Shown here in pieces: positions 1 through 64,000 of a DNA stretch of 64,000 bases (the stretch's first letter is position 1; the number at the start of each line of letters is the position of its first letter). The stretch is from Tautonia plasticadhaerens (GTDB lineage Bacteria; Planctomycetota; Planctomycetia; Isosphaerales; Isosphaeraceae), in NCBI RefSeq assembly GCF_007752535.1, contig NZ_CP036426.1, forward strand, positions 6,138,001 through 6,202,000, written 5' to 3'. Both the position numbers and the translations under genes were made by a program. The notes under the pieces are model-generated. The model was not told where the DNA came from and made no database searches. It saw nothing but the letters and a program-made list of their open reading frames with translations.

Positions 1-660
1 CAGCGAGGAGGCCTCGGGGAGGCTGCAACAGACCATGTCGATTCCGCCGGACATCAGGGCATCGAGCGAAGGCCCGGCGCCGTTGATCGGGATCCAGAGG
101 ACGTCGTCGGCCCGGAGGCCTTCGGCGTCGAGCCAGCCGGCGAGGCTCACGTGCCAGATGCCCCCCTGGGCGGTGCCCGAGGCCTTGAGGGACCTCGGTG
201 CCTCGGCGACCGCCGCCCGGACATCCGAGATCGAGCCCCAGGGGGAATCGGCCGGGACGAAGAGGGCCGCGGCGTCCTGGTTCAGGAGCATGACGGGGCG
301 GAAGTCGTCGGGCCCGATGTTCGTGAGCCCCCGCCAGTGGAGCATGTTCAACTCCACAGTGATCATCGTGATCGAGTGGCCGTCCGGCGGCGCCAACGCC
401 CCCCGGGTGTGTCCGGTGACCCCGGACCCCCCGGTCGCGTTCACCACGTTGACCGGGACGCCGAGATCCTGCTCCAGCATCGCGGCCACCTTGCGGGAGA
501 CGGTGTCCGTCCCCCCCCCGGCAGACCAGGGACAGATGAGCATGATCGGCCGGTCCGGGAATCGCTCCTCGCCGGAGCATCCGGCGAGGACGACCGCGGT
601 CGATGCCAGGATCAGCGGCAGGAGCCGCCCCGGGGGTCGGATCGAGCGGGATCGGATCAT
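1..660 (-). CDS. TctC/Bug-type substrate-binding lipoprotein (3' end cut by window edge)
   Basis: Reading the minus strand from an ATG at 658-660 gives an open frame that runs off the left edge of the window, so only about the first 220 residues are visible. It opens with a basic n-region, a hydrophobic stretch and a lipobox (VVLAGC), which marks a periplasmic lipoprotein. The following sequence FPDRPIMLICPWSAGGGTD is the typical start of tripartite tricarboxylate transporter (TctC/Bug) solute-binding proteins. Further family-like segments follow, such as a GGSGVTGHTRGA loop and a KASGTAQGGIWH segment. Such proteins bind small carboxylates and hand them to a TctA/TctB membrane pair; whether that pair lies to the left cannot be seen. 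The family call is strong, the ligand is unknown. Confidence 0.85.
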   Translation of the reverse strand, partial: MIRSRSIRPPGRLLPLILASTAVVLAGCSGEERFPDRPIMLICPWSAGGGTDTVSRKVAAMLEQDLGVPVNVVNATGGSGVTGHTRGALAPPDGHSITMITVELNMLHWRGLTNIGPDDFRPVMLLNQDAAALFVPADSPWGSISDVRAAVAEAPRSLKASGTAQGGIWHVSLAGWLDAEGLRADDVLWIPINGAGPSLDALMSGGIDMVCCSLPEASSL

Positions 661-853
661 CGTCGCCCCGGGGGAACTCGTCGACGAGGGCCGGGTCGCC
701 CATGCGGCGATGCCAGGCAACAAACGGATACACGCGAATCCGGGCAGGGCACGGCGGCGGGGAGGGTCGCCTCGCATCGGGAACTCGGCCTCAACGATAG
801 GCGGTCATCGGCATCGGGGAAAGGGCCCGGCCGTCGAGACCGCCGGATCCGGC

Positions 854-1222
854 TCAAAGCGGTTGTTGGAGGTGGAGGAAGACGCTGTAGACGACCACCC
901 CCGAGGCGGCGAGGATCCCGACTCGGAGCACGAACTTGCCGCGCCCCGGCTTGATCCGCTCGACCAGTTCCGCGATGACCACGACCGCGGCGATCAGCCC
1001 GAATTTGTACGCGACGAGCCCCGCGATGTTGAATCGCATGTAGAACCACGCGGCGATCGGGTTCGACTCGACGAATTGCGGGCCCCGATGCAGCAGGGCG
1101 GTGGTCAGCAGGATATCCAGGATGCTCACCAGCAGCAGCCAGGAAATCTCGGACTCCAGGAGCAGGCTCCGGCCATGCCAGGGCTGCTCGCCGCCGGATC
1201 GGGGGCCGTCGGAATCGTTCAT
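854..1222 (-). CDS. DUF5658-like small membrane protein
   Basis: This 122-residue protein starts at the ATG at 1220-1222 (MNDSDGPRSG). The frame stays open 33 codons further upstream, but that extension looks like non-coding Arg/Ser-rich sequence. There are three clear hydrophobic segments: about 28-45 (WLLLVSILDILLTTALL), 65-85 (IAGLVAYKFGLIAAVVVIAE) and 98-116. The motif LDILLTTALLH followed by ESNPIAAWF matches my recollection of DUF5658 proteins, which carry an E/ANP motif between the first two helices. Function is unknown. It is divergent from the TPR gene at 1400 and on the same strand as the TctC-like gene, with 193 bp between them. Confidence 0.7.
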   Translation of the reverse strand: MNDSDGPRSGGEQPWHGRSLLLESEISWLLLVSILDILLTTALLHRGPQFVESNPIAAWFYMRFNIAGLVAYKFGLIAAVVVIAELVERIKPGRGKFVLRVGILAASGVVVYSVFLHLQQPL

Positions 1223-1399
1223 TCGAGATCGAATCCCCTGCTCGAACCGGGAGGATGCCCGCCCACAGAGGATGACCGCTCGGCTCGCGGGACGCAACGA
1301 GCCGGCGGCCTCGATTGACATTGGGGCCGATCACCCCGTAGCGTGAGATTCTCACGCCCGAGCGGGAGCCAATGCGCCGTGCCGGTTGGAGGAGCCTCG

Positions 1400-1729
1400 A
1401 TGGCAGATTCCCGGAAGTCCGCCCGCCGCCTGGCACTCGAAGAAAGCCTGGCGGCCGACCCGACCGACGCCTTCCTCCGCTACGGCCTGGCGATGCAATG
1501 CCTCCGAGACGGCGAGGTCGAGGAGGGCAGACGCATGCTCGAGTCCCTGATCGCCGATCATCCCGACGATCAGGTGCCTGCGTACCAGCAGCTCGGCCAG
1601 TCGTACATGGACGAGGGGGACGCCGATCGGGCCCGGATCTGGTTCACCCTGGGGATTGCCCGGGCCCAGTCCGTCGGCGACCTGAAGGCGGCCGGCGAGA
1701 TGCAAGGATTCCTCGAATTGTTCGGCTGA
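1400..1729 (+). CDS. Short TPR-repeat protein
   Basis: This 109-residue protein starts at the ATG at 1400, with a GGAGG ribosome site about 10 bases upstream. It consists of two or three tetratricopeptide-like helix pairs: LEESLAADPTDAFLRYGLAM, then GRRMLESLIADHPDDQVPAYQQLGQSY, then GDADRARIWFTLGIARAQ. It has no signal peptide or membrane segment, so it is cytoplasmic and probably a protein-protein contact module. Only 11 bp separate its stop from the alcohol dehydrogenase ATG, so the two are likely co-transcribed. No specific partner can be deduced. Confidence 0.8.
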   Translation: MADSRKSARRLALEESLAADPTDAFLRYGLAMQCLRDGEVEEGRRMLESLIADHPDDQVPAYQQLGQSYMDEGDADRARIWFTLGIARAQSVGDLKAAGEMQGFLELFG

Positions 1730-1740
1730 GGACTTTGGAA

Positions 1741-2895
1741 ATGCCGGGCGGTCCCGACGCGATCTCGACGTTCACCTTCCCGAACCGCATCCGATTCGGG
1801 GCGGGGGCGATCGGGGAATTGCCCCCGGAACTCGAACGGCTGGGGGTGCATCGACCGCTCGTCGTCACGGATGCCGGCCTCGTCGCCTCCGGCCTTCTGG
1901 GAGCGACCCTGGCACGCATCCCGGCAATCACGGTTTTCGACGGAGTCCACCCCAACCCGACCGAACGGGACGTCGCCGATGCCATGGCAGTCTACAGAGA
2001 GGCCGGTTGCGACGGCATCGTCGGGTTCGGGGGCGGTAGCCCGATCGACGCCGCCAAGGCGGTCCGGCTGCTCGCGACCCACCCCGGCCGGCTCGCCGAC
2101 TACGACGTGACGACCGGAGGCTCGGACCGGATCCGCCCCGACCTGCCGCCAATGATCGCCGTTCCGACGACGGCCGGTACTGGGTCCGAGGTCGGCCGAG
2201 GCGCGTTGATCCAACTCCCCCAGACCGGCAGGAAGACGGCCGTGTTGAGCCCCTTTCTCCTGCCGAGCGTCGCGATCTGCGACCCCGAACTGACCCTCGG
2301 TCTCCCCCCCGCGCTGACCGCGGGGACCGGGATGGATGCGCTGACCCACTGCGTCGAGAGCTTCCTCTCGACCAGCTACCACCCGATCTGCGACGGGATC
2401 TCCCTGGAAGGGCTCCGCCTGATCGCCAGGGGGCTGGAATCGAGCGTCTCTGACGGCTCCGACCGGGCCGCCCGGGCCTCGATGATGATGGGGGCGCTGC
2501 TCGGCGGGATCAGCTTCCACAAGGGGCTCGGCGTGATCCACTCGCTGTCGCATGCCCTGGGATCGGAGGGCCGGGGCCATCACGGCACGCTCAACGCGAT
2601 CCTCCTGCCGCACGCCCTCCGATTCAATCTCGGGGCCGCCAGGGAGAGGATGGGCCTGTTGGCGGCCCAGATGGGCCTGGGACGGAACGGGGACGGGCCG
2701 GGCCATCTGATCACGCTGACCGAAATCCTGCTGGCCCGGCTCCCCCTGCCCCGACGCCTCGGGGACGTCGAGGGGATCGATCGGGATCGGATCGGTATTT
2801 ATGCCCGACTCGCGATGGAGGACCACTGCCACCGGAACAATCCCCGACCGTGCGACGAGGAGTCCCTTGCCGCACTGCTCGAAGACGCCTGGTGA
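1741..2895 (+). CDS. Iron-containing (group III) alcohol dehydrogenase
   Basis: This 384-residue enzyme oxidises an alcohol or reduces an aldehyde with NAD(P). It has the fold of the FucO/PduQ/maleylacetate-reductase superfamily, and its length is normal for the family. The Rossmann half contains the GFGGGSPIDAAKA nucleotide loop and the PTTAGTGSEV signature. The metal ligands of the iron-ADH family are all present: Asp199 and His203 (GMDALTHCVE), His267 (VIHSLSHALG) and His281 (HHGTLNAILLPH). It has no export signal. It follows the small TPR gene closely, and a strong hairpin lies just after the stop. The substrate cannot be read from the sequence. Confidence 0.93.
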   Translation: MPGGPDAISTFTFPNRIRFGAGAIGELPPELERLGVHRPLVVTDAGLVASGLLGATLARIPAITVFDGVHPNPTERDVADAMAVYREAGCDGIVGFGGGSPIDAAKAVRLLATHPGRLADYDVTTGGSDRIRPDLPPMIAVPTTAGTGSEVGRGALIQLPQTGRKTAVLSPFLLPSVAICDPELTLGLPPALTAGTGMDALTHCVESFLSTSYHPICDGISLEGLRLIARGLESSVSDGSDRAARASMMMGALLGGISFHKGLGVIHSLSHALGSEGRGHHGTLNAILLPHALRFNLGAARERMGLLAAQMGLGRNGDGPGHLITLTEILLARLPLPRRLGDVEGIDRDRIGIYARLAMEDHCHRNNPRPCDEESLAALLEDAW

Positions 2896-2897
2896 GT

Positions 2898-2932
2898 CGT
2901 CCCCGGCGGGCCCCATCGGCCTGCCGGGGACG
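2898..2932. terminator. Hairpin between convergent genes
   Basis: A perfect 10-bp inverted repeat (CGTCCCCGGC at 2898-2907, GCCGGGGACG at 2923-2932) encloses a 15-base loop. It sits 3 bases after the alcohol dehydrogenase stop and 24 bases before the stop of the convergent DUF1559 gene, so it can serve as a two-way terminator. There is no T-tract. Confidence 0.55.
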
Positions 2933-2955
2933 ATCGGAACACGCGATGAGTCCGA

Positions 2956-3972
2956 TCAGTACTGATCGGCGCTGATGACCTCGCCCGCCTTGATCGTATT
3001 CAGGGCGATCCAGATCGGGTGGGCGATCGTCTCCTTGAGGAATCGGACCGAGCCGTCGCCGAGGACGACATTCACACCCCCGGGATGCCGGCTCCTCGAG
3101 GCGGCGAAGGCTTCGCTATCGCCCGCGTCGCCGTTACAAGGAAGTTGTGGTTCGTTGACGCAGAAGATCGGCTGGTTGAGGAAGTCGCCGCCGTCGGTCC
3201 GGAGGCCGAGGTAATCGGTGTACTTGTTCGGCGAGTACCGGGTCATGAACGATCCGCCGCCCGGGACGCTCGACCACATGACTCCCCTCACGTCATAGAG
3301 GTCCCCCTGGACGACCTCCGAGATGAAGACGGTGTTGCTGGTCCCGTCTCGGATCTCAGCCAGTCGGACGGTCTTGTGACCGAAGGCCGACTGCACGAAG
3401 CGCTGCGTTCCGAGATCTCGCTGCCTCCAGTTGGTGTTGCCCCAGCTCACCGCGTAGTTTCCCTTGGTGAACACCGGGCCGCTGAGCAGGCCACCCTGGT
3501 ACTGGGGGGTGATCTGGAAGAGACGTTGCTCGTCGCTCGGGCACTGGAAGACGGCGACCTTGGTCGCGGAGACCGTACTATTGGCGAAGAACCCGAGGGC
3601 CGGATTCAACCCCGAGCCGGGGATCCCCTCGGCCCCCAGCTCGAAGTTGAAGGCGTCGTACAGGTTCTGCTGCTCGAACTGGGGGAGCATGAGCACGAAC
3701 CACGGGGTATTGGGCGTCCCCGAGAAAATCGTGGGGAAGGTCGGCCCCGGCGGCCCAGCCCTCCAGATGCGTCCGGGGGCCAGACATCCGTGAACGTCAT
3801 TGTAATTGTGCAACGCAAGCCCAAGCTGCTTCAGATGATTCGTGCATTGGGCGCGGCGGGCGGCCTCCCGAGCCGCCTGGACTGCGGGGAGCAGCAACGC
3901 GATGAGCACCCCGATGATTGCGATGACGACGAGCAGCTCGATCAGGGTGAAGCCTCGACGAGAACGGACCAT
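2956..3972 (-). CDS. DUF1559 protein with prepilin-type N-terminus
   Basis: The ATG at 3970-3972 is preceded by a GAGGAGGAG ribosome site. It gives a 338-residue protein starting with the type IV prepilin signal RRGFTLIELLVVIAIIGVL, where cleavage is expected between Gly and Phe by a PilD-like peptidase, followed by a long hydrophobic helix. The rest is the DUF1559 (SBP_bac_10) domain: a CTNHLKQLGLALHNYND segment and the C-terminal signature HPGGVNVVLGDGSVRFLKETI. Planctomycetes carry tens to hundreds of copies of this family, which is thought to form pseudopilin-like surface or envelope components; the exact role is not established. It is convergent with the alcohol dehydrogenase gene. Confidence 0.93.
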   Translation of the reverse strand: MVRSRRGFTLIELLVVIAIIGVLIALLLPAVQAAREAARRAQCTNHLKQLGLALHNYNDVHGCLAPGRIWRAGPPGPTFPTIFSGTPNTPWFVLMLPQFEQQNLYDAFNFELGAEGIPGSGLNPALGFFANSTVSATKVAVFQCPSDEQRLFQITPQYQGGLLSGPVFTKGNYAVSWGNTNWRQRDLGTQRFVQSAFGHKTVRLAEIRDGTSNTVFISEVVQGDLYDVRGVMWSSVPGGGSFMTRYSPNKYTDYLGLRTDGGDFLNQPIFCVNEPQLPCNGDAGDSEAFAASRSRHPGGVNVVLGDGSVRFLKETIAHPIWIALNTIKAGEVISADQY

Positions 3973-4507
3973 GGGCGCAATCTCCTCCTCAAACGGGAGC
4001 AACACGGGCTCGGACGTGTCCGGTACCTGACTCTTATGCGAGGCGAGTCTGCCGTCGAGACGAACGTCGGAACGGCCAGGTGCGATCGATCGTAATCGAC
4101 GCGTCCACGGGAGGCGAGCGTAATCCATGGAATCTCGACATCCTGAATCGGCACACGCGCTCGTCCAGGATGGATCCGGTGAACAGCTCCCCCGATCCTC
4201 CGAGCCGGGTGCATCCTTCGGCCGTTTCGAGGGGGGACTTCCTCCGTAAATCTCGCGAGACCTCGGGGGCTGGCGGCCCGATCGGCACCCAACCCGTGCC
4301 CGGATCTGTTGGGATCGTCGCGGGCTCGACCGCGACGTCGTCCGGGCTGGTATGATGGATTCCAATACAGGACTGATCGAGCGTGCCGAGGGGCGGAATC
4401 GGGATTCCCAACGGCCCCGAATGGTGACAGATGGGCGGGTCGCGCCGAGTTCGGCTCCGGCAACGAGCGGGCTGGTGGGCGATCGCCACAACCGTTTGCG
4501 GAGCAGG
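3973..4507. other. Divergent intergenic region (DUF1559 / ECF sigma)
   Basis: About 535 bp lie between the divergent DUF1559 and sigma-factor starts. Frames remain open across it on both strands, but the translations are Arg/Pro/Ser-rich and match no family, so I read it as non-coding control DNA. Apart from the possible promoter at 4327-4356 nothing specific was found. Confidence 0.5.
4327..4356 (+). promoter_or_regulatory. Possible extended -10 promoter for the ECF sigma gene
   Basis: TGGTATGAT (4348-4356) is an extended -10 element. A weak -35 (TCGACC, 4327-4332) lies 18 bases upstream. It is about 150 bases before the preferred start at 4508. If this is the promoter, the in-frame ATGs at 4352 and 4355 lie in the -10 itself and cannot be used, which supports the shorter protein. 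Confidence 0.35.
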
Positions 4508-5134
4508 ATGATGCTCGACCCCCAGTCCGAGCCTGACGGCCGGCTGTCCCTCCTCGATTGCGCCAGGACGGGCGACGTCGAGGCGCTCGGAAGGCTCCTT
4601 GAGCTGTACCGCGACGACCTCGCGATGCTCGCCCGTTACCAGGTCGGGGCCCGGCTCCGGGGCAAGGTTGACCCCTCGGATCTGGTCCAGGAGACGTTCC
4701 TCGAGGCCCATCGCGATTTCAATCAGTTCCGGGGGGCGACCGAGCGCGAATTCGCCGCCTGGCTCAGGCGTATCCTCGCCGCCAACCTCGCCAACCTGAT
4801 CCGGCACTACTTCGGGACGCAGCGGAGGGACATGAACCTGGAACGCGAGTTGATCGACTCGTTCAGCGAGCTCTCCCGGATCTCCGACCGCGGCCTGATG
4901 GCCCGGCAGGAGACCCCCAGCCAGCATGCCTCCCGGAGGGAGCAGGCCGTCATCCTCGCCGATGCCCTCCGGGACCTGAGCGAGGACTACCGGGAGGTGA
5001 TCGTGCTCCGACACCTGGAGGGCCTGAGCTTCCCCGAGATCGCTCGACGTATGGACCGGTCGGAAGACAGCGTCAAGAAGCTCTGGGCCCGGGCCCTGGC
5101 CCGATTGCGGCGGGGGATGAAGGCGACCCCCTGA
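4508..5134 (+). CDS. ECF-subfamily RNA polymerase sigma factor (planctomycete type)
   Basis: From the ATG at 4508 (a second ATG follows at 4511; GGAG at 4500-4503) this is a 208-residue sigma-70 family protein. Region 2 contains the core-binding and -10 recognition segment DPSDLVQETFLEAHRDFNQF followed by a WLRRILAANLANLIRHY helix. Region 4 is a helix-turn-helix with DYREVIVLRHLEGLSFPEIA and SEDSVKKLWARALARLR. The spacing and motif style match the planctomycete-specific family I know as TIGR02984. The frame is open 52 codons further upstream, but that part is low-complexity and probably untranslated. No anti-sigma gene is adjacent; queC follows 104 bp downstream and is probably unrelated. Confidence 0.9.
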   Translation: MMLDPQSEPDGRLSLLDCARTGDVEALGRLLELYRDDLAMLARYQVGARLRGKVDPSDLVQETFLEAHRDFNQFRGATEREFAAWLRRILAANLANLIRHYFGTQRRDMNLERELIDSFSELSRISDRGLMARQETPSQHASRREQAVILADALRDLSEDYREVIVLRHLEGLSFPEIARRMDRSEDSVKKLWARALARLRRGMKATP

Positions 5135-5238
5135 GCAGCTCCGCTCCCCGACCTTGCGGCCACGGATCGTTCGAACGACCATGGGATGCGATGTGATCGT
5201 GTCTGGGCACCGTGCCCGCCGAGCGAGGCGGAGGGATC

Positions 5239-5961
5239 ATGAGTCAGCGACCGAAGGGCGTCGTCCTGCTGAGCGGCGGGCTGGATTCGTCGACAGTGCT
5301 CGCGGAATGCATCGCCTCCGGGTACGAGCCGTATGCCTTGACCGTCCTCTACGGGCAGCGACACGCCGTCGAGCGGGAGGCGGCCCGGAGGATCGCCGGG
5401 GCGTTGGGGGTCGCCCGACACGTCGAGATGCCCATCGACCTCCGAGGTTTCGGCGGCAGCGCCCTCACCGACGAGATCGAGGTTCCCAAGGATCGGTCCG
5501 GAGAGACGATGGCGTCGGGGATCCCGATCACCTACGTCCCGGCCCGCAACACCGTCTTCCTCTCGCTCGCGCTGGCCTGGGCCGAGTCGCTCGGCGCGTT
5601 CGACCTGTTCCTCGGCGTCAACTGCGTCGACTACTCGGGCTATCCCGATTGCCGCCCCGAATTCCTGCTCGCCTTCGAGAGATTGGCCATGCTCGCCACC
5701 AAGGCGGGCGTCGAGGGCGCCGGGCGCTATACGATCCACGCCCCGCTGCTGACGATGACCAAGGAGCAGATCATCCGACGGGGGATCGAGCTGGGCGTCG
5801 ATTACGGCATGACCCACAGTTGCTACGACCCCGACGACAGGGGGCGGGCATGTGGCCGGTGCGACTCCTGCCGCCTCCGGCTCGACGCGTTCGGGCGGCT
5901 CGGGATGGATGATCCGGCCCCTTACTCCCCGACCGCGTCGAGGGGCTCGACCGGGTCATAG
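5239..5961 (+). CDS. queC: 7-cyano-7-deazaguanine synthase QueC
   Basis: QueC converts 7-carboxy-7-deazaguanine to preQ0 using ATP and ammonia, in the pathway to queuosine in tRNA. The 240-residue protein starts at the ATG at 5239 behind GGCGGAGGG. It opens with the PP-loop [10 protein letters not shown] and contains the family segments [22 protein letters not shown] and [17 protein letters not shown]. The zinc site near the C-terminus is complete: Cys195, Cys205, Cys208 and Cys211 (CGRCDSC). Length is normal. No queD, queE or queF gene is adjacent, so the pathway is dispersed. The convergent neighbour ends 55 bp downstream. Confidence 0.96.
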
Positions 5962-6016
5962 CTCGAACCCTCGACGGCGATCGACGCGAGTCACTCGACC
6001 CGATCGGGGCGAGCGA

Positions 6017-7030
6017 TCAGTCGTAGACCCACTCATAAGCGGGGGTCTTCAGGCGGATTTCCCGCTCCCGACGGTCGAATTCGTCGCCCGGCGTGTCGAA
6101 GTCGATTCGCAGGGTCTTGTACCTCACGTCCTGGGCCCCGTCTTCGCCCTGGGTGATCTGCAGGCCGTCCGAGAGCCCCCGGACGAAGACCTTGAGCGAG
6201 TCGGAACGGGCGATCTCCTCGTCGAGGACCCAGAATGCGACGCCGAGGACGGCCTCATCGACCTCGTCTTCCTCGCTGGGGGGGATCATCCCCGTGACCC
6301 GGACCGCCCCCAGCAACGGGGCGCCGACGACGGACGCCGCCCCGGCCGCGGTCGGGCTGGTGTGTTCCCGGACACGGACGACCTCGACGGCCTGAGGCAA
6401 GACGACGTCGGGGGATCGCTGACCGTCGTCGGTCTCCAGGAAGAACTGCGGGACGAACATCCGGGGCTTCCCGGAGCGGTTGACGACCCGGTAGTAGAGG
6501 TACAGTACGGTGCGCCGACCGAGGTTCGGGATGTCGATCGTCCGGGTCCGCAGGGGTTTGAAGGCGAAGTCGAGGACCCAGACCCCTTCCCGGAGCGCGG
6601 AATCCGCGGTCGCCGAGCCGGATTGCTGACCGGCGATCGACTCTCCCTCCTCGAAGACCCCCTGGACTTGGCCGAGGGTGAGCGTACCCTCGAGGCCCTG
6701 ATCGTCGTCGGCCAGGATGGTCCCGGTGGCGCCCGAATTCTGACCGGTGACCTGGTCGCCGATCTTGAAATTGGCCTGCTGCTCTCGGTAGTCGACCTGA
6801 GGGGCCTTGTCGCGTGGGAGTGGGGTCGCGTCGATCACCGTCTCATTCACCCGGGGGCTGCGCCGCGGGATCTGGACGGTCGGCAGGGTCTGGTCCAGGG
6901 TGAATTCGGGGATCGGCGCCGGACCGGAGTCCTGAGCGAAACCGTGGGAGGGCCCGACCGGGCCACCGAGGCAAACACCGAGCACGGCCACCAGGCGAAC
7001 GGTATGTCGCACGGAGGGCACCTCCCGCAA
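6017..7030 (-). CDS. Secreted protein of unknown function
   Basis: This 337-residue protein starts at 7030 with a signal peptide (VRLVAVLGVCLGG, probable cleavage after GFAQ at about residue 33). I do not recognise a full-length family. Residues about 88-135 hold a small beta-rich module with GDQVTGQNSGATGTI, then GTLTLGQVQG and FEEGESIAG, resembling glycine-rich modules in phage structural proteins. The remainder is acidic and beta-rich, with a long segment on hydrophobic alternating residues (TVLYLYYRVVNRSGKPRMF). The only Cys is in the signal peptide. A periplasmic or surface location is likely. It stands alone between convergent queC and the helicase gene upstream. Confidence 0.72.
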   Translation of the reverse strand: MREVPSVRHTVRLVAVLGVCLGGPVGPSHGFAQDSGPAPIPEFTLDQTLPTVQIPRRSPRVNETVIDATPLPRDKAPQVDYREQQANFKIGDQVTGQNSGATGTILADDDQGLEGTLTLGQVQGVFEEGESIAGQQSGSATADSALREGVWVLDFAFKPLRTRTIDIPNLGRRTVLYLYYRVVNRSGKPRMFVPQFFLETDDGQRSPDVVLPQAVEVVRVREHTSPTAAGAASVVGAPLLGAVRVTGMIPPSEEDEVDEAVLGVAFWVLDEEIARSDSLKVFVRGLSDGLQITQGEDGAQDVRYKTLRIDFDTPGDEFDRREREIRLKTPAYEWVYD

Positions 7031-7265
7031 CGAGGATCGACGGATAGAGGGTCGGATTCGGGCGCGCAGGGACAGGGAGGTCTATCGACGTGAGTTTCCG
7101 AATTCTACCCTCGGGTTTGCACTTACGTCAAGCGGAAGCGGTGTCACCGGGAACGCTTCGGGGGGATGGGCCGCCCTTCAGGGAACGGAGTGCCCTGGTC
7201 GGCGGGGCACCCCCGCGAGCTTACGGAAAGGCTCGTGGGTGGGCCCGGGATCGAGGGTTCCACGA

Positions 7266-8987
7266 TCAATCCGCGGGTCGGACCGTCACCTTGCGGCCCT
7301 TGATCGTGCTGGCCCGGAGGGCGGCGACGACCTCCTGGGCGACGTCTTCGGGCACCTCGACGAAGGAGAAGCGGTCGGCGATCTCGATCGCGCCGATCAT
7401 CTTCCCGCTGATGCCGGCCTCGTTGGCGATCGCGCCGACGAGATCTCCCGGACGGACCCCCGCCTCGCGGCCCGCCCCGATGAAGAGTCGGGCAACCCCT
7501 CCGCCGAACCCGGCCGTCGGGGCGACGTCCTTCCTCGGCGGGCGATCCCGGGCCGGCCCGTCCCCCTTCGGCCCTCGGGCGGGGCGTCGCTCCCGCTCCC
7601 GGGTCGGGCGTTCGGCCCGGGGGGCGATCTTGGGGATCTCCTGCTCGTCTTCGCCGTCGTTGCCCAGGGCGTCATGCGCGAGTTTCACCGCGGCGAGCGT
7701 CACCGCCATGATGTCGAATTCGCCGGTCAACGACTCGACGACGACGCGGAACCGGTCCAGGTCGCCGCCGATCAAGGTCTCCCGTACGGCGGCCTGGGTC
7801 AGGTCGAGCCTCCGGGAGCGGACGTCGGCCACCGTGGGGACCTGGGCGAGCTCGATCTTCCGCTTGGTGACCCGCTCGAAGTTCTGGAGCAGTCGGTGCT
7901 CCCTCGGCTCTGTGAGGGTGATCGCCACCCCCTCCCGCCCGGCACGCCCGACCCGGCCGATCCGGTGGACGTAGGATTCGACCTCCGTCGGCGGGTCGTA
8001 GTTGACGACGTGCGAGAGGTGCTCGATGTCCAGCCCCCGGGCGGCGACGTCGGTGGCGATCAGCAGGTCGGCGTTCCCCCCCCGGAACTTCTTCATGACC
8101 CGATCACGCTGTTCCTGGGACATGCCCCCGTGCAACGCCTCGGCCCGATACCCCCGGGAGTTGAGCGTCTCGGCCAACTGGTCGACCTCGTCCCGCCTCC
8201 GGCAGAAGATGATGGCCGAGGTCGGGTTCTCCAGGTCGAGTACCCGGCCGAGCGCGGCGATCTTGTAGGCCCTCGGCACGACGTAGGCCACCTGGCGGAC
8301 CTTGGGGACGGCCCCGGCCGGCAGTTTCTCCTTGGCGATCGTGATCTGGACCGGGTCCCTGAGGTGCCGCTTGGCGATGGCGGCGATCCGGGGGGGCATC
8401 GTCGCGGAGAAGAGGACCGTCTGCCGCTGGTCGGGCGTGGCGGAGAGGATCGCCTCGATGTCGTCGGCGAAGCCCATGTCGAGCATCTCGTCGGCCTCGT
8501 CGAGCACGACGGTCGCCACCCCCTCCAGCGGCATCGTCCTCCGCTTGATGTGGTCGAGGGCGCGACCCGGGGTCGCCACCACGACGTCGACCCCCCGGTC
8601 CAGCGCCCGGAGCTGGGGCCCGTATGCCTGGCCGCCGTAGATCGCCAGCACGTCGATCCCCAGGGCCTTCCCATAGCGGTGAACCGCCTGGGCCACCTGC
8701 ATGGCCAGTTCCCGGGTCGGGACGAGGACCAGGTTCGTCGGCCTCGGGCGGTCATCCCCCATCAGGGAGAGGCGGTGCAGCAGGGGAAGGGCGAAGGCCG
8801 CGGTCTTCCCCGTCCCGGTGGCCGCCTGGCCGACGAGGTCGCGGCCCTCGATCAGCGATGGGATCGTGGCCCGCTGGATCGGGGTCGGCTCCTCGTAGCC
8901 TAGGGTGGCGAGCGCCTCGACGAGGCGAGGGTCAAGGCCCAGGGAGTCGAAGCCGGGGCTCGCGTCTTCGGGGCGAGGCTCTGCCAT
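7266..8987 (-). CDS. DEAD-box ATP-dependent RNA helicase, DeaD/CsdA type
   Basis: This 573-residue protein unwinds RNA duplexes with ATP, as cold-shock/ribosome-assembly helicases do. The motifs are intact: Q motif (GYEEPTPIQ, Gln38), motif I AATGTGKT (Lys61), PTRELAMQ, the DEAD box at 163-166, LFSATMP, a motif V segment (TDVAARGLDI) and motif VI HRIGRVGRAGR. A linker rich in Arg, Pro and Glu (about 465-500) leads to a C-terminal domain beginning ARLFIGAGREAGVRPGDLVGAI, which fits the DbpA/CsdA RNA-binding domain (PF03880). Upstream, 244 bp separate it from a divergent oxidoreductase. CsdA versus another paralogue cannot be decided from sequence alone. Confidence 0.95.
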   Translation of the reverse strand: MAEPRPEDASPGFDSLGLDPRLVEALATLGYEEPTPIQRATIPSLIEGRDLVGQAATGTGKTAAFALPLLHRLSLMGDDRPRPTNLVLVPTRELAMQVAQAVHRYGKALGIDVLAIYGGQAYGPQLRALDRGVDVVVATPGRALDHIKRRTMPLEGVATVVLDEADEMLDMGFADDIEAILSATPDQRQTVLFSATMPPRIAAIAKRHLRDPVQITIAKEKLPAGAVPKVRQVAYVVPRAYKIAALGRVLDLENPTSAIIFCRRRDEVDQLAETLNSRGYRAEALHGGMSQEQRDRVMKKFRGGNADLLIATDVAARGLDIEHLSHVVNYDPPTEVESYVHRIGRVGRAGREGVAITLTEPREHRLLQNFERVTKRKIELAQVPTVADVRSRRLDLTQAAVRETLIGGDLDRFRVVVESLTGEFDIMAVTLAAVKLAHDALGNDGEDEQEIPKIAPRAERPTRERERRPARGPKGDGPARDRPPRKDVAPTAGFGGGVARLFIGAGREAGVRPGDLVGAIANEAGISGKMIGAIEIADRFSFVEVPEDVAQEVVAALRASTIKGRKVTVRPAD

Positions 8988-9231
8988 CCTGAACGATCCC
9001 TTCGGGTGAATCGGTCCTCGCCCGGGGGCCCGGTCGGGCCGATCCGCGTCAGGCGAATCGGCCAGTCTATCAGGAATGCCGCGGCGACGGAGGGCCAGAA
9101 TCGCGTTTTGTGTTCAGGATCCCCCGGCCCGATTCGCCTGGGACCCTGTCGCGTCCCCGGGACATTGCGGCTAGATTCAGGGCGTCCTTCCCCCTTCGAA
9201 CCCACACCACGATCGAGCTGCGAGGGAATCC

Positions 9232-10575
9232 ATGATTCGTCGCCAGTTCTTCCGCGCCGGGGCGGCCGGGCTCGCCCTCTCGGCCGCGGGGCGATTCGCC
9301 GAGGCGGCCGCCGCCATGCAGGGCAAGCGAGTCGGCCTAATCGGCACCGGGTGGTACGGCAAGGTCGACCTGTTCCGCCTGCTCCAGGTCGCCCCGGTCG
9401 AAGTCGTCTCTCTCTGCGACGTCGACTCGAGGCTTCTCTCCGAGGCCGCAGAGATGGTGGCCCTGCGGCAGAAATCGGGCAAGACGCCGAGAACGTACTC
9501 CGACTACCGGGAGATGCTCAAGGAGGGCGACCTCGACATCGTCCTCGTCGCGACGCCCGACCACTGGCACGCCCTGCCGATGATCGCCGCCGTCGAGGCC
9601 GGGGCCGACGTCTGGGTGCAGAAGCCGATCAGCGTCGACGTCGCCGAGGGCAAGGCCATGCTGGACGCCGCCCGGAAGCACGGCAGGGTCGTCCAGGTCG
9701 GCACCCAGCGTCGGAGCACGCCCCACCTGATCGAGGCCAGGGACCGGGTCGTCCGCGAGGGCCTGCTCGGGAAGATCGGCCACGCGGAAGTCTACTGCTA
9801 TTATCACATGAGGAACCGGAGCAATCCCCCCGACTCCGCCCCGCCCGACCACCTCGACTGGGAGATGTGGACCGGCCCGGCACCGATGCGGCCCTACAAC
9901 CCGATCGCCCACCCCCGCGGCTGGCGGTCGTTCACGGAGTACGGCAACGGGATCGTCGGGGACATGTGCATCCACATGCTCGACATGCTCCGCTGGATGT
10001 GCGAGCTAGGCTGGCCGAATCGGGTCTCCTCGTCCGGCGGGATCTACGTCCACCCGGAGGCGAAGGCGAACATCAGCGACACCCAGACGGCCACCTTCGA
10101 GTTCGACGAGTTCCCGGTCGTCTGGCAGCATCGGACCTGGGGCCACCCCGTCGACCCCGATTACCCCTGGGGTGCGACGATCTACGGCGACAAGGGGACC
10201 TTGAAGCTGAGCGTCCACAGCTATGACTTCATCCCGGAGGGGGACGGCGAGCCCATCCACGGGGACGTCGTGTACGAGCTGGACCGATACCCCGAGGACC
10301 GGACCGAGAAGGATCTGGAACGGCACGTCGCGCCCGCGGTCCGCCTGCACATGCTGGACTTCCTCGGGGCCATCGAGTCCCGCGGGACGCCGGTGGCGGA
10401 CATCGAGCAGGGCCACATCTCGACGGCGTCCTGCATCCTCGCGAACCTCTCGATGAACCTCGGCCGGACGCTCTCCTGGGACCCCGAGGCGGGGAAGGTC
10501 GTGGGCGACGAGGAGGCCAATCGACTGCTGGCCAGGCCCTATCGCGACCCCTGGCGACATCCCGGGACCGCCTGA
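9232..10575 (+). CDS. Gfo/Idh/MocA-family oxidoreductase with Tat signal
   Basis: This 447-residue NAD(P)-dependent sugar or polyol oxidoreductase belongs to a family heavily expanded in planctomycetes. It starts with a short twin-arginine leader (MIRRQFFRAGAAGLALSAAG), so it is exported folded. The Rossmann domain opens with VGLIGTGWYGK and contains VATPDHWHALPMIAA and the EKP-like loop WVQKPIS (the usual Glu of EKP is Gln here). The C-terminal alpha/beta domain carries GNGIVGDMCIHMLDMLRW, which places the family's catalytic His region. A terminator follows the stop. The substrate is unknown. Confidence 0.93.
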   Translation: MIRRQFFRAGAAGLALSAAGRFAEAAAAMQGKRVGLIGTGWYGKVDLFRLLQVAPVEVVSLCDVDSRLLSEAAEMVALRQKSGKTPRTYSDYREMLKEGDLDIVLVATPDHWHALPMIAAVEAGADVWVQKPISVDVAEGKAMLDAARKHGRVVQVGTQRRSTPHLIEARDRVVREGLLGKIGHAEVYCYYHMRNRSNPPDSAPPDHLDWEMWTGPAPMRPYNPIAHPRGWRSFTEYGNGIVGDMCIHMLDMLRWMCELGWPNRVSSSGGIYVHPEAKANISDTQTATFEFDEFPVVWQHRTWGHPVDPDYPWGATIYGDKGTLKLSVHSYDFIPEGDGEPIHGDVVYELDRYPEDRTEKDLERHVAPAVRLHMLDFLGAIESRGTPVADIEQGHISTASCILANLSMNLGRTLSWDPEAGKVVGDEEANRLLARPYRDPWRHPGTA

Positions 10576-10600
10576 CCGGGCACCGATTCGCCCTTCGAGG

Positions 10601-10644
10601 ATCCCCGGGCCGACGGTCCCGTCCGGACCGGTCCGGGGATTTTT
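10601..10644 (+). terminator. Rho-independent terminator
   Basis: ATCCCCGG at 10601-10608 pairs with CCGGGGAT at 10633-10640, extended inward by a G-U and three further pairs, and is followed by TTTT (10641-10644). It lies 26 bases after the oxidoreductase stop and is the most classical intrinsic terminator in the window. Confidence 0.75.
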
Positions 10645-11057
10645 CCTCGTCCCTGTCGGGATTCGACCCGGGATTCCGACCGGGATCGCATGGGCCCAGA
10701 CGCGATCCGTCCGCGTCGGGAAAAAACGCCGGGAGCGATCTGGTACAGCTCGAGGGGGATGTGATATAGAAGTGCCGTGCCATGGCCCCATGCCGGACCG
10801 CCAGGACGGACGTCAGCACGAGGCCCCGATTCCCACCTGGTCTCACATCCGAGCTTCGCGAGCCATGGACGGCGCCCCTGAGACATCGTGAGATGTCACC
10901 GTTGAGGATGGAACCGACGAACGCCAGCTCGCCCTGTCGCGGGCCCGACCGCAACTCATCGTAGACCCGCAATCCTCTGCCGAGCGGAAGGGTTGTGAAC
11001 GGATTCGAGCGTGCGCGATCCCCTCGCGACGCAGCATCTCGCACGGAGGAGAGACCG
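10645..11057. other. Intergenic region upstream of the long TPR gene
   Basis: About 410 bp without a convincing gene. It contains GTGATATAGA (10761-10770), one of few AT-rich hexamer contexts here, with TGGTAC about 16 bases upstream; this may be a promoter of the TPR gene, but the -35 is poor. Short open frames inside it show no family resemblance. Confidence 0.4.
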
Positions 11058-14000
11058 ATGTCCGTCCGCTGGAAGCCCCTGATCGTCCTCTCGGGGTTGT
11101 TCGTGGCCGTGGCCCTCTGCGGGCTCCTGGCCTTCGTCTTCGTCTCCGGCCAGGCCGACGCGGAGGAGATCCTCGCCCAGGCCCGCGCCGCGAAGGAGGA
11201 GGGCAGGTTCGAGGAGGCGGAGATCTACTTCCTCCAGGCCAGCCAGGTCGACCCGAGGCGGGCCGAGACCCACCGGGAGCTCTCCGGGTTCTATGATGAG
11301 TGGCTCTCCAGGGCCGAACCTTCGAAGCGGCCCCACCTCCAGGGCCTGAGGCTGCGTCACCTCCTGGAGGCGACCAAGTACGACAAGACCGCCCTCGAGC
11401 CCCGCCGGGCGCTGCTGGCCGAGAGCCTCTCCGGCGACAACCCCGCCGAACAGGCGCACTGGGCCCGGGAGGTGATCGCACTCGCCCCGGACGACGCCGA
11501 TGCCCTCTACGTCCTGGCCGCCGAGGCCCTCGACGCGACCCCCGCGAACGTCACTGAGGCCGGCCGGATCTTCGAGACGCTGAAGAAGGTCGCGCCCGGC
11601 CGCGATCGGACCAACTGGATCGAAGCCCGGATCGCCCAGGCGTCGCAGGACGTCGCCTCGCTCGATCGCATCCTCGCGCAGGCCGCAGGGGCCGGACCTG
11701 CCGAAGGGGATGAGGAGCTCGACCAGCTCTGTCGACTCCGACTCCTGGTTCTCGGGCTGGAGCGGGCCGAGGCCGTCGAGGCCCAGGCTCCGATCCTCTC
11801 CCGGATCCAGGGACAGGCCGACCTCATCCTCGACCAAACCGACCTCCAGGCGAACCGGGTGGTCGAGCTGCACCGGCTTTCGAAGCGCGTCCGGGACGCC
11901 CTCGTCCTCGCCGACGCGGACTCGGCCGAAGATCGCTGGAAGGCGCTCGCCGACTCGATCGATCGGGGGTTCAAGGTCACCCTGGAAGGGGACGAGGAGC
12001 TCGGGCTCTGGGTCCATCAGGCCTTCGCCGAGCACCTGAACCTGCGGGGGGACCGGGGGCGCTGCCTGGAGGTGATCCAGACGGCCCTGACCCCTGAAGT
12101 CCTCAAGGATGCCTCGCTCCAGGACGACGTGATGCGGATGCGCGAGACGGCCATCAAGGCCGCCCTCGCCGACACAAACGATGCCGACCGCTTCGCCAAG
12201 GCCGGGCCGCACATCGAGGCCTTGATCGCCGGCACGAGGCCCGAGTATCAAGGGCTCGGCCACCTGTTCCAGGGCGCCATCGGCCTCGAACGATCCGGAT
12301 TGACCGGACCGGGGACGAAAGCCGAGCGTCCGGAGCAGGGCAAGGCGCTGATCGCGGCGAGGTCGCACCTCAGGGAGGCGACCGTCAAGCTCCCCAACGT
12401 GGTCATGGCCAAGGCGCTCTACGGCATCGCCTTGATGATGTCGGGCGAGACCGGGCTCGGGCGACAGCACCTGCTCCAGGCCCAGAGGGCCGAGGAAGTC
12501 CGGCCCGGGACCCTGGAGCCTCGCTACCAGATCTGGGCCGCCTGGAGCCTCCTCGAGGCGGAGTACCCGGAAGAGGCAGAGCGGATCGTCAACCGGCTCG
12601 TCGGCTCCGCCGACCGAGATCCGAGTCTTGCCGCACTCGCCGGCACGATCAGACTGCTCCAGGGGGAGATCGCCCGGGGCCGACGATCGACCCGCGACCT
12701 GGAAGTCGCCCGCACGGCCTACAGCAGTGCGCTCGTCGACGGCGAGGACGTCCCGCCGGCCGTCTCACTCCGGCTCGCCGAGCTGACCATCGCGATGGAC
12801 GGCCCCGAGGCCGGACTCGCCCAGCTCGACATGCTCCGCGAACGCGGCGAGGGCACCCCGACGCTGGAGGCCCTCGCGGTGTCGACCCTCATCGACCTCG
12901 AACGGATCGACGAGGCGACCGCCACGCTCGATCGGGCCCGGGCGCAGTACCCGGCCGACCCCCAACTCGCCGTACTCGACGCCGCGATCCTGCTCATGCA
13001 GGAGCAGGCCGAGCAGGCCGAACAAGTGCTCGCCGCCTTCCTCGCCGAGCACCCCGATGAACTCACGGTCATCGAGACCCGGGCCCGGATCCTGGCCTCC
13101 CCGCAACTCAACCGCGTCGACGAGGCCCGTTCGATCCTCTCCGAGGCCGCCGAGCGATCCGGCGTGACCTCGCCCTTGATCCAGCTAGCGATGCTCGACA
13201 TCGTCCGGGAAGACTACGACGCCGCGAGCGAGACCGTCGGGACGATCCGGTCCCGTTGGCCGGAGGCCTCGGCCGCCGACCTGCTCGACGCCCAGATCTG
13301 CATCGGCCGCCGCGACTATCCCGGCGCCTCGCGGGCCTTCGACGCGGCCCTCAAGAAGGACCCTAGCAACAAGGTCGCCCTCTTCTGGAACGCCCAGCTC
13401 GACGCCGCGAATGGCTCCGCCGCCCGCGCCGCCGAGGTCCTCCAGGCGATCCTCCGCGACCACCCCGTCAAGGAGCTGAAGGACGGAGTTACGCTCTCCA
13501 CGGCCGCCGAGTGGTCGCTCGCCGAACTCTCGATGGAGAGCCGCGATTTCGACGCGGCCATCGCCCGCCTCCAGTCGATCGTGGAGGACGGCACCTCCGA
13601 GTCGATGACCCGGGCCGCACGATGGCGGTTGATCGCCGCCCGGGCCCACAAGGGCGACTGGCCCGAGGCGAAGAAGGAGCTGATCGCGCTGCTCAACGAG
13701 CCCGATTCGACGATCGACGAGCGCGTCCAGGCAGCCGACTTCTTCCGACAGAACGGCGAGTCCGCACTCGCCGGCAAGCTGGTCGACCAGGTCCTGGATC
13801 ACAAGCCGGGCCATTCCGGGGCGGTCGTCCTCAAGGCCTACTTGCTCGACGAGGAAGGCAGGACGGCCGAGGCGGTCGACCGGCTCCGCTCCGCGATCGA
13901 ACTCGGAGAGCAGCCCCCCGCCGTCTACCTGATGCTCGCGGCCTTCGCCGCCGAGGGGGACGCCACCGAGGACACGATCTCGGGCGTCCGGGCCACGCTC

Positions 14001-15647
14001 GAGGACGGGCTGGAGGTCCACCCGGACTCGATCGACTTGACACGGACGATCTATGAGTTGATCCGCGACTCGGAGGGGGTCGACGCGGCCCTCGCCTTCG
14101 CCGAGGAGAAAGCCGAAGGGGAGTCCGACGGCGACCAGCTCCGCCGCCTGCTGGTCGACCTCTATACCCGCGAGGGCCGACTCGACGAGGCCGAGTCGCT
14201 GGTCGAGACCCTGCTGGACGCGACCCCGATGAACGCCCGACTCGCCTCGGGCCTAATCACGATCGTCTCCTCGAAGGCGGTCCGGGCCGCCCGCGAAGAT
14301 CGTCGGAAGGACGAGGTTGAACTGAACGGCCGGACGCTCGCACTGCTCCAGGAGTTCCGGGAGCGCTTCCCCGACGACCTCCGCTTCCCCCAGGCCGAGA
14401 GCGAGCTGGCCATGCGGCAGGGCGATTATGCCCGGGCCGAGGCGGTCGCCCGACAGGTCGAACAGATCAACCCCGATTCGCCGATCGGCCCCCTGCTCCG
14501 CGCCCAGGCATATCGGGACCAGGGCTTCGACGACCGCGCCATCCAGGCCTACTGCGACGCCCTCGACCAGAACGCCCACCGGGACGACATCCGCCTGGTC
14601 CTGGGTCAGCTGCTGCTCTCGGTCGGCCGGGCCGACGAGGCCCGGGTCGAATCCGAGCGCATCCTGGAGCGGTCCCCCTCGATGGGCACAGCCCTCCTGC
14701 TGAAGGCCGCCTCGATTGTCGCCCAGTCCGGGACCGCCGAGCAGGTGGCCGCCCGGCAAGACGAGGCCCTCGCCCTGCTTCGGAAGGCCGTTGAGGGCGA
14801 CCCCCTGTTTTCGGGTGCCTACCTCGAGATCGCCCGGATCGAGCACCTCCGGGGGAACACCCCCGCCGCTGTCGCCACCATGCACGCCGCCCGAGAAGCG
14901 ATCCCCGGCGACGACCAGATCCTCTCGGACCTCGTCCGTTACCTCGTCCTGCCGCCCGTCGACGGCTCCGCCTCGGGCGAGGGCCTGGTGGCGGAGGCCG
15001 AGCAGATCGCCCGGAATGCCGGCGATGGCGACACCAGCGGCTCCGTCTCGCTGGCGCTGGCACTCGGATTCCACCGAGGCGGACGACCAGACCTCGCCCA
15101 GCCCTGGGCCGAGCGGGCATCGGGCCTGCTCGAGAACCCGATGGTCTTCACTACGCACGGCGACATCCTCCTCTCCCACGCCGAGTCTCAGGACGACCCC
15201 GGCCGGGCCCGGGGCCTGCTCGAGGAGGCCGTGGCGATGTACGACAAGGTCCTCGCGATCGATTCGAAGTCGATCGAGGCGATCAACAACAAGGCCTGGA
15301 TCCTGCACCGACACTTCAAGCAGGATCGAGAGGCCCTGGAACTGGCCGAGGGGCTACTCGGGCGGGTCGAGCGCAGGACGCTGCCCGCGGAGTTCTTCGA
15401 CACGCTCGGTTCGATCCAGCAGGCCGTCGGCCGTCAGAAGGATGCCGAGGAGTCATTCTCCGAGGGCCTGAAGCAGTCCCCGGACCTCGCCGTCCTGAAT
15501 TTCCACATGGGTCGCCTCATCGCCGAGGACCGGGAGCGATCGGCCCGCGCGGGCCAGTACCTCGCCCGGGCCTGGGAGGCCCGAGGTCAGCTCTCCCCCG
15601 AAGAAATCGAGGAATTGCAGACCCTCCGAGACCGGGTCGGCGGCTGA
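11058..15647 (+). CDS. Very long membrane-anchored TPR protein
   Basis: This 1529-residue protein starts at the ATG at 11058 behind GGAGGAGAG; the frame is open 21 codons upstream but without a ribosome site. Residues about 6-29 form one hydrophobic N-terminal helix (PLIVLSGLFVAVALCGLLAF), so the rest probably lies in the periplasm. The remainder is helical with many degenerate TPR units, for example KEEGRFEEAEIYFLQASQVD, GDWPEAKKELIALLNEPD, GDYARAEAVARQVEQINPDS and GRQKDAEESFSEGLKQSPD. It is acidic overall and has no catalytic motif. Its size and layout resemble TPR scaffolds of exopolysaccharide/PEP-CTERM systems (PrsT-like), but no such genes are adjacent. A scaffold role is inference. Confidence 0.9.
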   Translation: MSVRWKPLIVLSGLFVAVALCGLLAFVFVSGQADAEEILAQARAAKEEGRFEEAEIYFLQASQVDPRRAETHRELSGFYDEWLSRAEPSKRPHLQGLRLRHLLEATKYDKTALEPRRALLAESLSGDNPAEQAHWAREVIALAPDDADALYVLAAEALDATPANVTEAGRIFETLKKVAPGRDRTNWIEARIAQASQDVASLDRILAQAAGAGPAEGDEELDQLCRLRLLVLGLERAEAVEAQAPILSRIQGQADLILDQTDLQANRVVELHRLSKRVRDALVLADADSAEDRWKALADSIDRGFKVTLEGDEELGLWVHQAFAEHLNLRGDRGRCLEVIQTALTPEVLKDASLQDDVMRMRETAIKAALADTNDADRFAKAGPHIEALIAGTRPEYQGLGHLFQGAIGLERSGLTGPGTKAERPEQGKALIAARSHLREATVKLPNVVMAKALYGIALMMSGETGLGRQHLLQAQRAEEVRPGTLEPRYQIWAAWSLLEAEYPEEAERIVNRLVGSADRDPSLAALAGTIRLLQGEIARGRRSTRDLEVARTAYSSALVDGEDVPPAVSLRLAELTIAMDGPEAGLAQLDMLRERGEGTPTLEALAVSTLIDLERIDEATATLDRARAQYPADPQLAVLDAAILLMQEQAEQAEQVLAAFLAEHPDELTVIETRARILASPQLNRVDEARSILSEAAERSGVTSPLIQLAMLDIVREDYDAASETVGTIRSRWPEASAADLLDAQICIGRRDYPGASRAFDAALKKDPSNKVALFWNAQLDAANGSAARAAEVLQAILRDHPVKELKDGVTLSTAAEWSLAELSMESRDFDAAIARLQSIVEDGTSESMTRAARWRLIAARAHKGDWPEAKKELIALLNEPDSTIDERVQAADFFRQNGESALAGKLVDQVLDHKPGHSGAVVLKAYLLDEEGRTAEAVDRLRSAIELGEQPPAVYLMLAAFAAEGDATEDTISGVRATLEDGLEVHPDSIDLTRTIYELIRDSEGVDAALAFAEEKAEGESDGDQLRRLLVDLYTREGRLDEAESLVETLLDATPMNARLASGLITIVSSKAVRAAREDRRKDEVELNGRTLALLQEFRERFPDDLRFPQAESELAMRQGDYARAEAVARQVEQINPDSPIGPLLRAQAYRDQGFDDRAIQAYCDALDQNAHRDDIRLVLGQLLLSVGRADEARVESERILERSPSMGTALLLKAASIVAQSGTAEQVAARQDEALALLRKAVEGDPLFSGAYLEIARIEHLRGNTPAAVATMHAAREAIPGDDQILSDLVRYLVLPPVDGSASGEGLVAEAEQIARNAGDGDTSGSVSLALALGFHRGGRPDLAQPWAERASGLLENPMVFTTHGDILLSHAESQDDPGRARGLLEEAVAMYDKVLAIDSKSIEAINNKAWILHRHFKQDREALELAEGLLGRVERRTLPAEFFDTLGSIQQAVGRQKDAEESFSEGLKQSPDLAVLNFHMGRLIAEDRERSARAGQYLARAWEARGQLSPEEIEELQTLRDRVGG

Positions 15648-15680
15648 TCGGAACGACCCATCGGCCGGACTCCTCACCCC

Positions 15681-15711
15681 GACCCGCCCCCGTCCTGATG
15701 GGGGGTGGGTC
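15681..15711. terminator. Hairpin between convergent TPR and bioF genes
   Basis: GACCCGCCCCC (15681-15691) pairs with GGGGGTGGGTC (15701-15711) over 11 positions with one G-T wobble; the 9-base loop is GTCCTGATG. It lies between two convergent stops only 70 bp apart and can serve both. No clear T-tract. Confidence 0.55.
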
Positions 15712-15716
15712 GTTGC

Positions 15717-16889
15717 TCATCGCGGCTTCAGCCGAACCATCGCGTCGACGAGCGCATCGAGGTCGGAATCCAGGTGGCTCGTCGACAACCCGATCCGGAG
15801 TCGGGCGGATCCCCGGGGGACCGTCGGCGGGCGGATCGCGGGGACGATCATCCGCTCCGCTCGAAGGGCGAGGGAGAGGGTCACGGCCGAGGCCGAATCC
15901 CCCAGGAGCACGGGGACGATCGGCCCGGTCGACTCGGGCACCGCGTAACCCCCGTCTCGGAGCCGATCCCGGAGCCGTCGCCCCAGTTCCTGGATCCGAT
16001 CCCGTCGCCACGGCTCCTCGACGACGATCCGCAGCGCCCGTCTCGCGGCGGCGGCGGCGGGGGCGGGGAGCGCGGTGGAGTAGATCAACGTCGGGGCATG
16101 ATTGATCAGGTGGTCGACGAGCCTGCGTGACCCGGCCACGAAGCCGCCGATCGACCCGAGCGCCTTGGACAGGGTGCCCACGCGAATCGGCACCCGATCG
16201 GCCACCCCGAGGGCGGAGGCCGCCCCCCGGCCGTCGGGCCCGAGGACTCCTGTCCCATGGGCCTCGTCGACCAGCAACATCGCCCCGAACCGCTCGGCGA
16301 TCCCCACCAACTCGGGCAGGGGGGCGAGGTCGCCGTCCATGCTGAAGACCCCGTCGGTGGCGATGAGGATTCGACGATGGCGATCACGCCCCCGGTCCAG
16401 GGCCGTCACGAGGCGATCGAGGTCACCATGCGGGTAGACTCGCAACGCGGCTCCGGAGAGCCGCGCGCCCTGGACCAGGCTCGAGTGGTCCAGGCGATCG
16501 ATGAAGACCGCATCCCCGGGCCCCACCAGCGCGGAGATCGTGCCGAGGTTCGCCGCGTATCCCGTCGGGAAGAGGACGACCGCCTCGGTCCGCTCGAATG
16601 CGGCCAGCGCGTCCGACAGCTCCTGATGGGCATCCTTCCAACCCGAGACCAGCGGAGACGCACCCGCCCCCCAGCCATGCCGCTCGGCTTCCCGGATCGC
16701 GGCGGCGATGACCCTCGGATCGCCCGAGAGGCCGAGATAGTCGTTCGAGGCGAAGTCGATCAGGTCTCCCCCCTGGTGCTCCGCCCTGCCGGTTCGACCC
16801 GGGCCGAGCGGGATCAGGCCCCGCTCCAGGCCCAGCCGGCGGCGCTGCTCTGAGATCTCGTCGATCCAGGAGAGGGGATCGGGGGTCAT
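15717..16889 (-). CDS. bioF: 8-amino-7-oxononanoate synthase BioF
   Basis: BioF condenses pimeloyl-ACP (or -CoA) with L-alanine, using PLP, as the first committed step of the biotin ring pathway. The 390-residue protein starts at the ATG at 16887-16889, overlapping the ketosynthase stop by 4 bp (ATGA), so the two are translationally coupled. Family motifs are intact: FASNDYLGLSGDP, FPTGYAANLGTISAL, DRLDHSSLVQGARLS, LVDEAHGTGVLG with the PLP-binding Asp, and the Schiff-base lysine Lys242 in GTLSKALGSIGGF. The 2-amino-3-ketobutyrate ligase (Kbl) family is a close relative, but bioB in the same operon settles the call. Confidence 0.95.
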   Translation of the reverse strand: MTPDPLSWIDEISEQRRRLGLERGLIPLGPGRTGRAEHQGGDLIDFASNDYLGLSGDPRVIAAAIREAERHGWGAGASPLVSGWKDAHQELSDALAAFERTEAVVLFPTGYAANLGTISALVGPGDAVFIDRLDHSSLVQGARLSGAALRVYPHGDLDRLVTALDRGRDRHRRILIATDGVFSMDGDLAPLPELVGIAERFGAMLLVDEAHGTGVLGPDGRGAASALGVADRVPIRVGTLSKALGSIGGFVAGSRRLVDHLINHAPTLIYSTALPAPAAAAARRALRIVVEEPWRRDRIQELGRRLRDRLRDGGYAVPESTGPIVPVLLGDSASAVTLSLALRAERMIVPAIRPPTVPRGSARLRIGLSTSHLDSDLDALVDAMVRLKPR

Positions 16890-18181
16890 GGGGATTCGCT
16901 TCGGCGAGGTGGTCTCGGGGGCATCGGCACCGACGGTCGTCGGGGCCCATCGGGGCGCCGCAGCACGGCGACTCCCAGGTGGCCCCCGAATCCGATCGAG
17001 AACTTCAAGGCCGTCCCGATCGGCCGATACCGGCCGACCCCGGGGGTGCCGTCCAGGTCGCAGGCGGGGTCGGGGTCGGTGAGGTTCAGGGTCGGGGGCA
17101 CGAATTGGTCCCGGATGGCGAGGCACGTGATCGCCAGTTCCACGGCTCCCGACCCGCCGAGGAGGTGGCCGATTTGCGCCTTGTTCGCCGAGCAGGACAC
17201 CCCATCGGCATGGGAGCCGAGTGCCCGTCGGATCGCCCGGCACTCGAGGGGATCGTTGTCCCTGGTCGCCGTCCCATGCACATTGACGTGATCGACCTCG
17301 TCCGGGACGACGCCGCATCGCGTCATCGCCTCGGCGATCAGCATCGCGAACCGGCCCGGGTCGGGATCGAGCCTCGTCTCGTGCCCGGCCCCGGAACCCA
17401 ACGCCCCGCCCAGGACCTCGGCGTACGGGAGGACCCCGCGATGACGAGCATGCTCCTCCCGCTCCAGGACGAGGACCGCACCCCCTTCCCCGACGAGGAA
17501 GCCGCTCCTTGCCCGATCCCAGGGCCGGACCGCGGCGATCGGATCCTCCCCGACCCGGGCCAGGACCCTCATCCGAGCGAAGGCGCCGAGGACGAGGGGC
17601 TCAATCGAGGACTCGGTCGCCCCGGCAAGCGCCAGGTCGCACGTTCCGATTCGAATCAACTCGGCCGCTCGGAGGACCGCCATCAGCCCCGTCGCGCAGG
17701 CGGCCACGGGAGCTATGCTCGGGCCACGGAGTCCGAGCGATTCGAACGCGGACCGGGCCCCGGCATCCGGCCAACATCGGGTCCAGTCGGGATCGACCGC
17801 GTCCAGGGCCGCAGGCCCTCCGTGATGCAAATGTCGGTGCGCCCGGGCCAATCGGCCGATGTCACCCTTGCTCAGTCCGATCACCGTCGCGGCTCGGTCC
17901 GGGTCGAAGTTCGGCCGCTCCCCTTCGAACAGCCTCGCATCCCGGACGGCCTCACTCACCTCGTTTTCGCCCGGGGTCGTTTGCCGACGATTGGCCGGAT
18001 GGGCGGGGTAGCCGTGCCAGCGTCCGCCGTGCCCCGGCAGGATCGACGAGAGCGATCGGGCGGCCGACCGGCCCGCCCGCAGGCCCTCCCAGGTCGAGAC
18101 GGCGTCCGGCCCGAGCCCCGTCCGGAGGCCGATGCCGGTGACGACGACCCTGGGCGTGCGACTCCTGCTCGACTCGATCAT
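16886..18181 (-). CDS. FabF-type beta-ketoacyl-ACP synthase inside the biotin operon
   Basis: This 431-residue thiolase-fold ketosynthase starts at the ATG at 18179-18181 (MIESSRSRTP), 34 bp after the bioB stop. It condenses an acyl chain with malonyl-ACP. The Cys-His-His triad is complete: Cys162 (VAACATGLMA), His302 (NVHGTATRDND) and His339 (KAQIGHLLGGSGA), with Lys335 as in KAS I/II. It is divergent from housekeeping FabF around the active site and in residues 60-110. Its place between bioB and bioF, with a 4-bp overlap to bioF, suggests it makes or extends the pimeloyl precursor (inference). BioZ of other bacteria does a similar job but is FabH-like. Secondary-metabolite ketosynthase is the alternative. 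Confidence 0.88.
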   Translation of the reverse strand: MIESSRSRTPRVVVTGIGLRTGLGPDAVSTWEGLRAGRSAARSLSSILPGHGGRWHGYPAHPANRRQTTPGENEVSEAVRDARLFEGERPNFDPDRAATVIGLSKGDIGRLARAHRHLHHGGPAALDAVDPDWTRCWPDAGARSAFESLGLRGPSIAPVAACATGLMAVLRAAELIRIGTCDLALAGATESSIEPLVLGAFARMRVLARVGEDPIAAVRPWDRARSGFLVGEGGAVLVLEREEHARHRGVLPYAEVLGGALGSGAGHETRLDPDPGRFAMLIAEAMTRCGVVPDEVDHVNVHGTATRDNDPLECRAIRRALGSHADGVSCSANKAQIGHLLGGSGAVELAITCLAIRDQFVPPTLNLTDPDPACDLDGTPGVGRYRPIGTALKFSIGFGGHLGVAVLRRPDGPRRPSVPMPPRPPRRSESP

Positions 18182-18215
18182 GCTCGGGGACCGGGGGGGC
18201 CGGGGACGGCTGTCC

Positions 18216-19184
18216 TCAGCAGGGGTCGGCCTCCCGGGCGTGGAGGCCGAGCCGGGCGAACAGCATCGCGTCGGCGTCGACATCCGGGTTCGGAGTCGTC
18301 AGGAGCCTCTCCCCAGCGAAGATCGAGTTGGCACCGGCGAGGAAGCAGAGCGCCTGCTCGGGCTCGCTCATCTGCAATCGGCCGGCGGAGAGTCGGACCA
18401 TCGCCGTCGGCATCAGGACCCGGGCGGTTGCCACGGCCCGGACCATCGCCCAGATGTCGAGCCTGGGTTGATCCGCCAGGGGAGTCCCCTCGACCGGGAC
18501 CAAGGCATTGATCGGCACCGACTCGGGGTGCTCCGGCAGGTTGGCCAGGGTGTGGAGTAGGGCGATCCGATCCTCCTCCGACTCCCCCATCCCAAGGATC
18601 CCGCCGCAGCAGACGGAGACCCCGGCCTCCCGGACGTGCCGGAGTGTCTCCAGGCGATCGTCGTACGACCGAGTGGTGATGATCCGATCGTAATACGACT
18701 CGGAGGTGTCGAGGTTGTGATTGTAGGCGTCGAGCCCGGCCTCCTTCAGGCGGCGGGCCTGGTCGGCGGTGACCATTCCCAGGGTCGTGCAGACCTCGAG
18801 CCCGCCGAGACCCTTGATGCGCCGGATCATCTCGAGCACGCGATTGAACCGGGCGTCGTCCTTCGCCTCCCGCCAGGCGGCTCCCATGCAGAACCGGGTC
18901 GCGCCATCGGCCTTGGCCTCCTCGGCGGCGGCGACGACGGCCTCGACGTCCATCAGCGGTTCCGAGGCGACGGGCGACCGGTGGTGGGCCGATTGGGGGC
19001 AGTACGCGCAATCCTCGGGACAGCCGCCGGTCTTGATCGAAAGCAACCGGCAGACCTGGACCTCGCCGATTGCGTGGTGCCGGCGATGGACCTCGGCGGC
19101 CCGGAGGATCAGCTCCAGGACGGGGGAGCGGTAGATCGAGGTGACCTCGTCGAGCGACGGGCGGGAAGTCGGGGCGGTTAGCAT
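18216..19184 (-). CDS. bioB: Biotin synthase BioB
   Basis: BioB inserts sulfur into dethiobiotin by radical SAM chemistry. The 322-residue protein has the radical SAM cluster [11 protein letters not shown] (Cys55, Cys59, Cys62) and the family segments [34 protein letters not shown] and the C-terminal [11 protein letters not shown] motif. The cysteines that hold the second [2Fe-2S] cluster appear to be present (Cys in FCMG, EVCTT and SVCCGG). Length is normal. It is the first of three biotin-related genes on this strand; bioA and bioD are not in the window. Confidence 0.96.
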
Positions 19185-19261
19185 GTGCGGGGCTTCAGCG
19201 TGTCAGGTAGTCGGTCGACGATCACGGGATCGGAGGTTTCGGCGGCTCGGCCGGGGGCACG

Positions 19262-19471
19262 TCACCGCCGGGCGGAGATGCAGAGCACGAACATGATGGC
19301 GATGCATCCGGCGCCCACGGCCAGGTAACCGAAGATGGGCTTGCCCTCGCTGGCCCCCTCGGCCGGCGGGGCCCCGAAGTTCGGGTCCTGTGCGTCCACG
19401 GCGGAGGGGGAGGCCAGGAAGAGGGCCAATGCGAGGGCCGCTCCCCGGCAGGGGCGGGCGATCGTGCTCAT
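19262..19471 (-). CDS. 69-residue exported single-pass membrane protein
   Basis: The ATG at 19469-19471 overlaps the stop of the HYExAFE gene (ATGA), so translation is coupled. The protein has a signal peptide (GAALALALFLASPSAVDA, cleavage expected near AVDAQ), a short Pro/Gly/Ala-rich middle and a C-terminal membrane helix (FGYLAVGAGCIAIMFVLCI) ending in SARR. The predicted mature form is a very small type I membrane protein of about 40 residues. No family is recognised. bioB starts 77 bp downstream on the same strand. Confidence 0.65.
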   Translation of the reverse strand: MSTIARPCRGAALALALFLASPSAVDAQDPNFGAPPAEGASEGKPIFGYLAVGAGCIAIMFVLCISARR

Positions 19472-20034
19472 CGGGACGGCTCCTTGGGGAGGGATGGTCG
19501 GCGAGGGCCCCGGGATTCGGGGGGGGCCGGGATCCAGTCGTCGAGGGGCCGGACGCGTCTTCGGAATTCCAGGCGAGCCATCGCCACGGCTTTCCAGGAG
19601 GGCCCGCGGGACCGGAGGTGGGCGATGTAGTCGTCGAGGCCGACCGCCCAGAAGCGATAGATCCGGCCCCGGAAGGCGAATCCCCCCTCCCCCGAGGGTA
19701 GGCCGAAGGTCGGCGGCCGCTCGGCATAGACGAAGGCGAGGAGGGACCGGAACGAGGGGCCGAACAACTCCTGCCAGCGGACCAGGCCGTCGAGGTCGTC
19801 GGTGGTCACCCAATTTTCCCAACGACGGCGGCCCGAAGCGTTCTTGCCGAGCTTCCCCTTGACCTCGACGACGAGGTTCAGGCCGGACCGGGGATAGAGC
19901 AGGAAATCCGGGGATTTCAGGTCGCCTTCGCCCGCCACCGCGCGCCGGGCCTCGTCGATCGCGACGCAAGGGATGCGAAGGGATCGGACATGAGCCTCGA
20001 ACGCCGCCTCGTAGTGATTCGATCGATCGGCCAT
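19468..20034 (-). CDS. HYExAFE-family protein with a PD-(D/E)XK nuclease-like core
   Basis: This 188-residue protein starts at the ATG at 20032-20034. Residues 7-13 read HYEAAFE, the signature of the planctomycete HYExAFE family. Residues 42-61 contain PDFLLY, a short loop, and VVEVKGK, i.e. Asp43, Glu57 and Lys59 in the arrangement of a PD-(D/E)XK nuclease site, with Glu13 on the first helix in the place of the usual extra acidic residue. It then has RWENWVTTDDLDGLVRWQELFG and an FVYAERPP strand. I infer a restriction-endonuclease-like fold; the biological role is unknown. It overlaps the next small gene by 4 bp. Confidence 0.82.
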   Translation of the reverse strand: MADRSNHYEAAFEAHVRSLRIPCVAIDEARRAVAGEGDLKSPDFLLYPRSGLNLVVEVKGKLGKNASGRRRWENWVTTDDLDGLVRWQELFGPSFRSLLAFVYAERPPTFGLPSGEGGFAFRGRIYRFWAVGLDDYIAHLRSRGPSWKAVAMARLEFRRRVRPLDDWIPAPPESRGPRRPSLPKEPSR

Positions 20035-20167
20035 GGACGCCCCGATCCCCTGACCGTTACCCGCCCTCTCCCCGATCCCGTCGTGGGATCGTCGCCACCA
20101 AGATCCCCGACTCCTGAAGATCATACCATGGTGGTGCGACGGTCGCGAGCCCACGCCCGGCCGGTCT

Positions 20168-23002
20168 TCAATCCACGCGTTCACCGCCCCGGACCGTCGC
20201 GGGGGGCGGGTCTTTCGTAACGACCTGATCGGAGCTTCCCGGCACCCCCACGGTCCCCGACTCGGCCTTCCACTCGTCGATCAGGCAGGCGACGAGCCCC
20301 GTCCAGCCAGTCTGATGGGAGGCGCCGAGCCCGGCCCCCTCGTCGCCGTGGAAGTATTCGTAGAAGAGGGGGTAATCACGCCAGTTAGGGTCCGATTGGA
20401 AGACCCTTGAGCCGCCGAAGACCGGACGCATCCCTTCGGACGTCGCGCGGAAGATGGCGATCAGCCGATCGGCCAGATCGGCGGCCATCTCGTTGTAAGT
20501 GAGAACCGCGTCGCCCCGGCAAATCCCGTCGGTGTTCCCCCAGGCTTTGCCGAGCTTGCGCAGGGACTCGATGAGCAGGAAATTCGTCGGGAACCAGATC
20601 GGCCCCCGCCAGTTGGAGTTCCCCCCCTTGAGTTTCGAGACCGATTCGGCCGGCTCGTAGCCGACGACGCGGTCGTCGAACCGGAACGGGGCATCCGCGT
20701 GGGCCCGGGAGAGGCTCCGGATGCCATACTCGCTCAAGAATTCGTCCGGATCCCAGACACGCTCGAGCAATCGGTGGAGTTGTTCCCGGTCGACGATCGT
20801 CAGCACCAGGGTGACCCCCTGGCCATCTTCGCTCGGGCATTCGTGGACGACGTCGCTCACCAAGTCGGGGCGGTTCTTCAGGAACCAGGACAGGCTGGCC
20901 TTGAAGCTGGGGAACTGGTCGATCCAGGCCGATTCCAGCCGCTCGACCGCGTAGAGCGGGATCAGGCCGACGAGCGATCGGACGCGGAGCGTGTGGAACT
21001 CCCCGTTCGGATAGCGGAGCACGTCGTAGAAGAACCCATCAGCCTCGTCCCAGAGCTGATAGTCCCGTCCCCCCATCCTCTTCATCGCGGCGGCGACGTA
21101 CGCGTAGTGCTGGAAAAACTTCGTCGCCATCCCCTGGTAGACGGGGTTCTCCTTCGCTAGCTCCAGCGCGATCCGCATCAGGTTCAGGCAGAACATCCCC
21201 ATCCAGCCGGTCGCGTCGGCCTGCTCGATGACCGTGCCGTCCGCGAACGGCTCGCTGCGGTCGACGATCGTGATGTTGTCTAACCCGAGGAAGCCGCCCT
21301 CAAAGATGTTATTCCCCTGGCGGTCGACCTTGTTCACCCACCAGGCGAAATTGATCAATAGCTTGTGATAGCAACGTTCCAGGAATCCCCGATCCCTCGC
21401 CTCCCGCCCGTAGTGCTTCTGGTCGAACTGCGCGGCCATGTGGTAGACGCGCCAGACGGACCAGGCGTGGACGGGGGGGTTGAGGTCGGAGAATTCCCAC
21501 TCGTAGGCGGGAATCTGGCCGTTGGGGTGCTGGAACTGCTCGAAGAGCAGCACCCAGAGCTGATCCTTGGCGAATTGGGGGTCGACCAGCGCCAGCGGGA
21601 CACAATGGAAGGCCAGGTCCCAGGAGGCGAACCAGGGATATTCCCACTTGTCGCAGACGCTCATGATCCGCATCGAGTTCAGGTGCAGCCAGTGCTGGTT
21701 GCGGATTGACCATCGCGAGTCGGGCGGGGGCCAACCGGGGTCGTCTCCCCGGAGCCAGTCGTGGACGTCGAACAGGTAAATCTGCTTGGTCCAGAGCATC
21801 CCGGCCAGGGCCCGACGCTGGATCATCGCCTCGTCGTCCGAGGCGCCGATCGGCCTGATCGCCCCGTAAAATGAGTCAGCCTCGCCTCGCCTGAGGGCGA
21901 TCAGCTCGTCGATCGGCCCGAGGGGGTCGTCCTGACCAATCTTGTCGGAGAGCCTGAGCCGGACGGTCGCCGAACCCCCCGGAGGGATCGCCTCGAAGCG
22001 ATACAGGAGTCCGGCCTTCGTCCCGACCTCCGCCGGGTTGGTGCAGGCCTCGCCGTCGACCACCGTCCGATGGATCGCGTCCTTGACGAACGGCTTCCGG
22101 CTGACATTCCCCGGGCCGAAGACCCGGGGCATGTTCGTCTCGTTGTCGGTGAACAGCGGCTCCATGCCGGGGTCGACGTAGAGGCTCCGACGGCCCAGCG
22201 AATAGGGGATCGGCATCCCCTTGGGGATGGTGGACGGGGAGTCGTCGGCATACAACTCGACGAACGAGGGGGAGCGACGGGGGGCGATCGAGATCCGGGG
22301 CTCGTCCCCCTCGTCGAGGGGGCGGCCGTCTCCGCCCGCCCAGGACCAGGTATTCCGGAACCAGAGCTGAGGGATGATATGGAGGGGGGCGGGGTCGGGG
22401 CCTCGGTTCCTCGCGGTGACCCGGATCGCCAGGTCTTCCTCGTCGAATTTGGCGTACTCGATCTCGATGTCGAAATAGCGGTCGTCGTCGAAGGCGCCTG
22501 TGTCGATCAACTCGAATTCGAGTCCCTGGCCCTGACGGGCCCTGTTCTCATCGACGAGTTCCTCATAGGGGAATCGCCCCTGGGGATACTTGTAGAGGAA
22601 CGACATGTAGGAGTGCGTCGGCGTGTTGTCGACGTGGAAGTAGTACTCCTTCACGTCCTCCCCGTGGTTCCCCTCGGCCGGGGTCAGGCCGAAGAGACGC
22701 TCCTTGAGGAACGGGTCCCGACCGTTCCAGAACGCCGGGGCGAAGACGAGGATCTGGTAGCGGTCGCAGAGCCCGGCGATGCCGTCCTCCCCCCAACGGT
22801 ATGCCTTGCTGCGGGCGAGATCGTGCGGGAGGAAGTCCCATGCTTCGCCATCGGCGCTGTAGTCCTCCCGGACGGTGGCCCAGGACCGGTCGGAGACGTA
22901 GGGACCCCAACGCCTCCAACTCACGTTGTCCCGGTCGTCTCCCATGACGTCCAGTAGGCGACGATGCTCGGCCGTGGTCCGGAGCGGCTGCGATCCAGGC
23001 AT
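20168..23002 (-). CDS. Large GH63/MGH1-like glucosidase
   Basis: This 944-residue protein resembles bacterial GH63-clan glucosidases and mannosylglycerate-hydrolase-like enzymes, which release glucose or related sugars from small glycosides. An N-terminal beta domain (about 20-400) contains [19 protein letters not shown] and [16 protein letters not shown]. The (alpha/alpha)6 barrel contains [16 protein letters not shown] (Asp462, likely an active-site acid), [27 protein letters not shown] and, near the C-terminus, [20 protein letters not shown], where the general base region is expected. There is no signal peptide, so it is cytoplasmic. It is the last of a minus-strand run with tkt, rpiA and gnd, fitting sugar release feeding the pentose phosphate route. 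Confidence 0.85.
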
Positions 23003-23119
23003 TGGGGGGAGGCATCCGGGGTGATCGGCCGTCCCGACCGGGTGGAGAGGCCGCGAGCCGGCGGGCCGAGTTCGGCCCGACCCCGGCCCCCCGTCGGGGC
23101 CGAGGACGGCCTGCCCGGC

Positions 23120-24145
23120 TCAGATGCCGGCCGAGTGCTTCTCGACGTGGCCGCCGAATTCCTTGCGCATGGCCGAGGTCACCTTGTCGGCATAGGTGGA
23201 CTCGCCCCGGGACGCGAACCGTTGATAGAGCGCGGTCGTCAGGACGTGCGCGGGGACGGCCTCGTCGATGGCGGCCTGGATGGTCCATCGGCCCTCGCCG
23301 GAGTCGGAGACCCGGCCGGAGAAGGCGTCGAGGTCGTGGTCCTTGAGTAGGGCCTTTGCCGTCAGGTCCAGCAGCCAGGAGCCGATCACGCTGCCCCGAC
23401 GCCAGACCTCGGTAACCTCCGAGAGATTGAAGTTGTATTGATACAACTCCGGGTCCCTCAACGGGGTCGTCTCGGCATCCTTCTCGTGCTGCCTCGACCC
23501 CACATCGGCGTGGCGGAGGATGTTCAGGCCCTCGGCGTACGCGGCCATGATGCCGTACTCGATCCCGTTGTGGACCATCTTGACGAAGTGGCCGGCGCCG
23601 GTCGGCCCGCAGTGCAGGTAGCCGTGCTCGGCGGTGCTGCCGTCAACCTGATCGCGGCCGGGGGTCCGTTCCGCGGTCTCCACCGGTGGGGCCAGCGCCT
23701 CGAAGACCGGGCCGAGCCGCCCGACCACCCCGGCCTCGCCGCCGATCATCTGGCAATAGCCGCGTTCCAGGCCCCAGACGCCTCCGCTGACGCCGACGTC
23801 GACGTAGTGCAGCCCCCTAGGCCCCAGCTCCTTGGCCCGTCTTATGTCATCGTGATAATGCGTATTGCCGCCGTCGATGATGACGTCGCCCGGCTCCAGC
23901 AGCGGGACGACCTTCCCGATCATCTCGTCGACGAAGGCCACCGGGATCATCAACCAGACCGGCCTCGGTGGCGCCAACCTGGAAACGAAGTCCTCCAGGG
24001 AATTCGTGCCGACGGCCCCGGCCCCGGTCAGCTCGTCGACCTTGTCGCGGTTCAGGTCGAACACGACGCATTCGTGGCCGGCCTGAAGGAGGCGACGGAC
24101 CATGCCCTCCCCCATCCGGCCCAGACCGATCATCCCCAGTTGCAC
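23120..24145 (-). CDS. gnd: 6-phosphogluconate dehydrogenase, short (GndA/YqeC) type
   Basis: This enzyme oxidatively decarboxylates 6-phosphogluconate to ribulose 5-phosphate. The 341-residue length is that of the short, often NAD-dependent form rather than the 470-residue classical enzyme. The N-terminal Rossmann motif is GLGRMGEGMVRRL. Then follow DGGNTHYHDDIRRA, DVGVSGGVWGLERGYC and GHFVKMVHNGIEYGIM with the catalytic Lys. Cofactor preference is an inference from length. rpiA lies 104 bp upstream on the same strand, so the product of this enzyme is the substrate of its neighbour. Confidence 0.95.
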   Translation of the reverse strand: MQLGMIGLGRMGEGMVRRLLQAGHECVVFDLNRDKVDELTGAGAVGTNSLEDFVSRLAPPRPVWLMIPVAFVDEMIGKVVPLLEPGDVIIDGGNTHYHDDIRRAKELGPRGLHYVDVGVSGGVWGLERGYCQMIGGEAGVVGRLGPVFEALAPPVETAERTPGRDQVDGSTAEHGYLHCGPTGAGHFVKMVHNGIEYGIMAAYAEGLNILRHADVGSRQHEKDAETTPLRDPELYQYNFNLSEVTEVWRRGSVIGSWLLDLTAKALLKDHDLDAFSGRVSDSGEGRWTIQAAIDEAVPAHVLTTALYQRFASRGESTYADKVTSAMRKEFGGHVEKHSAGI

Positions 24146-24249
24146 GAGCGACCCCCTTTTCCCGGCCGGGTTCTACCGATCGCGCCCGATCGGCACCGGC
24201 CCGTCCTCGAATGACACCTCGGACCCAAGACCCGCACCCTCGATCCGGC

Positions 24250-24924
24250 TTAACCGCTTCGCTTGAGGACCTCGACCGATCCGTCTTCCTGCTGCACGAG
24301 CACCATCCCGGCCATACCCAGGAACAGGCCGGTCTCGACGACTCCGGGGATCGCCCGGATCCGCCCATCCAGCTCCCGGGGATGCTCGGCGACTGAGGCC
24401 AGGTCGATGTCCAGCGTGTAATTGCCGTTGTCGGTAGGGACGGGCTGCCCCTCCCGCAATCGCAGCTCGCAGCTCAGCCCCATCCTCACCAACCTGCGGC
24501 GGACCAAGGGCAGTCCGAAGGGCACGACCTCGACCGGGAGCGTCGTGCAATAGCCCGTCCCCAAACGTCCCGTCAGCTTCTCCTGGCCGACGAGGATGAC
24601 GAGTTCCTTCGAATACGAGGCGACGATCTTCTCGCGGAGCAATGCACCGCCCAGCCCCTTGATCAGGTCCAGCCCGGGGTCGACCGCGTCGGCACCGTCG
24701 AAGGTCGCGTCGATCGCGTCGACGTCGTCCAGTCCGAGGAGCGGGATCCCGAACTCGCGGGCGAGGGCCTCCGTCGCACGCGAGGTGGCGATCCCCCGGA
24801 CGTCCAGCCCTCCCCGGACGTGCTGGCCCAGCAGCCGGACGAAGTCCGACGCGGCGTGCCCGGTCCCGAGCCCGATGACCGAGCCGTCCGATACCAGTTC
24901 TAACGCCTTCTCCGCGATCGTCAC
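24250..24924 (-). CDS. rpiA: Ribose-5-phosphate isomerase A
   Basis: RpiA interconverts ribulose 5-phosphate and ribose 5-phosphate. The 224-residue length is normal. The phosphate loop reads GLGTGHAASDFVRLL (GTG-H-A rather than the common GTGSTA). The catalytic segments DATFDGADAVDP and KGLGGALLREKIVA are intact, and the C-terminus has GNYTLDIDL and ETGLFLGMA. It lies between tkt (89 bp upstream) and gnd (104 bp downstream), giving a compact pentose-phosphate group. The spacing is loose enough for internal promoters, but none is obvious. Confidence 0.95.
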   Translation of the reverse strand: MTIAEKALELVSDGSVIGLGTGHAASDFVRLLGQHVRGGLDVRGIATSRATEALAREFGIPLLGLDDVDAIDATFDGADAVDPGLDLIKGLGGALLREKIVASYSKELVILVGQEKLTGRLGTGYCTTLPVEVVPFGLPLVRRRLVRMGLSCELRLREGQPVPTDNGNYTLDIDLASVAEHPRELDGRIRAIPGVVETGLFLGMAGMVLVQQEDGSVEVLKRSG

Positions 24925-25013
24925 GATCGGGCCCTTTCCTGATCCGGGCGGGGAGGAGGTCGTTGCTCGCCCGGCCCCGTACGAATTCGATTCTCCCCCG
25001 GCGACGACCCGGA

Positions 25014-27098
25014 TCAGGATGACGCCCCGGGGCCCCGGGAAACGAGTTCCTTCGCCCTGGAGACGAGGTTATCGACCGTGAAGCCGAATTTCTTCTGGAG
25101 TTCCTTCAGCGGGGCCGAGGCGCCGAAGGTCTGCATCCCGATCATGTGCCCTCGAGGGCCGACGTAGCGCTCCCAACCGAAGGTCGCCGCCTGTTCGACC
25201 GAGATCCGGGCGGTGAGATGCGGCGGCAGGACCTGCTCCCGGTACGAGGGGTCCTGGTGTTCGAACAGCTCCCAGCAGGGCATGCTCACGACCCGGGCCG
25301 GGACCCCCTCGGCCGAGAGCCGCTCGAAGGCCGAGGCGCAGAGCGGCACCTCGCTCCCGCTGGCCATTAGGATCACCTCCGGCTCGACGCCCGGTGGCGG
25401 ATCGGCCAGCACGTAGGCCCCCCGGGATAATCCGGACGCCGGGGCGTACTTCGATCGGTCCAAGGTCGGCACGTTCTGGCGGGTGAGCACCAGGCAGGCG
25501 GGCTCCCGCTTCAGCCGCATGATGAATCGCCAGGCCTCGACGACCTCGTTGGCGTCCCCCGGCCGGATCGTGAACATGTTCGGCACGGCCCGGAGCGACG
25601 CGAGCTGCTCGATCGGCTGGTGGGTCGGCCCGTCCTCGCCGACCCCGATCGAGTCGTGGGTGAAGACGTAGATGACCGGGATCTCCATCAGCGCCGCCAG
25701 GCGGATCGCCGGGCGGGAGAAGTCGCTGAAGATGAAGAAGCCCGAGCCGTAGGGCCGGACCTTCGACAGGGCCATTCCGTTGAGGCAGGCCCCCATCCCC
25801 AGCTCCCGGACGCCGAAGTGCAGGTTCCGGCCCTCGTAGGAATCGGCCTGGAAATCGCCCGCCTCCGGGGACTCGATCCGGGTCTTGGTCGACGGCGTCA
25901 GGTCGGCCGACCCGCCGATGAACCAGGGGACGTTCTTCGCGACCGCGTTGAGCACCTTCGACGACGCCTCCCGGCCCGCCTGACCCTTCTCGTCGGCCGG
26001 GAAGCTCGGCAGGTCTCGGTCCCAGCCGTCGGGCAACTCCCGGCGCTGCATCCGGTCGAGCTGGTCGGCCAGCTCCGGATGCCTCGCCTTGTACTCTTCG
26101 AACTTGACGTACCAGGCATCCCGCAACGACCTCCCGCGACGGCCGATCCCACCCTGGAAATGCTCGTAGACCCCCTCGGGGACGTGGAATGGCTCCGGGG
26201 AGAGGCCGAACCGCCGCTTGAAGTCGGCGATCACCTCCTCTCCCAACGGCTCGCCGTGGGCGGTGTGCGAACCCTCCTTGGCGGTCCCGTAGCCGATGTG
26301 GCTGTCGACGATGATTAAGGTCGGCCGATGCTTCTCGTCCTTGAAGGTGTGGAACGCCCGGGCGAGCATCTGCAGGTCGTTGGCGTCGCCGACCCGGGTG
26401 ACATTCCACCCCGCGCCGATGAACCGGGTGGCCACATCGTCGCTGAAGGCCAGGTCCGTCGAGCCCTCGATGGTGATCCGGTTGTTGTCGTAAATCCAGC
26501 AGAGGTTGGAGAGCTTGAGGTGCCCGGCGAGGCTGGCCGCCTCGGAGCTGGCCCCCTCCATCATGCAGCCGTCCCCGGCGATCGCGTAGACGTCGTAGTC
26601 GAACATCGGGAACTCGGGGCGGTTATAGTGGGCCGCCATCCACTTGCCCGCGACCGCCATGCCGACGCTCGTGGCGACCCCCTGCCCCAGCGGGCCGGTG
26701 GTCGTCTCCACCCCGGAGGTCCAGCGGTATTCCGGGTGGCCCGGGCACTTGCTGTCGAGCTGACGGAACTTCTTGATCGAGTCCAGGGGGACCGACGGCT
26801 CGCCGAGGATCTCGTACTCTGGGTCGACCGCCCGGACCCCGGTCAGGTGCAAGAGCGAGTAGAGCAGCATCGAGGCGTGCCCGGCCGAAAGGACGAATCG
26901 ATCCCGGTTCGGCCAGATCGGGTCGGCAGGGTCGAAGCGGAGGAACCCCTGCCAGAGCGCATAGGCGACCGGGGCGAGCGCGACCGGGGTCCCCGGGTGC
27001 CCGGAGTTCGCCGCCTGCACCGCATCCATCGAGAGGGTCCGGATGGTGTTGATGCAGCGCAGGTCGAGGTCGGCCTCGTTCTCGGTCGCGACGCTCAT
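25014..27098 (-). CDS. tkt: Transketolase
   Basis: Transketolase moves two-carbon units between sugar phosphates using thiamine diphosphate. I chose the ATG at 27096-27098 (MSVATENEAD), giving 694 residues, a normal length; the frame is open 70 codons further upstream but that part lacks family resemblance. Key motifs are SGHPGTPVALAP, RFVLSAGHASMLLYSLLHL, the ThDP/metal motif GDGCMMEGASSEAASLAGHL ending in DNNRITIEG, and the transketolase signature GVGEDGPTHQPIEQLASLR. It is the first gene of the tkt-rpiA-gnd group and starts 175 bp after the cytochrome gene on the same strand. Confidence 0.96.
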   Translation of the reverse strand: MSVATENEADLDLRCINTIRTLSMDAVQAANSGHPGTPVALAPVAYALWQGFLRFDPADPIWPNRDRFVLSAGHASMLLYSLLHLTGVRAVDPEYEILGEPSVPLDSIKKFRQLDSKCPGHPEYRWTSGVETTTGPLGQGVATSVGMAVAGKWMAAHYNRPEFPMFDYDVYAIAGDGCMMEGASSEAASLAGHLKLSNLCWIYDNNRITIEGSTDLAFSDDVATRFIGAGWNVTRVGDANDLQMLARAFHTFKDEKHRPTLIIVDSHIGYGTAKEGSHTAHGEPLGEEVIADFKRRFGLSPEPFHVPEGVYEHFQGGIGRRGRSLRDAWYVKFEEYKARHPELADQLDRMQRRELPDGWDRDLPSFPADEKGQAGREASSKVLNAVAKNVPWFIGGSADLTPSTKTRIESPEAGDFQADSYEGRNLHFGVRELGMGACLNGMALSKVRPYGSGFFIFSDFSRPAIRLAALMEIPVIYVFTHDSIGVGEDGPTHQPIEQLASLRAVPNMFTIRPGDANEVVEAWRFIMRLKREPACLVLTRQNVPTLDRSKYAPASGLSRGAYVLADPPPGVEPEVILMASGSEVPLCASAFERLSAEGVPARVVSMPCWELFEHQDPSYREQVLPPHLTARISVEQAATFGWERYVGPRGHMIGMQTFGASAPLKELQKKFGFTVDNLVSRAKELVSRGPGASS

Positions 27099-27273
27099 CG
27101 TGGCGGCTCTCCGGTGTGTCCGAACCCCGATTCCCGGCGCAATGGTCCCCGGGGGGGCGTTCGATCCACCAAAGAGATAATCCCGGTCGGCGAGGAAGGC
27201 AAGGACCTGGGACGGGCGATCCCGCCCACATCGGCGGCCAGGCCGCGAATCGCCGCCCGTTTGCCCAGCCGGT

Positions 27274-28836
27274 TTAGCGGGGCCGACCTCGATTCTCGAT
27301 CGGCACATTTTCCCCGCCTTCGAGACCGTCCTCCGCCTCCAGCAGCCGATCCATCAATCCATCAAACGCCTCGAGGATCGGGCCCGCTCGATCGGACCTG
27401 GGCGACGGCTCTTCCCGGGATCCGGGGCCGATGTGCGTCTCCTCGGGGAATTCGAGCGCGTCACCCACCTCTCGGATCGCCTGGAAGACGCCCTGGAGCC
27501 GTGTGACGTCCCCCGGGCGGGGCCGACCGGCTCGCAGCAGGGCATCCGCCTCGGACCCCGCCAATGCCCGGCACGCGAGGAAAAACTGTGCCGCGCCGTC
27601 CCGGTTCGAGATGATTCCATCGAGCTGACCGGGATCCTCGGCGAGAGAGGCGATCAGGTCGCGGAGGTCGTCCCGATCATACTCCGATCCTTCGAGGGCG
27701 GAGAGTCGCCCCCCCACGCTCCTGGCAAGCCGTTCGGCCTGCTCCGCGACCCGATCCCGATCCGGATAAGGTTCCCGCATCAGTCGATCGACTGCATCGA
27801 CGGGGCCAATCAGTCTCAGCTCGGTCTGACCGACCAGGGCCCGGCTCATCGGTAACGACCACGACGCCCAGGCCGGCGTACCGGGGATCTCATCCCCCCG
27901 GAAATTCCGGAGCCCCTCGTCGAGCAGGGAGTGATGACAGGAGTCACACGAGTACTCCGAAAACTCTGGCCAGGGCGACGCGTCCGGTCCGTCGGGAGGT
28001 CCGGAGACCCTCCCGGAGAGCACCTCCAGTCCCGCCCGCAGGGTGGCCAACTGGCCGATCGCCCAGTCCCGGACGAGGTCCCCGCTCGGGAGGCCGAGCT
28101 CGACCCGGGAGCCGTCGGCGGCCCGCTCGTCCCAATGCCTGGGCATCCGTTGCATATGGGACACGAGTTCGAACCTGAGGCGGGGATGCCCGGCCGCAAT
28201 CAGGTCGTGATTCACCGCTTGCCCCGGCCCCGATCCGAGATGGCACCTGAGGCAGACTGCAGCCCGATCGGCCGTCGAACCCAGGGATCGCATCGAGTCG
28301 GTCGCCTCGGGATATTGCTCGGGCCAACCCTCCCGGTAGTGAAGATCGACCCATCGCCCCGCTGCGCCATGGCAATCCTCGCAAGACACCCCGCTCGGGC
28401 CGATGGCCAGGCCGATCGGTCCGGTCGCATTGCAATCGATCGGGCCGAGCGACTTGACCAGATCGGGGGCATCGGCGCCGCCATGGCACCCCAGGCAGGT
28501 CGGATCCTCGTAGGGTGCCGTGCTGCGATGGAGATTGCGACGGATGGACTCGGATCGGCAGTCGAAGAGCGTGAGGAACGCGTCCGAATGGGGATCGAGG
28601 CTCGCCCAGGTGTGAAATTCGCTCCCCCCGGTGCCCCGGGGGGCGACCTTCCCGTGGCATCCCCTCCCCGAGCAGGACGCGGCGCCGACCCTCGCGGATC
28701 CGATTCCGATCTCGGATTCGGCGTCGACCGAGGGGGTGGACGGCCGGGTCGGCCGGTCATCGGCATCGATCCAGGCCGCCGCGACGAGAAGCGCCGGGGC
28801 CAGCAAGAGGAAAATCCGCGGGGGCCATCCGATCAT
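27274..28836 (-). CDS. Five-site multiheme c-type cytochrome
   Basis: From the ATG at 28834-28836 this is a 520-residue exported protein with a signal peptide (PPRIFLLLAPALLVAAAWI). It has four CXXCH heme sites (CLGCH, CEDCH, CLRCH, CDSCH) and one expanded CX4CH site (CSGRGCH), all in the N-terminal 340 residues. The C-terminal 180 residues are helical, heme-free and acidic. The arrangement matches planctomycete multiheme cytochrome c family proteins of unknown specificity, related to the cytochrome c554 group. It is divergent from the cytochrome b/decaheme/NuoEF operon at 29299 and shares the intergenic region with it, suggesting a common redox role. Confidence 0.88.
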   Translation of the reverse strand: MIGWPPRIFLLLAPALLVAAAWIDADDRPTRPSTPSVDAESEIGIGSARVGAASCSGRGCHGKVAPRGTGGSEFHTWASLDPHSDAFLTLFDCRSESIRRNLHRSTAPYEDPTCLGCHGGADAPDLVKSLGPIDCNATGPIGLAIGPSGVSCEDCHGAAGRWVDLHYREGWPEQYPEATDSMRSLGSTADRAAVCLRCHLGSGPGQAVNHDLIAAGHPRLRFELVSHMQRMPRHWDERAADGSRVELGLPSGDLVRDWAIGQLATLRAGLEVLSGRVSGPPDGPDASPWPEFSEYSCDSCHHSLLDEGLRNFRGDEIPGTPAWASWSLPMSRALVGQTELRLIGPVDAVDRLMREPYPDRDRVAEQAERLARSVGGRLSALEGSEYDRDDLRDLIASLAEDPGQLDGIISNRDGAAQFFLACRALAGSEADALLRAGRPRPGDVTRLQGVFQAIREVGDALEFPEETHIGPGSREEPSPRSDRAGPILEAFDGLMDRLLEAEDGLEGGENVPIENRGRPR

Positions 28837-29298
28837 TTCGGATCCTCTCCCTTCGCCGGGAGTGGCGTGCCGGAGGCGTCGAGGAGGAGGGTCGAGTCTG
28901 CGCTCCCCGGAGACCTGGATTACCATGCCACTGACGATCCGACTTCGCAAGCGACCGGCTCTTGACCGGGAAACCGGCGCCGGCCGGGGGGCAAACGGCA
29001 CCTGATTGACAGGCATACCTAAGCGATGCTAGGACATTCCTTGATCGACCGAACTCCCGACCCACCTCAGGAGAGGTCTCCGTCCCGTGTTCTCGGATGT
29101 GCCCGAGGTGCGACGCCGCCCTCAGCCGGCGATCCCCGTCGTCGCACCGATCGAGTTGACCCGGCCGATTGAGGCCCGGTTCGAGCGGGCCCGGTCCCTC
29201 GAGGGCGGCGAATCGCGGACGCGGTGACGGAGCCCGGGGCATGGCTTCGCGCCCGATCATCCCCCTCACGAGGCACTCTTGGACGTGGAGACGCGGTC
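28837..29298. other. Divergent intergenic region between cytochrome gene sets
   Basis: About 460 bp separate the divergent pentaheme and cytochrome b starts. A perfect TTGACA (29006-29011) on the plus strand is followed after 18 bases by TAGGAC (29030-29035), a weak -10, so plus-strand transcription may begin near 29040. In-frame GTG codons at 29224 and 29299 compete as the next gene's start. No conserved gene is seen inside. Confidence 0.4.
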
Positions 29299-30273
29299 GT
29301 GCTCCTGAATTGGAAATTCACGGAACAGCAACTCCCCTGGCTGATCCTGGCCCTGGGGATCCTCCTCGGCCTCGGCGGCTGGTTCGTGATCGAACGTCTC
29401 GGCCGCCCGGAATGGCCGGGAGGCAGCACCGCTGTCGGGCTGACGCTGGGAATCGTCGGCGGCCTGCTCATCCTCTTCGAGTTCCTCCTCTGGCCCCGAA
29501 AGAAGAAGCGAACCTGGAGGGTCGGCCGGGTCCGAATTTGGATGGCCGGGCACATCTGGCTCGGACTTCTTTCCCTGCCTCTTCTTATTCTCCATAGCGG
29601 CTTCCGTCTCGGGGGATCGCTCAGCACGATCCTGATGGCGCTGCTCCTCATCGTCGTCCTCAGCGGCATTTGGGGGCTGGTGTTCCAGCAGATCCTCCCC
29701 CGGAAGATGATGGACGAGGTCCCGACCGAGACGATCTACTCCCAGATCGACCGGATCGGTCAAATGACACGGCATGAGGCGTGGAGGCTGGTCGAGGCGA
29801 CGTGCGGCCCCTCCGACGACGAGGCTCGAGGATTCGCGGACGTGGACCAGGACGAAAGGGAAGAGGCCCCTCCCTATCTCGTCGTCGGGGCCTTGCGGAC
29901 CGCCGGCCGATTGCAGGGGAACGTCCTCCAGACGAGCGTCCCCTCGGCCCCCGTGCCCGGGTCCGAGCCACTCCGCGTGTTTTACCTCGATGAGGTCCTG
30001 CCGTTCCTTGAGCGGGGGAGCCGATCGGGCTCGCCTCTGTCGCAACGGCATCGGGCCGAGGCAATGTTCCTGGACCTGAAGACCCAACTCGACCCGAGGA
30101 CCTATCCTGCGATTGACGCCCTCGCCGGGGCCTGTGAGCAACGCCGCCAGCATGATCTACAGTCGAGGATGCACGTCTGGCTGCACGTTTGGCTCCTGGT
30201 CCACCTGCCGGCTTCGATCGCATTGGTGATCCTGATGTTCGTTCACGGTTACGTCGCCATCAAATACTGGTAG
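29299..30273 (+). CDS. Cytochrome b-like membrane protein of the multiheme operon
   Basis: The GTG at 29299 is preceded by GGAG at 29287-29290 and gives 324 residues; a GTG at 29224 would add 25 residues without a clear ribosome site. Hydrophobic helices lie at about residues 10-28, 45-62, 83-99, 103-125 and 298-318. Histidines are set in the helices: GHIWLGLLSLPLLILHSGF, and the C-terminal MHVWLHVWLLVHLP with MFVHGYVAIKYW. This is the pattern of a b-type heme protein that exchanges electrons with quinone. A soluble domain of about 170 residues separates the fourth and fifth helices and is unrecognised. The decaheme gene starts 8 bp after the stop, so they form one operon. Confidence 0.8.
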   Translation: MLLNWKFTEQQLPWLILALGILLGLGGWFVIERLGRPEWPGGSTAVGLTLGIVGGLLILFEFLLWPRKKKRTWRVGRVRIWMAGHIWLGLLSLPLLILHSGFRLGGSLSTILMALLLIVVLSGIWGLVFQQILPRKMMDEVPTETIYSQIDRIGQMTRHEAWRLVEATCGPSDDEARGFADVDQDEREEAPPYLVVGALRTAGRLQGNVLQTSVPSAPVPGSEPLRVFYLDEVLPFLERGSRSGSPLSQRHRAEAMFLDLKTQLDPRTYPAIDALAGACEQRRQHDLQSRMHVWLHVWLLVHLPASIALVILMFVHGYVAIKYW

Positions 30274-30281
30274 GGGGAGCC

Positions 30282-32015
30282 ATGCCGGACGCCTCGACGC
30301 CCAGGGGCCCGTCCCCTCGCCGGCCTTCCGGCAAGCAGCGGGCCGTCCGGGTGCCACTCGATTATTACAAGTCGAGAGACCCGCTGGGCCGTTGGCGGCT
30401 GCTGCTGGTGGTGTTCGCCCCGATCGTTTCGCTGGGCTGGTGGTTCGGCGACCAACTGCACCGGGGAAGCCGGTCCGAGATCCGGGCCTCACACGGGCCG
30501 GTCTGGGCCGGGCACGCGATCTGGGAGCACGACTGCGAGTCCTGCCACGTCCCCTTCGAGCCGATCAAGTCCGACGCCGCGTTCGCCCCCCGGGGCTCCT
30601 CCCGCCTCTCAGGCTCCGACCGACGCTGCTCGACCTGCCACGCCGGGCCGATCCATCACGCCAACCAACTCCCCGGGAAGACCGAATCGTGCGGAGGCTG
30701 CCACAGGGACCACCGCGGAAGAGAGGTCGACCTGACCCGGGTCCCCGACTCGCAGTGCACGCTCTGCCACTCGGACCTCCCGCACGCGATCGCGGGCAAC
30801 CCACCCGCCGTACCTCGTGACTCCCCGAGCGTGACCCGGTTTGACCTCGACCACCCCGACTTCGCGATTCGAGCTGCCTCGACGGATGGCCTGGGGGCGG
30901 TCGTGGGGCGCCTTTCGGATGAAGGCCCACCCGTCCTCGACCCGTCGAACCTCAAGTTCAATCACGCGATTCACCTGGAGGCCGGAATCGATTGCGGCTT
31001 CACGTTCGCTGACCTCGGGTCGGAGGACCGTCCCTGGTTCGGCTGGACGACGAGCACGCCGATCGAGGCGAAGGTGACGCTCGACTGCGCCTCCTGTCAC
31101 CTCCTGGACGCCGGCGATCGGCCGGCCGGTCCGGCCTCGGCGGTCTCGCCGGGGCCGCCCCGTACCACGGGGGACTACTACGCTCCGATTTCGTACGAGG
31201 CCCACTGCCGAGCCTGCCACCCCTTGACGATCGGCGTCCCCGACGCGGGTGACGTACCGATCGACGTCCCGCATGGCATGCAGCCCTCGGAACTCCGGAT
31301 CGTCCTGGAACGGACGTTCGCGGCCGAGGCCCTCGACCACAGACCCTCGCGCCGCGATCGCACGATCGGCGGGACCGGGGCGGAGAGTCCAGGGCGATCT
31401 GACCGGCAGACCCTAGAACTACTCCGTGACCTGCGCTCGTACGAGGAGGCGCGAATCCCCGGGGCCCGAGTCAGTCGCCCGACCGTCGGGGACGAGATCC
31501 AGGAGAATGTCGAAGACGCCGAGGGGACCCTCTACCTCGGGAAGCAGACCTGCTCCGAGTGCCATTCCTACGAGGCCCCCAGGGGGCCTGATCCGTCCGG
31601 GTGGACGGTCGCCCCGACCCGCATTCCCGAGATCTGGTTCTCCCATGCGCGTTTCTCCCACTCCGCCCACCGGGCCGTCTCCTGCGACCAGTGCCACAAC
31701 GGGGTCACGAGGTCTTCGACGAGCGATGACGTGCTGATGCCCCCGATCTCGACCTGTCGATCGTGCCATGCCCCGCCCGACGACCTGCATGGCACCCCCC
31801 TGAGGGGGGGGGCGCGGTTCGATTGCGTCGAATGTCACCGCTATCACAATGGGGAGAGCCCCCTCCAGGGCATCGGTGCCCTTGCCCGGCAGGTCGACCT
31901 GCCGGGGCGGCGGACGGTGGAGGAATTCCTCCGGGGTTCCGCGGGCCGATCCGCATCCGGCGGGCCTCGGGACGATCCGGGTGCCGATCGAGGTGGCACG
32001 ACCCGCCCGAAGTGA
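30282..32015 (+). CDS. Decaheme c-type cytochrome, membrane-anchored
   Basis: The ATG at 30282 behind GGGGGAG gives 577 residues. One hydrophobic helix near residues 41-56 (LLLVVFAPIVSLGWWFG) follows a basic N-terminal tail, so the bulk is anchored in the periplasm. Ten CXXCH sites are visible in order: CESCH, CSTCH, CGGCH, CTLCH, CASCH, CRACH, CSECH, CDQCH, CRSCH and CVECH. Histidines spaced between them (for example NHAIH, HSAHR) can supply distal ligands. The cysteine-rich N-terminal third resembles cytochrome c3/class III-like multiheme proteins. It sits between the cytochrome b-like gene and a NuoEF fusion and is the likely periplasmic wire of this complex. Confidence 0.92.
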   Translation: MPDASTPRGPSPRRPSGKQRAVRVPLDYYKSRDPLGRWRLLLVVFAPIVSLGWWFGDQLHRGSRSEIRASHGPVWAGHAIWEHDCESCHVPFEPIKSDAAFAPRGSSRLSGSDRRCSTCHAGPIHHANQLPGKTESCGGCHRDHRGREVDLTRVPDSQCTLCHSDLPHAIAGNPPAVPRDSPSVTRFDLDHPDFAIRAASTDGLGAVVGRLSDEGPPVLDPSNLKFNHAIHLEAGIDCGFTFADLGSEDRPWFGWTTSTPIEAKVTLDCASCHLLDAGDRPAGPASAVSPGPPRTTGDYYAPISYEAHCRACHPLTIGVPDAGDVPIDVPHGMQPSELRIVLERTFAAEALDHRPSRRDRTIGGTGAESPGRSDRQTLELLRDLRSYEEARIPGARVSRPTVGDEIQENVEDAEGTLYLGKQTCSECHSYEAPRGPDPSGWTVAPTRIPEIWFSHARFSHSAHRAVSCDQCHNGVTRSSTSDDVLMPPISTCRSCHAPPDDLHGTPLRGGARFDCVECHRYHNGESPLQGIGALARQVDLPGRRTVEEFLRGSAGRSASGGPRDDPGADRGGTTRPK

Positions 32016-32052
32016 CCAGGATCCAAGGCGACCCCGACCAACGTCTAGACCC

Positions 32053-33831
32053 ATGATCGTTCAGGAACTCAACGCCCTGCAGCAGCGATGCGGATTCCTC
32101 CCCGACGAGGAGCTTCGGGCGCTTTCCCGGCGGATCGACGTGCCGCTCCATCGTTTGCACGAGGTCGCCAGCTTCTTCCCGCATTACAGATTGAAGAAGG
32201 GGCCCGAGGTTGAGGTCCGGGTCTGCCGGGACGTCTCCTGCCACCTCCGAGGGGCCGAGCAGCTCAGGGATGGGGTCAAGGCCCTCGCCAACGAGATCGA
32301 CCCGACCGGGAAGGTGGTCGAGGTCGAGGGGGTCTCCTGCCTCGGGCAGTGCGACCATGCCCCGGCTGTCACCGTCAACGACCGCGTCGACCACGGCCTG
32401 TCCGAGCAGGACCTCCGGTCTCGGGTCCACGAGGCGGTCTCGCGGGAGCCTCCGCGCCATCGGCGGGCCGACCGCGGGCCGCTCGGCTGGAAGATCGACC
32501 CCTACGACGGAAATCCCCGCGACGAGGCCGTCCGGAAGTTGGTCGAGACCCGAGACCCGCGGACCGGATCCCTCTCGGGGGGGATCGACGACCTGCTCGA
32601 ACAGCTCAAGATCTCGACCCTCCGAGGCATGGGGGGGGCCCGGTTCCCGACGCACCTCAAGTGGGCCGCCGTCCGCGCCCAGGCCTCGGACGTCAAATAT
32701 GTCGTCTGCAACGGTGACGAGAGCGAGCCCGGCACCTTCAAGGACCGGGAGTTACTCCGGAGGGCCCCGCACCTCCTCGTCGAGGGGATGGTCCTCGCCG
32801 GGCTGACCGGCGGTGCAACAAAAGGTTACATCTACATTCGCCACGAGTACCACGAGGAGATCGAGGCGGTCGAGGACGCGATCCGGGAGGCCACGGCCCG
32901 CGGCGCCTGCGGGACGGACATCCTCGGGTCGGGCCTCTCCTTCCCGGTCGAGGTCTTCGTCAGCCCCGGCGGTTACATCTGCGGCGAGGAGAGCGCCCTG
33001 CTGGAGGCGATGGAGGACCGCCGCGCCGAGCCCCGCAACAAGCCCCCCTTCCCCACCGTCGCGGGCCTGTTCAACAAGCCGACGATCATCAATAACGTCG
33101 AGACGTTGATGTGGACCCCCTCGATCTATCTCAAGGGTGGGGAGTGGTACCGCGACCAGGGGATCAACGCGTGCAAGGGGCTCTGGTTCTGCTCGATCTC
33201 CGGGGACGTCCGGGCGCCCGGCGTCTATGAAGTCCCGTTCGGCGTCACCGTTCGCGACCTGATTTATCGCCGAGCCGGCGGCATGAGCCGGGGTCAGCGG
33301 CTCAGGGCGGTCGCACCCTCGGGGCCTTCGGGGGGCCTCTTCCCGCCCCTGATCCGACGTGACCTCCTCCCGGAGGCCTTCGCCAAGGCCCACCTCCCGG
33401 ACGCTGGGGCCTTCTTCGATCTCCTCGACCTGCCGCTCGACCCCGACATCGTCCGCGGCATGGGGGGCATGCTCGGCGCGGCATTCGTGGCCGTCGGGGA
33501 GCACGCGGATCTGGTCGGGCTGGCCCTGAACCTCTCGGAATTCTTCCGCAACGAGTCATGCGGCAAGTGCGTCCCGTGCCGGGTCGGATCCCAGAAGCTC
33601 GTCGAGATGATCCGGGCCCTCAGGGCGGGTCAGTTCGACCGGGAGCACCTGGAGCTCGCGCGGTCGCTCGGAAATACGATGATCCTGACCTCGATCTGCG
33701 GCCTAGGCCAGGTGGCGCCGAACCCCCTACTCACGCTGGCGAAATACTTCCCGGAGGAGATCGAGGCCCTCCTCGACCGCCGGGGAGGCCCGCCCGCCCG
33801 CGAGTTCTCGATGTTTGAAACGATCGTCTGA
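32053..33831 (+). CDS. Fused NuoE-NuoF NAD(H)-binding flavoprotein
   Basis: This 592-residue protein joins a thioredoxin-like [2Fe-2S] NuoE domain (1-130) to a NuoF domain (155-590). The NuoE cluster has four cysteines: Cys58, Cys63, Cys96 and Cys100. NuoF has the FMN/NADH segments RGMGGARFPTHLKW (191-204) and NGDESEPGTFKDR, then the [4Fe-4S] ligands Cys503, Cys506, Cys509 and Cys549. The nucleotide loop differs from the GRGGAGFPTG of true complex I, as in soluble hydrogenase and formate dehydrogenase diaphorases. It is cytoplasmic and 13 bp upstream of the Fe-S/cNMP fusion. It probably passes electrons between NAD(H) and that subunit. Confidence 0.93.
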   Translation: MIVQELNALQQRCGFLPDEELRALSRRIDVPLHRLHEVASFFPHYRLKKGPEVEVRVCRDVSCHLRGAEQLRDGVKALANEIDPTGKVVEVEGVSCLGQCDHAPAVTVNDRVDHGLSEQDLRSRVHEAVSREPPRHRRADRGPLGWKIDPYDGNPRDEAVRKLVETRDPRTGSLSGGIDDLLEQLKISTLRGMGGARFPTHLKWAAVRAQASDVKYVVCNGDESEPGTFKDRELLRRAPHLLVEGMVLAGLTGGATKGYIYIRHEYHEEIEAVEDAIREATARGACGTDILGSGLSFPVEVFVSPGGYICGEESALLEAMEDRRAEPRNKPPFPTVAGLFNKPTIINNVETLMWTPSIYLKGGEWYRDQGINACKGLWFCSISGDVRAPGVYEVPFGVTVRDLIYRRAGGMSRGQRLRAVAPSGPSGGLFPPLIRRDLLPEAFAKAHLPDAGAFFDLLDLPLDPDIVRGMGGMLGAAFVAVGEHADLVGLALNLSEFFRNESCGKCVPCRVGSQKLVEMIRALRAGQFDREHLELARSLGNTMILTSICGLGQVAPNPLLTLAKYFPEEIEALLDRRGGPPAREFSMFETIV

Positions 33832-33844
33832 GGGACACCCCCCG

Positions 33845-36157
33845 ATGAACCCGGCCCACGGCAGCGTCAATCGCCCCGTCTCCCTGACCATCGACGGCCG
33901 CCAGGTAACCGTGCCGGAGGGGACCACCATCTTCGACGCCGCCACCCGGGCTTTCGTCCGACAGGCCGGCGACCACAACCCGATCCCAATCCTCTGTCAC
34001 CGGGAGCACATGACCCCGGTCGCCGTCTGCCGGGTCTGCACGGTGGACGTGAGCGTCAACGGCCGCCAGGAGTTCCGCCTCGCCCCCGCTTGCCAGCGGG
34101 AGGTCGCCGACGGTATGGAGGTCCGGACCCACGAGGCGAGCGATCGGGTCAGGGATGCGGTCAAGATGCTGATCGAACTCCTGCTGGCGGACTACCCCGA
34201 CCCCGAGGCCGCTCGGGCCTCCCGCCTCACCAAGCAGGGCCAGGCCCGGGGAGAGGGGAACGACGAGCTGATCGAATTGGCCGAGCGCCTCGACGTGAAG
34301 GCCCCCCGCTTCTTCCGGTCCAGGAGGGAGCGGCCGGTCGACGAGTCCTCCATGGTCATCGCCGTCGACCACAACGCCTGCATCCTCTGCGACCGATGCA
34401 TCCGGGCCTGCAACGACGTCCGGGAGAACCACGTCATCGGCCGGACCGGCAAGGGCTACCGGTCCCGGATCGCCTTCGACCTGGACGACCCGATGGGAGA
34501 CTCTTCCTGCGTCGCCTGCGGCGAATGCATGATTTCCTGCCCCACCGGGGCTCTCCTGAGCAAGCACAACGTCCTCACCCGTCCCCCCTCCGGCACGGTC
34601 ACGACCGAGGAACTGGCGGCCCATCCACTCTTCGCCGGGGTCTCCCGGGCGTTCCTCGACTTCAACGAAGGTGCCGTCGTCCGCAAGCGCTTCAAGAAAG
34701 GAGACGTTGTCTGCAGGGAGGGTGACTACGACGCCACCGCCTTCTACATCGAAGACGGCGAGGTCGAGATCTTCATCGGTTCGCCCTTCAAGCACGTGAA
34801 GGACCAGCGCGGGCTCAACTCCTGGAACCCGTTCGCACGGGTGAGGAAAAGCTCGCTGGCGGGCCGCGGGGAGGACCGCCGGGACGACGAGCAGGAAGTC
34901 GAGTACATCTCCATCGATGCCCCGGTCGTGCTGCGCTACGACAAACCCGTCGCGACGATGGGCGAGGGCGCCATCTTCGGCGAGATGGCCTGCATGAGCT
35001 CCTACCCCCGGTCGGCGACCGTCGTCGCCCAGACCGAGTGTACGCTCCTGGAACTCGGCCGGAACGTCCTGTACATCCTCCAGCGTGGGAAATTCTCCAA
35101 GGCCCAGCTCGACGACCGTTACCGGCAGAACGCCCTGGACAACCACCTCCGGGGGGCCTCCGTCTTCGCCAGGGTGGCCAGGAACGAGGACGAGTTCAAG
35201 AAACTCGTCGAGTTCCTCCGCCCCCGGGTCGACCTCGTCCGGGTGAACAATGGCGAGGTCATCTTCCGCCAGGGGGATCCGGCCGACGCCTACTACCTCA
35301 TCCGGATCGGCTTCGTGAAGGTCTCCCAGGGGAGGCCCGGGGGCGAGTTCGTCCTCAGCTACCTCGGCCCCGGCAAGTCATTCGGCGAGATCGGCCTGAT
35401 GGGCCACATCCCCGACATCCGGGAACTCGCGCCGCCCGGCATCCGGACGGCGACCTGCACCGCCCTGGACCACGTCGACCTGGTGAGGATCAAGGGTGAG
35501 GACTTCCGGCTGCTCCTGGAGCAATTCCCCGGCGTCCGGAAGTCGTTCGTCGAGTACGCGGTCACGATCCTGAAGCAGAACGAGCAGATGATCCGCCGGA
35601 TCAACGAGGACTCGCTCGGCGACTTCTTGCAGCAGGGCCTCATGAACGCCCAGAGCGTCCTGGTGCTCGACCTGGAGAAGTGCACCCGGTGCGACGAGTG
35701 CACCAAGGCGTGCGCCGACTCGCACGGGGGCGTCACCCGACTGATCCGGGAGGGGCTCCGCTTCGACAAATTCCTGGTGGCTAGCTCCTGCCGATCGTGC
35801 CTCGACCCCTATTGCATGGTCGGCTGCCCGGTGAACTCGATCCGGCGGCGCGGGTCGCTGGAGATCATCATCGAGGACTGGTGCATCGGCTGCGGCAAAT
35901 GCGCCGAGAATTGCCCGTACGGGAACATCAACATGCACCCGTTCCCCACCGGACAGGCGGTGATCGACGACCGGACGGGCCGGAGGGTCCCCGTGCTCCA
36001 GCAAAAGGCGACGACCTGCGACCTCTGCCGGGAGCTGGACGGCCAGCCGAGCTGCGTGTATGCCTGCCCGCACGACGCCGCCCACCGGATGAAGGGCAGC
36101 GACCTGGCCCGGGAGATCGGCATCGTCGTCTCCCCGCCCTCGATCCGATCGACTTGA
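33845..36157 (+). CDS. NuoG-like Fe-S / double cyclic-nucleotide-binding / DmsB-like ferredoxin fusion
   Basis: This 770-residue protein starts at the ATG at 33845. Order of parts: plant-type [2Fe-2S] domain (Cys51, Cys62, Cys65, Cys83); a NuoG/HydA-like segment with two [4Fe-4S] sites (CILCDRCIRAC and CVACGECMISC, about 178-240); a first cyclic-nucleotide-binding domain (about 275-425; FGEMACMSSYPRSATVVA); a second (about 445-575; FGEIGLMGHIPD); and a C-terminal four-cluster module (CTRCDECTKAC, CRSCLDPYCMVGC, CIGCGKCAENC, CDLC...CVYAC, about 615-750) like DmsB/NrfC. There is no DNA-binding helix-turn-helix. It can carry up to seven Fe-S clusters. I infer an electron-transfer subunit whose activity is tuned by a bound nucleotide. 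Confidence 0.9.
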   Translation: MNPAHGSVNRPVSLTIDGRQVTVPEGTTIFDAATRAFVRQAGDHNPIPILCHREHMTPVAVCRVCTVDVSVNGRQEFRLAPACQREVADGMEVRTHEASDRVRDAVKMLIELLLADYPDPEAARASRLTKQGQARGEGNDELIELAERLDVKAPRFFRSRRERPVDESSMVIAVDHNACILCDRCIRACNDVRENHVIGRTGKGYRSRIAFDLDDPMGDSSCVACGECMISCPTGALLSKHNVLTRPPSGTVTTEELAAHPLFAGVSRAFLDFNEGAVVRKRFKKGDVVCREGDYDATAFYIEDGEVEIFIGSPFKHVKDQRGLNSWNPFARVRKSSLAGRGEDRRDDEQEVEYISIDAPVVLRYDKPVATMGEGAIFGEMACMSSYPRSATVVAQTECTLLELGRNVLYILQRGKFSKAQLDDRYRQNALDNHLRGASVFARVARNEDEFKKLVEFLRPRVDLVRVNNGEVIFRQGDPADAYYLIRIGFVKVSQGRPGGEFVLSYLGPGKSFGEIGLMGHIPDIRELAPPGIRTATCTALDHVDLVRIKGEDFRLLLEQFPGVRKSFVEYAVTILKQNEQMIRRINEDSLGDFLQQGLMNAQSVLVLDLEKCTRCDECTKACADSHGGVTRLIREGLRFDKFLVASSCRSCLDPYCMVGCPVNSIRRRGSLEIIIEDWCIGCGKCAENCPYGNINMHPFPTGQAVIDDRTGRRVPVLQQKATTCDLCRELDGQPSCVYACPHDAAHRMKGSDLAREIGIVVSPPSIRST

Positions 36158-36573
36158 CGCCGAGCCGCCGATGGGACACCGTCGGACGTCGGGCCTCCGC
36201 CCCGGGACGGGACCCCGAGACGCTTCCGGTTCAGATGCGCCGGCCCGGCGTCGAGTCCCGTCTCTCGGACGGCGGAGACTGGGTCGAGAGTGGCCCGACG
36301 CAGACCCTCGGCCTCGAATCTGGGGCGAGCCTCGAGCCCGACTTCGTCCCGATCTCCCCGAACAGGTCAGTGATCGGCAAGGCGGCCATGGAGCGGGCCC
36401 ACATCAGCATGACCGCCCCCCCTGCCGATCTCACCGTCCGGGTCTGCTACAATGACCCCGCGCTCCCCGAGACGTGCGAGAACGCCACCTCCGACATCCT
36501 CGACCGATGCCCAAGGCGGGTCGGCCAACCGTCTCGGTTCCCCCCCCGATCGGCCCCCCTCCCCCCCTTCCCC
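36158..36573. other. Intergenic region before the HAD gene
   Basis: About 415 bp with no convincing gene; the open frames here translate to low-complexity Arg/Pro/Ser sequence. The promoter-like site at 36445-36453 is the only recognisable signal. Confidence 0.45.
36445..36453 (+). promoter_or_regulatory. Extended -10 promoter element
   Basis: TGCTACAAT is a good extended -10 (TG, one base, TACAAT at 36448-36453) in otherwise GC-rich DNA. No good -35 is visible 16-18 bases upstream, as is common for extended -10 promoters. It lies 120 bases before the HAD gene ATG. Confidence 0.42.
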
Positions 36574-37209
36574 ATGCGAAAACCCGCGATCATCTTCGAC
36601 TTCGGCAACGTGGTCGCCTTCTTCGACTATCAGCGGGCGTTCGACCGGATCGGGCGAGACCTCAAGAGAGAGGGATCCGATCTGCTGACAGAGGCCCGCC
36701 TGGGAGGCTTCGACGACCTCCTTCGCCGATTCGAGCGCGGGCGGATCACGGCCGACGAGTTCTCGATCGCGTCCTGCCGGATCCTCGGGGCGTCGATGCC
36801 ACCCCGCGAGTTCGCCGAGGCTTGGGCCGAAATTTTCTGGCTGAACGAGGCCATCATCCCGACGATCCGGGGGCTCCAGGGGGCGGGCTACCGGCTCGTG
36901 CTCGGGTCGAACACGAACGTGCTGCACGCAGACTGGTTCCGTCGGGAATTCCTGCCGATCCTCTCGTCGTTCGACCACCTCGTTCTTTCTTACGAGGTCG
37001 GCCACGTCAAGCCGTCGATCGAATTCTATCTCGCGTGCGCCGAGGCGGCCGGGGCAATGCCGGCCGACTGCATCTTCATCGACGACCTCCCCGAGAACGT
37101 CGATGGGGCCCGGGCCGCCGGGCTCTCCGGCCTCCTCTATGAGCGACCGGAGTCCCTCGTCGGGGATCTCCGGGCCCTCGGCGTCGACTTCAGCCTTTCT
37201 CACGAATAG
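36574..37209 (+). CDS. HAD-superfamily hydrolase (subfamily IA)
   Basis: This 211-residue protein starts at the ATG at 36574; the ribosome site is poor (C-rich), so leaderless or weak translation is possible. Motif I is FDFGNVVAF with the nucleophile Asp in DFGNV. Motif II is the Ser of LVLGSNTN. Motif III is the Lys in GHVKPSIEFY, and motif IV is FIDDLPENVDGARAAGL. The set and length fit YihX-like phosphatases or haloacid-type HAD-IA enzymes acting on sugar phosphates. The substrate is unknown. It stands alone between the redox operon and the giant surface protein gene. Confidence 0.9.
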   Translation: MRKPAIIFDFGNVVAFFDYQRAFDRIGRDLKREGSDLLTEARLGGFDDLLRRFERGRITADEFSIASCRILGASMPPREFAEAWAEIFWLNEAIIPTIRGLQGAGYRLVLGSNTNVLHADWFRREFLPILSSFDHLVLSYEVGHVKPSIEFYLACAEAAGAMPADCIFIDDLPENVDGARAAGLSGLLYERPESLVGDLRALGVDFSLSHE

Positions 37210-37752
37210 TCCCGCCCCCCATCGGCACTGCCCCCCTGCCCGTCCCCACCGCGTCCGCCTCCCGAACCCCCGGCCCGACCGAGTTGACTCCGGTCCCCTG
37301 CGTCGCACACTCCACTTCGAACCGTGGCCCAGGGATCCCCAGCCGACGGGATTATCTCGCGACTCCCCCCCTGCGATCCGACCTCTTCCGGAAATCCCAC
37401 GGACCGGGACTTGACTCGCCCTGGACAAGACACGATGATTGGGTGAGTGCATGGAAACCAAGCCGTCTCACTGCACCGACCGTACCAATTGTCCCCACCG
37501 ACCCGGGGCGTCCCGAAGCTCGGGGCCCCTTGCGGTCGATCAATTGGACTGATTGGCGCTTGGGACGAATCCTACGCGCGCCGGGTCGCCGGCCGAGGCC
37601 GGGCGGACCATTCGGGATCAAAGGGGTCCGATCGCTTCAGAGTCTCCGAGCATTCCCCCGGGAGTAGCTCCCCGCCCGTCGCGGGGCCCGTCGGCTGATC
37701 GAGCACGCCGGACGGACGAGTGGGGGGCGGGATCATTTCGAGGAGTCGTTCG
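37210..37752. other. Intergenic region upstream of the giant surface protein gene
   Basis: About 540 bp. I see no gene and no convincing promoter. Small inverted repeats around 37505-37530 (CCGGGGCG / GGGGCCCC context) are not clearly above background for this GC content. The start of the next gene is fixed by AGGAG at 37741-37745. Confidence 0.4.
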
Positions 37753-40700
37753 ATGGGCAGCTTCAAGGGTGACAGTCGGAAGCCGGGCCGGGATCGTCGA
37801 CGCCCCTCCGGTGGCCACACCGGCAAGGCCCGGGGGCCGGAGCCGCTCGAGGAGCGGACGCTGATGAACGGCGATCCGGTGCTCGCGCAATTCGAGGCGC
37901 GGCCGATCGTCTTCGGCTCCCCGGACCTGGACGTCGACCGGGTCAAGAACGGGCCCCTGGCCAAGGCCGGCCAGCACCTGGCCCATCTGGACATCGCCTT
38001 CCGGGAGGGGAACGACTTCGATCGGGTGCTGGCGGAGGCCAAGCGGGTCTTCATCTTCCGCGGCGAGAAGGTCGGGATCGACCTCTACGGAACCGGCGAC
38101 TTCGCGACCCTGGAGAAGACCCTCCGCTCCTTCGACATGGAGGTCGTCGCCACCGACGCCTCGATCGGGCTCGTCGAGGGCTACATCCCGATCTCCCGGA
38201 TCCGGGACCTGGCCGACTACGGCGCCGTCCGCAGCTTCCAGGCCATCTACCGGCCGATCGTCCGCCAGCAGGGCTCGGCCGCCAACCAGGGCGACCAGAC
38301 GCTCCTCGCCGACCAGGCCCGCACCCAGTTCAACGTCGACGGCAGCGGCGTGACCGTGGGCGTCCTCTCGGACACGGTCAACCAGCTCAACGGCGGCCTG
38401 GCCGACTCGATCGCCAGCGGCGACCTGCCCTCCGGCATCAACGTCCTCCAGGACGGGGCCGCCGGCGGCAGCGACGAGGGCCGGGCGATGCTGGAGCTGA
38501 TCCACGACATCGCCCCAGGCGCGAGCCTCGCCTACCACACCGCCGAGGGGGGCCCCGCGGCCTTCGGCGACGGCATCCGGGCCCTCTCCCGGCAGGCCGG
38601 GGCCGACATCATCGTCGACGACATCGGCTACCTCAACGAGCCGGTCTTCCAGGACGGCCTGGTCGGGCGGGCCGTGGTCGACGTGGTCACCAACGACGGC
38701 CGGTCCTACTTCAGCGCCGCCGGCAACGACGGCGACGCCGGATACGAGTCCAACGTCCGGGTCGCGACCGGGACCGTCGGCCAGGTCGGGGCCGGCAACT
38801 TCCACGACTTCGACCCCGGCGCCGGCGTCCAGACGACCATCGACATCACGGTCGCCGACGCCGGGATCAACCTCGGCCTCTGGTGGGACGACCCCTGGTT
38901 CTCCGGCGCCGCCGACTCGGACCTCGACCTCTTCGTCCTGGATCCGGCCAACGGGAACATCGTCGCCCAGGCGGTGACGAACAACATCGGCAGCGCGACG
39001 CCCCAGGAGATCATCCCGCAGATCAACCCGGGCAACTACCAGGTCGCGATCCGGTACTCGAACGGCCCGGCCCCGGCCCGGGTCCGCTTCCAGGACCTCG
39101 GCGGCGGCGACCTCCAGACCGACAAGTCGTTCGGGAGCGCCGGGACGACGACTTACCCGACCACCTTCGCCCACCCGACCTCCCCGTCGGCCATCGGCGT
39201 GGGCGCCGTCTTCTACGGCGCGGCGCCACCCGTGGTCAATCCCCCGGCCATCCCGAGCGAGGCCTTTACCTCCGCAGGGCCGGTCATCTATTTCTTCGAT
39301 CCCAACGGCAACCGACTCCCCGGCCCTCAGCTCCTGATGAAGCCGGACGTCTCCGGGCCGGACGGGGTCAACACGAGCTTCTTCGGCTCTCCCGACGTCG
39401 AGACGCCTCCCGACGGCTTCCCAAATTTCTACGGGACCTCGGCCGCGGCGCCGAACGTCGCCGCCGTGGCGGCCCTGATGAAGCAGCTCAACCCCGCGTC
39501 GGGCCCCGAGGAGATCCGCGACTCGCTGATCGTCTCGGCGACCCCGCTCAACGGGGCCTCGCCCGGCGAGTACAACGTCCGGGGCGGCTTCGGCCTGGTC
39601 AACGCGGTGGGGGCCCTGACGGCGGTCGACCAGCTCCGTGTCGTCTCCTCGACCCCGGCCGACGTGGCCACGCTCGGCTCGGTCCCGTCGTTCATCGAAC
39701 TGAACCTCTCCAAGCCGGTCGACCCGGCCTCGGTGCAGTCCGGCGACCTGACCTTCCCGGTCCTCCCTCCCGGGGTGTCGGTGATCGTCGGGGCCCCGAC
39801 GCTGGTCGACTCGATGACCGTCCGCTTCCCGGTGCAGATCGAGACGAGTTCCCCCGACGCCGAGGTCAATGGGATCTACGCCTTCGAGGTCGCCGACGCG
39901 GCCTTCACGGGGACCGACGCGAGCCCGCTCGTCGGCCTCCGACGCGCCTTCACCGTCTCCGACGTGGGCGCCCCCCAGGTGACGAACACCATCTTCCTGG
40001 GGAGGATCGTCGTCGTCGAGTTCAGCGAGGCGATGCGCGGCTCGACGATCACCAAGGACCACCTCATGCTCGTCCGCACCGGCGGCACGGGCGAGTTCGG
40101 CCGGTCCGAGAACGTCATCGTCACCAATGACGAGCGCGCGATCCTCTTCTACGACGCGCCGAATAACCGGGCGATCTTCGACCTCCGCAACCTGCCGCAA
40201 TCCTCCCTGCCGTCGGACGTGTATGCGTTGGTCGTCCGGGACCAGGTGCGAGACGCCGCGGGCGTCCAGCTCGACGGCAACTTCAGCGGACAGTTCCCCT
40301 CGGGAGACGGCCAGGCGGGCGGCGACTTCGCCCAGTTCCTCGGCGGGCGGTTCGCGGCGGCCTCCCAGATCGTCGGCTTCGGGCTCGACGCGGCCTCCGA
40401 CACCGGGATCCCCGGGGACCGGAACACCAACCAGGTCCGGCCGACGTTCTCCGGGTTCGCCGTGGCCGAGTTCCCCTCGACCAACGCCGGGCTCCAGGTC
40501 GCGGTCCAGTTCATCCAGGAGCATCCGGCCGGCTTCGACCTGGACCTGGGCACCGGCGACCGCGGCTTCGTGGGCGAGCCGGACCTGCTGCTCACCACCG
40601 ACGAGAACGGCTTCTTCAGCTTCCCGTCGCCGTTCGACCTGGAGGACGGGTTCCACCGGGTCCGGATCGTGATCGTGGGCGAGGCGGAGTTCCCCCCGCT

Positions 40701-43700
40701 CCCCGGCAACGCGACCCGCACCGACCTGTCCTTCCGGGTCGATTCGACCAGCCCGCTGGTCACCGCCAGCTCGATCCCCTCGAACTCCCGGGTCTCGAAC
40801 CTGCGGGACATCACCCTCAACGTCGCCGACCCGGTCTCGCCGGCCGACCAGAATGATACGCTGGCGGTCCCGGTCCAGCTGGACTTCCCGGCCCTCGACC
40901 CCGAGACGGCCACCAACCTCGGCAACTACTCGCTCATCAACCTGGGCCCCGACCGCGTCCTCGGCACCGCGGATGACGTCGACCTGTCCCAGTTCATCGA
41001 GAATGCCACGTTCGTCTCGACGAACCTCCGGGGCCAGCCGACCGACCCCTACACCGGGCGGATCGAGCTGACCTTCGCCGACGGCCTCTCCTCGGGCCGA
41101 TACGCCCTGATCGCGCGGACCCAGGAAGGGGGCTTCTCGGGCATCCGGGACGCCGCCGGCAACCCGCTCGACAACGACCCCGCCCAGCCCGGGAACCAGA
41201 GCTTCGTCAACTACTTCGAGCTCCAGCCCGAAGCGGCGTTCATCACCAATTTCACCGCCTTCAGCCCCTCGGCCTTCAACCCGGGCACCACGGCGACCTC
41301 CGGCCCGAGGTCCTTCTACGAGACCCCCGTCCCCGGCTTCTCGCCCCGGGCGGAGGCGCCCCCCGAGTCGTTCTTCATCGACTTCTCCAACACCCTCGCC
41401 CCGCGCGACTATTCCGACGCGATCCAGCTGATCCGATCGGCCGATTCGGCCGCCGCGCAATCCGACGGCGACTTCGGCGTCGGCTCCGGGGGCGGATTCA
41501 GCCGGGTCGACGGCATCACCGTCGAGCTGACGAATTCCGTGCCCGGCGCGACCCTCGGGCAGCCCGGCTACCTGAACCGGCTGGTCGTCCGGGTCCCCAG
41601 CGGCCAAGTCCTCCCGGCCGACTACTACCGTGTCTTCATCCCGAACAGCGGCGACCAGGAGATTCGGGACGTCTTCGGCAACCTCGCCGACCTGGAATTC
41701 CTCGGGAACGAAACCCCGCAGGGCAGCGACTACGAAGTCTTCATGCCCGACGGGACCTACCGCGAGGGTCTGACCGGAGACGGCGTCGGCGGCGGGGCGT
41801 TCGTCACCGGGTTCGTCGTCGCCCCCGGCCAGCGGCTGGGGGCCGACGGCAGGGTCCGCGGCAACATCATTTACGCCCGGCCCGACTACGAGGACGACCC
41901 GTTCCTCACCATCGACGACCCGGATGGCAGCCGGAATCGCCCCTTCCCCACCCTGCTGCCCGACGCCCAGCCGAACCTCTTCAACGGCGGAGACCTGAAC
42001 TCCCCCGCCAACTTCGGGACCGGCTTCAACCCGGCCTTCGACCGCAACGGCAACGGCGTCTTCGACCGCTCCGCCTTCTTCGAGGCCGACCAGGTCCGAT
42101 CGGACGGCCCGGTCGTCATCGTCGCCCTGCCGGGCACCCGTCGGCCGATCCCGGGTACGACCGAGACCACCCAGGAGACCTTCGTCATCTCCCCGCCGGC
42201 CGGGGCCGACCCGACCCGGGCCGAGAACAACGCCAGCGGCTCGGTCCCCGAGCAGACCACCCTGGCCTTCCAGCCGGGCTCGACGCTGAAGCTGTTCAAC
42301 GCCTCGCTGTTCGTCCAGAACCAGGGCTCGGCCCTGCAGCTCCGGGGCGGCTCCACCGCCGCCGACCAGGTCGTCTTCACCTCGCTGCTCGACGACTCCT
42401 TCGGCGGCGACACCAACAACGACGGCGGCGACACCACCGCCGGCGGCGGCAACTGGGGCGGCATCGTCTTCCGCAACTACGACGACGTCTCCAACGGCCG
42501 CGACCAGCTCCCCGGCTCCTTCCCGGTCGACGGCAAGCTCGGCCTCTCGGGCGCATCGGACGTGATGTCGTTCATCAACAAGGCGATCGTCCGCTTCGGC
42601 GGCGGGGCCGTGCCGCAGACCATCGGCGAGCGGTTCGACTCGATCACCCTGTTCAACAGCCGCCCCGACATCACCAACACCATCATCGCCGACAGCGCCG
42701 CCGCGGGCGGGGCCGGCGGAACCCAGGCGGCCATCTCGGCCGACTTCGACTCGCTCCGGGAGGACGAGATCGCACGCGGGCCGCTGGTCCGCCGGACCGA
42801 GTTCCGCAACAACTCGATCAACGGTCTGCTTATCCGGCCCCAGGTGGGCATCTTCCAGGCCCAGGAGACCGACGCGATCTTCTACGCCCCCAACGCCCCG
42901 GCGGAGGGTGCCAACAAGAACTTCGTGATCGACGACCCGGTCCCCTACGTCCTGGCCTCGCAGTTGGTGCTCGGCCAGCGGCTACTCCAGACGACCGGCG
43001 GCGCCACCGACCAGTCGGTCTCCAACCGCCTGTACGTCCAGCCCGGCATGATGGTCAAGTTCCGGCCCGGGGCGAACATCGCACTGCTGACCGACGACTC
43101 GAGCATCAACATCGGCGACCGGACCTACATCCGCCAGTTCGACGCCGACCCGAATATCTCCCCCGAGGACCCGAACTTCGCCCCCAATGACGTCGGGGAC
43201 GCCAAGCCCCTCTTCACGTCCCTCTTCGACGACGACGCGGAGACCTTCTTCCTCGACCAGACCACCGGGGTCCGGCGCACCATCGTCCCCGCCGGTTCCA
43301 CCGACAACCAGGCCGGGAACGCCGAACCCGCCCAGGGCAACGTGCCCTTCGACCTCCGCTGGGGAAACCTCTCGGTCAATCCCGGAGCCCGGGCGGTCAT
43401 CGATGAGGCCGAATTCCGATACGGTGGCGGGAATATCGCCAGCCCGACCGGAACCCTCGAGTCTCGAAACGTCCTCGACCTGAGCGACGACAGCGCCCAG
43501 ATTTCCACCGACTTCTCCCTCGGGGGCGGCTCGGGGGCGTACGTCTCGGTCACCAACAACGACTTCTTCGACAACTACGACGCCCCGATGGTCGTCGAGC
43601 CGGACCAACTGCTCGCCACCGACCCGCTCCGGCCGCTCCTCTCCGGCAACCCGTTCATCCGCGGCAACCTTCTGCTGCGGAACGACGTCAACGGCCTGTT

Positions 43701-46700
43701 GATCAATACGTCCACGGGCGTACAGGTCACCGGGGCGCCGACCGAGTTCATCCCCCCGGTCGACCCGGGCGTCAACCTCACCGTCGACAGCGTCTGGGAC
43801 GACACGGACATCGTCCACGTGATGCGAGGTTCGATCCTGTTCGCCGGCTACTACGACGGTGGCTTTAACGGCGAACCCGTGCCGAACGTCGAGGAGTTCG
43901 ACTTCGAGGAGCGGCCGTCCGTCACGCTGACGGTCGCCAGCTCCGCGCCCGACAAGTTGCTTGCCAACGGCGATCGGATCGCCAGGCCGGGCGAGTCGGC
44001 CATCGTTAAACTGCTCAACGCTTACGACCCGGCCATCCTCGGCCCTGGTGACGCGGTCGACCCCGACCTCCAGACGCCGGGTTCGGCGAACAACCTGGAC
44101 CTCACGGTCGGGGCCGGCTGGCAACTCGGCTTCGACGACGGCGTGGATCCGCCCGCGAGCGGCCTCATCCCGTCCGGCGTCGGCAGCCAGCTGCGCTTCC
44201 TCGGGATCGGCGGGAACGAGTCGCTCGGCCAGCAGCGTGTGCCGGTGGTCGTCACCTCGCTTCGAGACGCCTCGGTCGGCCCCAACATCCGCGGGATTGA
44301 CCAGTCAAACACCTTCACGAACGATCCGCAGGGCCTGCTCACCGGGGATCAGCTCACCACTCCCGAGGCCGGCGACGGCGGCGTGATCGCCTTCGGCGGC
44401 ACCATCCTGAACGACTACAACCTCTTCGACCCGAGGAACGGAAGCCTGATCGACAACACCGATCTCCGCTTCCTCACCCGGATCGACATGCAGGGCGGCG
44501 ACATCATCGACTTCGTCGACTTCGACGCCAGCGACTCCATCACCCAACTCGAGGACGACGCCCGTTCCCAGAAGTTGGGGCTGACGCCGGCGACGCAGTT
44601 CAACTCGGTCAAGTCGATGACCATCTCGAACTCCAACCTCTCGACCTTCCTGGACGCCGGGGTCTTCGTCTATCCGGGCTACAACGCGCTCGGACGCCTC
44701 ATCGACCCCGCGACCGGGACGGCGACGGTGTTGGGCGAGCGGACTGGGGTCCGGGGGCAGGCCGTCAACCTCTTCATGGTCAACAACACGATCGCCAACA
44801 TGCCCGTCGCCGTCCGGGTCAACGCCGAGACGACCCAGGGCCCAAGCGGCGACGGCGACACCGGCCAGAGCCCCTACACCGTCACCCTGCTGCACAACAC
44901 TTTCTTCAACAACGGCGTCGGCCTGAGGACCGACTCGCCCACCTTCGACGGCCAGAACAGCAACTCTCAAGTCTACTACATCGGGATGAACAACATCTTC
45001 GATGGCGGGACGATCGGCGCCGACCCTGCCGCCGCGGCGGTCCGGGCCGTGGGGCAGAACTGGCGAAGCGAGCTGACGTTCAACGTCTTCAACAACTACA
45101 CCACGCTCTACGACGACCAGACCAACACGGTCAACCTCGGAAACAAGAACGTCATCCAGGGCAACCCGAACTTCTTCGACGCGGCCAACGGGAACTTCTT
45201 CCCGCAGTCCGGGTCCGTGGCCATCGACGCCGCGCTCAGCGAGCTGGGCCCGGTCTTGATGGGTGACGCCCTCTTCCCGATCTCCAACCAGTTGCTCAAC
45301 CCGAACGGGGGCATCCGCAACACCATCGGACGCAACAACGCCTTCGGCGGCAACGGGTTCACCGACGATCCGAGGGAGATTATCACCCTGCCCGGCACCC
45401 CCGGCCGGCCCTTCGTCGACCAGTTCCTGGCCGTCGACCCCCGGACTCCGGGGGCGATCCAGGGGCCGTCGACCAACCTCGCCACCCCATTCTTCCTGCC
45501 GGTTACCGGCGAGCGGGGGCAGGCCGGCTTCCAGCGGATCGACGACCCGACCACCGCGAACCTCGGCTTCGGCAGCCGGCCATTCTTCGACATCGGGGCC
45601 CGGGAGTTCCGGATCTTCGACCCGCCGCAGATCACCACCGAAGGGGCCCCCGACGTCGACGGCGACGGGGTCGGCGATGCCGTCTTCGCCACGGTCGCCG
45701 ACCCGACGACCGGCGAGCCGGTCCAGATCAATCTCTACACCCCCGGAGCCGTCCAGGGCAGCAACCGGGTCCCCTTGGAGATCACCTTCCAGTTCGACGA
45801 GCAGATCGACGCCCAGACGATCAACAGCGCGACGGTCCTGCTGCAGGCCTCCGGCGGCGACGGCGTCTTCGACAACGCCAACAGCCCTGCCGACCGGTCC
45901 ATCCCGCTCTCCGGCCGGCTCGCCTTCGACAACCAGACCCGGCGGCTCACCATCCGGCTGGCCTCGGGCAACCTGCTGCTCTCCAATGACCTGTACCGGA
46001 TCGTCCTGGTCGGCCAGGGCGGCAACGTCATCCGAGACCCGCAGGGCAACGCCCTCGACGGCGAGAACCTCGACGCGGCCGGTCTGCCCGCCCCGTTGCC
46101 CTCGGGCGACGGCTTCCCCGGCGGCAACTTCGTCCTGCCGTTCACGATCGACACCCGGGCGCCGGAGATCGAGCCGGGCAGCCTCCGGCTGGCCCAGCCC
46201 TCCGACCCGACCCTGTCGATCACCAACGAGAACCCCCCGACCTTCACGGGGACGGTCAACGACGTCTTCCCGCCGCCGATGCCCCTGCTCGGCCAGCGGG
46301 TGGTGCTCGACCTCGACATCGACGGCGACGGCACCTTCGAGATGATCGGCGTCGGCACCGCCACCACCGACGCCAGCGGGAACTTCACGATCACCCCGTC
46401 CGGGGCGATCGACGCCGACACCCCCTTCAACGTGGGCGCCGACGGCCAGCTCGGGACCGCCGACGACAGCGGCTTCAGCCGGGCCCGGGTCCGGGTGACC
46501 GACGTCAGCGGCAACCCCTCCGACCCCGACGACCCGAACGCCACGGTCGACTTCATCCTCGACACCCGGGGACCGAGGATCATCGACGCCACCCCGGCGC
46601 CGGGCTCCCTGGTCGATGCCGGGCGGTTCCGGGTCTCGTTCACCACGGACGAGAACCTCTCGCTGGCCAGCCTCATGGCCGGCGGGGCGATCACCGTCGC

Positions 46701-48393
46701 CGGGGCCGGGCTCGACGGGGCCTTCGGGACGATGGACGACGTGGCGGCGGGGATCGACATGTCCTCGCTGAATGTCGAGTTCCTGGCCACCTCCCCGAGC
46801 GGGCCGAGCCGGGTCAGCTTCGACGTGACCGGGGCCGTCACCAGCGACGTCTACCGGGTCACCATCACCGACACGGTCACCGACCGGGCCGGGAACATGC
46901 TCGACGGCGAGTCCACCGGCGGCTTCCCCACCGGGAACGGCACCCCCGGCGGCTCATTCAGCCTCGACCTGGTCGTCTTCTCACCCGGCTCCGAGCAGGT
47001 CATCTTCGTCAGCAGGGGCCCGAGCTTCGGCACGCCGGACGGCTCCCGGGCGAATCCCTACCCGACGATCGCCGAGGGCCTCGCCGTGGCCGGGGTGGGC
47101 GACACCGTGGCGGTCCTGCCCGGGACTTATAACGAGGCCGTCACCCTGAAGTCGCTGGTCCGGCTGGTCTCGGCCGACCCGTCCAGCACCGACGCCCAGG
47201 TCGTCCCCGGGAATGCCCGGCAGACGATCATCCGGGCCCCGCTGGTCGACGACGCAGCGGAAGTCACCGTCACCGGCACCGGCCTGCTCGGGCTGGGTGG
47301 AGACCTCGACACGGAGTTCCGCGGCTTCGCCGTGGTCGCCCCGCTGTCGAACCTGACCTCCGGCACGATCCAGCAGGATTCGACCGGCATCCGGCTGGTC
47401 AACTCCGGTGGCCTGTTCCACCAGAACCTGGTCATCAACGCCGGCGAGGGCATCTCCGTCGTCCCCAACGGCGGCACCGCCTCGAACGCCCGGATCGAGA
47501 GCAATCTCATCTCCGGCAACCGCACCGGCATGGTGATCACCGACTCGGGTAACAGCAACGGCATCAGCCAGCTGGTCCGGGTCGCCAACAACACCTTCGC
47601 CCTCAACGACGGCGGCCTGGTCGTCTACGACGAGACGGTCAACTCGGGCAGCCTCGCCGTCGCCGACGTCGTCAACAACATCTTCTGGCAGAACACCAAC
47701 CGCCAGGCCGGCAGCCCGGACACCCCGCTCTCGGTCTTCCCGCCGGTCGCGGTGGTCCGCAGCAACATGTTCTCCAACAACCCCAACAACCCGCTGCTCG
47801 GCTTCGACGCCGGGGCCCTCGGCTCCGTCCCGAACGCCGCCGCGGCCTTCAACTTCATCGGCGACCCGGCCTTCGTCTCGCCCCGGGACGCCCGGCCCCA
47901 GTTCGACGGCCCGACGCTGTTCCTGCTCGACGCCGACTTCGACCTGACGGCCAACTCCCTGGCCATTGACGCGGCCGACCCGGCCGCCGCCCCAGCGGCC
48001 GACCTGCTCAACCGGGGCCGGATCGACATCCCGAACCGGGGCTTCCCCGGCACCGGGCCCGCCGACGTCGGCGCCTACGAGTTCCAGGCCTCCGGGACCG
48101 GGACCCCCGGCGGCGGGGTCTTCATCCCCGGCACCGGCCGGACGGCCTCGACGACCTCCGTCGACACCGCCTTCGACTCCCTGGGCGGCTCCAACTCCAC
48201 CTTCCAGGCCGGGGCCGGCGTCGGCCAGGCGAGCCAGGTCTCCGGGAACCGGTCGAACGCCGGCCAGGCCCGACGCGACCGGGCCGCCCTCCGCAACCTC
48301 CTCTCGGGCCGGGAGTCCCGGGCCGACGAAATCGCCCCCCAGGGTCGTCGCCCCTGGCAGGATTTCCTCCTCAACCGGCCCCGCCAAGGCTGA
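37753..48393 (+). CDS. Giant surface protein: LEPR-XLL motif, subtilase-like domain, Ig-like and beta-helix repeats
   Basis: The ATG at 37753, with AGGAG 7 bases upstream, opens a 3546-residue protein. Residues 29-38 (PEPLEERTLM) form the planctomycete LEPR-XLL N-terminal motif after a basic tail. Residues about 195-640 are a subtilase-like domain: Asp207 (VGVLSDT), Asn325 (SAAGND) and Ser563 (GTSAAAPNVAAVAAL), but the His motif is replaced by DEGRAMLELIH with Glu242; a pre-peptidase-like beta domain interrupts it. Then come SbsA/Big_5-like Ig domains (about 645-1350), parallel beta-helix sequence (about 1370-2600), further Ig-like domains and a last DUF1565-type beta-helix (about 3080-3400). 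The C-terminus is basic, with no PEP-CTERM. It is probably a cell-surface adhesin or matrix protein. Confidence 0.92.
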   Translation: MGSFKGDSRKPGRDRRRPSGGHTGKARGPEPLEERTLMNGDPVLAQFEARPIVFGSPDLDVDRVKNGPLAKAGQHLAHLDIAFREGNDFDRVLAEAKRVFIFRGEKVGIDLYGTGDFATLEKTLRSFDMEVVATDASIGLVEGYIPISRIRDLADYGAVRSFQAIYRPIVRQQGSAANQGDQTLLADQARTQFNVDGSGVTVGVLSDTVNQLNGGLADSIASGDLPSGINVLQDGAAGGSDEGRAMLELIHDIAPGASLAYHTAEGGPAAFGDGIRALSRQAGADIIVDDIGYLNEPVFQDGLVGRAVVDVVTNDGRSYFSAAGNDGDAGYESNVRVATGTVGQVGAGNFHDFDPGAGVQTTIDITVADAGINLGLWWDDPWFSGAADSDLDLFVLDPANGNIVAQAVTNNIGSATPQEIIPQINPGNYQVAIRYSNGPAPARVRFQDLGGGDLQTDKSFGSAGTTTYPTTFAHPTSPSAIGVGAVFYGAAPPVVNPPAIPSEAFTSAGPVIYFFDPNGNRLPGPQLLMKPDVSGPDGVNTSFFGSPDVETPPDGFPNFYGTSAAAPNVAAVAALMKQLNPASGPEEIRDSLIVSATPLNGASPGEYNVRGGFGLVNAVGALTAVDQLRVVSSTPADVATLGSVPSFIELNLSKPVDPASVQSGDLTFPVLPPGVSVIVGAPTLVDSMTVRFPVQIETSSPDAEVNGIYAFEVADAAFTGTDASPLVGLRRAFTVSDVGAPQVTNTIFLGRIVVVEFSEAMRGSTITKDHLMLVRTGGTGEFGRSENVIVTNDERAILFYDAPNNRAIFDLRNLPQSSLPSDVYALVVRDQVRDAAGVQLDGNFSGQFPSGDGQAGGDFAQFLGGRFAAASQIVGFGLDAASDTGIPGDRNTNQVRPTFSGFAVAEFPSTNAGLQVAVQFIQEHPAGFDLDLGTGDRGFVGEPDLLLTTDENGFFSFPSPFDLEDGFHRVRIVIVGEAEFPPLPGNATRTDLSFRVDSTSPLVTASSIPSNSRVSNLRDITLNVADPVSPADQNDTLAVPVQLDFPALDPETATNLGNYSLINLGPDRVLGTADDVDLSQFIENATFVSTNLRGQPTDPYTGRIELTFADGLSSGRYALIARTQEGGFSGIRDAAGNPLDNDPAQPGNQSFVNYFELQPEAAFITNFTAFSPSAFNPGTTATSGPRSFYETPVPGFSPRAEAPPESFFIDFSNTLAPRDYSDAIQLIRSADSAAAQSDGDFGVGSGGGFSRVDGITVELTNSVPGATLGQPGYLNRLVVRVPSGQVLPADYYRVFIPNSGDQEIRDVFGNLADLEFLGNETPQGSDYEVFMPDGTYREGLTGDGVGGGAFVTGFVVAPGQRLGADGRVRGNIIYARPDYEDDPFLTIDDPDGSRNRPFPTLLPDAQPNLFNGGDLNSPANFGTGFNPAFDRNGNGVFDRSAFFEADQVRSDGPVVIVALPGTRRPIPGTTETTQETFVISPPAGADPTRAENNASGSVPEQTTLAFQPGSTLKLFNASLFVQNQGSALQLRGGSTAADQVVFTSLLDDSFGGDTNNDGGDTTAGGGNWGGIVFRNYDDVSNGRDQLPGSFPVDGKLGLSGASDVMSFINKAIVRFGGGAVPQTIGERFDSITLFNSRPDITNTIIADSAAAGGAGGTQAAISADFDSLREDEIARGPLVRRTEFRNNSINGLLIRPQVGIFQAQETDAIFYAPNAPAEGANKNFVIDDPVPYVLASQLVLGQRLLQTTGGATDQSVSNRLYVQPGMMVKFRPGANIALLTDDSSINIGDRTYIRQFDADPNISPEDPNFAPNDVGDAKPLFTSLFDDDAETFFLDQTTGVRRTIVPAGSTDNQAGNAEPAQGNVPFDLRWGNLSVNPGARAVIDEAEFRYGGGNIASPTGTLESRNVLDLSDDSAQISTDFSLGGGSGAYVSVTNNDFFDNYDAPMVVEPDQLLATDPLRPLLSGNPFIRGNLLLRNDVNGLLINTSTGVQVTGAPTEFIPPVDPGVNLTVDSVWDDTDIVHVMRGSILFAGYYDGGFNGEPVPNVEEFDFEERPSVTLTVASSAPDKLLANGDRIARPGESAIVKLLNAYDPAILGPGDAVDPDLQTPGSANNLDLTVGAGWQLGFDDGVDPPASGLIPSGVGSQLRFLGIGGNESLGQQRVPVVVTSLRDASVGPNIRGIDQSNTFTNDPQGLLTGDQLTTPEAGDGGVIAFGGTILNDYNLFDPRNGSLIDNTDLRFLTRIDMQGGDIIDFVDFDASDSITQLEDDARSQKLGLTPATQFNSVKSMTISNSNLSTFLDAGVFVYPGYNALGRLIDPATGTATVLGERTGVRGQAVNLFMVNNTIANMPVAVRVNAETTQGPSGDGDTGQSPYTVTLLHNTFFNNGVGLRTDSPTFDGQNSNSQVYYIGMNNIFDGGTIGADPAAAAVRAVGQNWRSELTFNVFNNYTTLYDDQTNTVNLGNKNVIQGNPNFFDAANGNFFPQSGSVAIDAALSELGPVLMGDALFPISNQLLNPNGGIRNTIGRNNAFGGNGFTDDPREIITLPGTPGRPFVDQFLAVDPRTPGAIQGPSTNLATPFFLPVTGERGQAGFQRIDDPTTANLGFGSRPFFDIGAREFRIFDPPQITTEGAPDVDGDGVGDAVFATVADPTTGEPVQINLYTPGAVQGSNRVPLEITFQFDEQIDAQTINSATVLLQASGGDGVFDNANSPADRSIPLSGRLAFDNQTRRLTIRLASGNLLLSNDLYRIVLVGQGGNVIRDPQGNALDGENLDAAGLPAPLPSGDGFPGGNFVLPFTIDTRAPEIEPGSLRLAQPSDPTLSITNENPPTFTGTVNDVFPPPMPLLGQRVVLDLDIDGDGTFEMIGVGTATTDASGNFTITPSGAIDADTPFNVGADGQLGTADDSGFSRARVRVTDVSGNPSDPDDPNATVDFILDTRGPRIIDATPAPGSLVDAGRFRVSFTTDENLSLASLMAGGAITVAGAGLDGAFGTMDDVAAGIDMSSLNVEFLATSPSGPSRVSFDVTGAVTSDVYRVTITDTVTDRAGNMLDGESTGGFPTGNGTPGGSFSLDLVVFSPGSEQVIFVSRGPSFGTPDGSRANPYPTIAEGLAVAGVGDTVAVLPGTYNEAVTLKSLVRLVSADPSSTDAQVVPGNARQTIIRAPLVDDAAEVTVTGTGLLGLGGDLDTEFRGFAVVAPLSNLTSGTIQQDSTGIRLVNSGGLFHQNLVINAGEGISVVPNGGTASNARIESNLISGNRTGMVITDSGNSNGISQLVRVANNTFALNDGGLVVYDETVNSGSLAVADVVNNIFWQNTNRQAGSPDTPLSVFPPVAVVRSNMFSNNPNNPLLGFDAGALGSVPNAAAAFNFIGDPAFVSPRDARPQFDGPTLFLLDADFDLTANSLAIDAADPAAAPAADLLNRGRIDIPNRGFPGTGPADVGAYEFQASGTGTPGGGVFIPGTGRTASTTSVDTAFDSLGGSNSTFQAGAGVGQASQVSGNRSNAGQARRDRAALRNLLSGRESRADEIAPQGRRPWQDFLLNRPRQG

Positions 48394-48425
48394 GCCCCGG
48401 CCGCCGGACCCCTTGACGCCCCCCG

Positions 48426-48454
48426 GGCGGGCGGCCCTCCCTGGGCCGCCCGCC
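48426..48454 (+). terminator. 12-bp hairpin after the giant gene
   Basis: GGCGGGCGGCCC (48426-48437) pairs perfectly with GGGCCGCCCGCC (48443-48454) around a 5-base loop TCCCT, 33 bases after the stop. It is GC-only and lacks a T-tract. Confidence 0.55.
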
Positions 48455-48474
48455 TCGATCCCGACCGAAACGCG

Positions 48475-48513
48475 ACGGGGTGGCCCGGGTCGAGTCGACC
48501 CGGGCCACCCCGT
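48475..48513. terminator. 39-bp near-perfect palindrome between convergent genes
   Basis: The 19 bases at 48475-48493 (starting ACGGGGTGG) are the exact reverse complement of 48495-48513, with one central G at 48494. The right arm is followed by TTCG. It lies between the giant gene and the convergent ferredoxin gene and can form a very stable hairpin in either transcript. Confidence 0.6.
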
Positions 48514-48639
48514 TTCGCATCTCCGCGATCGTTCGATCGAGCCGGACTCGACCCCCCGATCCCCCGATCCCGGGGCCCATGCCCAGGGGGATCGGGGCCC
48601 GCCCAGGCCCCGTCGATCCGGCTCGCCCGGCCCGGGAGG

Positions 48640-48936
48640 TCAAGATTTCCCCGAGCAAGACTCCCCTTCGAGCGCCGTCTTCTTCTCGGTGATCACCGGG
48701 CATTTCGGCGATTCCTCCGCGTTCAGCGGGGTGAACTCCTTCCACTCGTCCGGGACGTTGTCCTCGTGGAAGATCGCCTCGACCGGGCACTCCGGGACGC
48801 ATGCCTCGCAGTCGATGCACTCGTCCGGGTGGATGAACAGCATCTGGGCCCCTTCGTAGAAGCAGTCCACGGGGCAGACGACCACGCAGTCGGTGTACTT
48901 GCAGTCGAAGCATGGCTCGCAGACGATGTGGGCCAC
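48640..48936 (-). CDS. fdxA: FdxA-type 7Fe ferredoxin
   Basis: I chose the GTG at 48934-48936, because AAGGAGCGG lies 6 bases before it and the encoded start ([12 protein letters not shown]) matches the family; upstream in-frame sequence looks non-coding. The 98-residue protein carries the [3Fe-4S]/[4Fe-4S] signature [21 protein letters not shown], followed by [20 protein letters not shown]. The C-terminal extension ([18 protein letters not shown]) is typical of FdxA. It is a cytoplasmic low-potential electron carrier. It is monocistronic and convergent with the giant gene. Confidence 0.93.
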
Positions 48937-49010
48937 GTTCCGCTCCTTCAATTTTTTTCGCGCGTTGGGATTGGCGTCCGATTCGACCGGACGGCCGGCA
49001 GTCGACCCAA

Positions 49011-49016
49011 AGTGTA
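49011..49016 (-). promoter_or_regulatory. Possible -10 element for fdxA
   Basis: On the minus strand TACACT lies 75 bases upstream of the GTG start, after a run of A residues (GCAAAAACGC). A -35 at the right distance is poor (GTGCAC). Confidence 0.35.
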
Positions 49017-49146
49017 GCGTTTTTGCAAGTCCCGTGCACGACGAGCCCAACGCAAAGGGGCTTCGGACCCAACCCCACGCGGGAATCCCCCCACATCCCC
49101 CCGGCCCGCGGCCGGGCGATCCCGATCGGAATCGCCCGTCGCTTCC

Positions 49147-49176
49147 TTGACGGCCCCTCGCGCTTCGCTCTAGGTT
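49147..49176 (+). promoter_or_regulatory. Sigma-70-like promoter for the DUF1549/DUF1501 genes
   Basis: TTGACG (49147-49152, five of six -35 matches) and TAGGTT (49171-49176) are spaced by 18 bases. The element lies 83 bases before the ATG at 49260. Confidence 0.45.
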
Positions 49177-49259
49177 AAAGAAACGATGGAGAATCGATCA
49201 GGGCCGCTCGTTCGGTCCCCCGTCGTGCCCTCGACGCCACCCTCCCGACCGAGAGGAGC

Positions 49260-51767
49260 ATGATCGTGACCGCCGAATCGACCCGGATCCCGTCCCGGCT
49301 CGCCCTCCTGGTGCCGATCGGCGTCCTCCTGCTGCTGCCGGGGATGACACCGCGGGCCGACGCGGGTTCCCGGCCGTCTCCCTTCTCCCTGTCGATCGAG
49401 CCCTCCGCGATCGAACTGTCCGACCCGTCCGACCGCCGGCAAGTCGTGGTGACGGCGATCGCCGGGGACGGGTCCCAGATCGACGCGACCGGGGAGGCGA
49501 CCTTCGCCGTGGATCCCCCCGACGTGGCCCGGGTCTCCGGGTCGGGGGTCGTCACGCCGGGTGATGGCGGGAAGGCGAGGCTCATCGTTCGGCTAGGTTC
49601 GGATCGGGCCGAGGCGTCGATCACGGTCGCCCCGGCGACGCCTCGCCGGGAGGTGAGCTACCGCCAGGACGTCGCGGCGGTGCTCTCGAAGGCCGGGTGC
49701 AACATGGGCCCCTGCCACGGGAACCTGACCGGGAAGGGCGGCTTCAAGCTCACCCTCCGGGGGGACGACCCCGGGTTCGACCTCCTCGCCATGACCCGGG
49801 ACCTCTACGGGCGCCGGGTCGACACCGCCGACCCCAATTCCAGCCTCCTGCTGAAGAAGCCGCTCGGCCAGATCCCGCACGAGGGCGGCCGCCGATTCTC
49901 CCCCGCCGACCCCGAAGCCGAGATCCTCCGCTCCTGGATCGCCTCCGGATGCCGGGATGACCTGGGCTCCGTCCCCGGGCTGATCGGCCTCTCGATCTTC
50001 CCGAGTTCCCGGATCAACGCCTCGCCCGGCCGGACCCAGCAACTCGCCGTGACCGCGACCTTCGCCGACGGCTCGACCCGGGACGTGACCCGGCTCGCCG
50101 CCTTCGACGTGGACGAGCCGACCGAGGTCGAGGTCTCCCCCTCCGGGCTCGTCCGCCGGGCCGAGCCGGGGGAGTCGGTCGTCTCGGCCCGATACCTCGG
50201 CCGACACGCCATCTCCCGGCTCGCCTTCCTGCCCGACCGCCCCGGGTTCGCCTGGGACGGCCCCTCGCCCCGATCCGAGATCGACGAGGCGGTCTTCTCC
50301 AAGCTCGAATCCCTGAAGATCCACCCCTCGCCGGCCGCCCCGGATCACGTCTTCCTCCGCCGCGCTTACCTCGACGCCATCGGCGTCCTGCCGACCCCCG
50401 AGGAGGCCCGGGCGTTCCTCCGGAGCGAAGACCCCGAGAAACGGGACCGACTCGTCGACCGGCTCCTCGAACGCCCCGAGTTCGCCGATTTCTGGGCCTT
50501 GAAGTGGGCCGACCTCCTCCGCAACGAGGAGAAGACGATGGGGCCGAAGGGGGTCTGGGCGTTCCGCCGCTGGCTCCGGGACCGGATCGCCGCCGACGCG
50601 CCGCTGACCGACCTAGCCGAGGAGCTGATCACCGGCTCCGGCTCCTCCTGGGCCAACCCCCCCGCCAGCTTCTACCGCACGAACCGCGACCCCGAAACCT
50701 GCGCCGAGAGTTTCGGCCAGATCTTCCTCGGCGTCCGCCTCCAGTGCGCCCGGTGCCACAACCACCCGTTCGACTCCTGGACCCAGGACGACTACTACGG
50801 CCTCGCCGCCGCCTTCGCCAACGTCGAGCGGAAGGAGGTGAACAACGAGCGGCGGGACCGCCTGAACACCCACGAGATCAACGGGGACGTGCTCATCCAC
50901 CTCGACGGCCGCCCTCGGATGCGACAGCCCGTCTCCGGGGAACGCCTCGACCCGGCCGCACCGGGCGGCGGCCCGCTCGACGTCGGCCCCGACGGCGACG
51001 CCCGTGTCGCCCTCGCCCGCTGGCTGACCGATTCCGACCGCCAGTTCGCGCGCAACATGGCCAACCGCATCTGGTTCCACATGCTCGGCCGGGGGGTGGT
51101 CGAGCCGGTCGACGACTTCCGCGCCTCGAACCCGCCCAGCAACCCCGAGCTGCTCGACGCCCTCACGGCCCGGTTCGTCGCCGGAGGCCACCGGATCCGG
51201 CCACTCGTCCGGGAGATCATGACCTCCCGGGTCTATGGGCTCGATTCCGCCCCCCGGCCGACCAACGCCGAGGACGAGTCCAACTTCGCCCGATCCCGCA
51301 TCAGGCTCCTGCCGGCCGAGGTCCTGCTCGACGCCATCGGCGCGGCCCTCGGCCGACCCGCCGACCTCGACGGGCCACCCCCCGGCACCCGGGCCGTCTC
51401 CCTCGCGGGGGCGAACACCGGCCCCGAGTTCCTCGACACGTTCGGCAAGCCCGACCGCCTGCTCACCTGCGAGTGCGAACGATCCGAGGAGACCACCCTC
51501 GCCCAGGCCTTTCAGCTCATCAACGGCGGGACCGTCCGCGCCATCCTCGAGGCCCCGGACAACCGCCTCGGCCTCCTGCTCGACTCGGGGATGCCCGACG
51601 GGGAGATCCTGGCCGAGCTTTACCTCGCCTCCCTCGGCCGGGAGCCCTCCCCCGAGGAACTCTGGGGGGCCCTGGCCCACCTCGACTCGACCGGGGACCG
51701 GCGCCTCGCCTGGGAGGACGTCTCCTGGGCGATCATCAACAGCAAGGAATTCCTCCTGCGTCGCTAG
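49260..51767 (+). CDS. BIG2/DUF1549/DUF1553 (planctomycete cytochrome-like) protein
   Basis: This 835-residue protein starts at the ATG at 49260 behind GAGAGGAG. It has a signal peptide (LALLVPIGVLLLLPGM, cleavage near RADAG). Residues about 45-125 are a BIG2 Ig-like domain. The next part holds the heme-like CX4CH motif CNMGPCHGN (about residue 148), then a second BIG2 domain (about 245-330). DUF1549 (about 350-560) carries CARCHNHPFDSW, and DUF1553 (about 585-810) carries NRIWFHMLGRG and the conserved CECERS segment. This family is abundant in planctomycetes, always near DUF1501 genes as here; its function is unproven, possibly envelope-associated redox or glycan work. Confidence 0.93.
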   Translation: MIVTAESTRIPSRLALLVPIGVLLLLPGMTPRADAGSRPSPFSLSIEPSAIELSDPSDRRQVVVTAIAGDGSQIDATGEATFAVDPPDVARVSGSGVVTPGDGGKARLIVRLGSDRAEASITVAPATPRREVSYRQDVAAVLSKAGCNMGPCHGNLTGKGGFKLTLRGDDPGFDLLAMTRDLYGRRVDTADPNSSLLLKKPLGQIPHEGGRRFSPADPEAEILRSWIASGCRDDLGSVPGLIGLSIFPSSRINASPGRTQQLAVTATFADGSTRDVTRLAAFDVDEPTEVEVSPSGLVRRAEPGESVVSARYLGRHAISRLAFLPDRPGFAWDGPSPRSEIDEAVFSKLESLKIHPSPAAPDHVFLRRAYLDAIGVLPTPEEARAFLRSEDPEKRDRLVDRLLERPEFADFWALKWADLLRNEEKTMGPKGVWAFRRWLRDRIAADAPLTDLAEELITGSGSSWANPPASFYRTNRDPETCAESFGQIFLGVRLQCARCHNHPFDSWTQDDYYGLAAAFANVERKEVNNERRDRLNTHEINGDVLIHLDGRPRMRQPVSGERLDPAAPGGGPLDVGPDGDARVALARWLTDSDRQFARNMANRIWFHMLGRGVVEPVDDFRASNPPSNPELLDALTARFVAGGHRIRPLVREIMTSRVYGLDSAPRPTNAEDESNFARSRIRLLPAEVLLDAIGAALGRPADLDGPPPGTRAVSLAGANTGPEFLDTFGKPDRLLTCECERSEETTLAQAFQLINGGTVRAILEAPDNRLGLLLDSGMPDGEILAELYLASLGREPSPEELWGALAHLDSTGDRRLAWEDVSWAIINSKEFLLRR

Positions 51768-51812
51768 TCGAGCCCCGTCCCGAGTCGAGTCGAGCCCGAG
51801 AGGAATCCCCCC

Positions 51813-53195
51813 ATGAATCGCGGCTGCCCCGACTTCCAGGCGACCTGCCGGATGACCCGCCGGAGCCTCCTCCGCGTCGGCGCCGCCGGGCTGTCGAGCC
51901 TCACCCTGCCCGGCCTCCTCCGCGCCTCGTCGGGGGGGGACGGCCGCCCCTCGCCCGCCCGGAACGTCATCTTCCTGCATCAGTTCGGCGGTCCGAGCCA
52001 CATCGACACCTTCGACCTGAAGCCGGACGCGCCGTCGGGCATCCGGGGCGAGTTCGCCCCGATCGCCTCGGCCGTCCCCGGAGTGAACGTCTGCGAGCAC
52101 CTGCCGAACTTCGCCGGGGTCCTGGACAAGGTGGCCCAGGTCCGATCCGTCCACCACCGGATGAAGAACCACAACTCGGCGAGCTACTACAGCCTCACCG
52201 GGCACGCCCCGCCGCTCGACGACATCCGGCTCCGGGACACCCAGGAGCTGTTCCCCTCCTACGGCTCCGTGGTCTCGAAGCTCCGGCCGAGCGACGACCC
52301 GGCGATCCCCTCGTTCGTCTCCTACCCCCACGTCCTCCGGGACGGCAGCGTCACCCCCGGCCAGCACGCCAGCTTCCTGGGCAAGCCCTACGACCCGTTC
52401 TTCATCGCCCAGGATCCCAGCGACCCCGGCTTCCGCCTCCCGGAGCTGGAACTGCCCGAATCGACCCCGCTGGGCCGACTCGAAGACCGTCGCGGCCTGC
52501 TCGAACTGATCGACCGGCAGGCCAGCCTGCTCGAATACGACGCCACCGCCCGTGGCATCGACGACTTCTACGGCCGGGCCCTCTCCATGCTCGCCTCCCC
52601 CCGGGTGAAGCGGGCCTTCGACCTCGGCGAGGAGCCCGATTCGCTCCGGGATCGCTACGGGCGGACCACGTACGGCCAGTCCTGCCTGCTCGCCCGCCGC
52701 CTGGTCGAGGCCGGCGTCCGCTTCGTGACCGTCTACTTCTCCCGCACCATCGGCGGCAACGGCGCCAACGGCTGGGACACCCACCAGGACAACTTCAACG
52801 ACCTGAAGGACCGCCTCCTCCCCATCACCGACCAGACCGTGCCGACCCTCATCCGCGACCTCGACGCCCGGGGCCTGCTCGACGAGACCCTCGTCGTCTG
52901 GATGGGAGAGTTCGGCCGAGGGCCCAGGATTGGCGACCGGGACGGCAAGGGCCGCAACCACTGGCCCTCGTGCTACACCGTCCTCTTCGCGGGCGGGGGG
53001 ACGACCGGGGGTGCCGTCTTCGGCTCCAGCGACCGCATCGGCGCCTATCCCGACACCGATCCCGTGCCGCTCGAACGCATCGGGGCCACCATGTACCACG
53101 CCCTCGGCATCGACCCGGCGACCGAGGTCCACGACCGCCTCAACCGCCCCCTGCCCATCGCCGCCGACCGGGCGATCACCGAGATTTTCTCATGA
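51813..53195 (+). CDS. DUF1501 protein with Tat signal
   Basis: This 460-residue protein is the usual partner of DUF1549/DUF1553 proteins. The Tat motif RRSLLRVGAAG (residues 16-26) is followed by a hydrophobic stretch, so it is exported folded. The domain is sulfatase/alkaline-phosphatase-like in outline: IFLHQFGGPSHIDTFDLKPD, NSASYYSLTGHAPP, ANGWDTHQDNFNDLKDRLL and the metal-site-like WMGEFGRGPRIGDRDGKGRNHW near the C-terminus. Biochemical function is not established. It lies 45 bp after the DUF1549 gene and its stop overlaps the next ATG. Confidence 0.93.
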   Translation: MNRGCPDFQATCRMTRRSLLRVGAAGLSSLTLPGLLRASSGGDGRPSPARNVIFLHQFGGPSHIDTFDLKPDAPSGIRGEFAPIASAVPGVNVCEHLPNFAGVLDKVAQVRSVHHRMKNHNSASYYSLTGHAPPLDDIRLRDTQELFPSYGSVVSKLRPSDDPAIPSFVSYPHVLRDGSVTPGQHASFLGKPYDPFFIAQDPSDPGFRLPELELPESTPLGRLEDRRGLLELIDRQASLLEYDATARGIDDFYGRALSMLASPRVKRAFDLGEEPDSLRDRYGRTTYGQSCLLARRLVEAGVRFVTVYFSRTIGGNGANGWDTHQDNFNDLKDRLLPITDQTVPTLIRDLDARGLLDETLVVWMGEFGRGPRIGDRDGKGRNHWPSCYTVLFAGGGTTGGAVFGSSDRIGAYPDTDPVPLERIGATMYHALGIDPATEVHDRLNRPLPIAADRAITEIFS

Positions 53196-53530
53196 GCGAA
53201 CCCCCGACCGACATCCGGGCCCATCAAGGCGAACAGGCCCTCGAACTCGCCTGGGACGACGTGGGCGCCTCCCTCGTCCCCTATCGCTTCATTCGCTCCG
53301 AATGCCCCTGCGCCTCCTGCAAGGACGAGTGGACCGGCGAGCGCATCCTCGACCCGGGCTCCATCCGCCCCGACCTCCGCATCGAGTCGATGGAGCCGAT
53401 CGGCAATTACGCCGTCCGGCTCGCCTGGGACGACGGCCACTCCTCGGGCCTCTACACCTGGACCCACCTCCGCAACCTCGCCGACCGGCACGAGGGCCGG
53501 GCCCCGAGCCCGTCGGGCGCTCCCGATTGA
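53192..53530 (+). CDS. DUF971 (GBBH-like N-terminal) domain protein
   Basis: The ATG at 53192 overlaps the DUF1501 stop (ATGA), so it is translationally coupled. The 112-residue protein is one DUF971/PF06155 domain: LELAWDDVGASLVPYRFIR, the Cys pair in SECPCASCKDEWTG, IGNYAVRLAWDDGHSSGLYTWTHLR. The domain is also the N-terminal zinc-binding part of gamma-butyrobetaine hydroxylase and occurs alone near Fe-S and Mrp/ApbC-type proteins. The CPCASC cysteines suggest metal binding. Its tie to DUF1501 here is not one I know as a standard pairing. Confidence 0.88.
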   Translation: MSEPPTDIRAHQGEQALELAWDDVGASLVPYRFIRSECPCASCKDEWTGERILDPGSIRPDLRIESMEPIGNYAVRLAWDDGHSSGLYTWTHLRNLADRHEGRAPSPSGAPD

Positions 53531-53678
53531 TCCCGGGGACGACCGAGTTCCGCGCCTCCCGCACGGCCCCGGATCGGGCCTGGGGGCTAGAGGACGGGGA
53601 AAACGCGATCGGGCCCAAGGTCCCGCGCGCGGCCATCGATCCGGGGACCGCGAAGATCCGAGTCCCGCTCCCCCCGGA

Positions 53679-54320
53679 TCACTTCCCGGACGACGCCTCC
53701 CGACGCGATTCCGGGCGGGCCTCGATCAGCCCCTTCAGCTCCCGCACCTCGGCCCGGAGGGCCCGGACCTCGTCGAGGAGCAAGAGCATCGGGTCGGCGG
53801 CCGAGTTCTCCGATTCCTTCGAGGTGATCAGGAGCAACCCTTCCGGCAGGACTTCGTAGACGAGGTCGAGCTGGTCGAGCATCAGCCTGAGGGTCGTTTT
53901 GAGCGGGATCCCTTCCAGGGAGATGCGGATCGGCGACTGGAGGCTCTGCTCCGCATCCTGGAGGCCGATTTCATCGACGTAGATCGGGATCCCTTGCTCC
54001 ATCCCTCCTTCCGCCTCCGCTGTCGCCTGGCGAATGTACTCGAGCGCATCCCCGAGCGGCGTGTCGGAGTCGAAGGGCATCGTGATCGGCCGGTCCAGCA
54101 ATCCGGTGATCCGGACGGCCGCCTCGCTGTAGGGGATCGCGACGTGGATCCGTGGCGCCGGGCCTTCGGCCGGATCGGGAGGAACGGCCTGGCCGAACCC
54201 GCCCCCCGCACCACCGAACTGGGCCGAGGTCGGTCGATGCGACCCGATCGTCAGGACCAGGATCGAACCGATCAGCAGCCAGCCGAGTCGCACCGATCGT
54301 CCCATCGAACCACCCCCCAT
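53679..54320 (-). CDS. Exported secretin-N/STN-like domain protein
   Basis: The start could be the ATG at 54318-54320 or the one at 54303-54305; both precede a clear signal peptide (LGWLLIGSILVLTIG, cleavage near TSAQF). From 54320 it has 213 residues. Residues about 90-165 (TPLGDALEYIRQ, IPIYVDEIGLQDAE, ISLEGIPLKTTLRLMLDQL, YEVLPEGLLLITSKE) form the beta-alpha-beta fold of short secretin N domains, common as free proteins in planctomycetes. The C-terminal helix (MLLLLDEVRALRAEVRELKGL) is a probable coiled coil. A periplasmic role is likely; the partner is unknown. Confidence 0.8.
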   Translation of the reverse strand: MGGGSMGRSVRLGWLLIGSILVLTIGSHRPTSAQFGGAGGGFGQAVPPDPAEGPAPRIHVAIPYSEAAVRITGLLDRPITMPFDSDTPLGDALEYIRQATAEAEGGMEQGIPIYVDEIGLQDAEQSLQSPIRISLEGIPLKTTLRLMLDQLDLVYEVLPEGLLLITSKESENSAADPMLLLLDEVRALRAEVRELKGLIEARPESRREASSGK

Positions 54321-54434
54321 CGGTAAATCCCCGCCGTGACTGGGCGACCGAGTCCGTCCCCCGGTCACCCCCGGCGCCGTCTCATGGTGGGGCGCGGGCC
54401 GATGTACATCAAGTCTTTTCCAACTGATCCCGAG

Positions 54435-55457
54435 ATGTCCACCTCGCCTCCCCGGCTCACCGTCGCCCTGCCCACCTTCAACGGCGGTCGCCACTTCGCC
54501 GAGACGCTCCGGGCCATCCTCGACCAGTCCGGCGTCGAATACGACCTCGTGATCTGCGACGACCGGTCCGACGACGACACCCTCCCCCTCGCCCGTCGGC
54601 TTGCCGGAGACCGGGCCCGGATCGAGGTCAATCCCGAGCGCCTCGGCCTCGCCGGGAACTGGAACCGCTGCGCCGAGCTTGCCCGGACCCCGCTGCTGGC
54701 GATCGTCCACCAGGACGACCTCCTGCTCCCCGACCATCTCGCGTCCCACTCGGCCGCCTTCGACCGAATCCCCGATCTCGGCATGACGGTCGGTGCCGCC
54801 GAGGTCATCGACGAGCAGGGCTGCCCGATCCCGCCCGCCGTCATCGAGCGTCCGAGCCTCGGCCCGACCGATCGGGTCTACCCGCCGGGCGGTTTCGTCG
54901 CCGAGCTGTCACGCCCCAACCCTGTCCGCTGCTCGGCCGTCGTCCTTCGCCGTCGGGCGTTGCTCGACTCGGGGGGTTTTGACCCGTCCTATCGATATGC
55001 CGTCGACTGGGAGTGCTGGATCCGCCTCTCCCGGCGATGGCCGGTCGCCTGGCTCGCCCGGCCGACGGTCGCCGTCCGCTGGCACTCCGGCAGCGAAACC
55101 CACCGCTTCCGGCGCGGCTCCGACGACCTCGACGAGGTCTCCCGCGTGCTCGACCTCGCCCTCGAAACCGAAGCGCACGTGCTGGAGCATCCTCGGGCCT
55201 CCCGACGAGACGCCGACCGATTCCTCTCCCGAGCCTACCTGAACCGCTCCCTCGACGCCCTCCACGCCGGGGACGCCCCCCTCGCCCGGCGCTGCCTCCG
55301 CCGCGCCCTCGCGCTCCGACCCGCCCTGCTCGGCGCCATGGCGAGGGACCCCCGCCTCGCCGCCCAGATGGCCGCTCTCGCCCTCGCCCCCCGTTGGGCC
55401 TCCCGCCGCTTCGGCCGACCCGCCCCGGCCGACCGACCCATTTCCGGGCCCAAGTGA
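54435..55457 (+). CDS. Family 2 glycosyltransferase
   Basis: I chose the ATG at 54435, which starts 7 residues before the typical GT-A opening RLTVALPTFNGG; ATGs at 54384 and 54402 are possible. The 340-residue protein has the nucleotide-sugar segments YDLVICDDRSDDDT and GLAGNWNRC, and the metal-binding VHQDD in the DXD position. The YRYAVDWECWIRLS motif places the acceptor/catalytic Asp-Trp-Glu region (like EDxE/W). The last 80 residues are helical and Arg/Ala-rich, without membrane helices. It is a cytoplasmic transferase of unknown product; no polysaccharide genes are adjacent. Confidence 0.9.
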   Translation: MSTSPPRLTVALPTFNGGRHFAETLRAILDQSGVEYDLVICDDRSDDDTLPLARRLAGDRARIEVNPERLGLAGNWNRCAELARTPLLAIVHQDDLLLPDHLASHSAAFDRIPDLGMTVGAAEVIDEQGCPIPPAVIERPSLGPTDRVYPPGGFVAELSRPNPVRCSAVVLRRRALLDSGGFDPSYRYAVDWECWIRLSRRWPVAWLARPTVAVRWHSGSETHRFRRGSDDLDEVSRVLDLALETEAHVLEHPRASRRDADRFLSRAYLNRSLDALHAGDAPLARRCLRRALALRPALLGAMARDPRLAAQMAALALAPRWASRRFGRPAPADRPISGPK

Positions 55458-55726
55458 CTGGTTCGGGCCGATTTCCCGATCTTGTGGTCGTGCGGTCTTC
55501 ATCCGATCATCCCGATCGCCCCTGCATCAGGATCGCACCCCGACCGCGACCCTTCCCGAATCCTTCATCTCCAGCGCCCCCCGTCAGGACGCACCGGCGA
55601 GCGTGAGGACCCCGACGACCGATCCGGCAAGTCGACCCGAACCCCGATCTCCCGAAACGAACCAACACAATCACCCACAAACCCATTAAATGAATGCTTT
55701 TAAGTCAATCAAACCGTGGACTCCTT

Positions 55727-55766
55727 GGCGCACCAATGGCGCATCTGCGGCGCACTGGAGGCGCAT
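55727..55766 (+). repeat. Four GGCGCAY direct repeats at exact 11-bp period
   Basis: GGCGCAC (55727), GGCGCAT (55738), GGCGCAC (55749) and GGCGCAT (55760) start every 11 bases with unrelated 4-base spacers. A degenerate fifth unit, TGCGCGA, starts at 55771. Two more isolated copies occur at 56004 and 56193. The spacing puts all copies on one face of the helix. Confidence 0.8.
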
Positions 55767-55772
55767 CGAATG

Positions 55773-55794
55773 CGCGAGGGCTCGTCGCCTCGCG
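55773..55794. repeat. 7-bp inverted repeat after the array
   Basis: CGCGAGG (55773-55779) and CCTCGCG (55788-55794) with an 8-base loop directly follow the direct repeats. Confidence 0.5.
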
Positions 55795-55825
55795 GATCGA
55801 TCGAGTCGTGATTCGCCCTAATTCA

Positions 55826-55839
55826 ACCATAACTATGGT
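55826..55839. promoter_or_regulatory. Operator-like palindrome
   Basis: ACCATA (55826-55831) and TATGGT (55834-55839) are perfect inverted arms around AC. Its AT-rich arms stand out in this genome and may bind a dimeric regulator. Confidence 0.35.
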
Positions 55840-56370
55840 CCGACGATCGCATCAAGAAGTCGAACGTTTGCAGCACCGATGGCGATTAATGGCCCAGCTC
55901 GATCGCCGGGCGACCACCACCACGTCCCCCGAAACCAGTCAGGCATCATGGACGCAAATCATTTTAGCATAATAATTTCCGACGAACGAACTTTCCGTTT
56001 GGAGGCGCACCGAGCGAGATCGCCAGGAGATCGGCCGATGGGGGCGAACCCCCCTCGGCCGATCGGCCTCCCCACCCTCGGCAAGGCGGAGTCCGGCGGG
56101 ATCGAGGATCGCCTCGCCGAAACGAACCGGATGACCATCCCGCAACTTGTTTTCCTTCTATGAGATACGCCCAACGCTTCGGTAACGAAATTGGCGCACC
56201 GTGTGGTGAAACGGCCGTGCACCGGCACCGGTCCCGAGCCGGCCCCGGGCACGATCGCGGCATCGCCCGGCCCGATCCGCGACCTCCCGTCGTCCTCCAC
56301 GAGGGCCCAGGGCCAGGCGCATCGGCCGACGGAATCGGGAACGACCTCGAACCCGGGCCGTGCAAGGCCG

Positions 56371-56376
56371 TACAAT
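56371..56376 (+). promoter_or_regulatory. Possible -10 element for the YgiQ-type gene
   Basis: TACAAT at 56371-56376 lies 69 bases before the preferred ATG at 56446. TCGAAC (56347-56352), 18 bases upstream, is a weak -35. Confidence 0.35.
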
Positions 56377-56445
56377 ATCCTGTCCCGCATCGCCGACCCG
56401 TCCGGACCGCGGCTTCCCTCGAAACACGCCCTACGAACGATCAAC

Positions 56446-58515
56446 ATGGATCTCGTGCAGCTCAATCCGAATCCGCCGGGACTCCCGGTCGACGAGCCGA
56501 ACCGGGCGAGGACCCAACTGCCCGTGCTCGACGATCGGAGGCCCCGGGTGCTCCCGCCGCTCCCGGCATCCCGGGCCGAGATGGAGGAGAGGGGCTGGGA
56601 CGAGGTCGACGTGGTCTTCGTCACCGGCGATGCCTACGTCGACCACCCGTCGTTCGCCAACGGCATCCTCTGTCGGGTCCTGGAGGCGGCAGGCTACCGG
56701 GTCGGGGTCCTGGCGCAGCCGGACTGGAAGAGCGCCGAACCCTGGCGCACCTTCGGGCGCCCCCGCCTGTTCTTCGCCGTCAGTGCGGGGAACATGGACA
56801 GCATGATCAACCACTACACGGCCAACAAGAAGGTCCGCAACGACGACGCGTACAGCCCGGGGGGCCGGATCGGCCTGCGTCCCGATCGACCCACCCTGCC
56901 CTATTGCCAGCGGGCCCGGGAGGCGTTCCCCGGCGTCCCCGTGATCGCCGGGGGCGTCGAGGCCTCGTTGAGGCGGCTCGCCCATTACGACTACTGGAGC
57001 GACACCGTCAAGCGCTCGATCCTGCTCGACTCCAAGGCCGACCTCGTCGTCTTCGGCATGGGGGAGCAGCCGATCCTGGAGGTCGCCCGACGCCTCGACG
57101 CCGGAGAGGCGATCAAGGATCTCCGGGACATGCGCGGGGTGGCCTACACCCTCGGCGCGCGGGAGGAGCCGCCGGACGACGCATTGGTCATCCCCTCGTT
57201 CGAGGAGGTGAAGGCGGACAAGGCCAGCTTCGCCCGGGCGACCCGCCTGATCCACCACGAGACGAACCCGCTCAACGCCCGAAGGCTGCTCCAGTACCAC
57301 GACCGCCAGGCGGTCGTCTGCAACCCGCCGGCGTTGCCCGTGACCCAGGCCGACATGGACCGCATCTACGGCCTGCCGTACACCCGGATGCCGCATCCGA
57401 TGTACGGCGACGAGCCGATCCCGGCCTTCGAGGCGGTCAAAGACTCCGTGACGATCATGCGCGGCTGCTTCGGCGGCTGCACCTTCTGCAGCATCACGGC
57501 CCACCAGGGGAGGATCATCCAGTCCCGGTCGAAGGAATCGGTCCTCCAGGAGCTGAAGGAGATCGGCCGGGACCCGTCATTCAAGGGGACCGTCTCCGAC
57601 ATCGGCGGCCCGACGGCCAACATGTACCGGATGACCTGCACCCGACCCGAGGTCGAGGCGGTCTGCAAGCGCCAGTCCTGCGTCCACCCGAAGGTCTGCA
57701 AGCTGCTCGGGACCGACCACGGCCCCCTGATCGAGTTGATGAAGGAGAGCCGGGAGGTCCCCGGCATCCGCAAGGTCCTGGTCGCCTCGGGAGTCCGGAT
57801 GGATCTCGCCCAGAAGTCCCCCGAGTACCTGAAGGAACTGGCCGCCCACCACGTCGGCGGGCACCTGAAGGTGGCGCCGGAGCACACCGACCCGGGGGTG
57901 CTCCGCCGGATGAAGAAGCCGGAGATCAACGACTACCAGTCCTTCGACGCCGCATTCCGCGTCGCGAGCCGCAACGCCGGGAAGACGCAATACACCGTCC
58001 CCTACTTCATCGCCTCGCACCCGGGCAGCGACCTGAACGCGATGATCGACCTGGCCCTGTTCCTCAAGCGGAACGGCTACAAGCCGGACCAGGTCCAGGA
58101 CTTCATCCCGGCCCCGTTCGACGTGGCGACCTGCATGTACTACACTGGGCTCGACCCGTTCACCGGCGAGGAGGTGCACATCGCCCGCCACCTCCGGGAC
58201 CGGAAGCTCCAGCGGGCCCTGCTCCAGTTCTTCAAGCCGGAGAACTACTTCGAGGTCAGGGAGGCCTTGCTCAAGGCCGGACGGTCGGACCTGATCGGCC
58301 CGGGTTGCGACTGCCTGATCCCCTCGCAACCGCCCAAGGCCGCCCAGCGGGCCCGGATGGCGAGGGCGAACAGGGCCGTCACCGAAGGGCGATTCGTTCA
58401 CCAGGTCGACGCGGCCCCGGCCGATCAGGCGAGCCGCAGCGGCGAGACGAGATGTCCCCCCTCCCCCTCCGGCTATCGCCCCGGACGGCCCGGCGCCAGG
58501 AGGCGATCGCGATGA
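56446..58515 (+). CDS. YgiQ/UPF0313-family radical SAM protein
   Basis: I chose the ATG at 56446 (MDLVQLNPNP), giving 689 residues; the frame is open 85 codons upstream but that part has no family resemblance and contains the likely promoter. The N-terminal half has family segments DEVDVVFVTGDAYVDHPSF, LFFAVSAGNMDSMINHYTANK and GGVEASLRRLAHYDYWSD. The radical SAM cluster is Cys341, Cys345 and Cys348 (GCFGGCTFC). Later HLKVAPEHTDPGVL and FIPAPFDVATCMYYTG are typical. The reaction is unknown for the family. The C-terminal 40 residues are a variable tail. Its stop overlaps the next ATG by 4 bp. Confidence 0.93.
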   Translation: MDLVQLNPNPPGLPVDEPNRARTQLPVLDDRRPRVLPPLPASRAEMEERGWDEVDVVFVTGDAYVDHPSFANGILCRVLEAAGYRVGVLAQPDWKSAEPWRTFGRPRLFFAVSAGNMDSMINHYTANKKVRNDDAYSPGGRIGLRPDRPTLPYCQRAREAFPGVPVIAGGVEASLRRLAHYDYWSDTVKRSILLDSKADLVVFGMGEQPILEVARRLDAGEAIKDLRDMRGVAYTLGAREEPPDDALVIPSFEEVKADKASFARATRLIHHETNPLNARRLLQYHDRQAVVCNPPALPVTQADMDRIYGLPYTRMPHPMYGDEPIPAFEAVKDSVTIMRGCFGGCTFCSITAHQGRIIQSRSKESVLQELKEIGRDPSFKGTVSDIGGPTANMYRMTCTRPEVEAVCKRQSCVHPKVCKLLGTDHGPLIELMKESREVPGIRKVLVASGVRMDLAQKSPEYLKELAAHHVGGHLKVAPEHTDPGVLRRMKKPEINDYQSFDAAFRVASRNAGKTQYTVPYFIASHPGSDLNAMIDLALFLKRNGYKPDQVQDFIPAPFDVATCMYYTGLDPFTGEEVHIARHLRDRKLQRALLQFFKPENYFEVREALLKAGRSDLIGPGCDCLIPSQPPKAAQRARMARANRAVTEGRFVHQVDAAPADQASRSGETRCPPSPSGYRPGRPGARRRSR

Positions 58516-59975
58516 GGCGTCCCAGGCCGACCACTCGCCGCCCCTCGTCTCCCCATCGCTCCCCGACCAAGCCCCCCCGTCCGCCGGGCCCGAGGGCGGC
58601 CTCGCCGGAGGACGACGGCCCTTCGATCGAACACCAGGCGCCCCCGGCCGACCTCGCCGCCCAGACCGCCCTGGTCGCGTCCCGGGCCGAGCGCGCGGTC
58701 TTCGCCGACCGCCGGAGGCCCGAGCCGGCCGTCTCCGCCGCGATGAAGGGACTCCGCGGGTTCTCGATCGCCGATCGCCTGTTCCTGACCCGATCGATCG
58801 ACGCCCTGTTCCGGTGGTGGGGCTGGATCGAGCCGCTCCGACTGGGCCCGATCGAGGCCAGGCTGCTGGTCGCCGTGCTGCTCGATCGCCCCGACGTGCC
58901 CGACGCCTGCCGGGCCTGGGCCAGGACGATCGGCGTCGACCCCCGATGTCTGGTCCCCATCGGCGGCGCACCGAACTGGGGGCGACGGGCCGAGGCCTTC
59001 CGACGACTCGTCGAGAAGCCGAAGGCGACCACCGAGCCCTGGTCCCTCTTCCCTCGGTGGCTCCAAGAGGAACTGATCGAGCCCCCGGGGGAGGCGCCGG
59101 CCAAGCACCGCATCGCCGACCTCCTGCTCGCCTTGCAGCGCCCGCCGATTCCCTGGGTCCGGGCCGCTCGGGGGCGGCCGACGGACCTCTGGTCCGAGCT
59201 CCGAGGACTCGGCGCCACACCCAGGCCCCACCCTCGGCTGTCCGACGTCGCCTCACTCTCCCCCTCGACGATCCTCCAGGGACTGGAGCCGTTCCGCCGG
59301 GGGGACCTCGTCTCGCAAGATCTCTCCTCGCTCGCCGTCGTCGCCGCGTGCGACGCGGAGCCCGGGGAGCGGTGGTGGTACGCCGGCCTCGCCCGTGGCG
59401 AGAAGGCCGTGTTGCTGGCGGACCGGATGCGCGGGAAGGGGACATTGGTCGTCGGCGAGCTGGACGACCGGGATCGGCTCCGGACCGCAAGGATGACGCG
59501 GAAAGGGCCCCACACCAACGTCGCCACCCGATCGTGGGACGGCCGCCACGCACTCGGCAAGCCGGGGACGAATCACGGCGTCCTGCTCGAGCCGCCGGGG
59601 TCCGGGATCGGTTCCTGGCGCCGCGACCCGGCATCACGCTGGCTCATCGATCGTCGGAGGCTCGATGAGCTTGTGGGGCAACAGGCCCAGCTCCTCCGGG
59701 TCGCGGCCCTCGGGGTCCGTCGATCGGGGGTCCTGGTATACGCGATCCCCTCGCTCGCCAAATCGGAAACCACGTCCCAGATCGAACGGTTCCTGCGGGA
59801 GAATCCCGGTTTCCGGCTCGATCCCTTCCCCGACCCGCTCGACGGTTCGCCCAACGACGGGACCATGGTCCTCTGGCCGGACCGGGCCGATTCCGACGCC
59901 TGGTTCCTCGCCCGACTGATCCGGACCCACGACGACCCGAGGCCGGGAGTCGAGGAGGGCCGAGTTGACGCTTGA
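58512..59975 (+). CDS. RsmB/NOP-like RNA methyltransferase lacking both catalytic cysteines
   Basis: This 487-residue protein starts at the ATG at 58512, coupled to the YgiQ-type gene. A Pro/Arg-rich tail (1-45) and a NusB-like helical region (60-220) precede an RsmB-like Rossmann domain. Landmarks align with rRNA m5C methyltransferases: FRRGDLVSQDLSSLAVV, PGERWWYAGLARGEKAVLLA in the SAM-loop position, and EPPGSGIGSWRRDPASRW. The motif IV Cys (PPCSG) is Gly363 and the motif VI nucleophile (YSTCSL) is Pro413 (YAIPSL). The SAM loop also departs from CAAPGGKT. It is therefore unlikely to methylate cytosine and may act as an RNA-binding pseudoenzyme (inference). Confidence 0.78.
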   Translation: MRRPRPTTRRPSSPHRSPTKPPRPPGPRAASPEDDGPSIEHQAPPADLAAQTALVASRAERAVFADRRRPEPAVSAAMKGLRGFSIADRLFLTRSIDALFRWWGWIEPLRLGPIEARLLVAVLLDRPDVPDACRAWARTIGVDPRCLVPIGGAPNWGRRAEAFRRLVEKPKATTEPWSLFPRWLQEELIEPPGEAPAKHRIADLLLALQRPPIPWVRAARGRPTDLWSELRGLGATPRPHPRLSDVASLSPSTILQGLEPFRRGDLVSQDLSSLAVVAACDAEPGERWWYAGLARGEKAVLLADRMRGKGTLVVGELDDRDRLRTARMTRKGPHTNVATRSWDGRHALGKPGTNHGVLLEPPGSGIGSWRRDPASRWLIDRRRLDELVGQQAQLLRVAALGVRRSGVLVYAIPSLAKSETTSQIERFLRENPGFRLDPFPDPLDGSPNDGTMVLWPDRADSDAWFLARLIRTHDDPRPGVEEGRVDA

Positions 59976-60001
59976 CACCGGTCCCGCCCTCACCCGATAG
60001 T
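59972..60001 (+). promoter_or_regulatory. Sigma-70 promoter for the second ECF sigma gene
   Basis: A perfect TTGACA (59972-59977) and GATAGT (59996-60001, four of six) are spaced by 18 bases. The -35 overlaps the stop codon of the RsmB-like gene. The sigma gene starts 76 bases downstream. Confidence 0.6.
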
Positions 60002-60077
60002 GCTATTACATTCAGCTGAGATCCGCCATCGATCCCGGCGGGTCGAGGTTTCCGCGACGCCCCAGCGGAGTACACCC

Positions 60078-60698
60078 ATGTCGCTGATGGCCCCCCTCCC
60101 CACACCGGAATCCAGCTTCCAGGTCCTCCTCCGTGAGGCACGGACCGGCTCGAAAGAAGCGCGGTGGCTTGTCGTCCAGCTCTTCCGCAAGACGATGCTG
60201 GCCATCGCCAACGAGGAGGTCAACCTCGCAATCCAGTGCCGGGAAGCACCGTCCGATATCGTCCAGGAGACCATCCTCGAGGCTCAGGAAGATCTCGACC
60301 GCTTCCATGGGCTGACCGAGCAGGAGATGCGAGCCTGGCTCAAGCAAGTCCTGGTCCGCAACATCTCCAACGTCAACCGGAAGTACCGCACGGACAAGCG
60401 GAACGTGCGACGAGAGCGATCGCTCAGCCCGCAAACGGATGGCGCGACGCCCGTCATCCCCGACCCTGGCCCTTCCCCGAGCACGGTCCTGGTCCGTCGA
60501 GAGACGGCCGAGGCCCTGGAGGTGGCGATCCAGGGACTCCCGGATCATTACCGCCAGGTCATCCACCTCCGCTACCGGAAGGGCCTCTCGTACGAGGAGA
60601 TCGCCCAGGCCATGAACCGGACGGAGATGGCGACCCGTCGCCTCTGGTCCCGGGCCTTGCACGAGCTGAGCCGCCGCATGAAGATCCACCTCGGTTGA
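60078..60698 (+). CDS. ECF-subfamily RNA polymerase sigma factor (planctomycete type)
   Basis: The ATG at 60078 is preceded by GGAG with an 8-base gap and gives 206 residues. Region 2 shows SDIVQETILEAQEDLDRFHG followed by MRAWLKQVLVRNISNVNRKY. Region 4 shows HYRQVIHLRYRKGLSYEEIA and a recognition helix TEMATRRLWSRALHELSRRM. It resembles the sigma factor at 4508 in layout but differs strongly in sequence, so it is a separate paralogue. No anti-sigma gene is adjacent. It has its own promoter and a strong terminator, so it is monocistronic. Confidence 0.9.
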   Translation: MSLMAPLPTPESSFQVLLREARTGSKEARWLVVQLFRKTMLAIANEEVNLAIQCREAPSDIVQETILEAQEDLDRFHGLTEQEMRAWLKQVLVRNISNVNRKYRTDKRNVRRERSLSPQTDGATPVIPDPGPSPSTVLVRRETAEALEVAIQGLPDHYRQVIHLRYRKGLSYEEIAQAMNRTEMATRRLWSRALHELSRRMKIHLG

Positions 60699-60717
60699 TC
60701 ACCACCTCGGGCCGACC

Positions 60718-60757
60718 TCGGGCGGGCGAACCCGGCGAACCGGGGTCGCCCGCCCGA
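60718..60757. terminator. 18-bp hairpin between convergent sigma and nuoN genes
   Basis: 60718-60735 pairs with 60740-60757 over 18 positions with one mismatch, around the tetraloop CGAA. It lies 19 bases after the sigma stop and 18 bases before the nuoN stop, so it probably serves both directions. Confidence 0.65.
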
Positions 60758-60775
60758 ACGACCGTGTGGCCGGCA

Positions 60776-62383
60776 TCAATCCGCCGGGTCGACCAGGGCG
60801 ACGGATTCCTCCTCGGCGTCTACTGCCGGCTGCGGTAGGCGGATCGATGCCACGGCGGAACTCCGGCTGGCGGATTGGATCGGCCCCGGGATCAACCCGA
60901 AGACCAGGCTGAGGACCGCACAGACTCCGACGGCCAACGCCGTCGGCCACGGGGCACGGTCGCGTCCGGTCGAGGTCGACTCGGCGGGTGTGCCATAGTA
61001 GATCGCCGCGACGATCCTCAGGTAGTAAAAGGCCCCGATCGCCGCATTGATCACGCCGATCACGGCCAGCGCCCGGAGGGAGGGGATCCCGGCGACCGGC
61101 TCGGCCGACCAGGCGGCCGTGAAGATGGTGAATTTCCCCCAGAACCCCGCTAGCGGGGGCACACCGGCCAGGCTGAACAGGCAGAGGGCCATCGCCAGAC
61201 TCAATAACGGTCGGGTCCTAGACAGGCCGGACAGGTCGTCGATCGTCTCGGCACGTTCCCCGACGCTGTCGAGATAGAGGATCACCCCGAAGGCGCCGAG
61301 AGTCATCAGGGCATAGGCCGCCAGGTAGAAAAGGATCCCCTCGGTACCCGAATACGGTCCGATCGCGGACGGGTCTTCCACCCTCGCAAAGGCCGTCGCG
61401 ACGCCGATCATCAAGTACCCGGCGTGGGCGATCGACGAGTAGGCGAACAGCCGCTTCAGGTTTGTCTGCACCAACGCGACCGTGTTCCCCAGCACGAGGG
61501 TCACCGCGGCGATGACCCAGGCCAGCAGGATTGCCCGTTCGACGAGGATCGGATCCCCGACGCTTATCACGGTGGTCAATGCCCGGATCATCGCCACGAA
61601 CCCGATCCCCTTGGGGATCCAGGCGAGCAGGGCCGTGACGACGGTCGGGGCGCCCTGGTAGACATCCGGGGCATAGAAGTGGAAGGGGACCGCAGCCACC
61701 CTGAACCCGAGCCCCGCCGTGATGAAGACCACGGCGATCAGCCCGAAGGCGACGTTCCCCGAGTCGATCACCCCACCTCCCCGGTTCATGAGGAATGCCA
61801 GCGCCTTGAGATTCGACACCCCCGTCAGGCCGTAAAGATAGGCGAACCCGAACAGGAGCAATGCCGAGGAGAAGACGCTCAGGAAGAAGTACTTGGTCAC
61901 CGCCTCCTGGGTCTGCCGGTCTCGTCTGGGGAGATAGAGCAACAGGTACGTGGGGATGCTCACCAGTTCCAGGCCGACGAACAGGAAGATCAGTTCGTTG
62001 GCCGTGCTGACGATCATCGACCCCGCGATCACGAACAAGAGCGCGCCGAAGAACTCCGGGGCACGGTCGTCGGCGACTTGATTGTGCCCGAGCCCCAAGA
62101 GGATCAGGCCCGTCACCAGGAACGCGAACCGGGCATAGAACGACAGGGAGTCATTCAGCGCGACCGAGCCGTAAGCGAACGTTTCGGTGTCGGCCCCGGA
62201 GATCGCGAACAGGGTGACCAGAGAGGCGAGGAGCGCCAGCCCGGACACGCCCGCCCAGAGCGACCGGCCCTGGCGGAAGAATGGGCCGGCGACCATGATC
62301 GCCGTGGCGGAGAGGGAGATTACGATCTCCGGCAACAAGATGAGCAGCGTGCGGGAGAGCGTTTCCAATTGGTCGGGAGTCAT
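60776..62383 (-). CDS. nuoN: NADH-quinone oxidoreductase subunit N
   Basis: NuoN is one of the three antiporter-like proton-pumping subunits of complex I. The 535-residue protein starts at the ATG at 62381-62383, overlapping the nuoM stop (ATGA). About 14 membrane helices can be traced. Family landmarks are FVGLELVSIPTYLLLYL, TKYFFLSVFSSALLLFGFAYLYG, VPFHFYAPDVYQGAPT with the TM7 region, and LKRLFAYSSIAHAGYLMIG. The C-terminal 60 residues are a polar cytoplasmic tail. It is the last gene of the nuo operon, whose earlier genes lie beyond the right edge. Confidence 0.96.
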   Translation of the reverse strand: MTPDQLETLSRTLLILLPEIVISLSATAIMVAGPFFRQGRSLWAGVSGLALLASLVTLFAISGADTETFAYGSVALNDSLSFYARFAFLVTGLILLGLGHNQVADDRAPEFFGALLFVIAGSMIVSTANELIFLFVGLELVSIPTYLLLYLPRRDRQTQEAVTKYFFLSVFSSALLLFGFAYLYGLTGVSNLKALAFLMNRGGGVIDSGNVAFGLIAVVFITAGLGFRVAAVPFHFYAPDVYQGAPTVVTALLAWIPKGIGFVAMIRALTTVISVGDPILVERAILLAWVIAAVTLVLGNTVALVQTNLKRLFAYSSIAHAGYLMIGVATAFARVEDPSAIGPYSGTEGILFYLAAYALMTLGAFGVILYLDSVGERAETIDDLSGLSRTRPLLSLAMALCLFSLAGVPPLAGFWGKFTIFTAAWSAEPVAGIPSLRALAVIGVINAAIGAFYYLRIVAAIYYGTPAESTSTGRDRAPWPTALAVGVCAVLSLVFGLIPGPIQSASRSSAVASIRLPQPAVDAEEESVALVDPAD

Positions 62384-64000
62384 GGGGCGATCACCTGCGC
62401 CGGTGCGGCGAGAAGGGCCCGGGGGGTGACGCCCTCGCCCGGGTCGGAGACAGTCTGGATCGGTTCGGTGATCGGATCGGCATCGGCATCGGGGAACCGA
62501 GCGACGATCGACTCGACCGACGGCGTGATCCGGTCATAAAACGGCTTCGGATAGATGCCGATGAGGACGATGAGCACCAAGAGCGGCGTCAGGCCCGCGA
62601 TTTCGTACCAGCGGATCGGGGGGACCTCCGCGTGTTGGCCATGATCATCGACCACCGGCTCGACCAGTGGGCCGAAGACGACCTTCTGGAGCATGACGAA
62701 CAGGTAGTAGGCGCCCAGGATAATCCCGAGCGCACCGATGACGGCCGCAGACGGGAAACGGGAATAGGTGCCGGCGAGGATCGGGAACTCGCCGACGAAC
62801 CCGTTCAGCCCCGGCACGGCCGCCGAGCCCAGCGAAGCGAGGATCAGCAGGAAGGCGAACAGGGGCAGGCGCTCCCAGACTCCCCCCATCCGTCCCATTT
62901 CCCGGGTGTGGTAACGTTCATAGAGGATCCCGACGCAGGCGAACAGCGCCCCCGTCGTCAGGCCGTGGTTGATCATCTGCAGGACCGCGCCATCGACGCT
63001 CACCAGGGTCATCGAGAAGAGCCCCAGCGCGATGAAACCCATGTGGCTAACCGAGCTGTAGGCGACCAGCCGCTTCACGTCCGACTGGGCCAGGGCAGTC
63101 AACGCCCCATAGATGATGCCGATCACTGCGATCGTCACCAGGAATGGGGCCAACACCGCGGCCCCCCCCGGGACCATCCCGAGGTTGAACCGGAGGAAGC
63201 CGTAGCCGCCGACCTTCAGCAGAACGCCTGCGAGCAACACGGAACCGGCCGTCGGTGCCTCGACGTGGGCCAGCGGCAGCCAGGTATGGAACGGGAACAG
63301 CGGCACTTTGATCGCGAACCCGGCGAAGAGGAGCAGGAAAATCAGGACCTGCGGCTGCAGGAGGAAGGCGGGGAACGACACGGACCCGACCAAGCTGCGC
63401 GTGTCCGACCATTCAGGCCACCGGAGCTGGGAAAGCCCCTCGGTCAGCTCGGGGATCGAGAAGGTGAGCACCTGGGGGGCTGCATTCGAGTGATGAACGA
63501 CCACCAGGGCGATGACCCCCAGTAGCGTCAGCAGGCTCCCCGCGAGCGTGTACAGGAAGAACGTGATCGACGCCCTCCTCCGCTCGGGGCCGCCGTAGAT
63601 GCCGACGATGAAGAAGAGGGGGATGAGCGTGAACTCGAAGAAGATGTAGAACAGGACGACGTCGAGGCTGGCGAACAGCCCCAGAAGTCCCGTCTCCAGG
63701 AAAAGCAGCAACGCGTAATACGCCGGTGCCCTCGCCACGATCGAAGACCACGAGCTGAAGACCGAGGTGACCAGGAGCAGGGTCGTCAGGGCGAACAACG
63801 AGAGGGCGATGCCGTCGAGCCCGAGGGCGAAGCGGATGCCCGAACCGGCTCCGACCGAGACCCAGGGGATCCCGAGGCTGCCATCCGATCCCCGAAAGGC
63901 GAATTGCACCCCCGCATCGTCGATCTGGAAGGCAGCGACCAGCACGAGGGAGAACGCCAGTGTGACGAGCGTCGTCCCCAGGGCGACCCACCGGGCCGCA
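62380..64000 (-). CDS. nuoM: NADH-quinone oxidoreductase subunit M (5' end beyond window)
   Basis: The frame ends at 62380-62382 and is still open at the right edge, where in-frame codons read RWVALGTTLVTLAF, a typical NuoM beginning; the true start therefore lies outside. About 540 residues are visible. NuoM pumps protons in complex I. Landmarks are the conserved Glu in FFEFTLIPLFFIVGIYGG, the TM7 Lys in IKVPLFPFHTWLPLAHVEAP, the TM8 Lys in LLKVGGYGFLRFN, and DVKRLVAYSSVSHMGF. It overlaps nuoN by 4 bp. A GTG at 63943-63945 would give a shorter protein but would cut into the first helix. Confidence 0.95.
   Translation of the reverse strand, partial: AARWVALGTTLVTLAFSLVLVAAFQIDDAGVQFAFRGSDGSLGIPWVSVGAGSGIRFALGLDGIALSLFALTTLLLVTSVFSSWSSIVARAPAYYALLLFLETGLLGLFASLDVVLFYIFFEFTLIPLFFIVGIYGGPERRRASITFFLYTLAGSLLTLLGVIALVVVHHSNAAPQVLTFSIPELTEGLSQLRWPEWSDTRSLVGSVSFPAFLLQPQVLIFLLLFAGFAIKVPLFPFHTWLPLAHVEAPTAGSVLLAGVLLKVGGYGFLRFNLGMVPGGAAVLAPFLVTIAVIGIIYGALTALAQSDVKRLVAYSSVSHMGFIALGLFSMTLVSVDGAVLQMINHGLTTGALFACVGILYERYHTREMGRMGGVWERLPLFAFLLILASLGSAAVPGLNGFVGEFPILAGTYSRFPSAAVIGALGIILGAYYLFVMLQKVVFGPLVEPVVDDHGQHAEVPPIRWYEIAGLTPLLVLIVLIGIYPKPFYDRITPSVESIVARFPDADADPITEPIQTVSDPGEGVTPRALLAAPAQVIAP

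Follow-up and report, generated by a model that had tools for sequence, protein, structure and literature searches.

The operon formed by the genes P1 to P4 in the window (the whole stretch of 64,000 nucleotides from Tautonia plasticadhaerens analyzed here) on balance probably encodes a quinone-independent inner-membrane electron conduit between NAD(H) and the periplasm, equipped with a built-in second-messenger switch. This reading builds on the genes observed in this study, their domains and ligand residues, and their conservation and co-occurrence. In bacteria, the outward export of electrons is generally thought to proceed via the quinone pool, and second messengers usually act via transcription factors, kinases, or channels. 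If the proposal is true, a direct NADH–decaheme complex would bypass the quinone pool and alter electron-balance models for poorly studied soil and subsurface phyla, and a cyclic-nucleotide switch within a redox wire would represent a new type of respiratory control. The proposal is testable, as it involves few genes and a close relative, Tautonia sociabilis, is available in culture.

According to the ORF calls, P1 to P4 all lie on the plus strand and are separated by intergenic gaps of 8 bp (P1–P2), 37 bp (P2–P3), and 13 bp (P3–P4), so that the coordinates and gaps of the four-gene run reported in a preliminary description of this DNA were reproduced (Table 1). A scan for promoters and terminators returned nothing stronger than was found in shuffled sequences.

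Table 1. Genes of the locus and domains of P4, with positions counted within the window.
Feature	Position	Strand	Residues	Description
P5	27274..28926	-		Tetraheme c-type cytochrome, 4 CXXCH, weakly cytochrome c554-like; transcribed divergently
P1	29299..30273	+	324 aa	Integral membrane protein, cytochrome b-like; invariant His
P2	30282..32015	+	577 aa	Decaheme c-type cytochrome; hydrophobic N-terminal anchor, then 10 CXXCH
P3	32053..33831	+	592 aa	NuoE–NuoF fusion, predicted NADH diaphorase: FMN/NADH domain, [2Fe-2S], N3-type [4Fe-4S]
P4	33845..36157	+	770 aa	HoxU/FDH-N-like Fe–S domain, two predicted cNMP-binding domains, HycB-like four-cluster Fe–S domain
P4 domain 1	33872..34573	+	aa 10-243	[2Fe-2S] C51, C62, C65, C83; two [4Fe-4S] C179-C189, C222-C232
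P4 domain 2	34628..35134	+	~aa 262-430	First predicted cyclic-nucleotide-binding domain; phosphate-binding cassette FGEMACMSSYPRSAT, aa 378-392
P4 domain 3	35189..35608	+	~aa 449-588	Second predicted cyclic-nucleotide-binding domain; cassette FGE...RTAT, aa 513-537
P4 domain 4	35642..36118	+	~aa 600-758	HycB/HydN-like, four [4Fe-4S]

Predicted Diaphorase P3 and Fe–S Protein P4

By sequence, P3 is an NADH diaphorase of the NuoEF/HoxF type, featuring the 51K fold and the ligands of the N3 [4Fe-4S] and the [2Fe-2S] clusters. Pfam matches far above the cut-off were obtained for 2Fe-2S_thioredx, Complex1_51K, SLBB, and NADH_4Fe-4S, and the cluster cysteines C58, C63, C96, and C100 as well as C503, C506, C509, and C549 were invariant in 25 sequences, together with the glycine-rich FMN/NADH motifs. 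With four domains and every cluster cysteine kept, the fused NuoE–NuoF of the preliminary description was confirmed. Its nearest solved relative is FDH1 beta (7e5z_B), which aligns with residues 2-568 (E = 2e-89). An assignment of P3 to the electron-bifurcating HydABC/Bfu HydB proteins was rejected, because P3 stops just past the N3 domain and has no C-terminal Fer4 ferredoxin domain.

P4 carries cysteine motifs for one [2Fe-2S] and six [4Fe-4S] clusters, in agreement with the seven clusters counted previously, and no conserved His-ligated cluster was detected in its domain 1 in the homologue alignment. The nearest solved relatives are the N-termini of FDH1 alpha (7vw6_A, aligning with P4 aa 12-239 at E = 3e-31) and HydA1 for the N-terminal part and HycB for the C-terminal part. 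The cNMP domains were recognized by Pfam (PF00027, E = 5e-33); E380 and R389 of the first cassette were each found in 78/78 aligned sequences, and E515 and R534 of the second cassette each in 79 of 80. Both domains keep the phosphate-binding Gly-Glu and Arg and are predicted to bind a cyclic nucleotide, bearing in mind that CRP-like domains may lose ligand binding or bind another ligand. The predicted model of P4 is modest (pLDDT 66.8) and too weak for deducing inter-cluster distances or the effect of the cNMP domains. These tandem domains, absent from the preliminary description, represent the most unusual feature of the module.

P3 over its full length and the P4 N-terminus most resemble the diaphorase modules of FDH1/Fds-type formate dehydrogenases and of HoxFU hydrogenases, and the source genome has a true Hox-type hydrogenase at another locus (L101), as could be expected if the locus were the remnant of an NAD-linked hydrogenase or formate dehydrogenase deprived of its catalytic subunit. 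We give this explanation next to no credence, and it was set aside on account of conservation and the missing catalytic genes. The P4 fusion, with all ligands intact, occurs in several phyla (42 distinct homologues), and in place of the catalytic Mo/W or NiFe/FeFe domain of the enzymes named, it features two cNMP domains and a four-cluster Fe–S domain, to which a membrane protein and a decaheme cytochrome are linked. P4 matches the N-terminal domain of FDH/HydA only (aa 12-243), and no relative of formate dehydrogenase or of the NiFe large subunit was found within 10 kb in cNMP-type loci; formate dehydrogenase occurred only at the short, non-cNMP loci L084-L086. The earlier statement that no hydrogenase or formate dehydrogenase catalytic subunit is present holds for the operon and for the cNMP-type neighborhoods.

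Membrane Protein P1 and Multiheme Cytochromes

In P1, the histidines H85, H99, H296, H302, and H316 were invariant among 39 aligned homologues. The pairs H85/H99 and H302/H316, with a spacing of 14 residues within each pair, are carried by the predicted helices 78-99 and 299-323, and the five invariant histidines together with the long hydrophobic helices suggest that P1 is a di-heme cytochrome b. Heme b and the electron role of P1 are deduced from histidine conservation, because no above-threshold family match or solved-fold match was obtained: the Pfam family b561 (PF01292) reached E = 0.041, under the curated cut-off, no relative by sequence was found in the PDB, and the AlphaFold2 model (pLDDT 88.8) matched no cytochrome b fold in the PDB via Foldseek or VIA-align. 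The fold candidates were helical-bundle look-alikes only (sensor domains and ABC transporters), none of them clear, and no fold was assigned. The previous designation as cytochrome b-like was retained for its histidines and hydrophobic helices.

The decaheme nature claimed for P2 was borne out by a count of 10 CXXCH motifs, and exactly 10 were present in 38 of the 44 called P2 homologues, several of the remaining ones being truncated or split calls. At nearly all loci, P2 is a neighbor of P1. Quinones are the substrates of many b-type membrane subunits paired with Fe–S proteins of this kind, as established for the FdnI and NarI types, and P1 to P4 could likewise represent an NADH:quinone oxidoreductase with the quinone at P1 and P2 as a side branch. 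This appears improbable, given the nearly constant position of P2 beside P1 with ten hemes retained and a complex I already encoded nearby in the source genome (L103). A complex I NuoEFG region separate from the operon is located at approximately 6.21 Mb, and no genes of the complex I membrane arm (NuoA, H, J-N) were found in the operon or in the conserved neighborhood.

The Hmc, Tmc, Nhc, and Ohc complexes of sulfate reducers combine a periplasmic multiheme cytochrome c with a membrane subunit (containing b hemes in some) and a cytoplasmic Fe–S protein. They share with P1 to P4 the layout linking both sides of the membrane; the profile comparison of P2 covered HmcA and TmcA only, for which the scores were far under the cut-off (15 bits vs. 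400 and 19 vs. 114, respectively). To our knowledge, these complexes feature neither cNMP domains nor a NuoEF-type NADH module. The CbcL/MtrH/MtoC family also unites a multiheme cytochrome c with a di-b-heme membrane part (PMC6295460), but here both parts are fused in one protein, the presumed substrate of which is quinol, and NADH module, Fe–S subunit, and cNMP domain are lacking.

P5 is a probable accessory periplasmic partner of the P1–P4 module, its relatives (cluster c4) being located within 10 kb of the module in 23 neighborhoods. For a porin–cytochrome (PCC) extracellular conduit, an outer-membrane barrel gene and a multiheme cytochrome adjoining the module would be expected. An LVIVD decaheme cytochrome (c5) and a putative outer-membrane barrel (c8) flank the module in several relatives, and the LVIVD decaheme was detected in 22 of the 25 genomes with the P4 half vs. 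38 of 392 Planctomycetota overall. The tetraheme cytochrome gene, the large LVIVD decaheme, and the likely outer-membrane barrel are part of the module's neighborhood. In the source genome, the barrel and the LVIVD decaheme lie approximately 60-75 kb from the module, the gene of the latter being broken by insertions; introns in this split gene were considered and dropped, as the insert examined contains reading frames resembling transposases, and its inverted ends are similar. Verrucomicrobial porin–multiheme cytochrome c clusters, multiheme clusters of a PVC phylum proposed for extracellular electron transfer, consist of an octaheme cytochrome and a porin, with no NADH module, cNMP domain, or Fe–S subunit described in the text consulted (PMC5615132).

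Conservation and Predicted Direction of Electron Flow

The core, consisting of the cNMP–Fe–S protein, the cytochrome b-like protein, and the decaheme cytochrome, recurs in Planctomycetota, Acidobacteriota, Rokubacteria/Methylomirabilota, Verrucomicrobiota, and one deltaproteobacterial bin. Gene order varies between loci with the gene set being retained, and the four-gene set is far beyond chance, because it recurs in several phyla in differing orders. Among 392 Planctomycetota, all genomes with a strong P1 match also encode the cNMP–FeS half of P4 (24/24). P3 was located directly upstream of P4 on the same strand in 26/26 loci with a HoxU domain in P4 (NADH-type loci having upstream sequence), vs. 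0/25 loci without this domain (Fisher p = 4e-15, linkage p-values being optimistic, since the loci share evolutionary history). The conserved unit is modular, as the core occurs without NuoEF. The two checks proposed in the preliminary description yielded a conserved, co-occurring gene set in related genomes and no description of a complex with exactly this subunit set in the open-access literature.

For the proposed conduit, the assembly of the complex, its hemes, electron flow and direction, nucleotide binding, and gating are predicted as follows. At its FMN, P3 would take up hydride from, or return it to, NAD(H). Single electrons would then travel along the clusters of P3 to P4, entering at the HoxU-like domain, and the C-terminal four-cluster domain of P4 would dock onto the cytoplasmic face of P1. 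Two bis-His b hemes in P1 (H85/H302 on the cytoplasmic side and H99/H316 on the periplasmic side) may carry the electrons through the membrane to the membrane-anchored decaheme P2 and further to other periplasmic multihemes, for example P5; many relatives would also use an LVIVD-type decaheme together with the likely outer-membrane barrel. The cNMP domains lie between the NADH-side and the membrane-side clusters of P4, where nucleotide binding would shift the two halves and probably gate the transfer. The path from NAD(H) through a membrane b-heme to a periplasmic wire, as interpreted earlier, is partly supported: its layout, with NAD(H) as input, a membrane protein of b type, and a multiheme in the periplasm, stood, and the support is partial because electron flow is something we infer, the tandem cNMP domains had been missed, and the unit is modular with extra neighborhood members.

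The physiological direction is not obvious, because NADH-to-periplasm electron transfer dissipates membrane potential; flow from NADH to the periplasm appears to be the more likely one. The same complex could run in reverse, low-potential periplasmic electrons reducing cytoplasmic NAD+ via P2 and P1, a direction already suggested for the Rieske/cytochrome b complexes of anammox bacteria, and we regard this as unlikely. The parts are reversible in principle, and accessory periplasmic multihemes are kept near the module. For the anammox complexes Kustd1480-1485 and Kuste4569-4574, NAD(P)H production has been proposed (PMC12954380); they pair cytochrome b with a putative NAD(P) oxidoreductase facing the cytoplasm and with multiheme cytochromes c located across the membrane. 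However, a Rieske protein, subunit IV, and a cytochrome b of the b6 type belong to these complexes; no Rieske domain was detected by Pfam in the operon proteins, and the neighborhood clusters examined revealed neither a quinol-bifurcating Rieske part nor a periplasmic catalytic oxidase. Furthermore, relatives include soil heterotroph lineages, for which we know of no low-potential periplasmic donor.

Cyclic-Nucleotide Context

A more far-reaching version of the preferred conduit is possible and put forward tentatively: a cyclic nucleotide may directly gate the Fe–S wire, opening or closing a direct path that leads from NADH, without quinones, to multihemes in the periplasm and, in some lineages, outside the cell, and the gated core may take other inputs in other phyla, the NADH module being one plug-in. 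The signalling domains in and around the module, comprising the tandem cNMP domains, nearby cyclases, and an FHA-like N-terminus at locus L063 (judged by eye), might instead belong to a redox or NADH sensor, in which electrons entering P4 act upon its cNMP domains or upon a partner cyclase, with only minor bulk flow. Such a role is very unlikely, since a sensor would hardly warrant the cost of ten c hemes, the cytochrome-like membrane protein, and additional multihemes, and the linkage to the putative outer-membrane barrel and the LVIVD decaheme suggests bulk transfer.

In the source genome, no cyclase is adjacent to the module, the nearest one being located approximately 46 kb downstream; it was left out of the linked count, and another locus there resembles the linked cyclases more closely. 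In support of control by a cyclic nucleotide, a class III nucleotide cyclase of one family was found across the loci within 10 kb of the module at five loci vs. approximately 0.6 expected. At locus L049, the module also has as its neighbor an NADH dehydrogenase 2 that itself contains a cNMP domain.

Four-gene operon and cofactor ligands

The order, strand and spacing of the four reading frames named in the preliminary description were all borne out. The window spans positions G000:C1:6138001-6202000 of its genome. Pfam searches showed P3 to be a fusion of NuoE and NuoF, and placed P2, which carries ten CXXCH motifs, among multiheme proteins of the cytochrome c7/c3-like kind; the sole Pfam match of the membrane protein P1, cytochrome b561, stayed below the threshold (E=0.041). 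P4 begins with a domain of the HoxU/HydA-N/FDH-N type, followed by a pair of cyclic-nucleotide-binding (cNMP) domains (PF00027, E=5e-33); its last domain is of the HycB/HydN type and contains four [4Fe-4S] motifs. The cNMP domains were absent from the preliminary account of this protein.

Coordinates of the features discussed (window positions unless a locus is named)
Feature	Position	Strand or orientation
6-phosphogluconate dehydrogenase, ribose-5-phosphate isomerase and transketolase genes	23120-27308	minus
P5, tetraheme cytochrome	27274-28926	divergent to operon
P1, cytochrome b-like membrane protein	29299-30273	plus
P2, decaheme cytochrome c	30282-32015	plus
P3, NuoE-NuoF fusion	32053-33831	plus
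P4, Fe-S and cNMP-domain protein	33845-36157	plus
3557-aa reading frame	37720-48393	
Hox-type NiFe hydrogenase set	L101 (G000:C1:4008001-4026000)	
c5 of the window genome	L116:7645-14995 (G000:C1:6243645-6250995)	
Insertion in c5	L116 ~9054-10296	
Type II NADH dehydrogenase with C-terminal cNMP domain	L049:14805-16409	
P4 relative with FHA-like N-terminus	L063:8861-11695	

Among 28 homologues of the NADH-type P4, i.e., the form with the N-terminal HoxU domain, all Cys ligands of the N-terminal clusters were invariant, four for one [2Fe-2S] and eight for two [4Fe-4S], the His-ligated cluster of NuoG/HydA not being retained, because the P4 of the window lacks those Cys residues. The 16 Cys of the C-terminal domain were retained in nearly all of 80 homologues, the exceptions being C728, replaced by Ser in four of them, and an assembly gap in one. 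The [2Fe-2S] and N3 ligands of P3 were retained in 25/25 sequences. All 39 P1 sequences compared retained the same five His, four of which form two pairs, each 14 residues apart, on two helices, as expected for two predicted bis-His hemes spanning the membrane; comparison of its fold with solved cytochrome b structures gave no match. Since loop 67-80 is basic, the positive-inside rule places it inside, so that H85/H302 would sit towards the cytoplasm, and H99/H316 towards the periplasm.

Distribution and modular composition

A genome scan with P4 as the query provided 57 loci, for which genes were called and then clustered. The closest named relative of P4 (88% identical) was found in Tautonia sociabilis (Isosphaeraceae, Planctomycetota; L034). 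Relatives of P1 and P2 were located beside P4 in Planctomycetota, Acidobacteriota, Rokubacteria/Methylomirabilota and Verrucomicrobiota, as well as in one deltaproteobacterial bin (Myxococcota by tool lineage), in the orders P1-P2-P3-P4 and P3-P4-P1-P2 or as divergent halves. In a set of 392 planctomycete genomes, the cNMP-FeS half of P4 was encoded in 25; these included every one of the 24 in which P1 gave a strong match, and the remaining genome (G152) shows a weak P1 match directly beside that half. In G100 and G116, P4 matches were limited to the HoxU part. P4 is an accessory trait, since it is present in 20 of 45 Isosphaeraceae genomes and missing from two of the three other members of the genus.

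Many P4 relatives, including every verrucomicrobial one found, do not have the HoxU domain and begin at the cNMP domains. P3 was encoded directly upstream of P4 in 26 of 26 loci featuring the HoxU domain and enough sequence, versus 0 of 25 without the domain (Fisher p=4e-15, an optimistic value, as the loci share ancestry). The presence of the domain changed twice among 76 sequences, compared to approximately 25 times in shuffles, on a quick, unrooted tree of the C-terminal part shared by both forms, on which gain and loss look alike. Both forms, one copy each, were found in genome G056. The covariation of P3 and the HoxU domain is the best evidence that P3 may feed electrons into P4, and that the core of cNMP-FeS protein, cytochrome b and decaheme cytochrome would take more than one input. 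The cNMP domains in tandem and the modularity of the core across several phyla go beyond what was first proposed for this operon and add to its interest.

In the relative at L063, the HoxU domain is replaced by an N-terminus that looks FHA-like by eye, and there is a long linker rich in Pro, Ala and Lys. The operon adjoins pentose-phosphate genes, of which transketolase was seen again as a neighbour in L034, L035 and L058, and is followed by a 3557-aa frame resembling a very large secreted surface protein, which is conserved in T. sociabilis. Three loci titled Candidatus Kuenenia stuttgartiensis (L055, L059, L062) bear doubtful names, with 70-72% G+C and a gene set nearly identical to that of the 'Planctomycetaceae' Baikal contig L056.

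Possible cyclic-nucleotide control

In both P4 forms, the two phosphate-binding cassettes have a near-invariant Gly-Glu and Arg, as expected if these domains still bind cyclic nucleotide, as predicted. A class III nucleotide cyclase of a single family was encoded within 10 kb in five loci (L040, L045, L048, L051, L087), compared to approximately 0.6 expected in 0.95 Mb of neighbourhood (about 359 matches in 119 genomes of the phylum, summed, or roughly 0.6 per Mb; Poisson p ~4e-4, post hoc and for loci that are not phylogenetically independent). The nearest cyclase in the 9.4 Mb window genome, approximately 46 kb off, was not counted as linked. In the Rokubacteria contig L049, the gene directly after P2 encodes a type II NADH dehydrogenase that bears a cNMP domain of its own, the second such NADH enzyme at this locus.

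Proposed electron path, partners and known systems

On the genes, domains, ligands, conservation and linkage observed, we infer that the four proteins would assemble into a direct conduit between NAD(H) and the periplasm, with putative b hemes and nucleotide gating. The conduit had been proposed from sequence before; its observational part stood, and the interpretation, strengthened here, is still a prediction. Flow from NADH to the periplasm is considered likelier than the reverse, and could for example provide an overflow path, or an anaerobic one, towards multiheme acceptors. Electron transfer from the periplasm to NAD(H), a direction that has been proposed for the Rieske/b complexes of anammox bacteria (PMC12954380), is a less probable alternative. 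These complexes and the Hmc/Ohc-type transmembrane complexes are similar in layout to the operon, which fails the sequence or subunit tests run for them. P3 and the N-terminal part of P4 are members of the FDH1/HoxFU diaphorase family; however, those enzymes are defined by a catalytic subunit, which is absent here. Verrucomicrobial porin-multiheme clusters (PMC5615132) and the CbcL family (PMC6295460) are functional neighbours without these subunits, and no description of the combination was found in the open-access literature searched. The window genome also harbours a Hox-type set, with NuoE/NuoF/HoxU-like genes and a NiFe large subunit, that is a paralogue of the window diaphorase.

Further cytochromes accompany the module (P4, P1 and P2, with or without P3). 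Relatives of P5 were detected in 23 neighbourhoods, and c5, a large LVIVD-repeat decaheme cytochrome, stands beside the module in several loci. Of the 25 planctomycete genomes that encode the cNMP-FeS half, 22 contain c5, versus 38 of 392 overall. The c8 proteins, which adjoin the module in several loci (530-850 aa, signal-like N-terminus, C-terminal aromatic residue), look like outer-membrane barrels by eye; a Pfam search of c8 gave no match. In the window genome, c8 and c5 lie approximately 60-75 kb downstream of the module, with c5 in three pieces, interrupted at two places. Transposase-like frames and matching inverted ends in one insertion (L116 ~9054-10296) suggest that c5 was probably broken by mobile elements; because it is interrupted, the outermost electron step may be broken in this strain. 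Cluster c6 (HbpS-like repeats) was found near the module in nine loci (L046, L049, L050, L051, L053, L055, L061, L074, L075).
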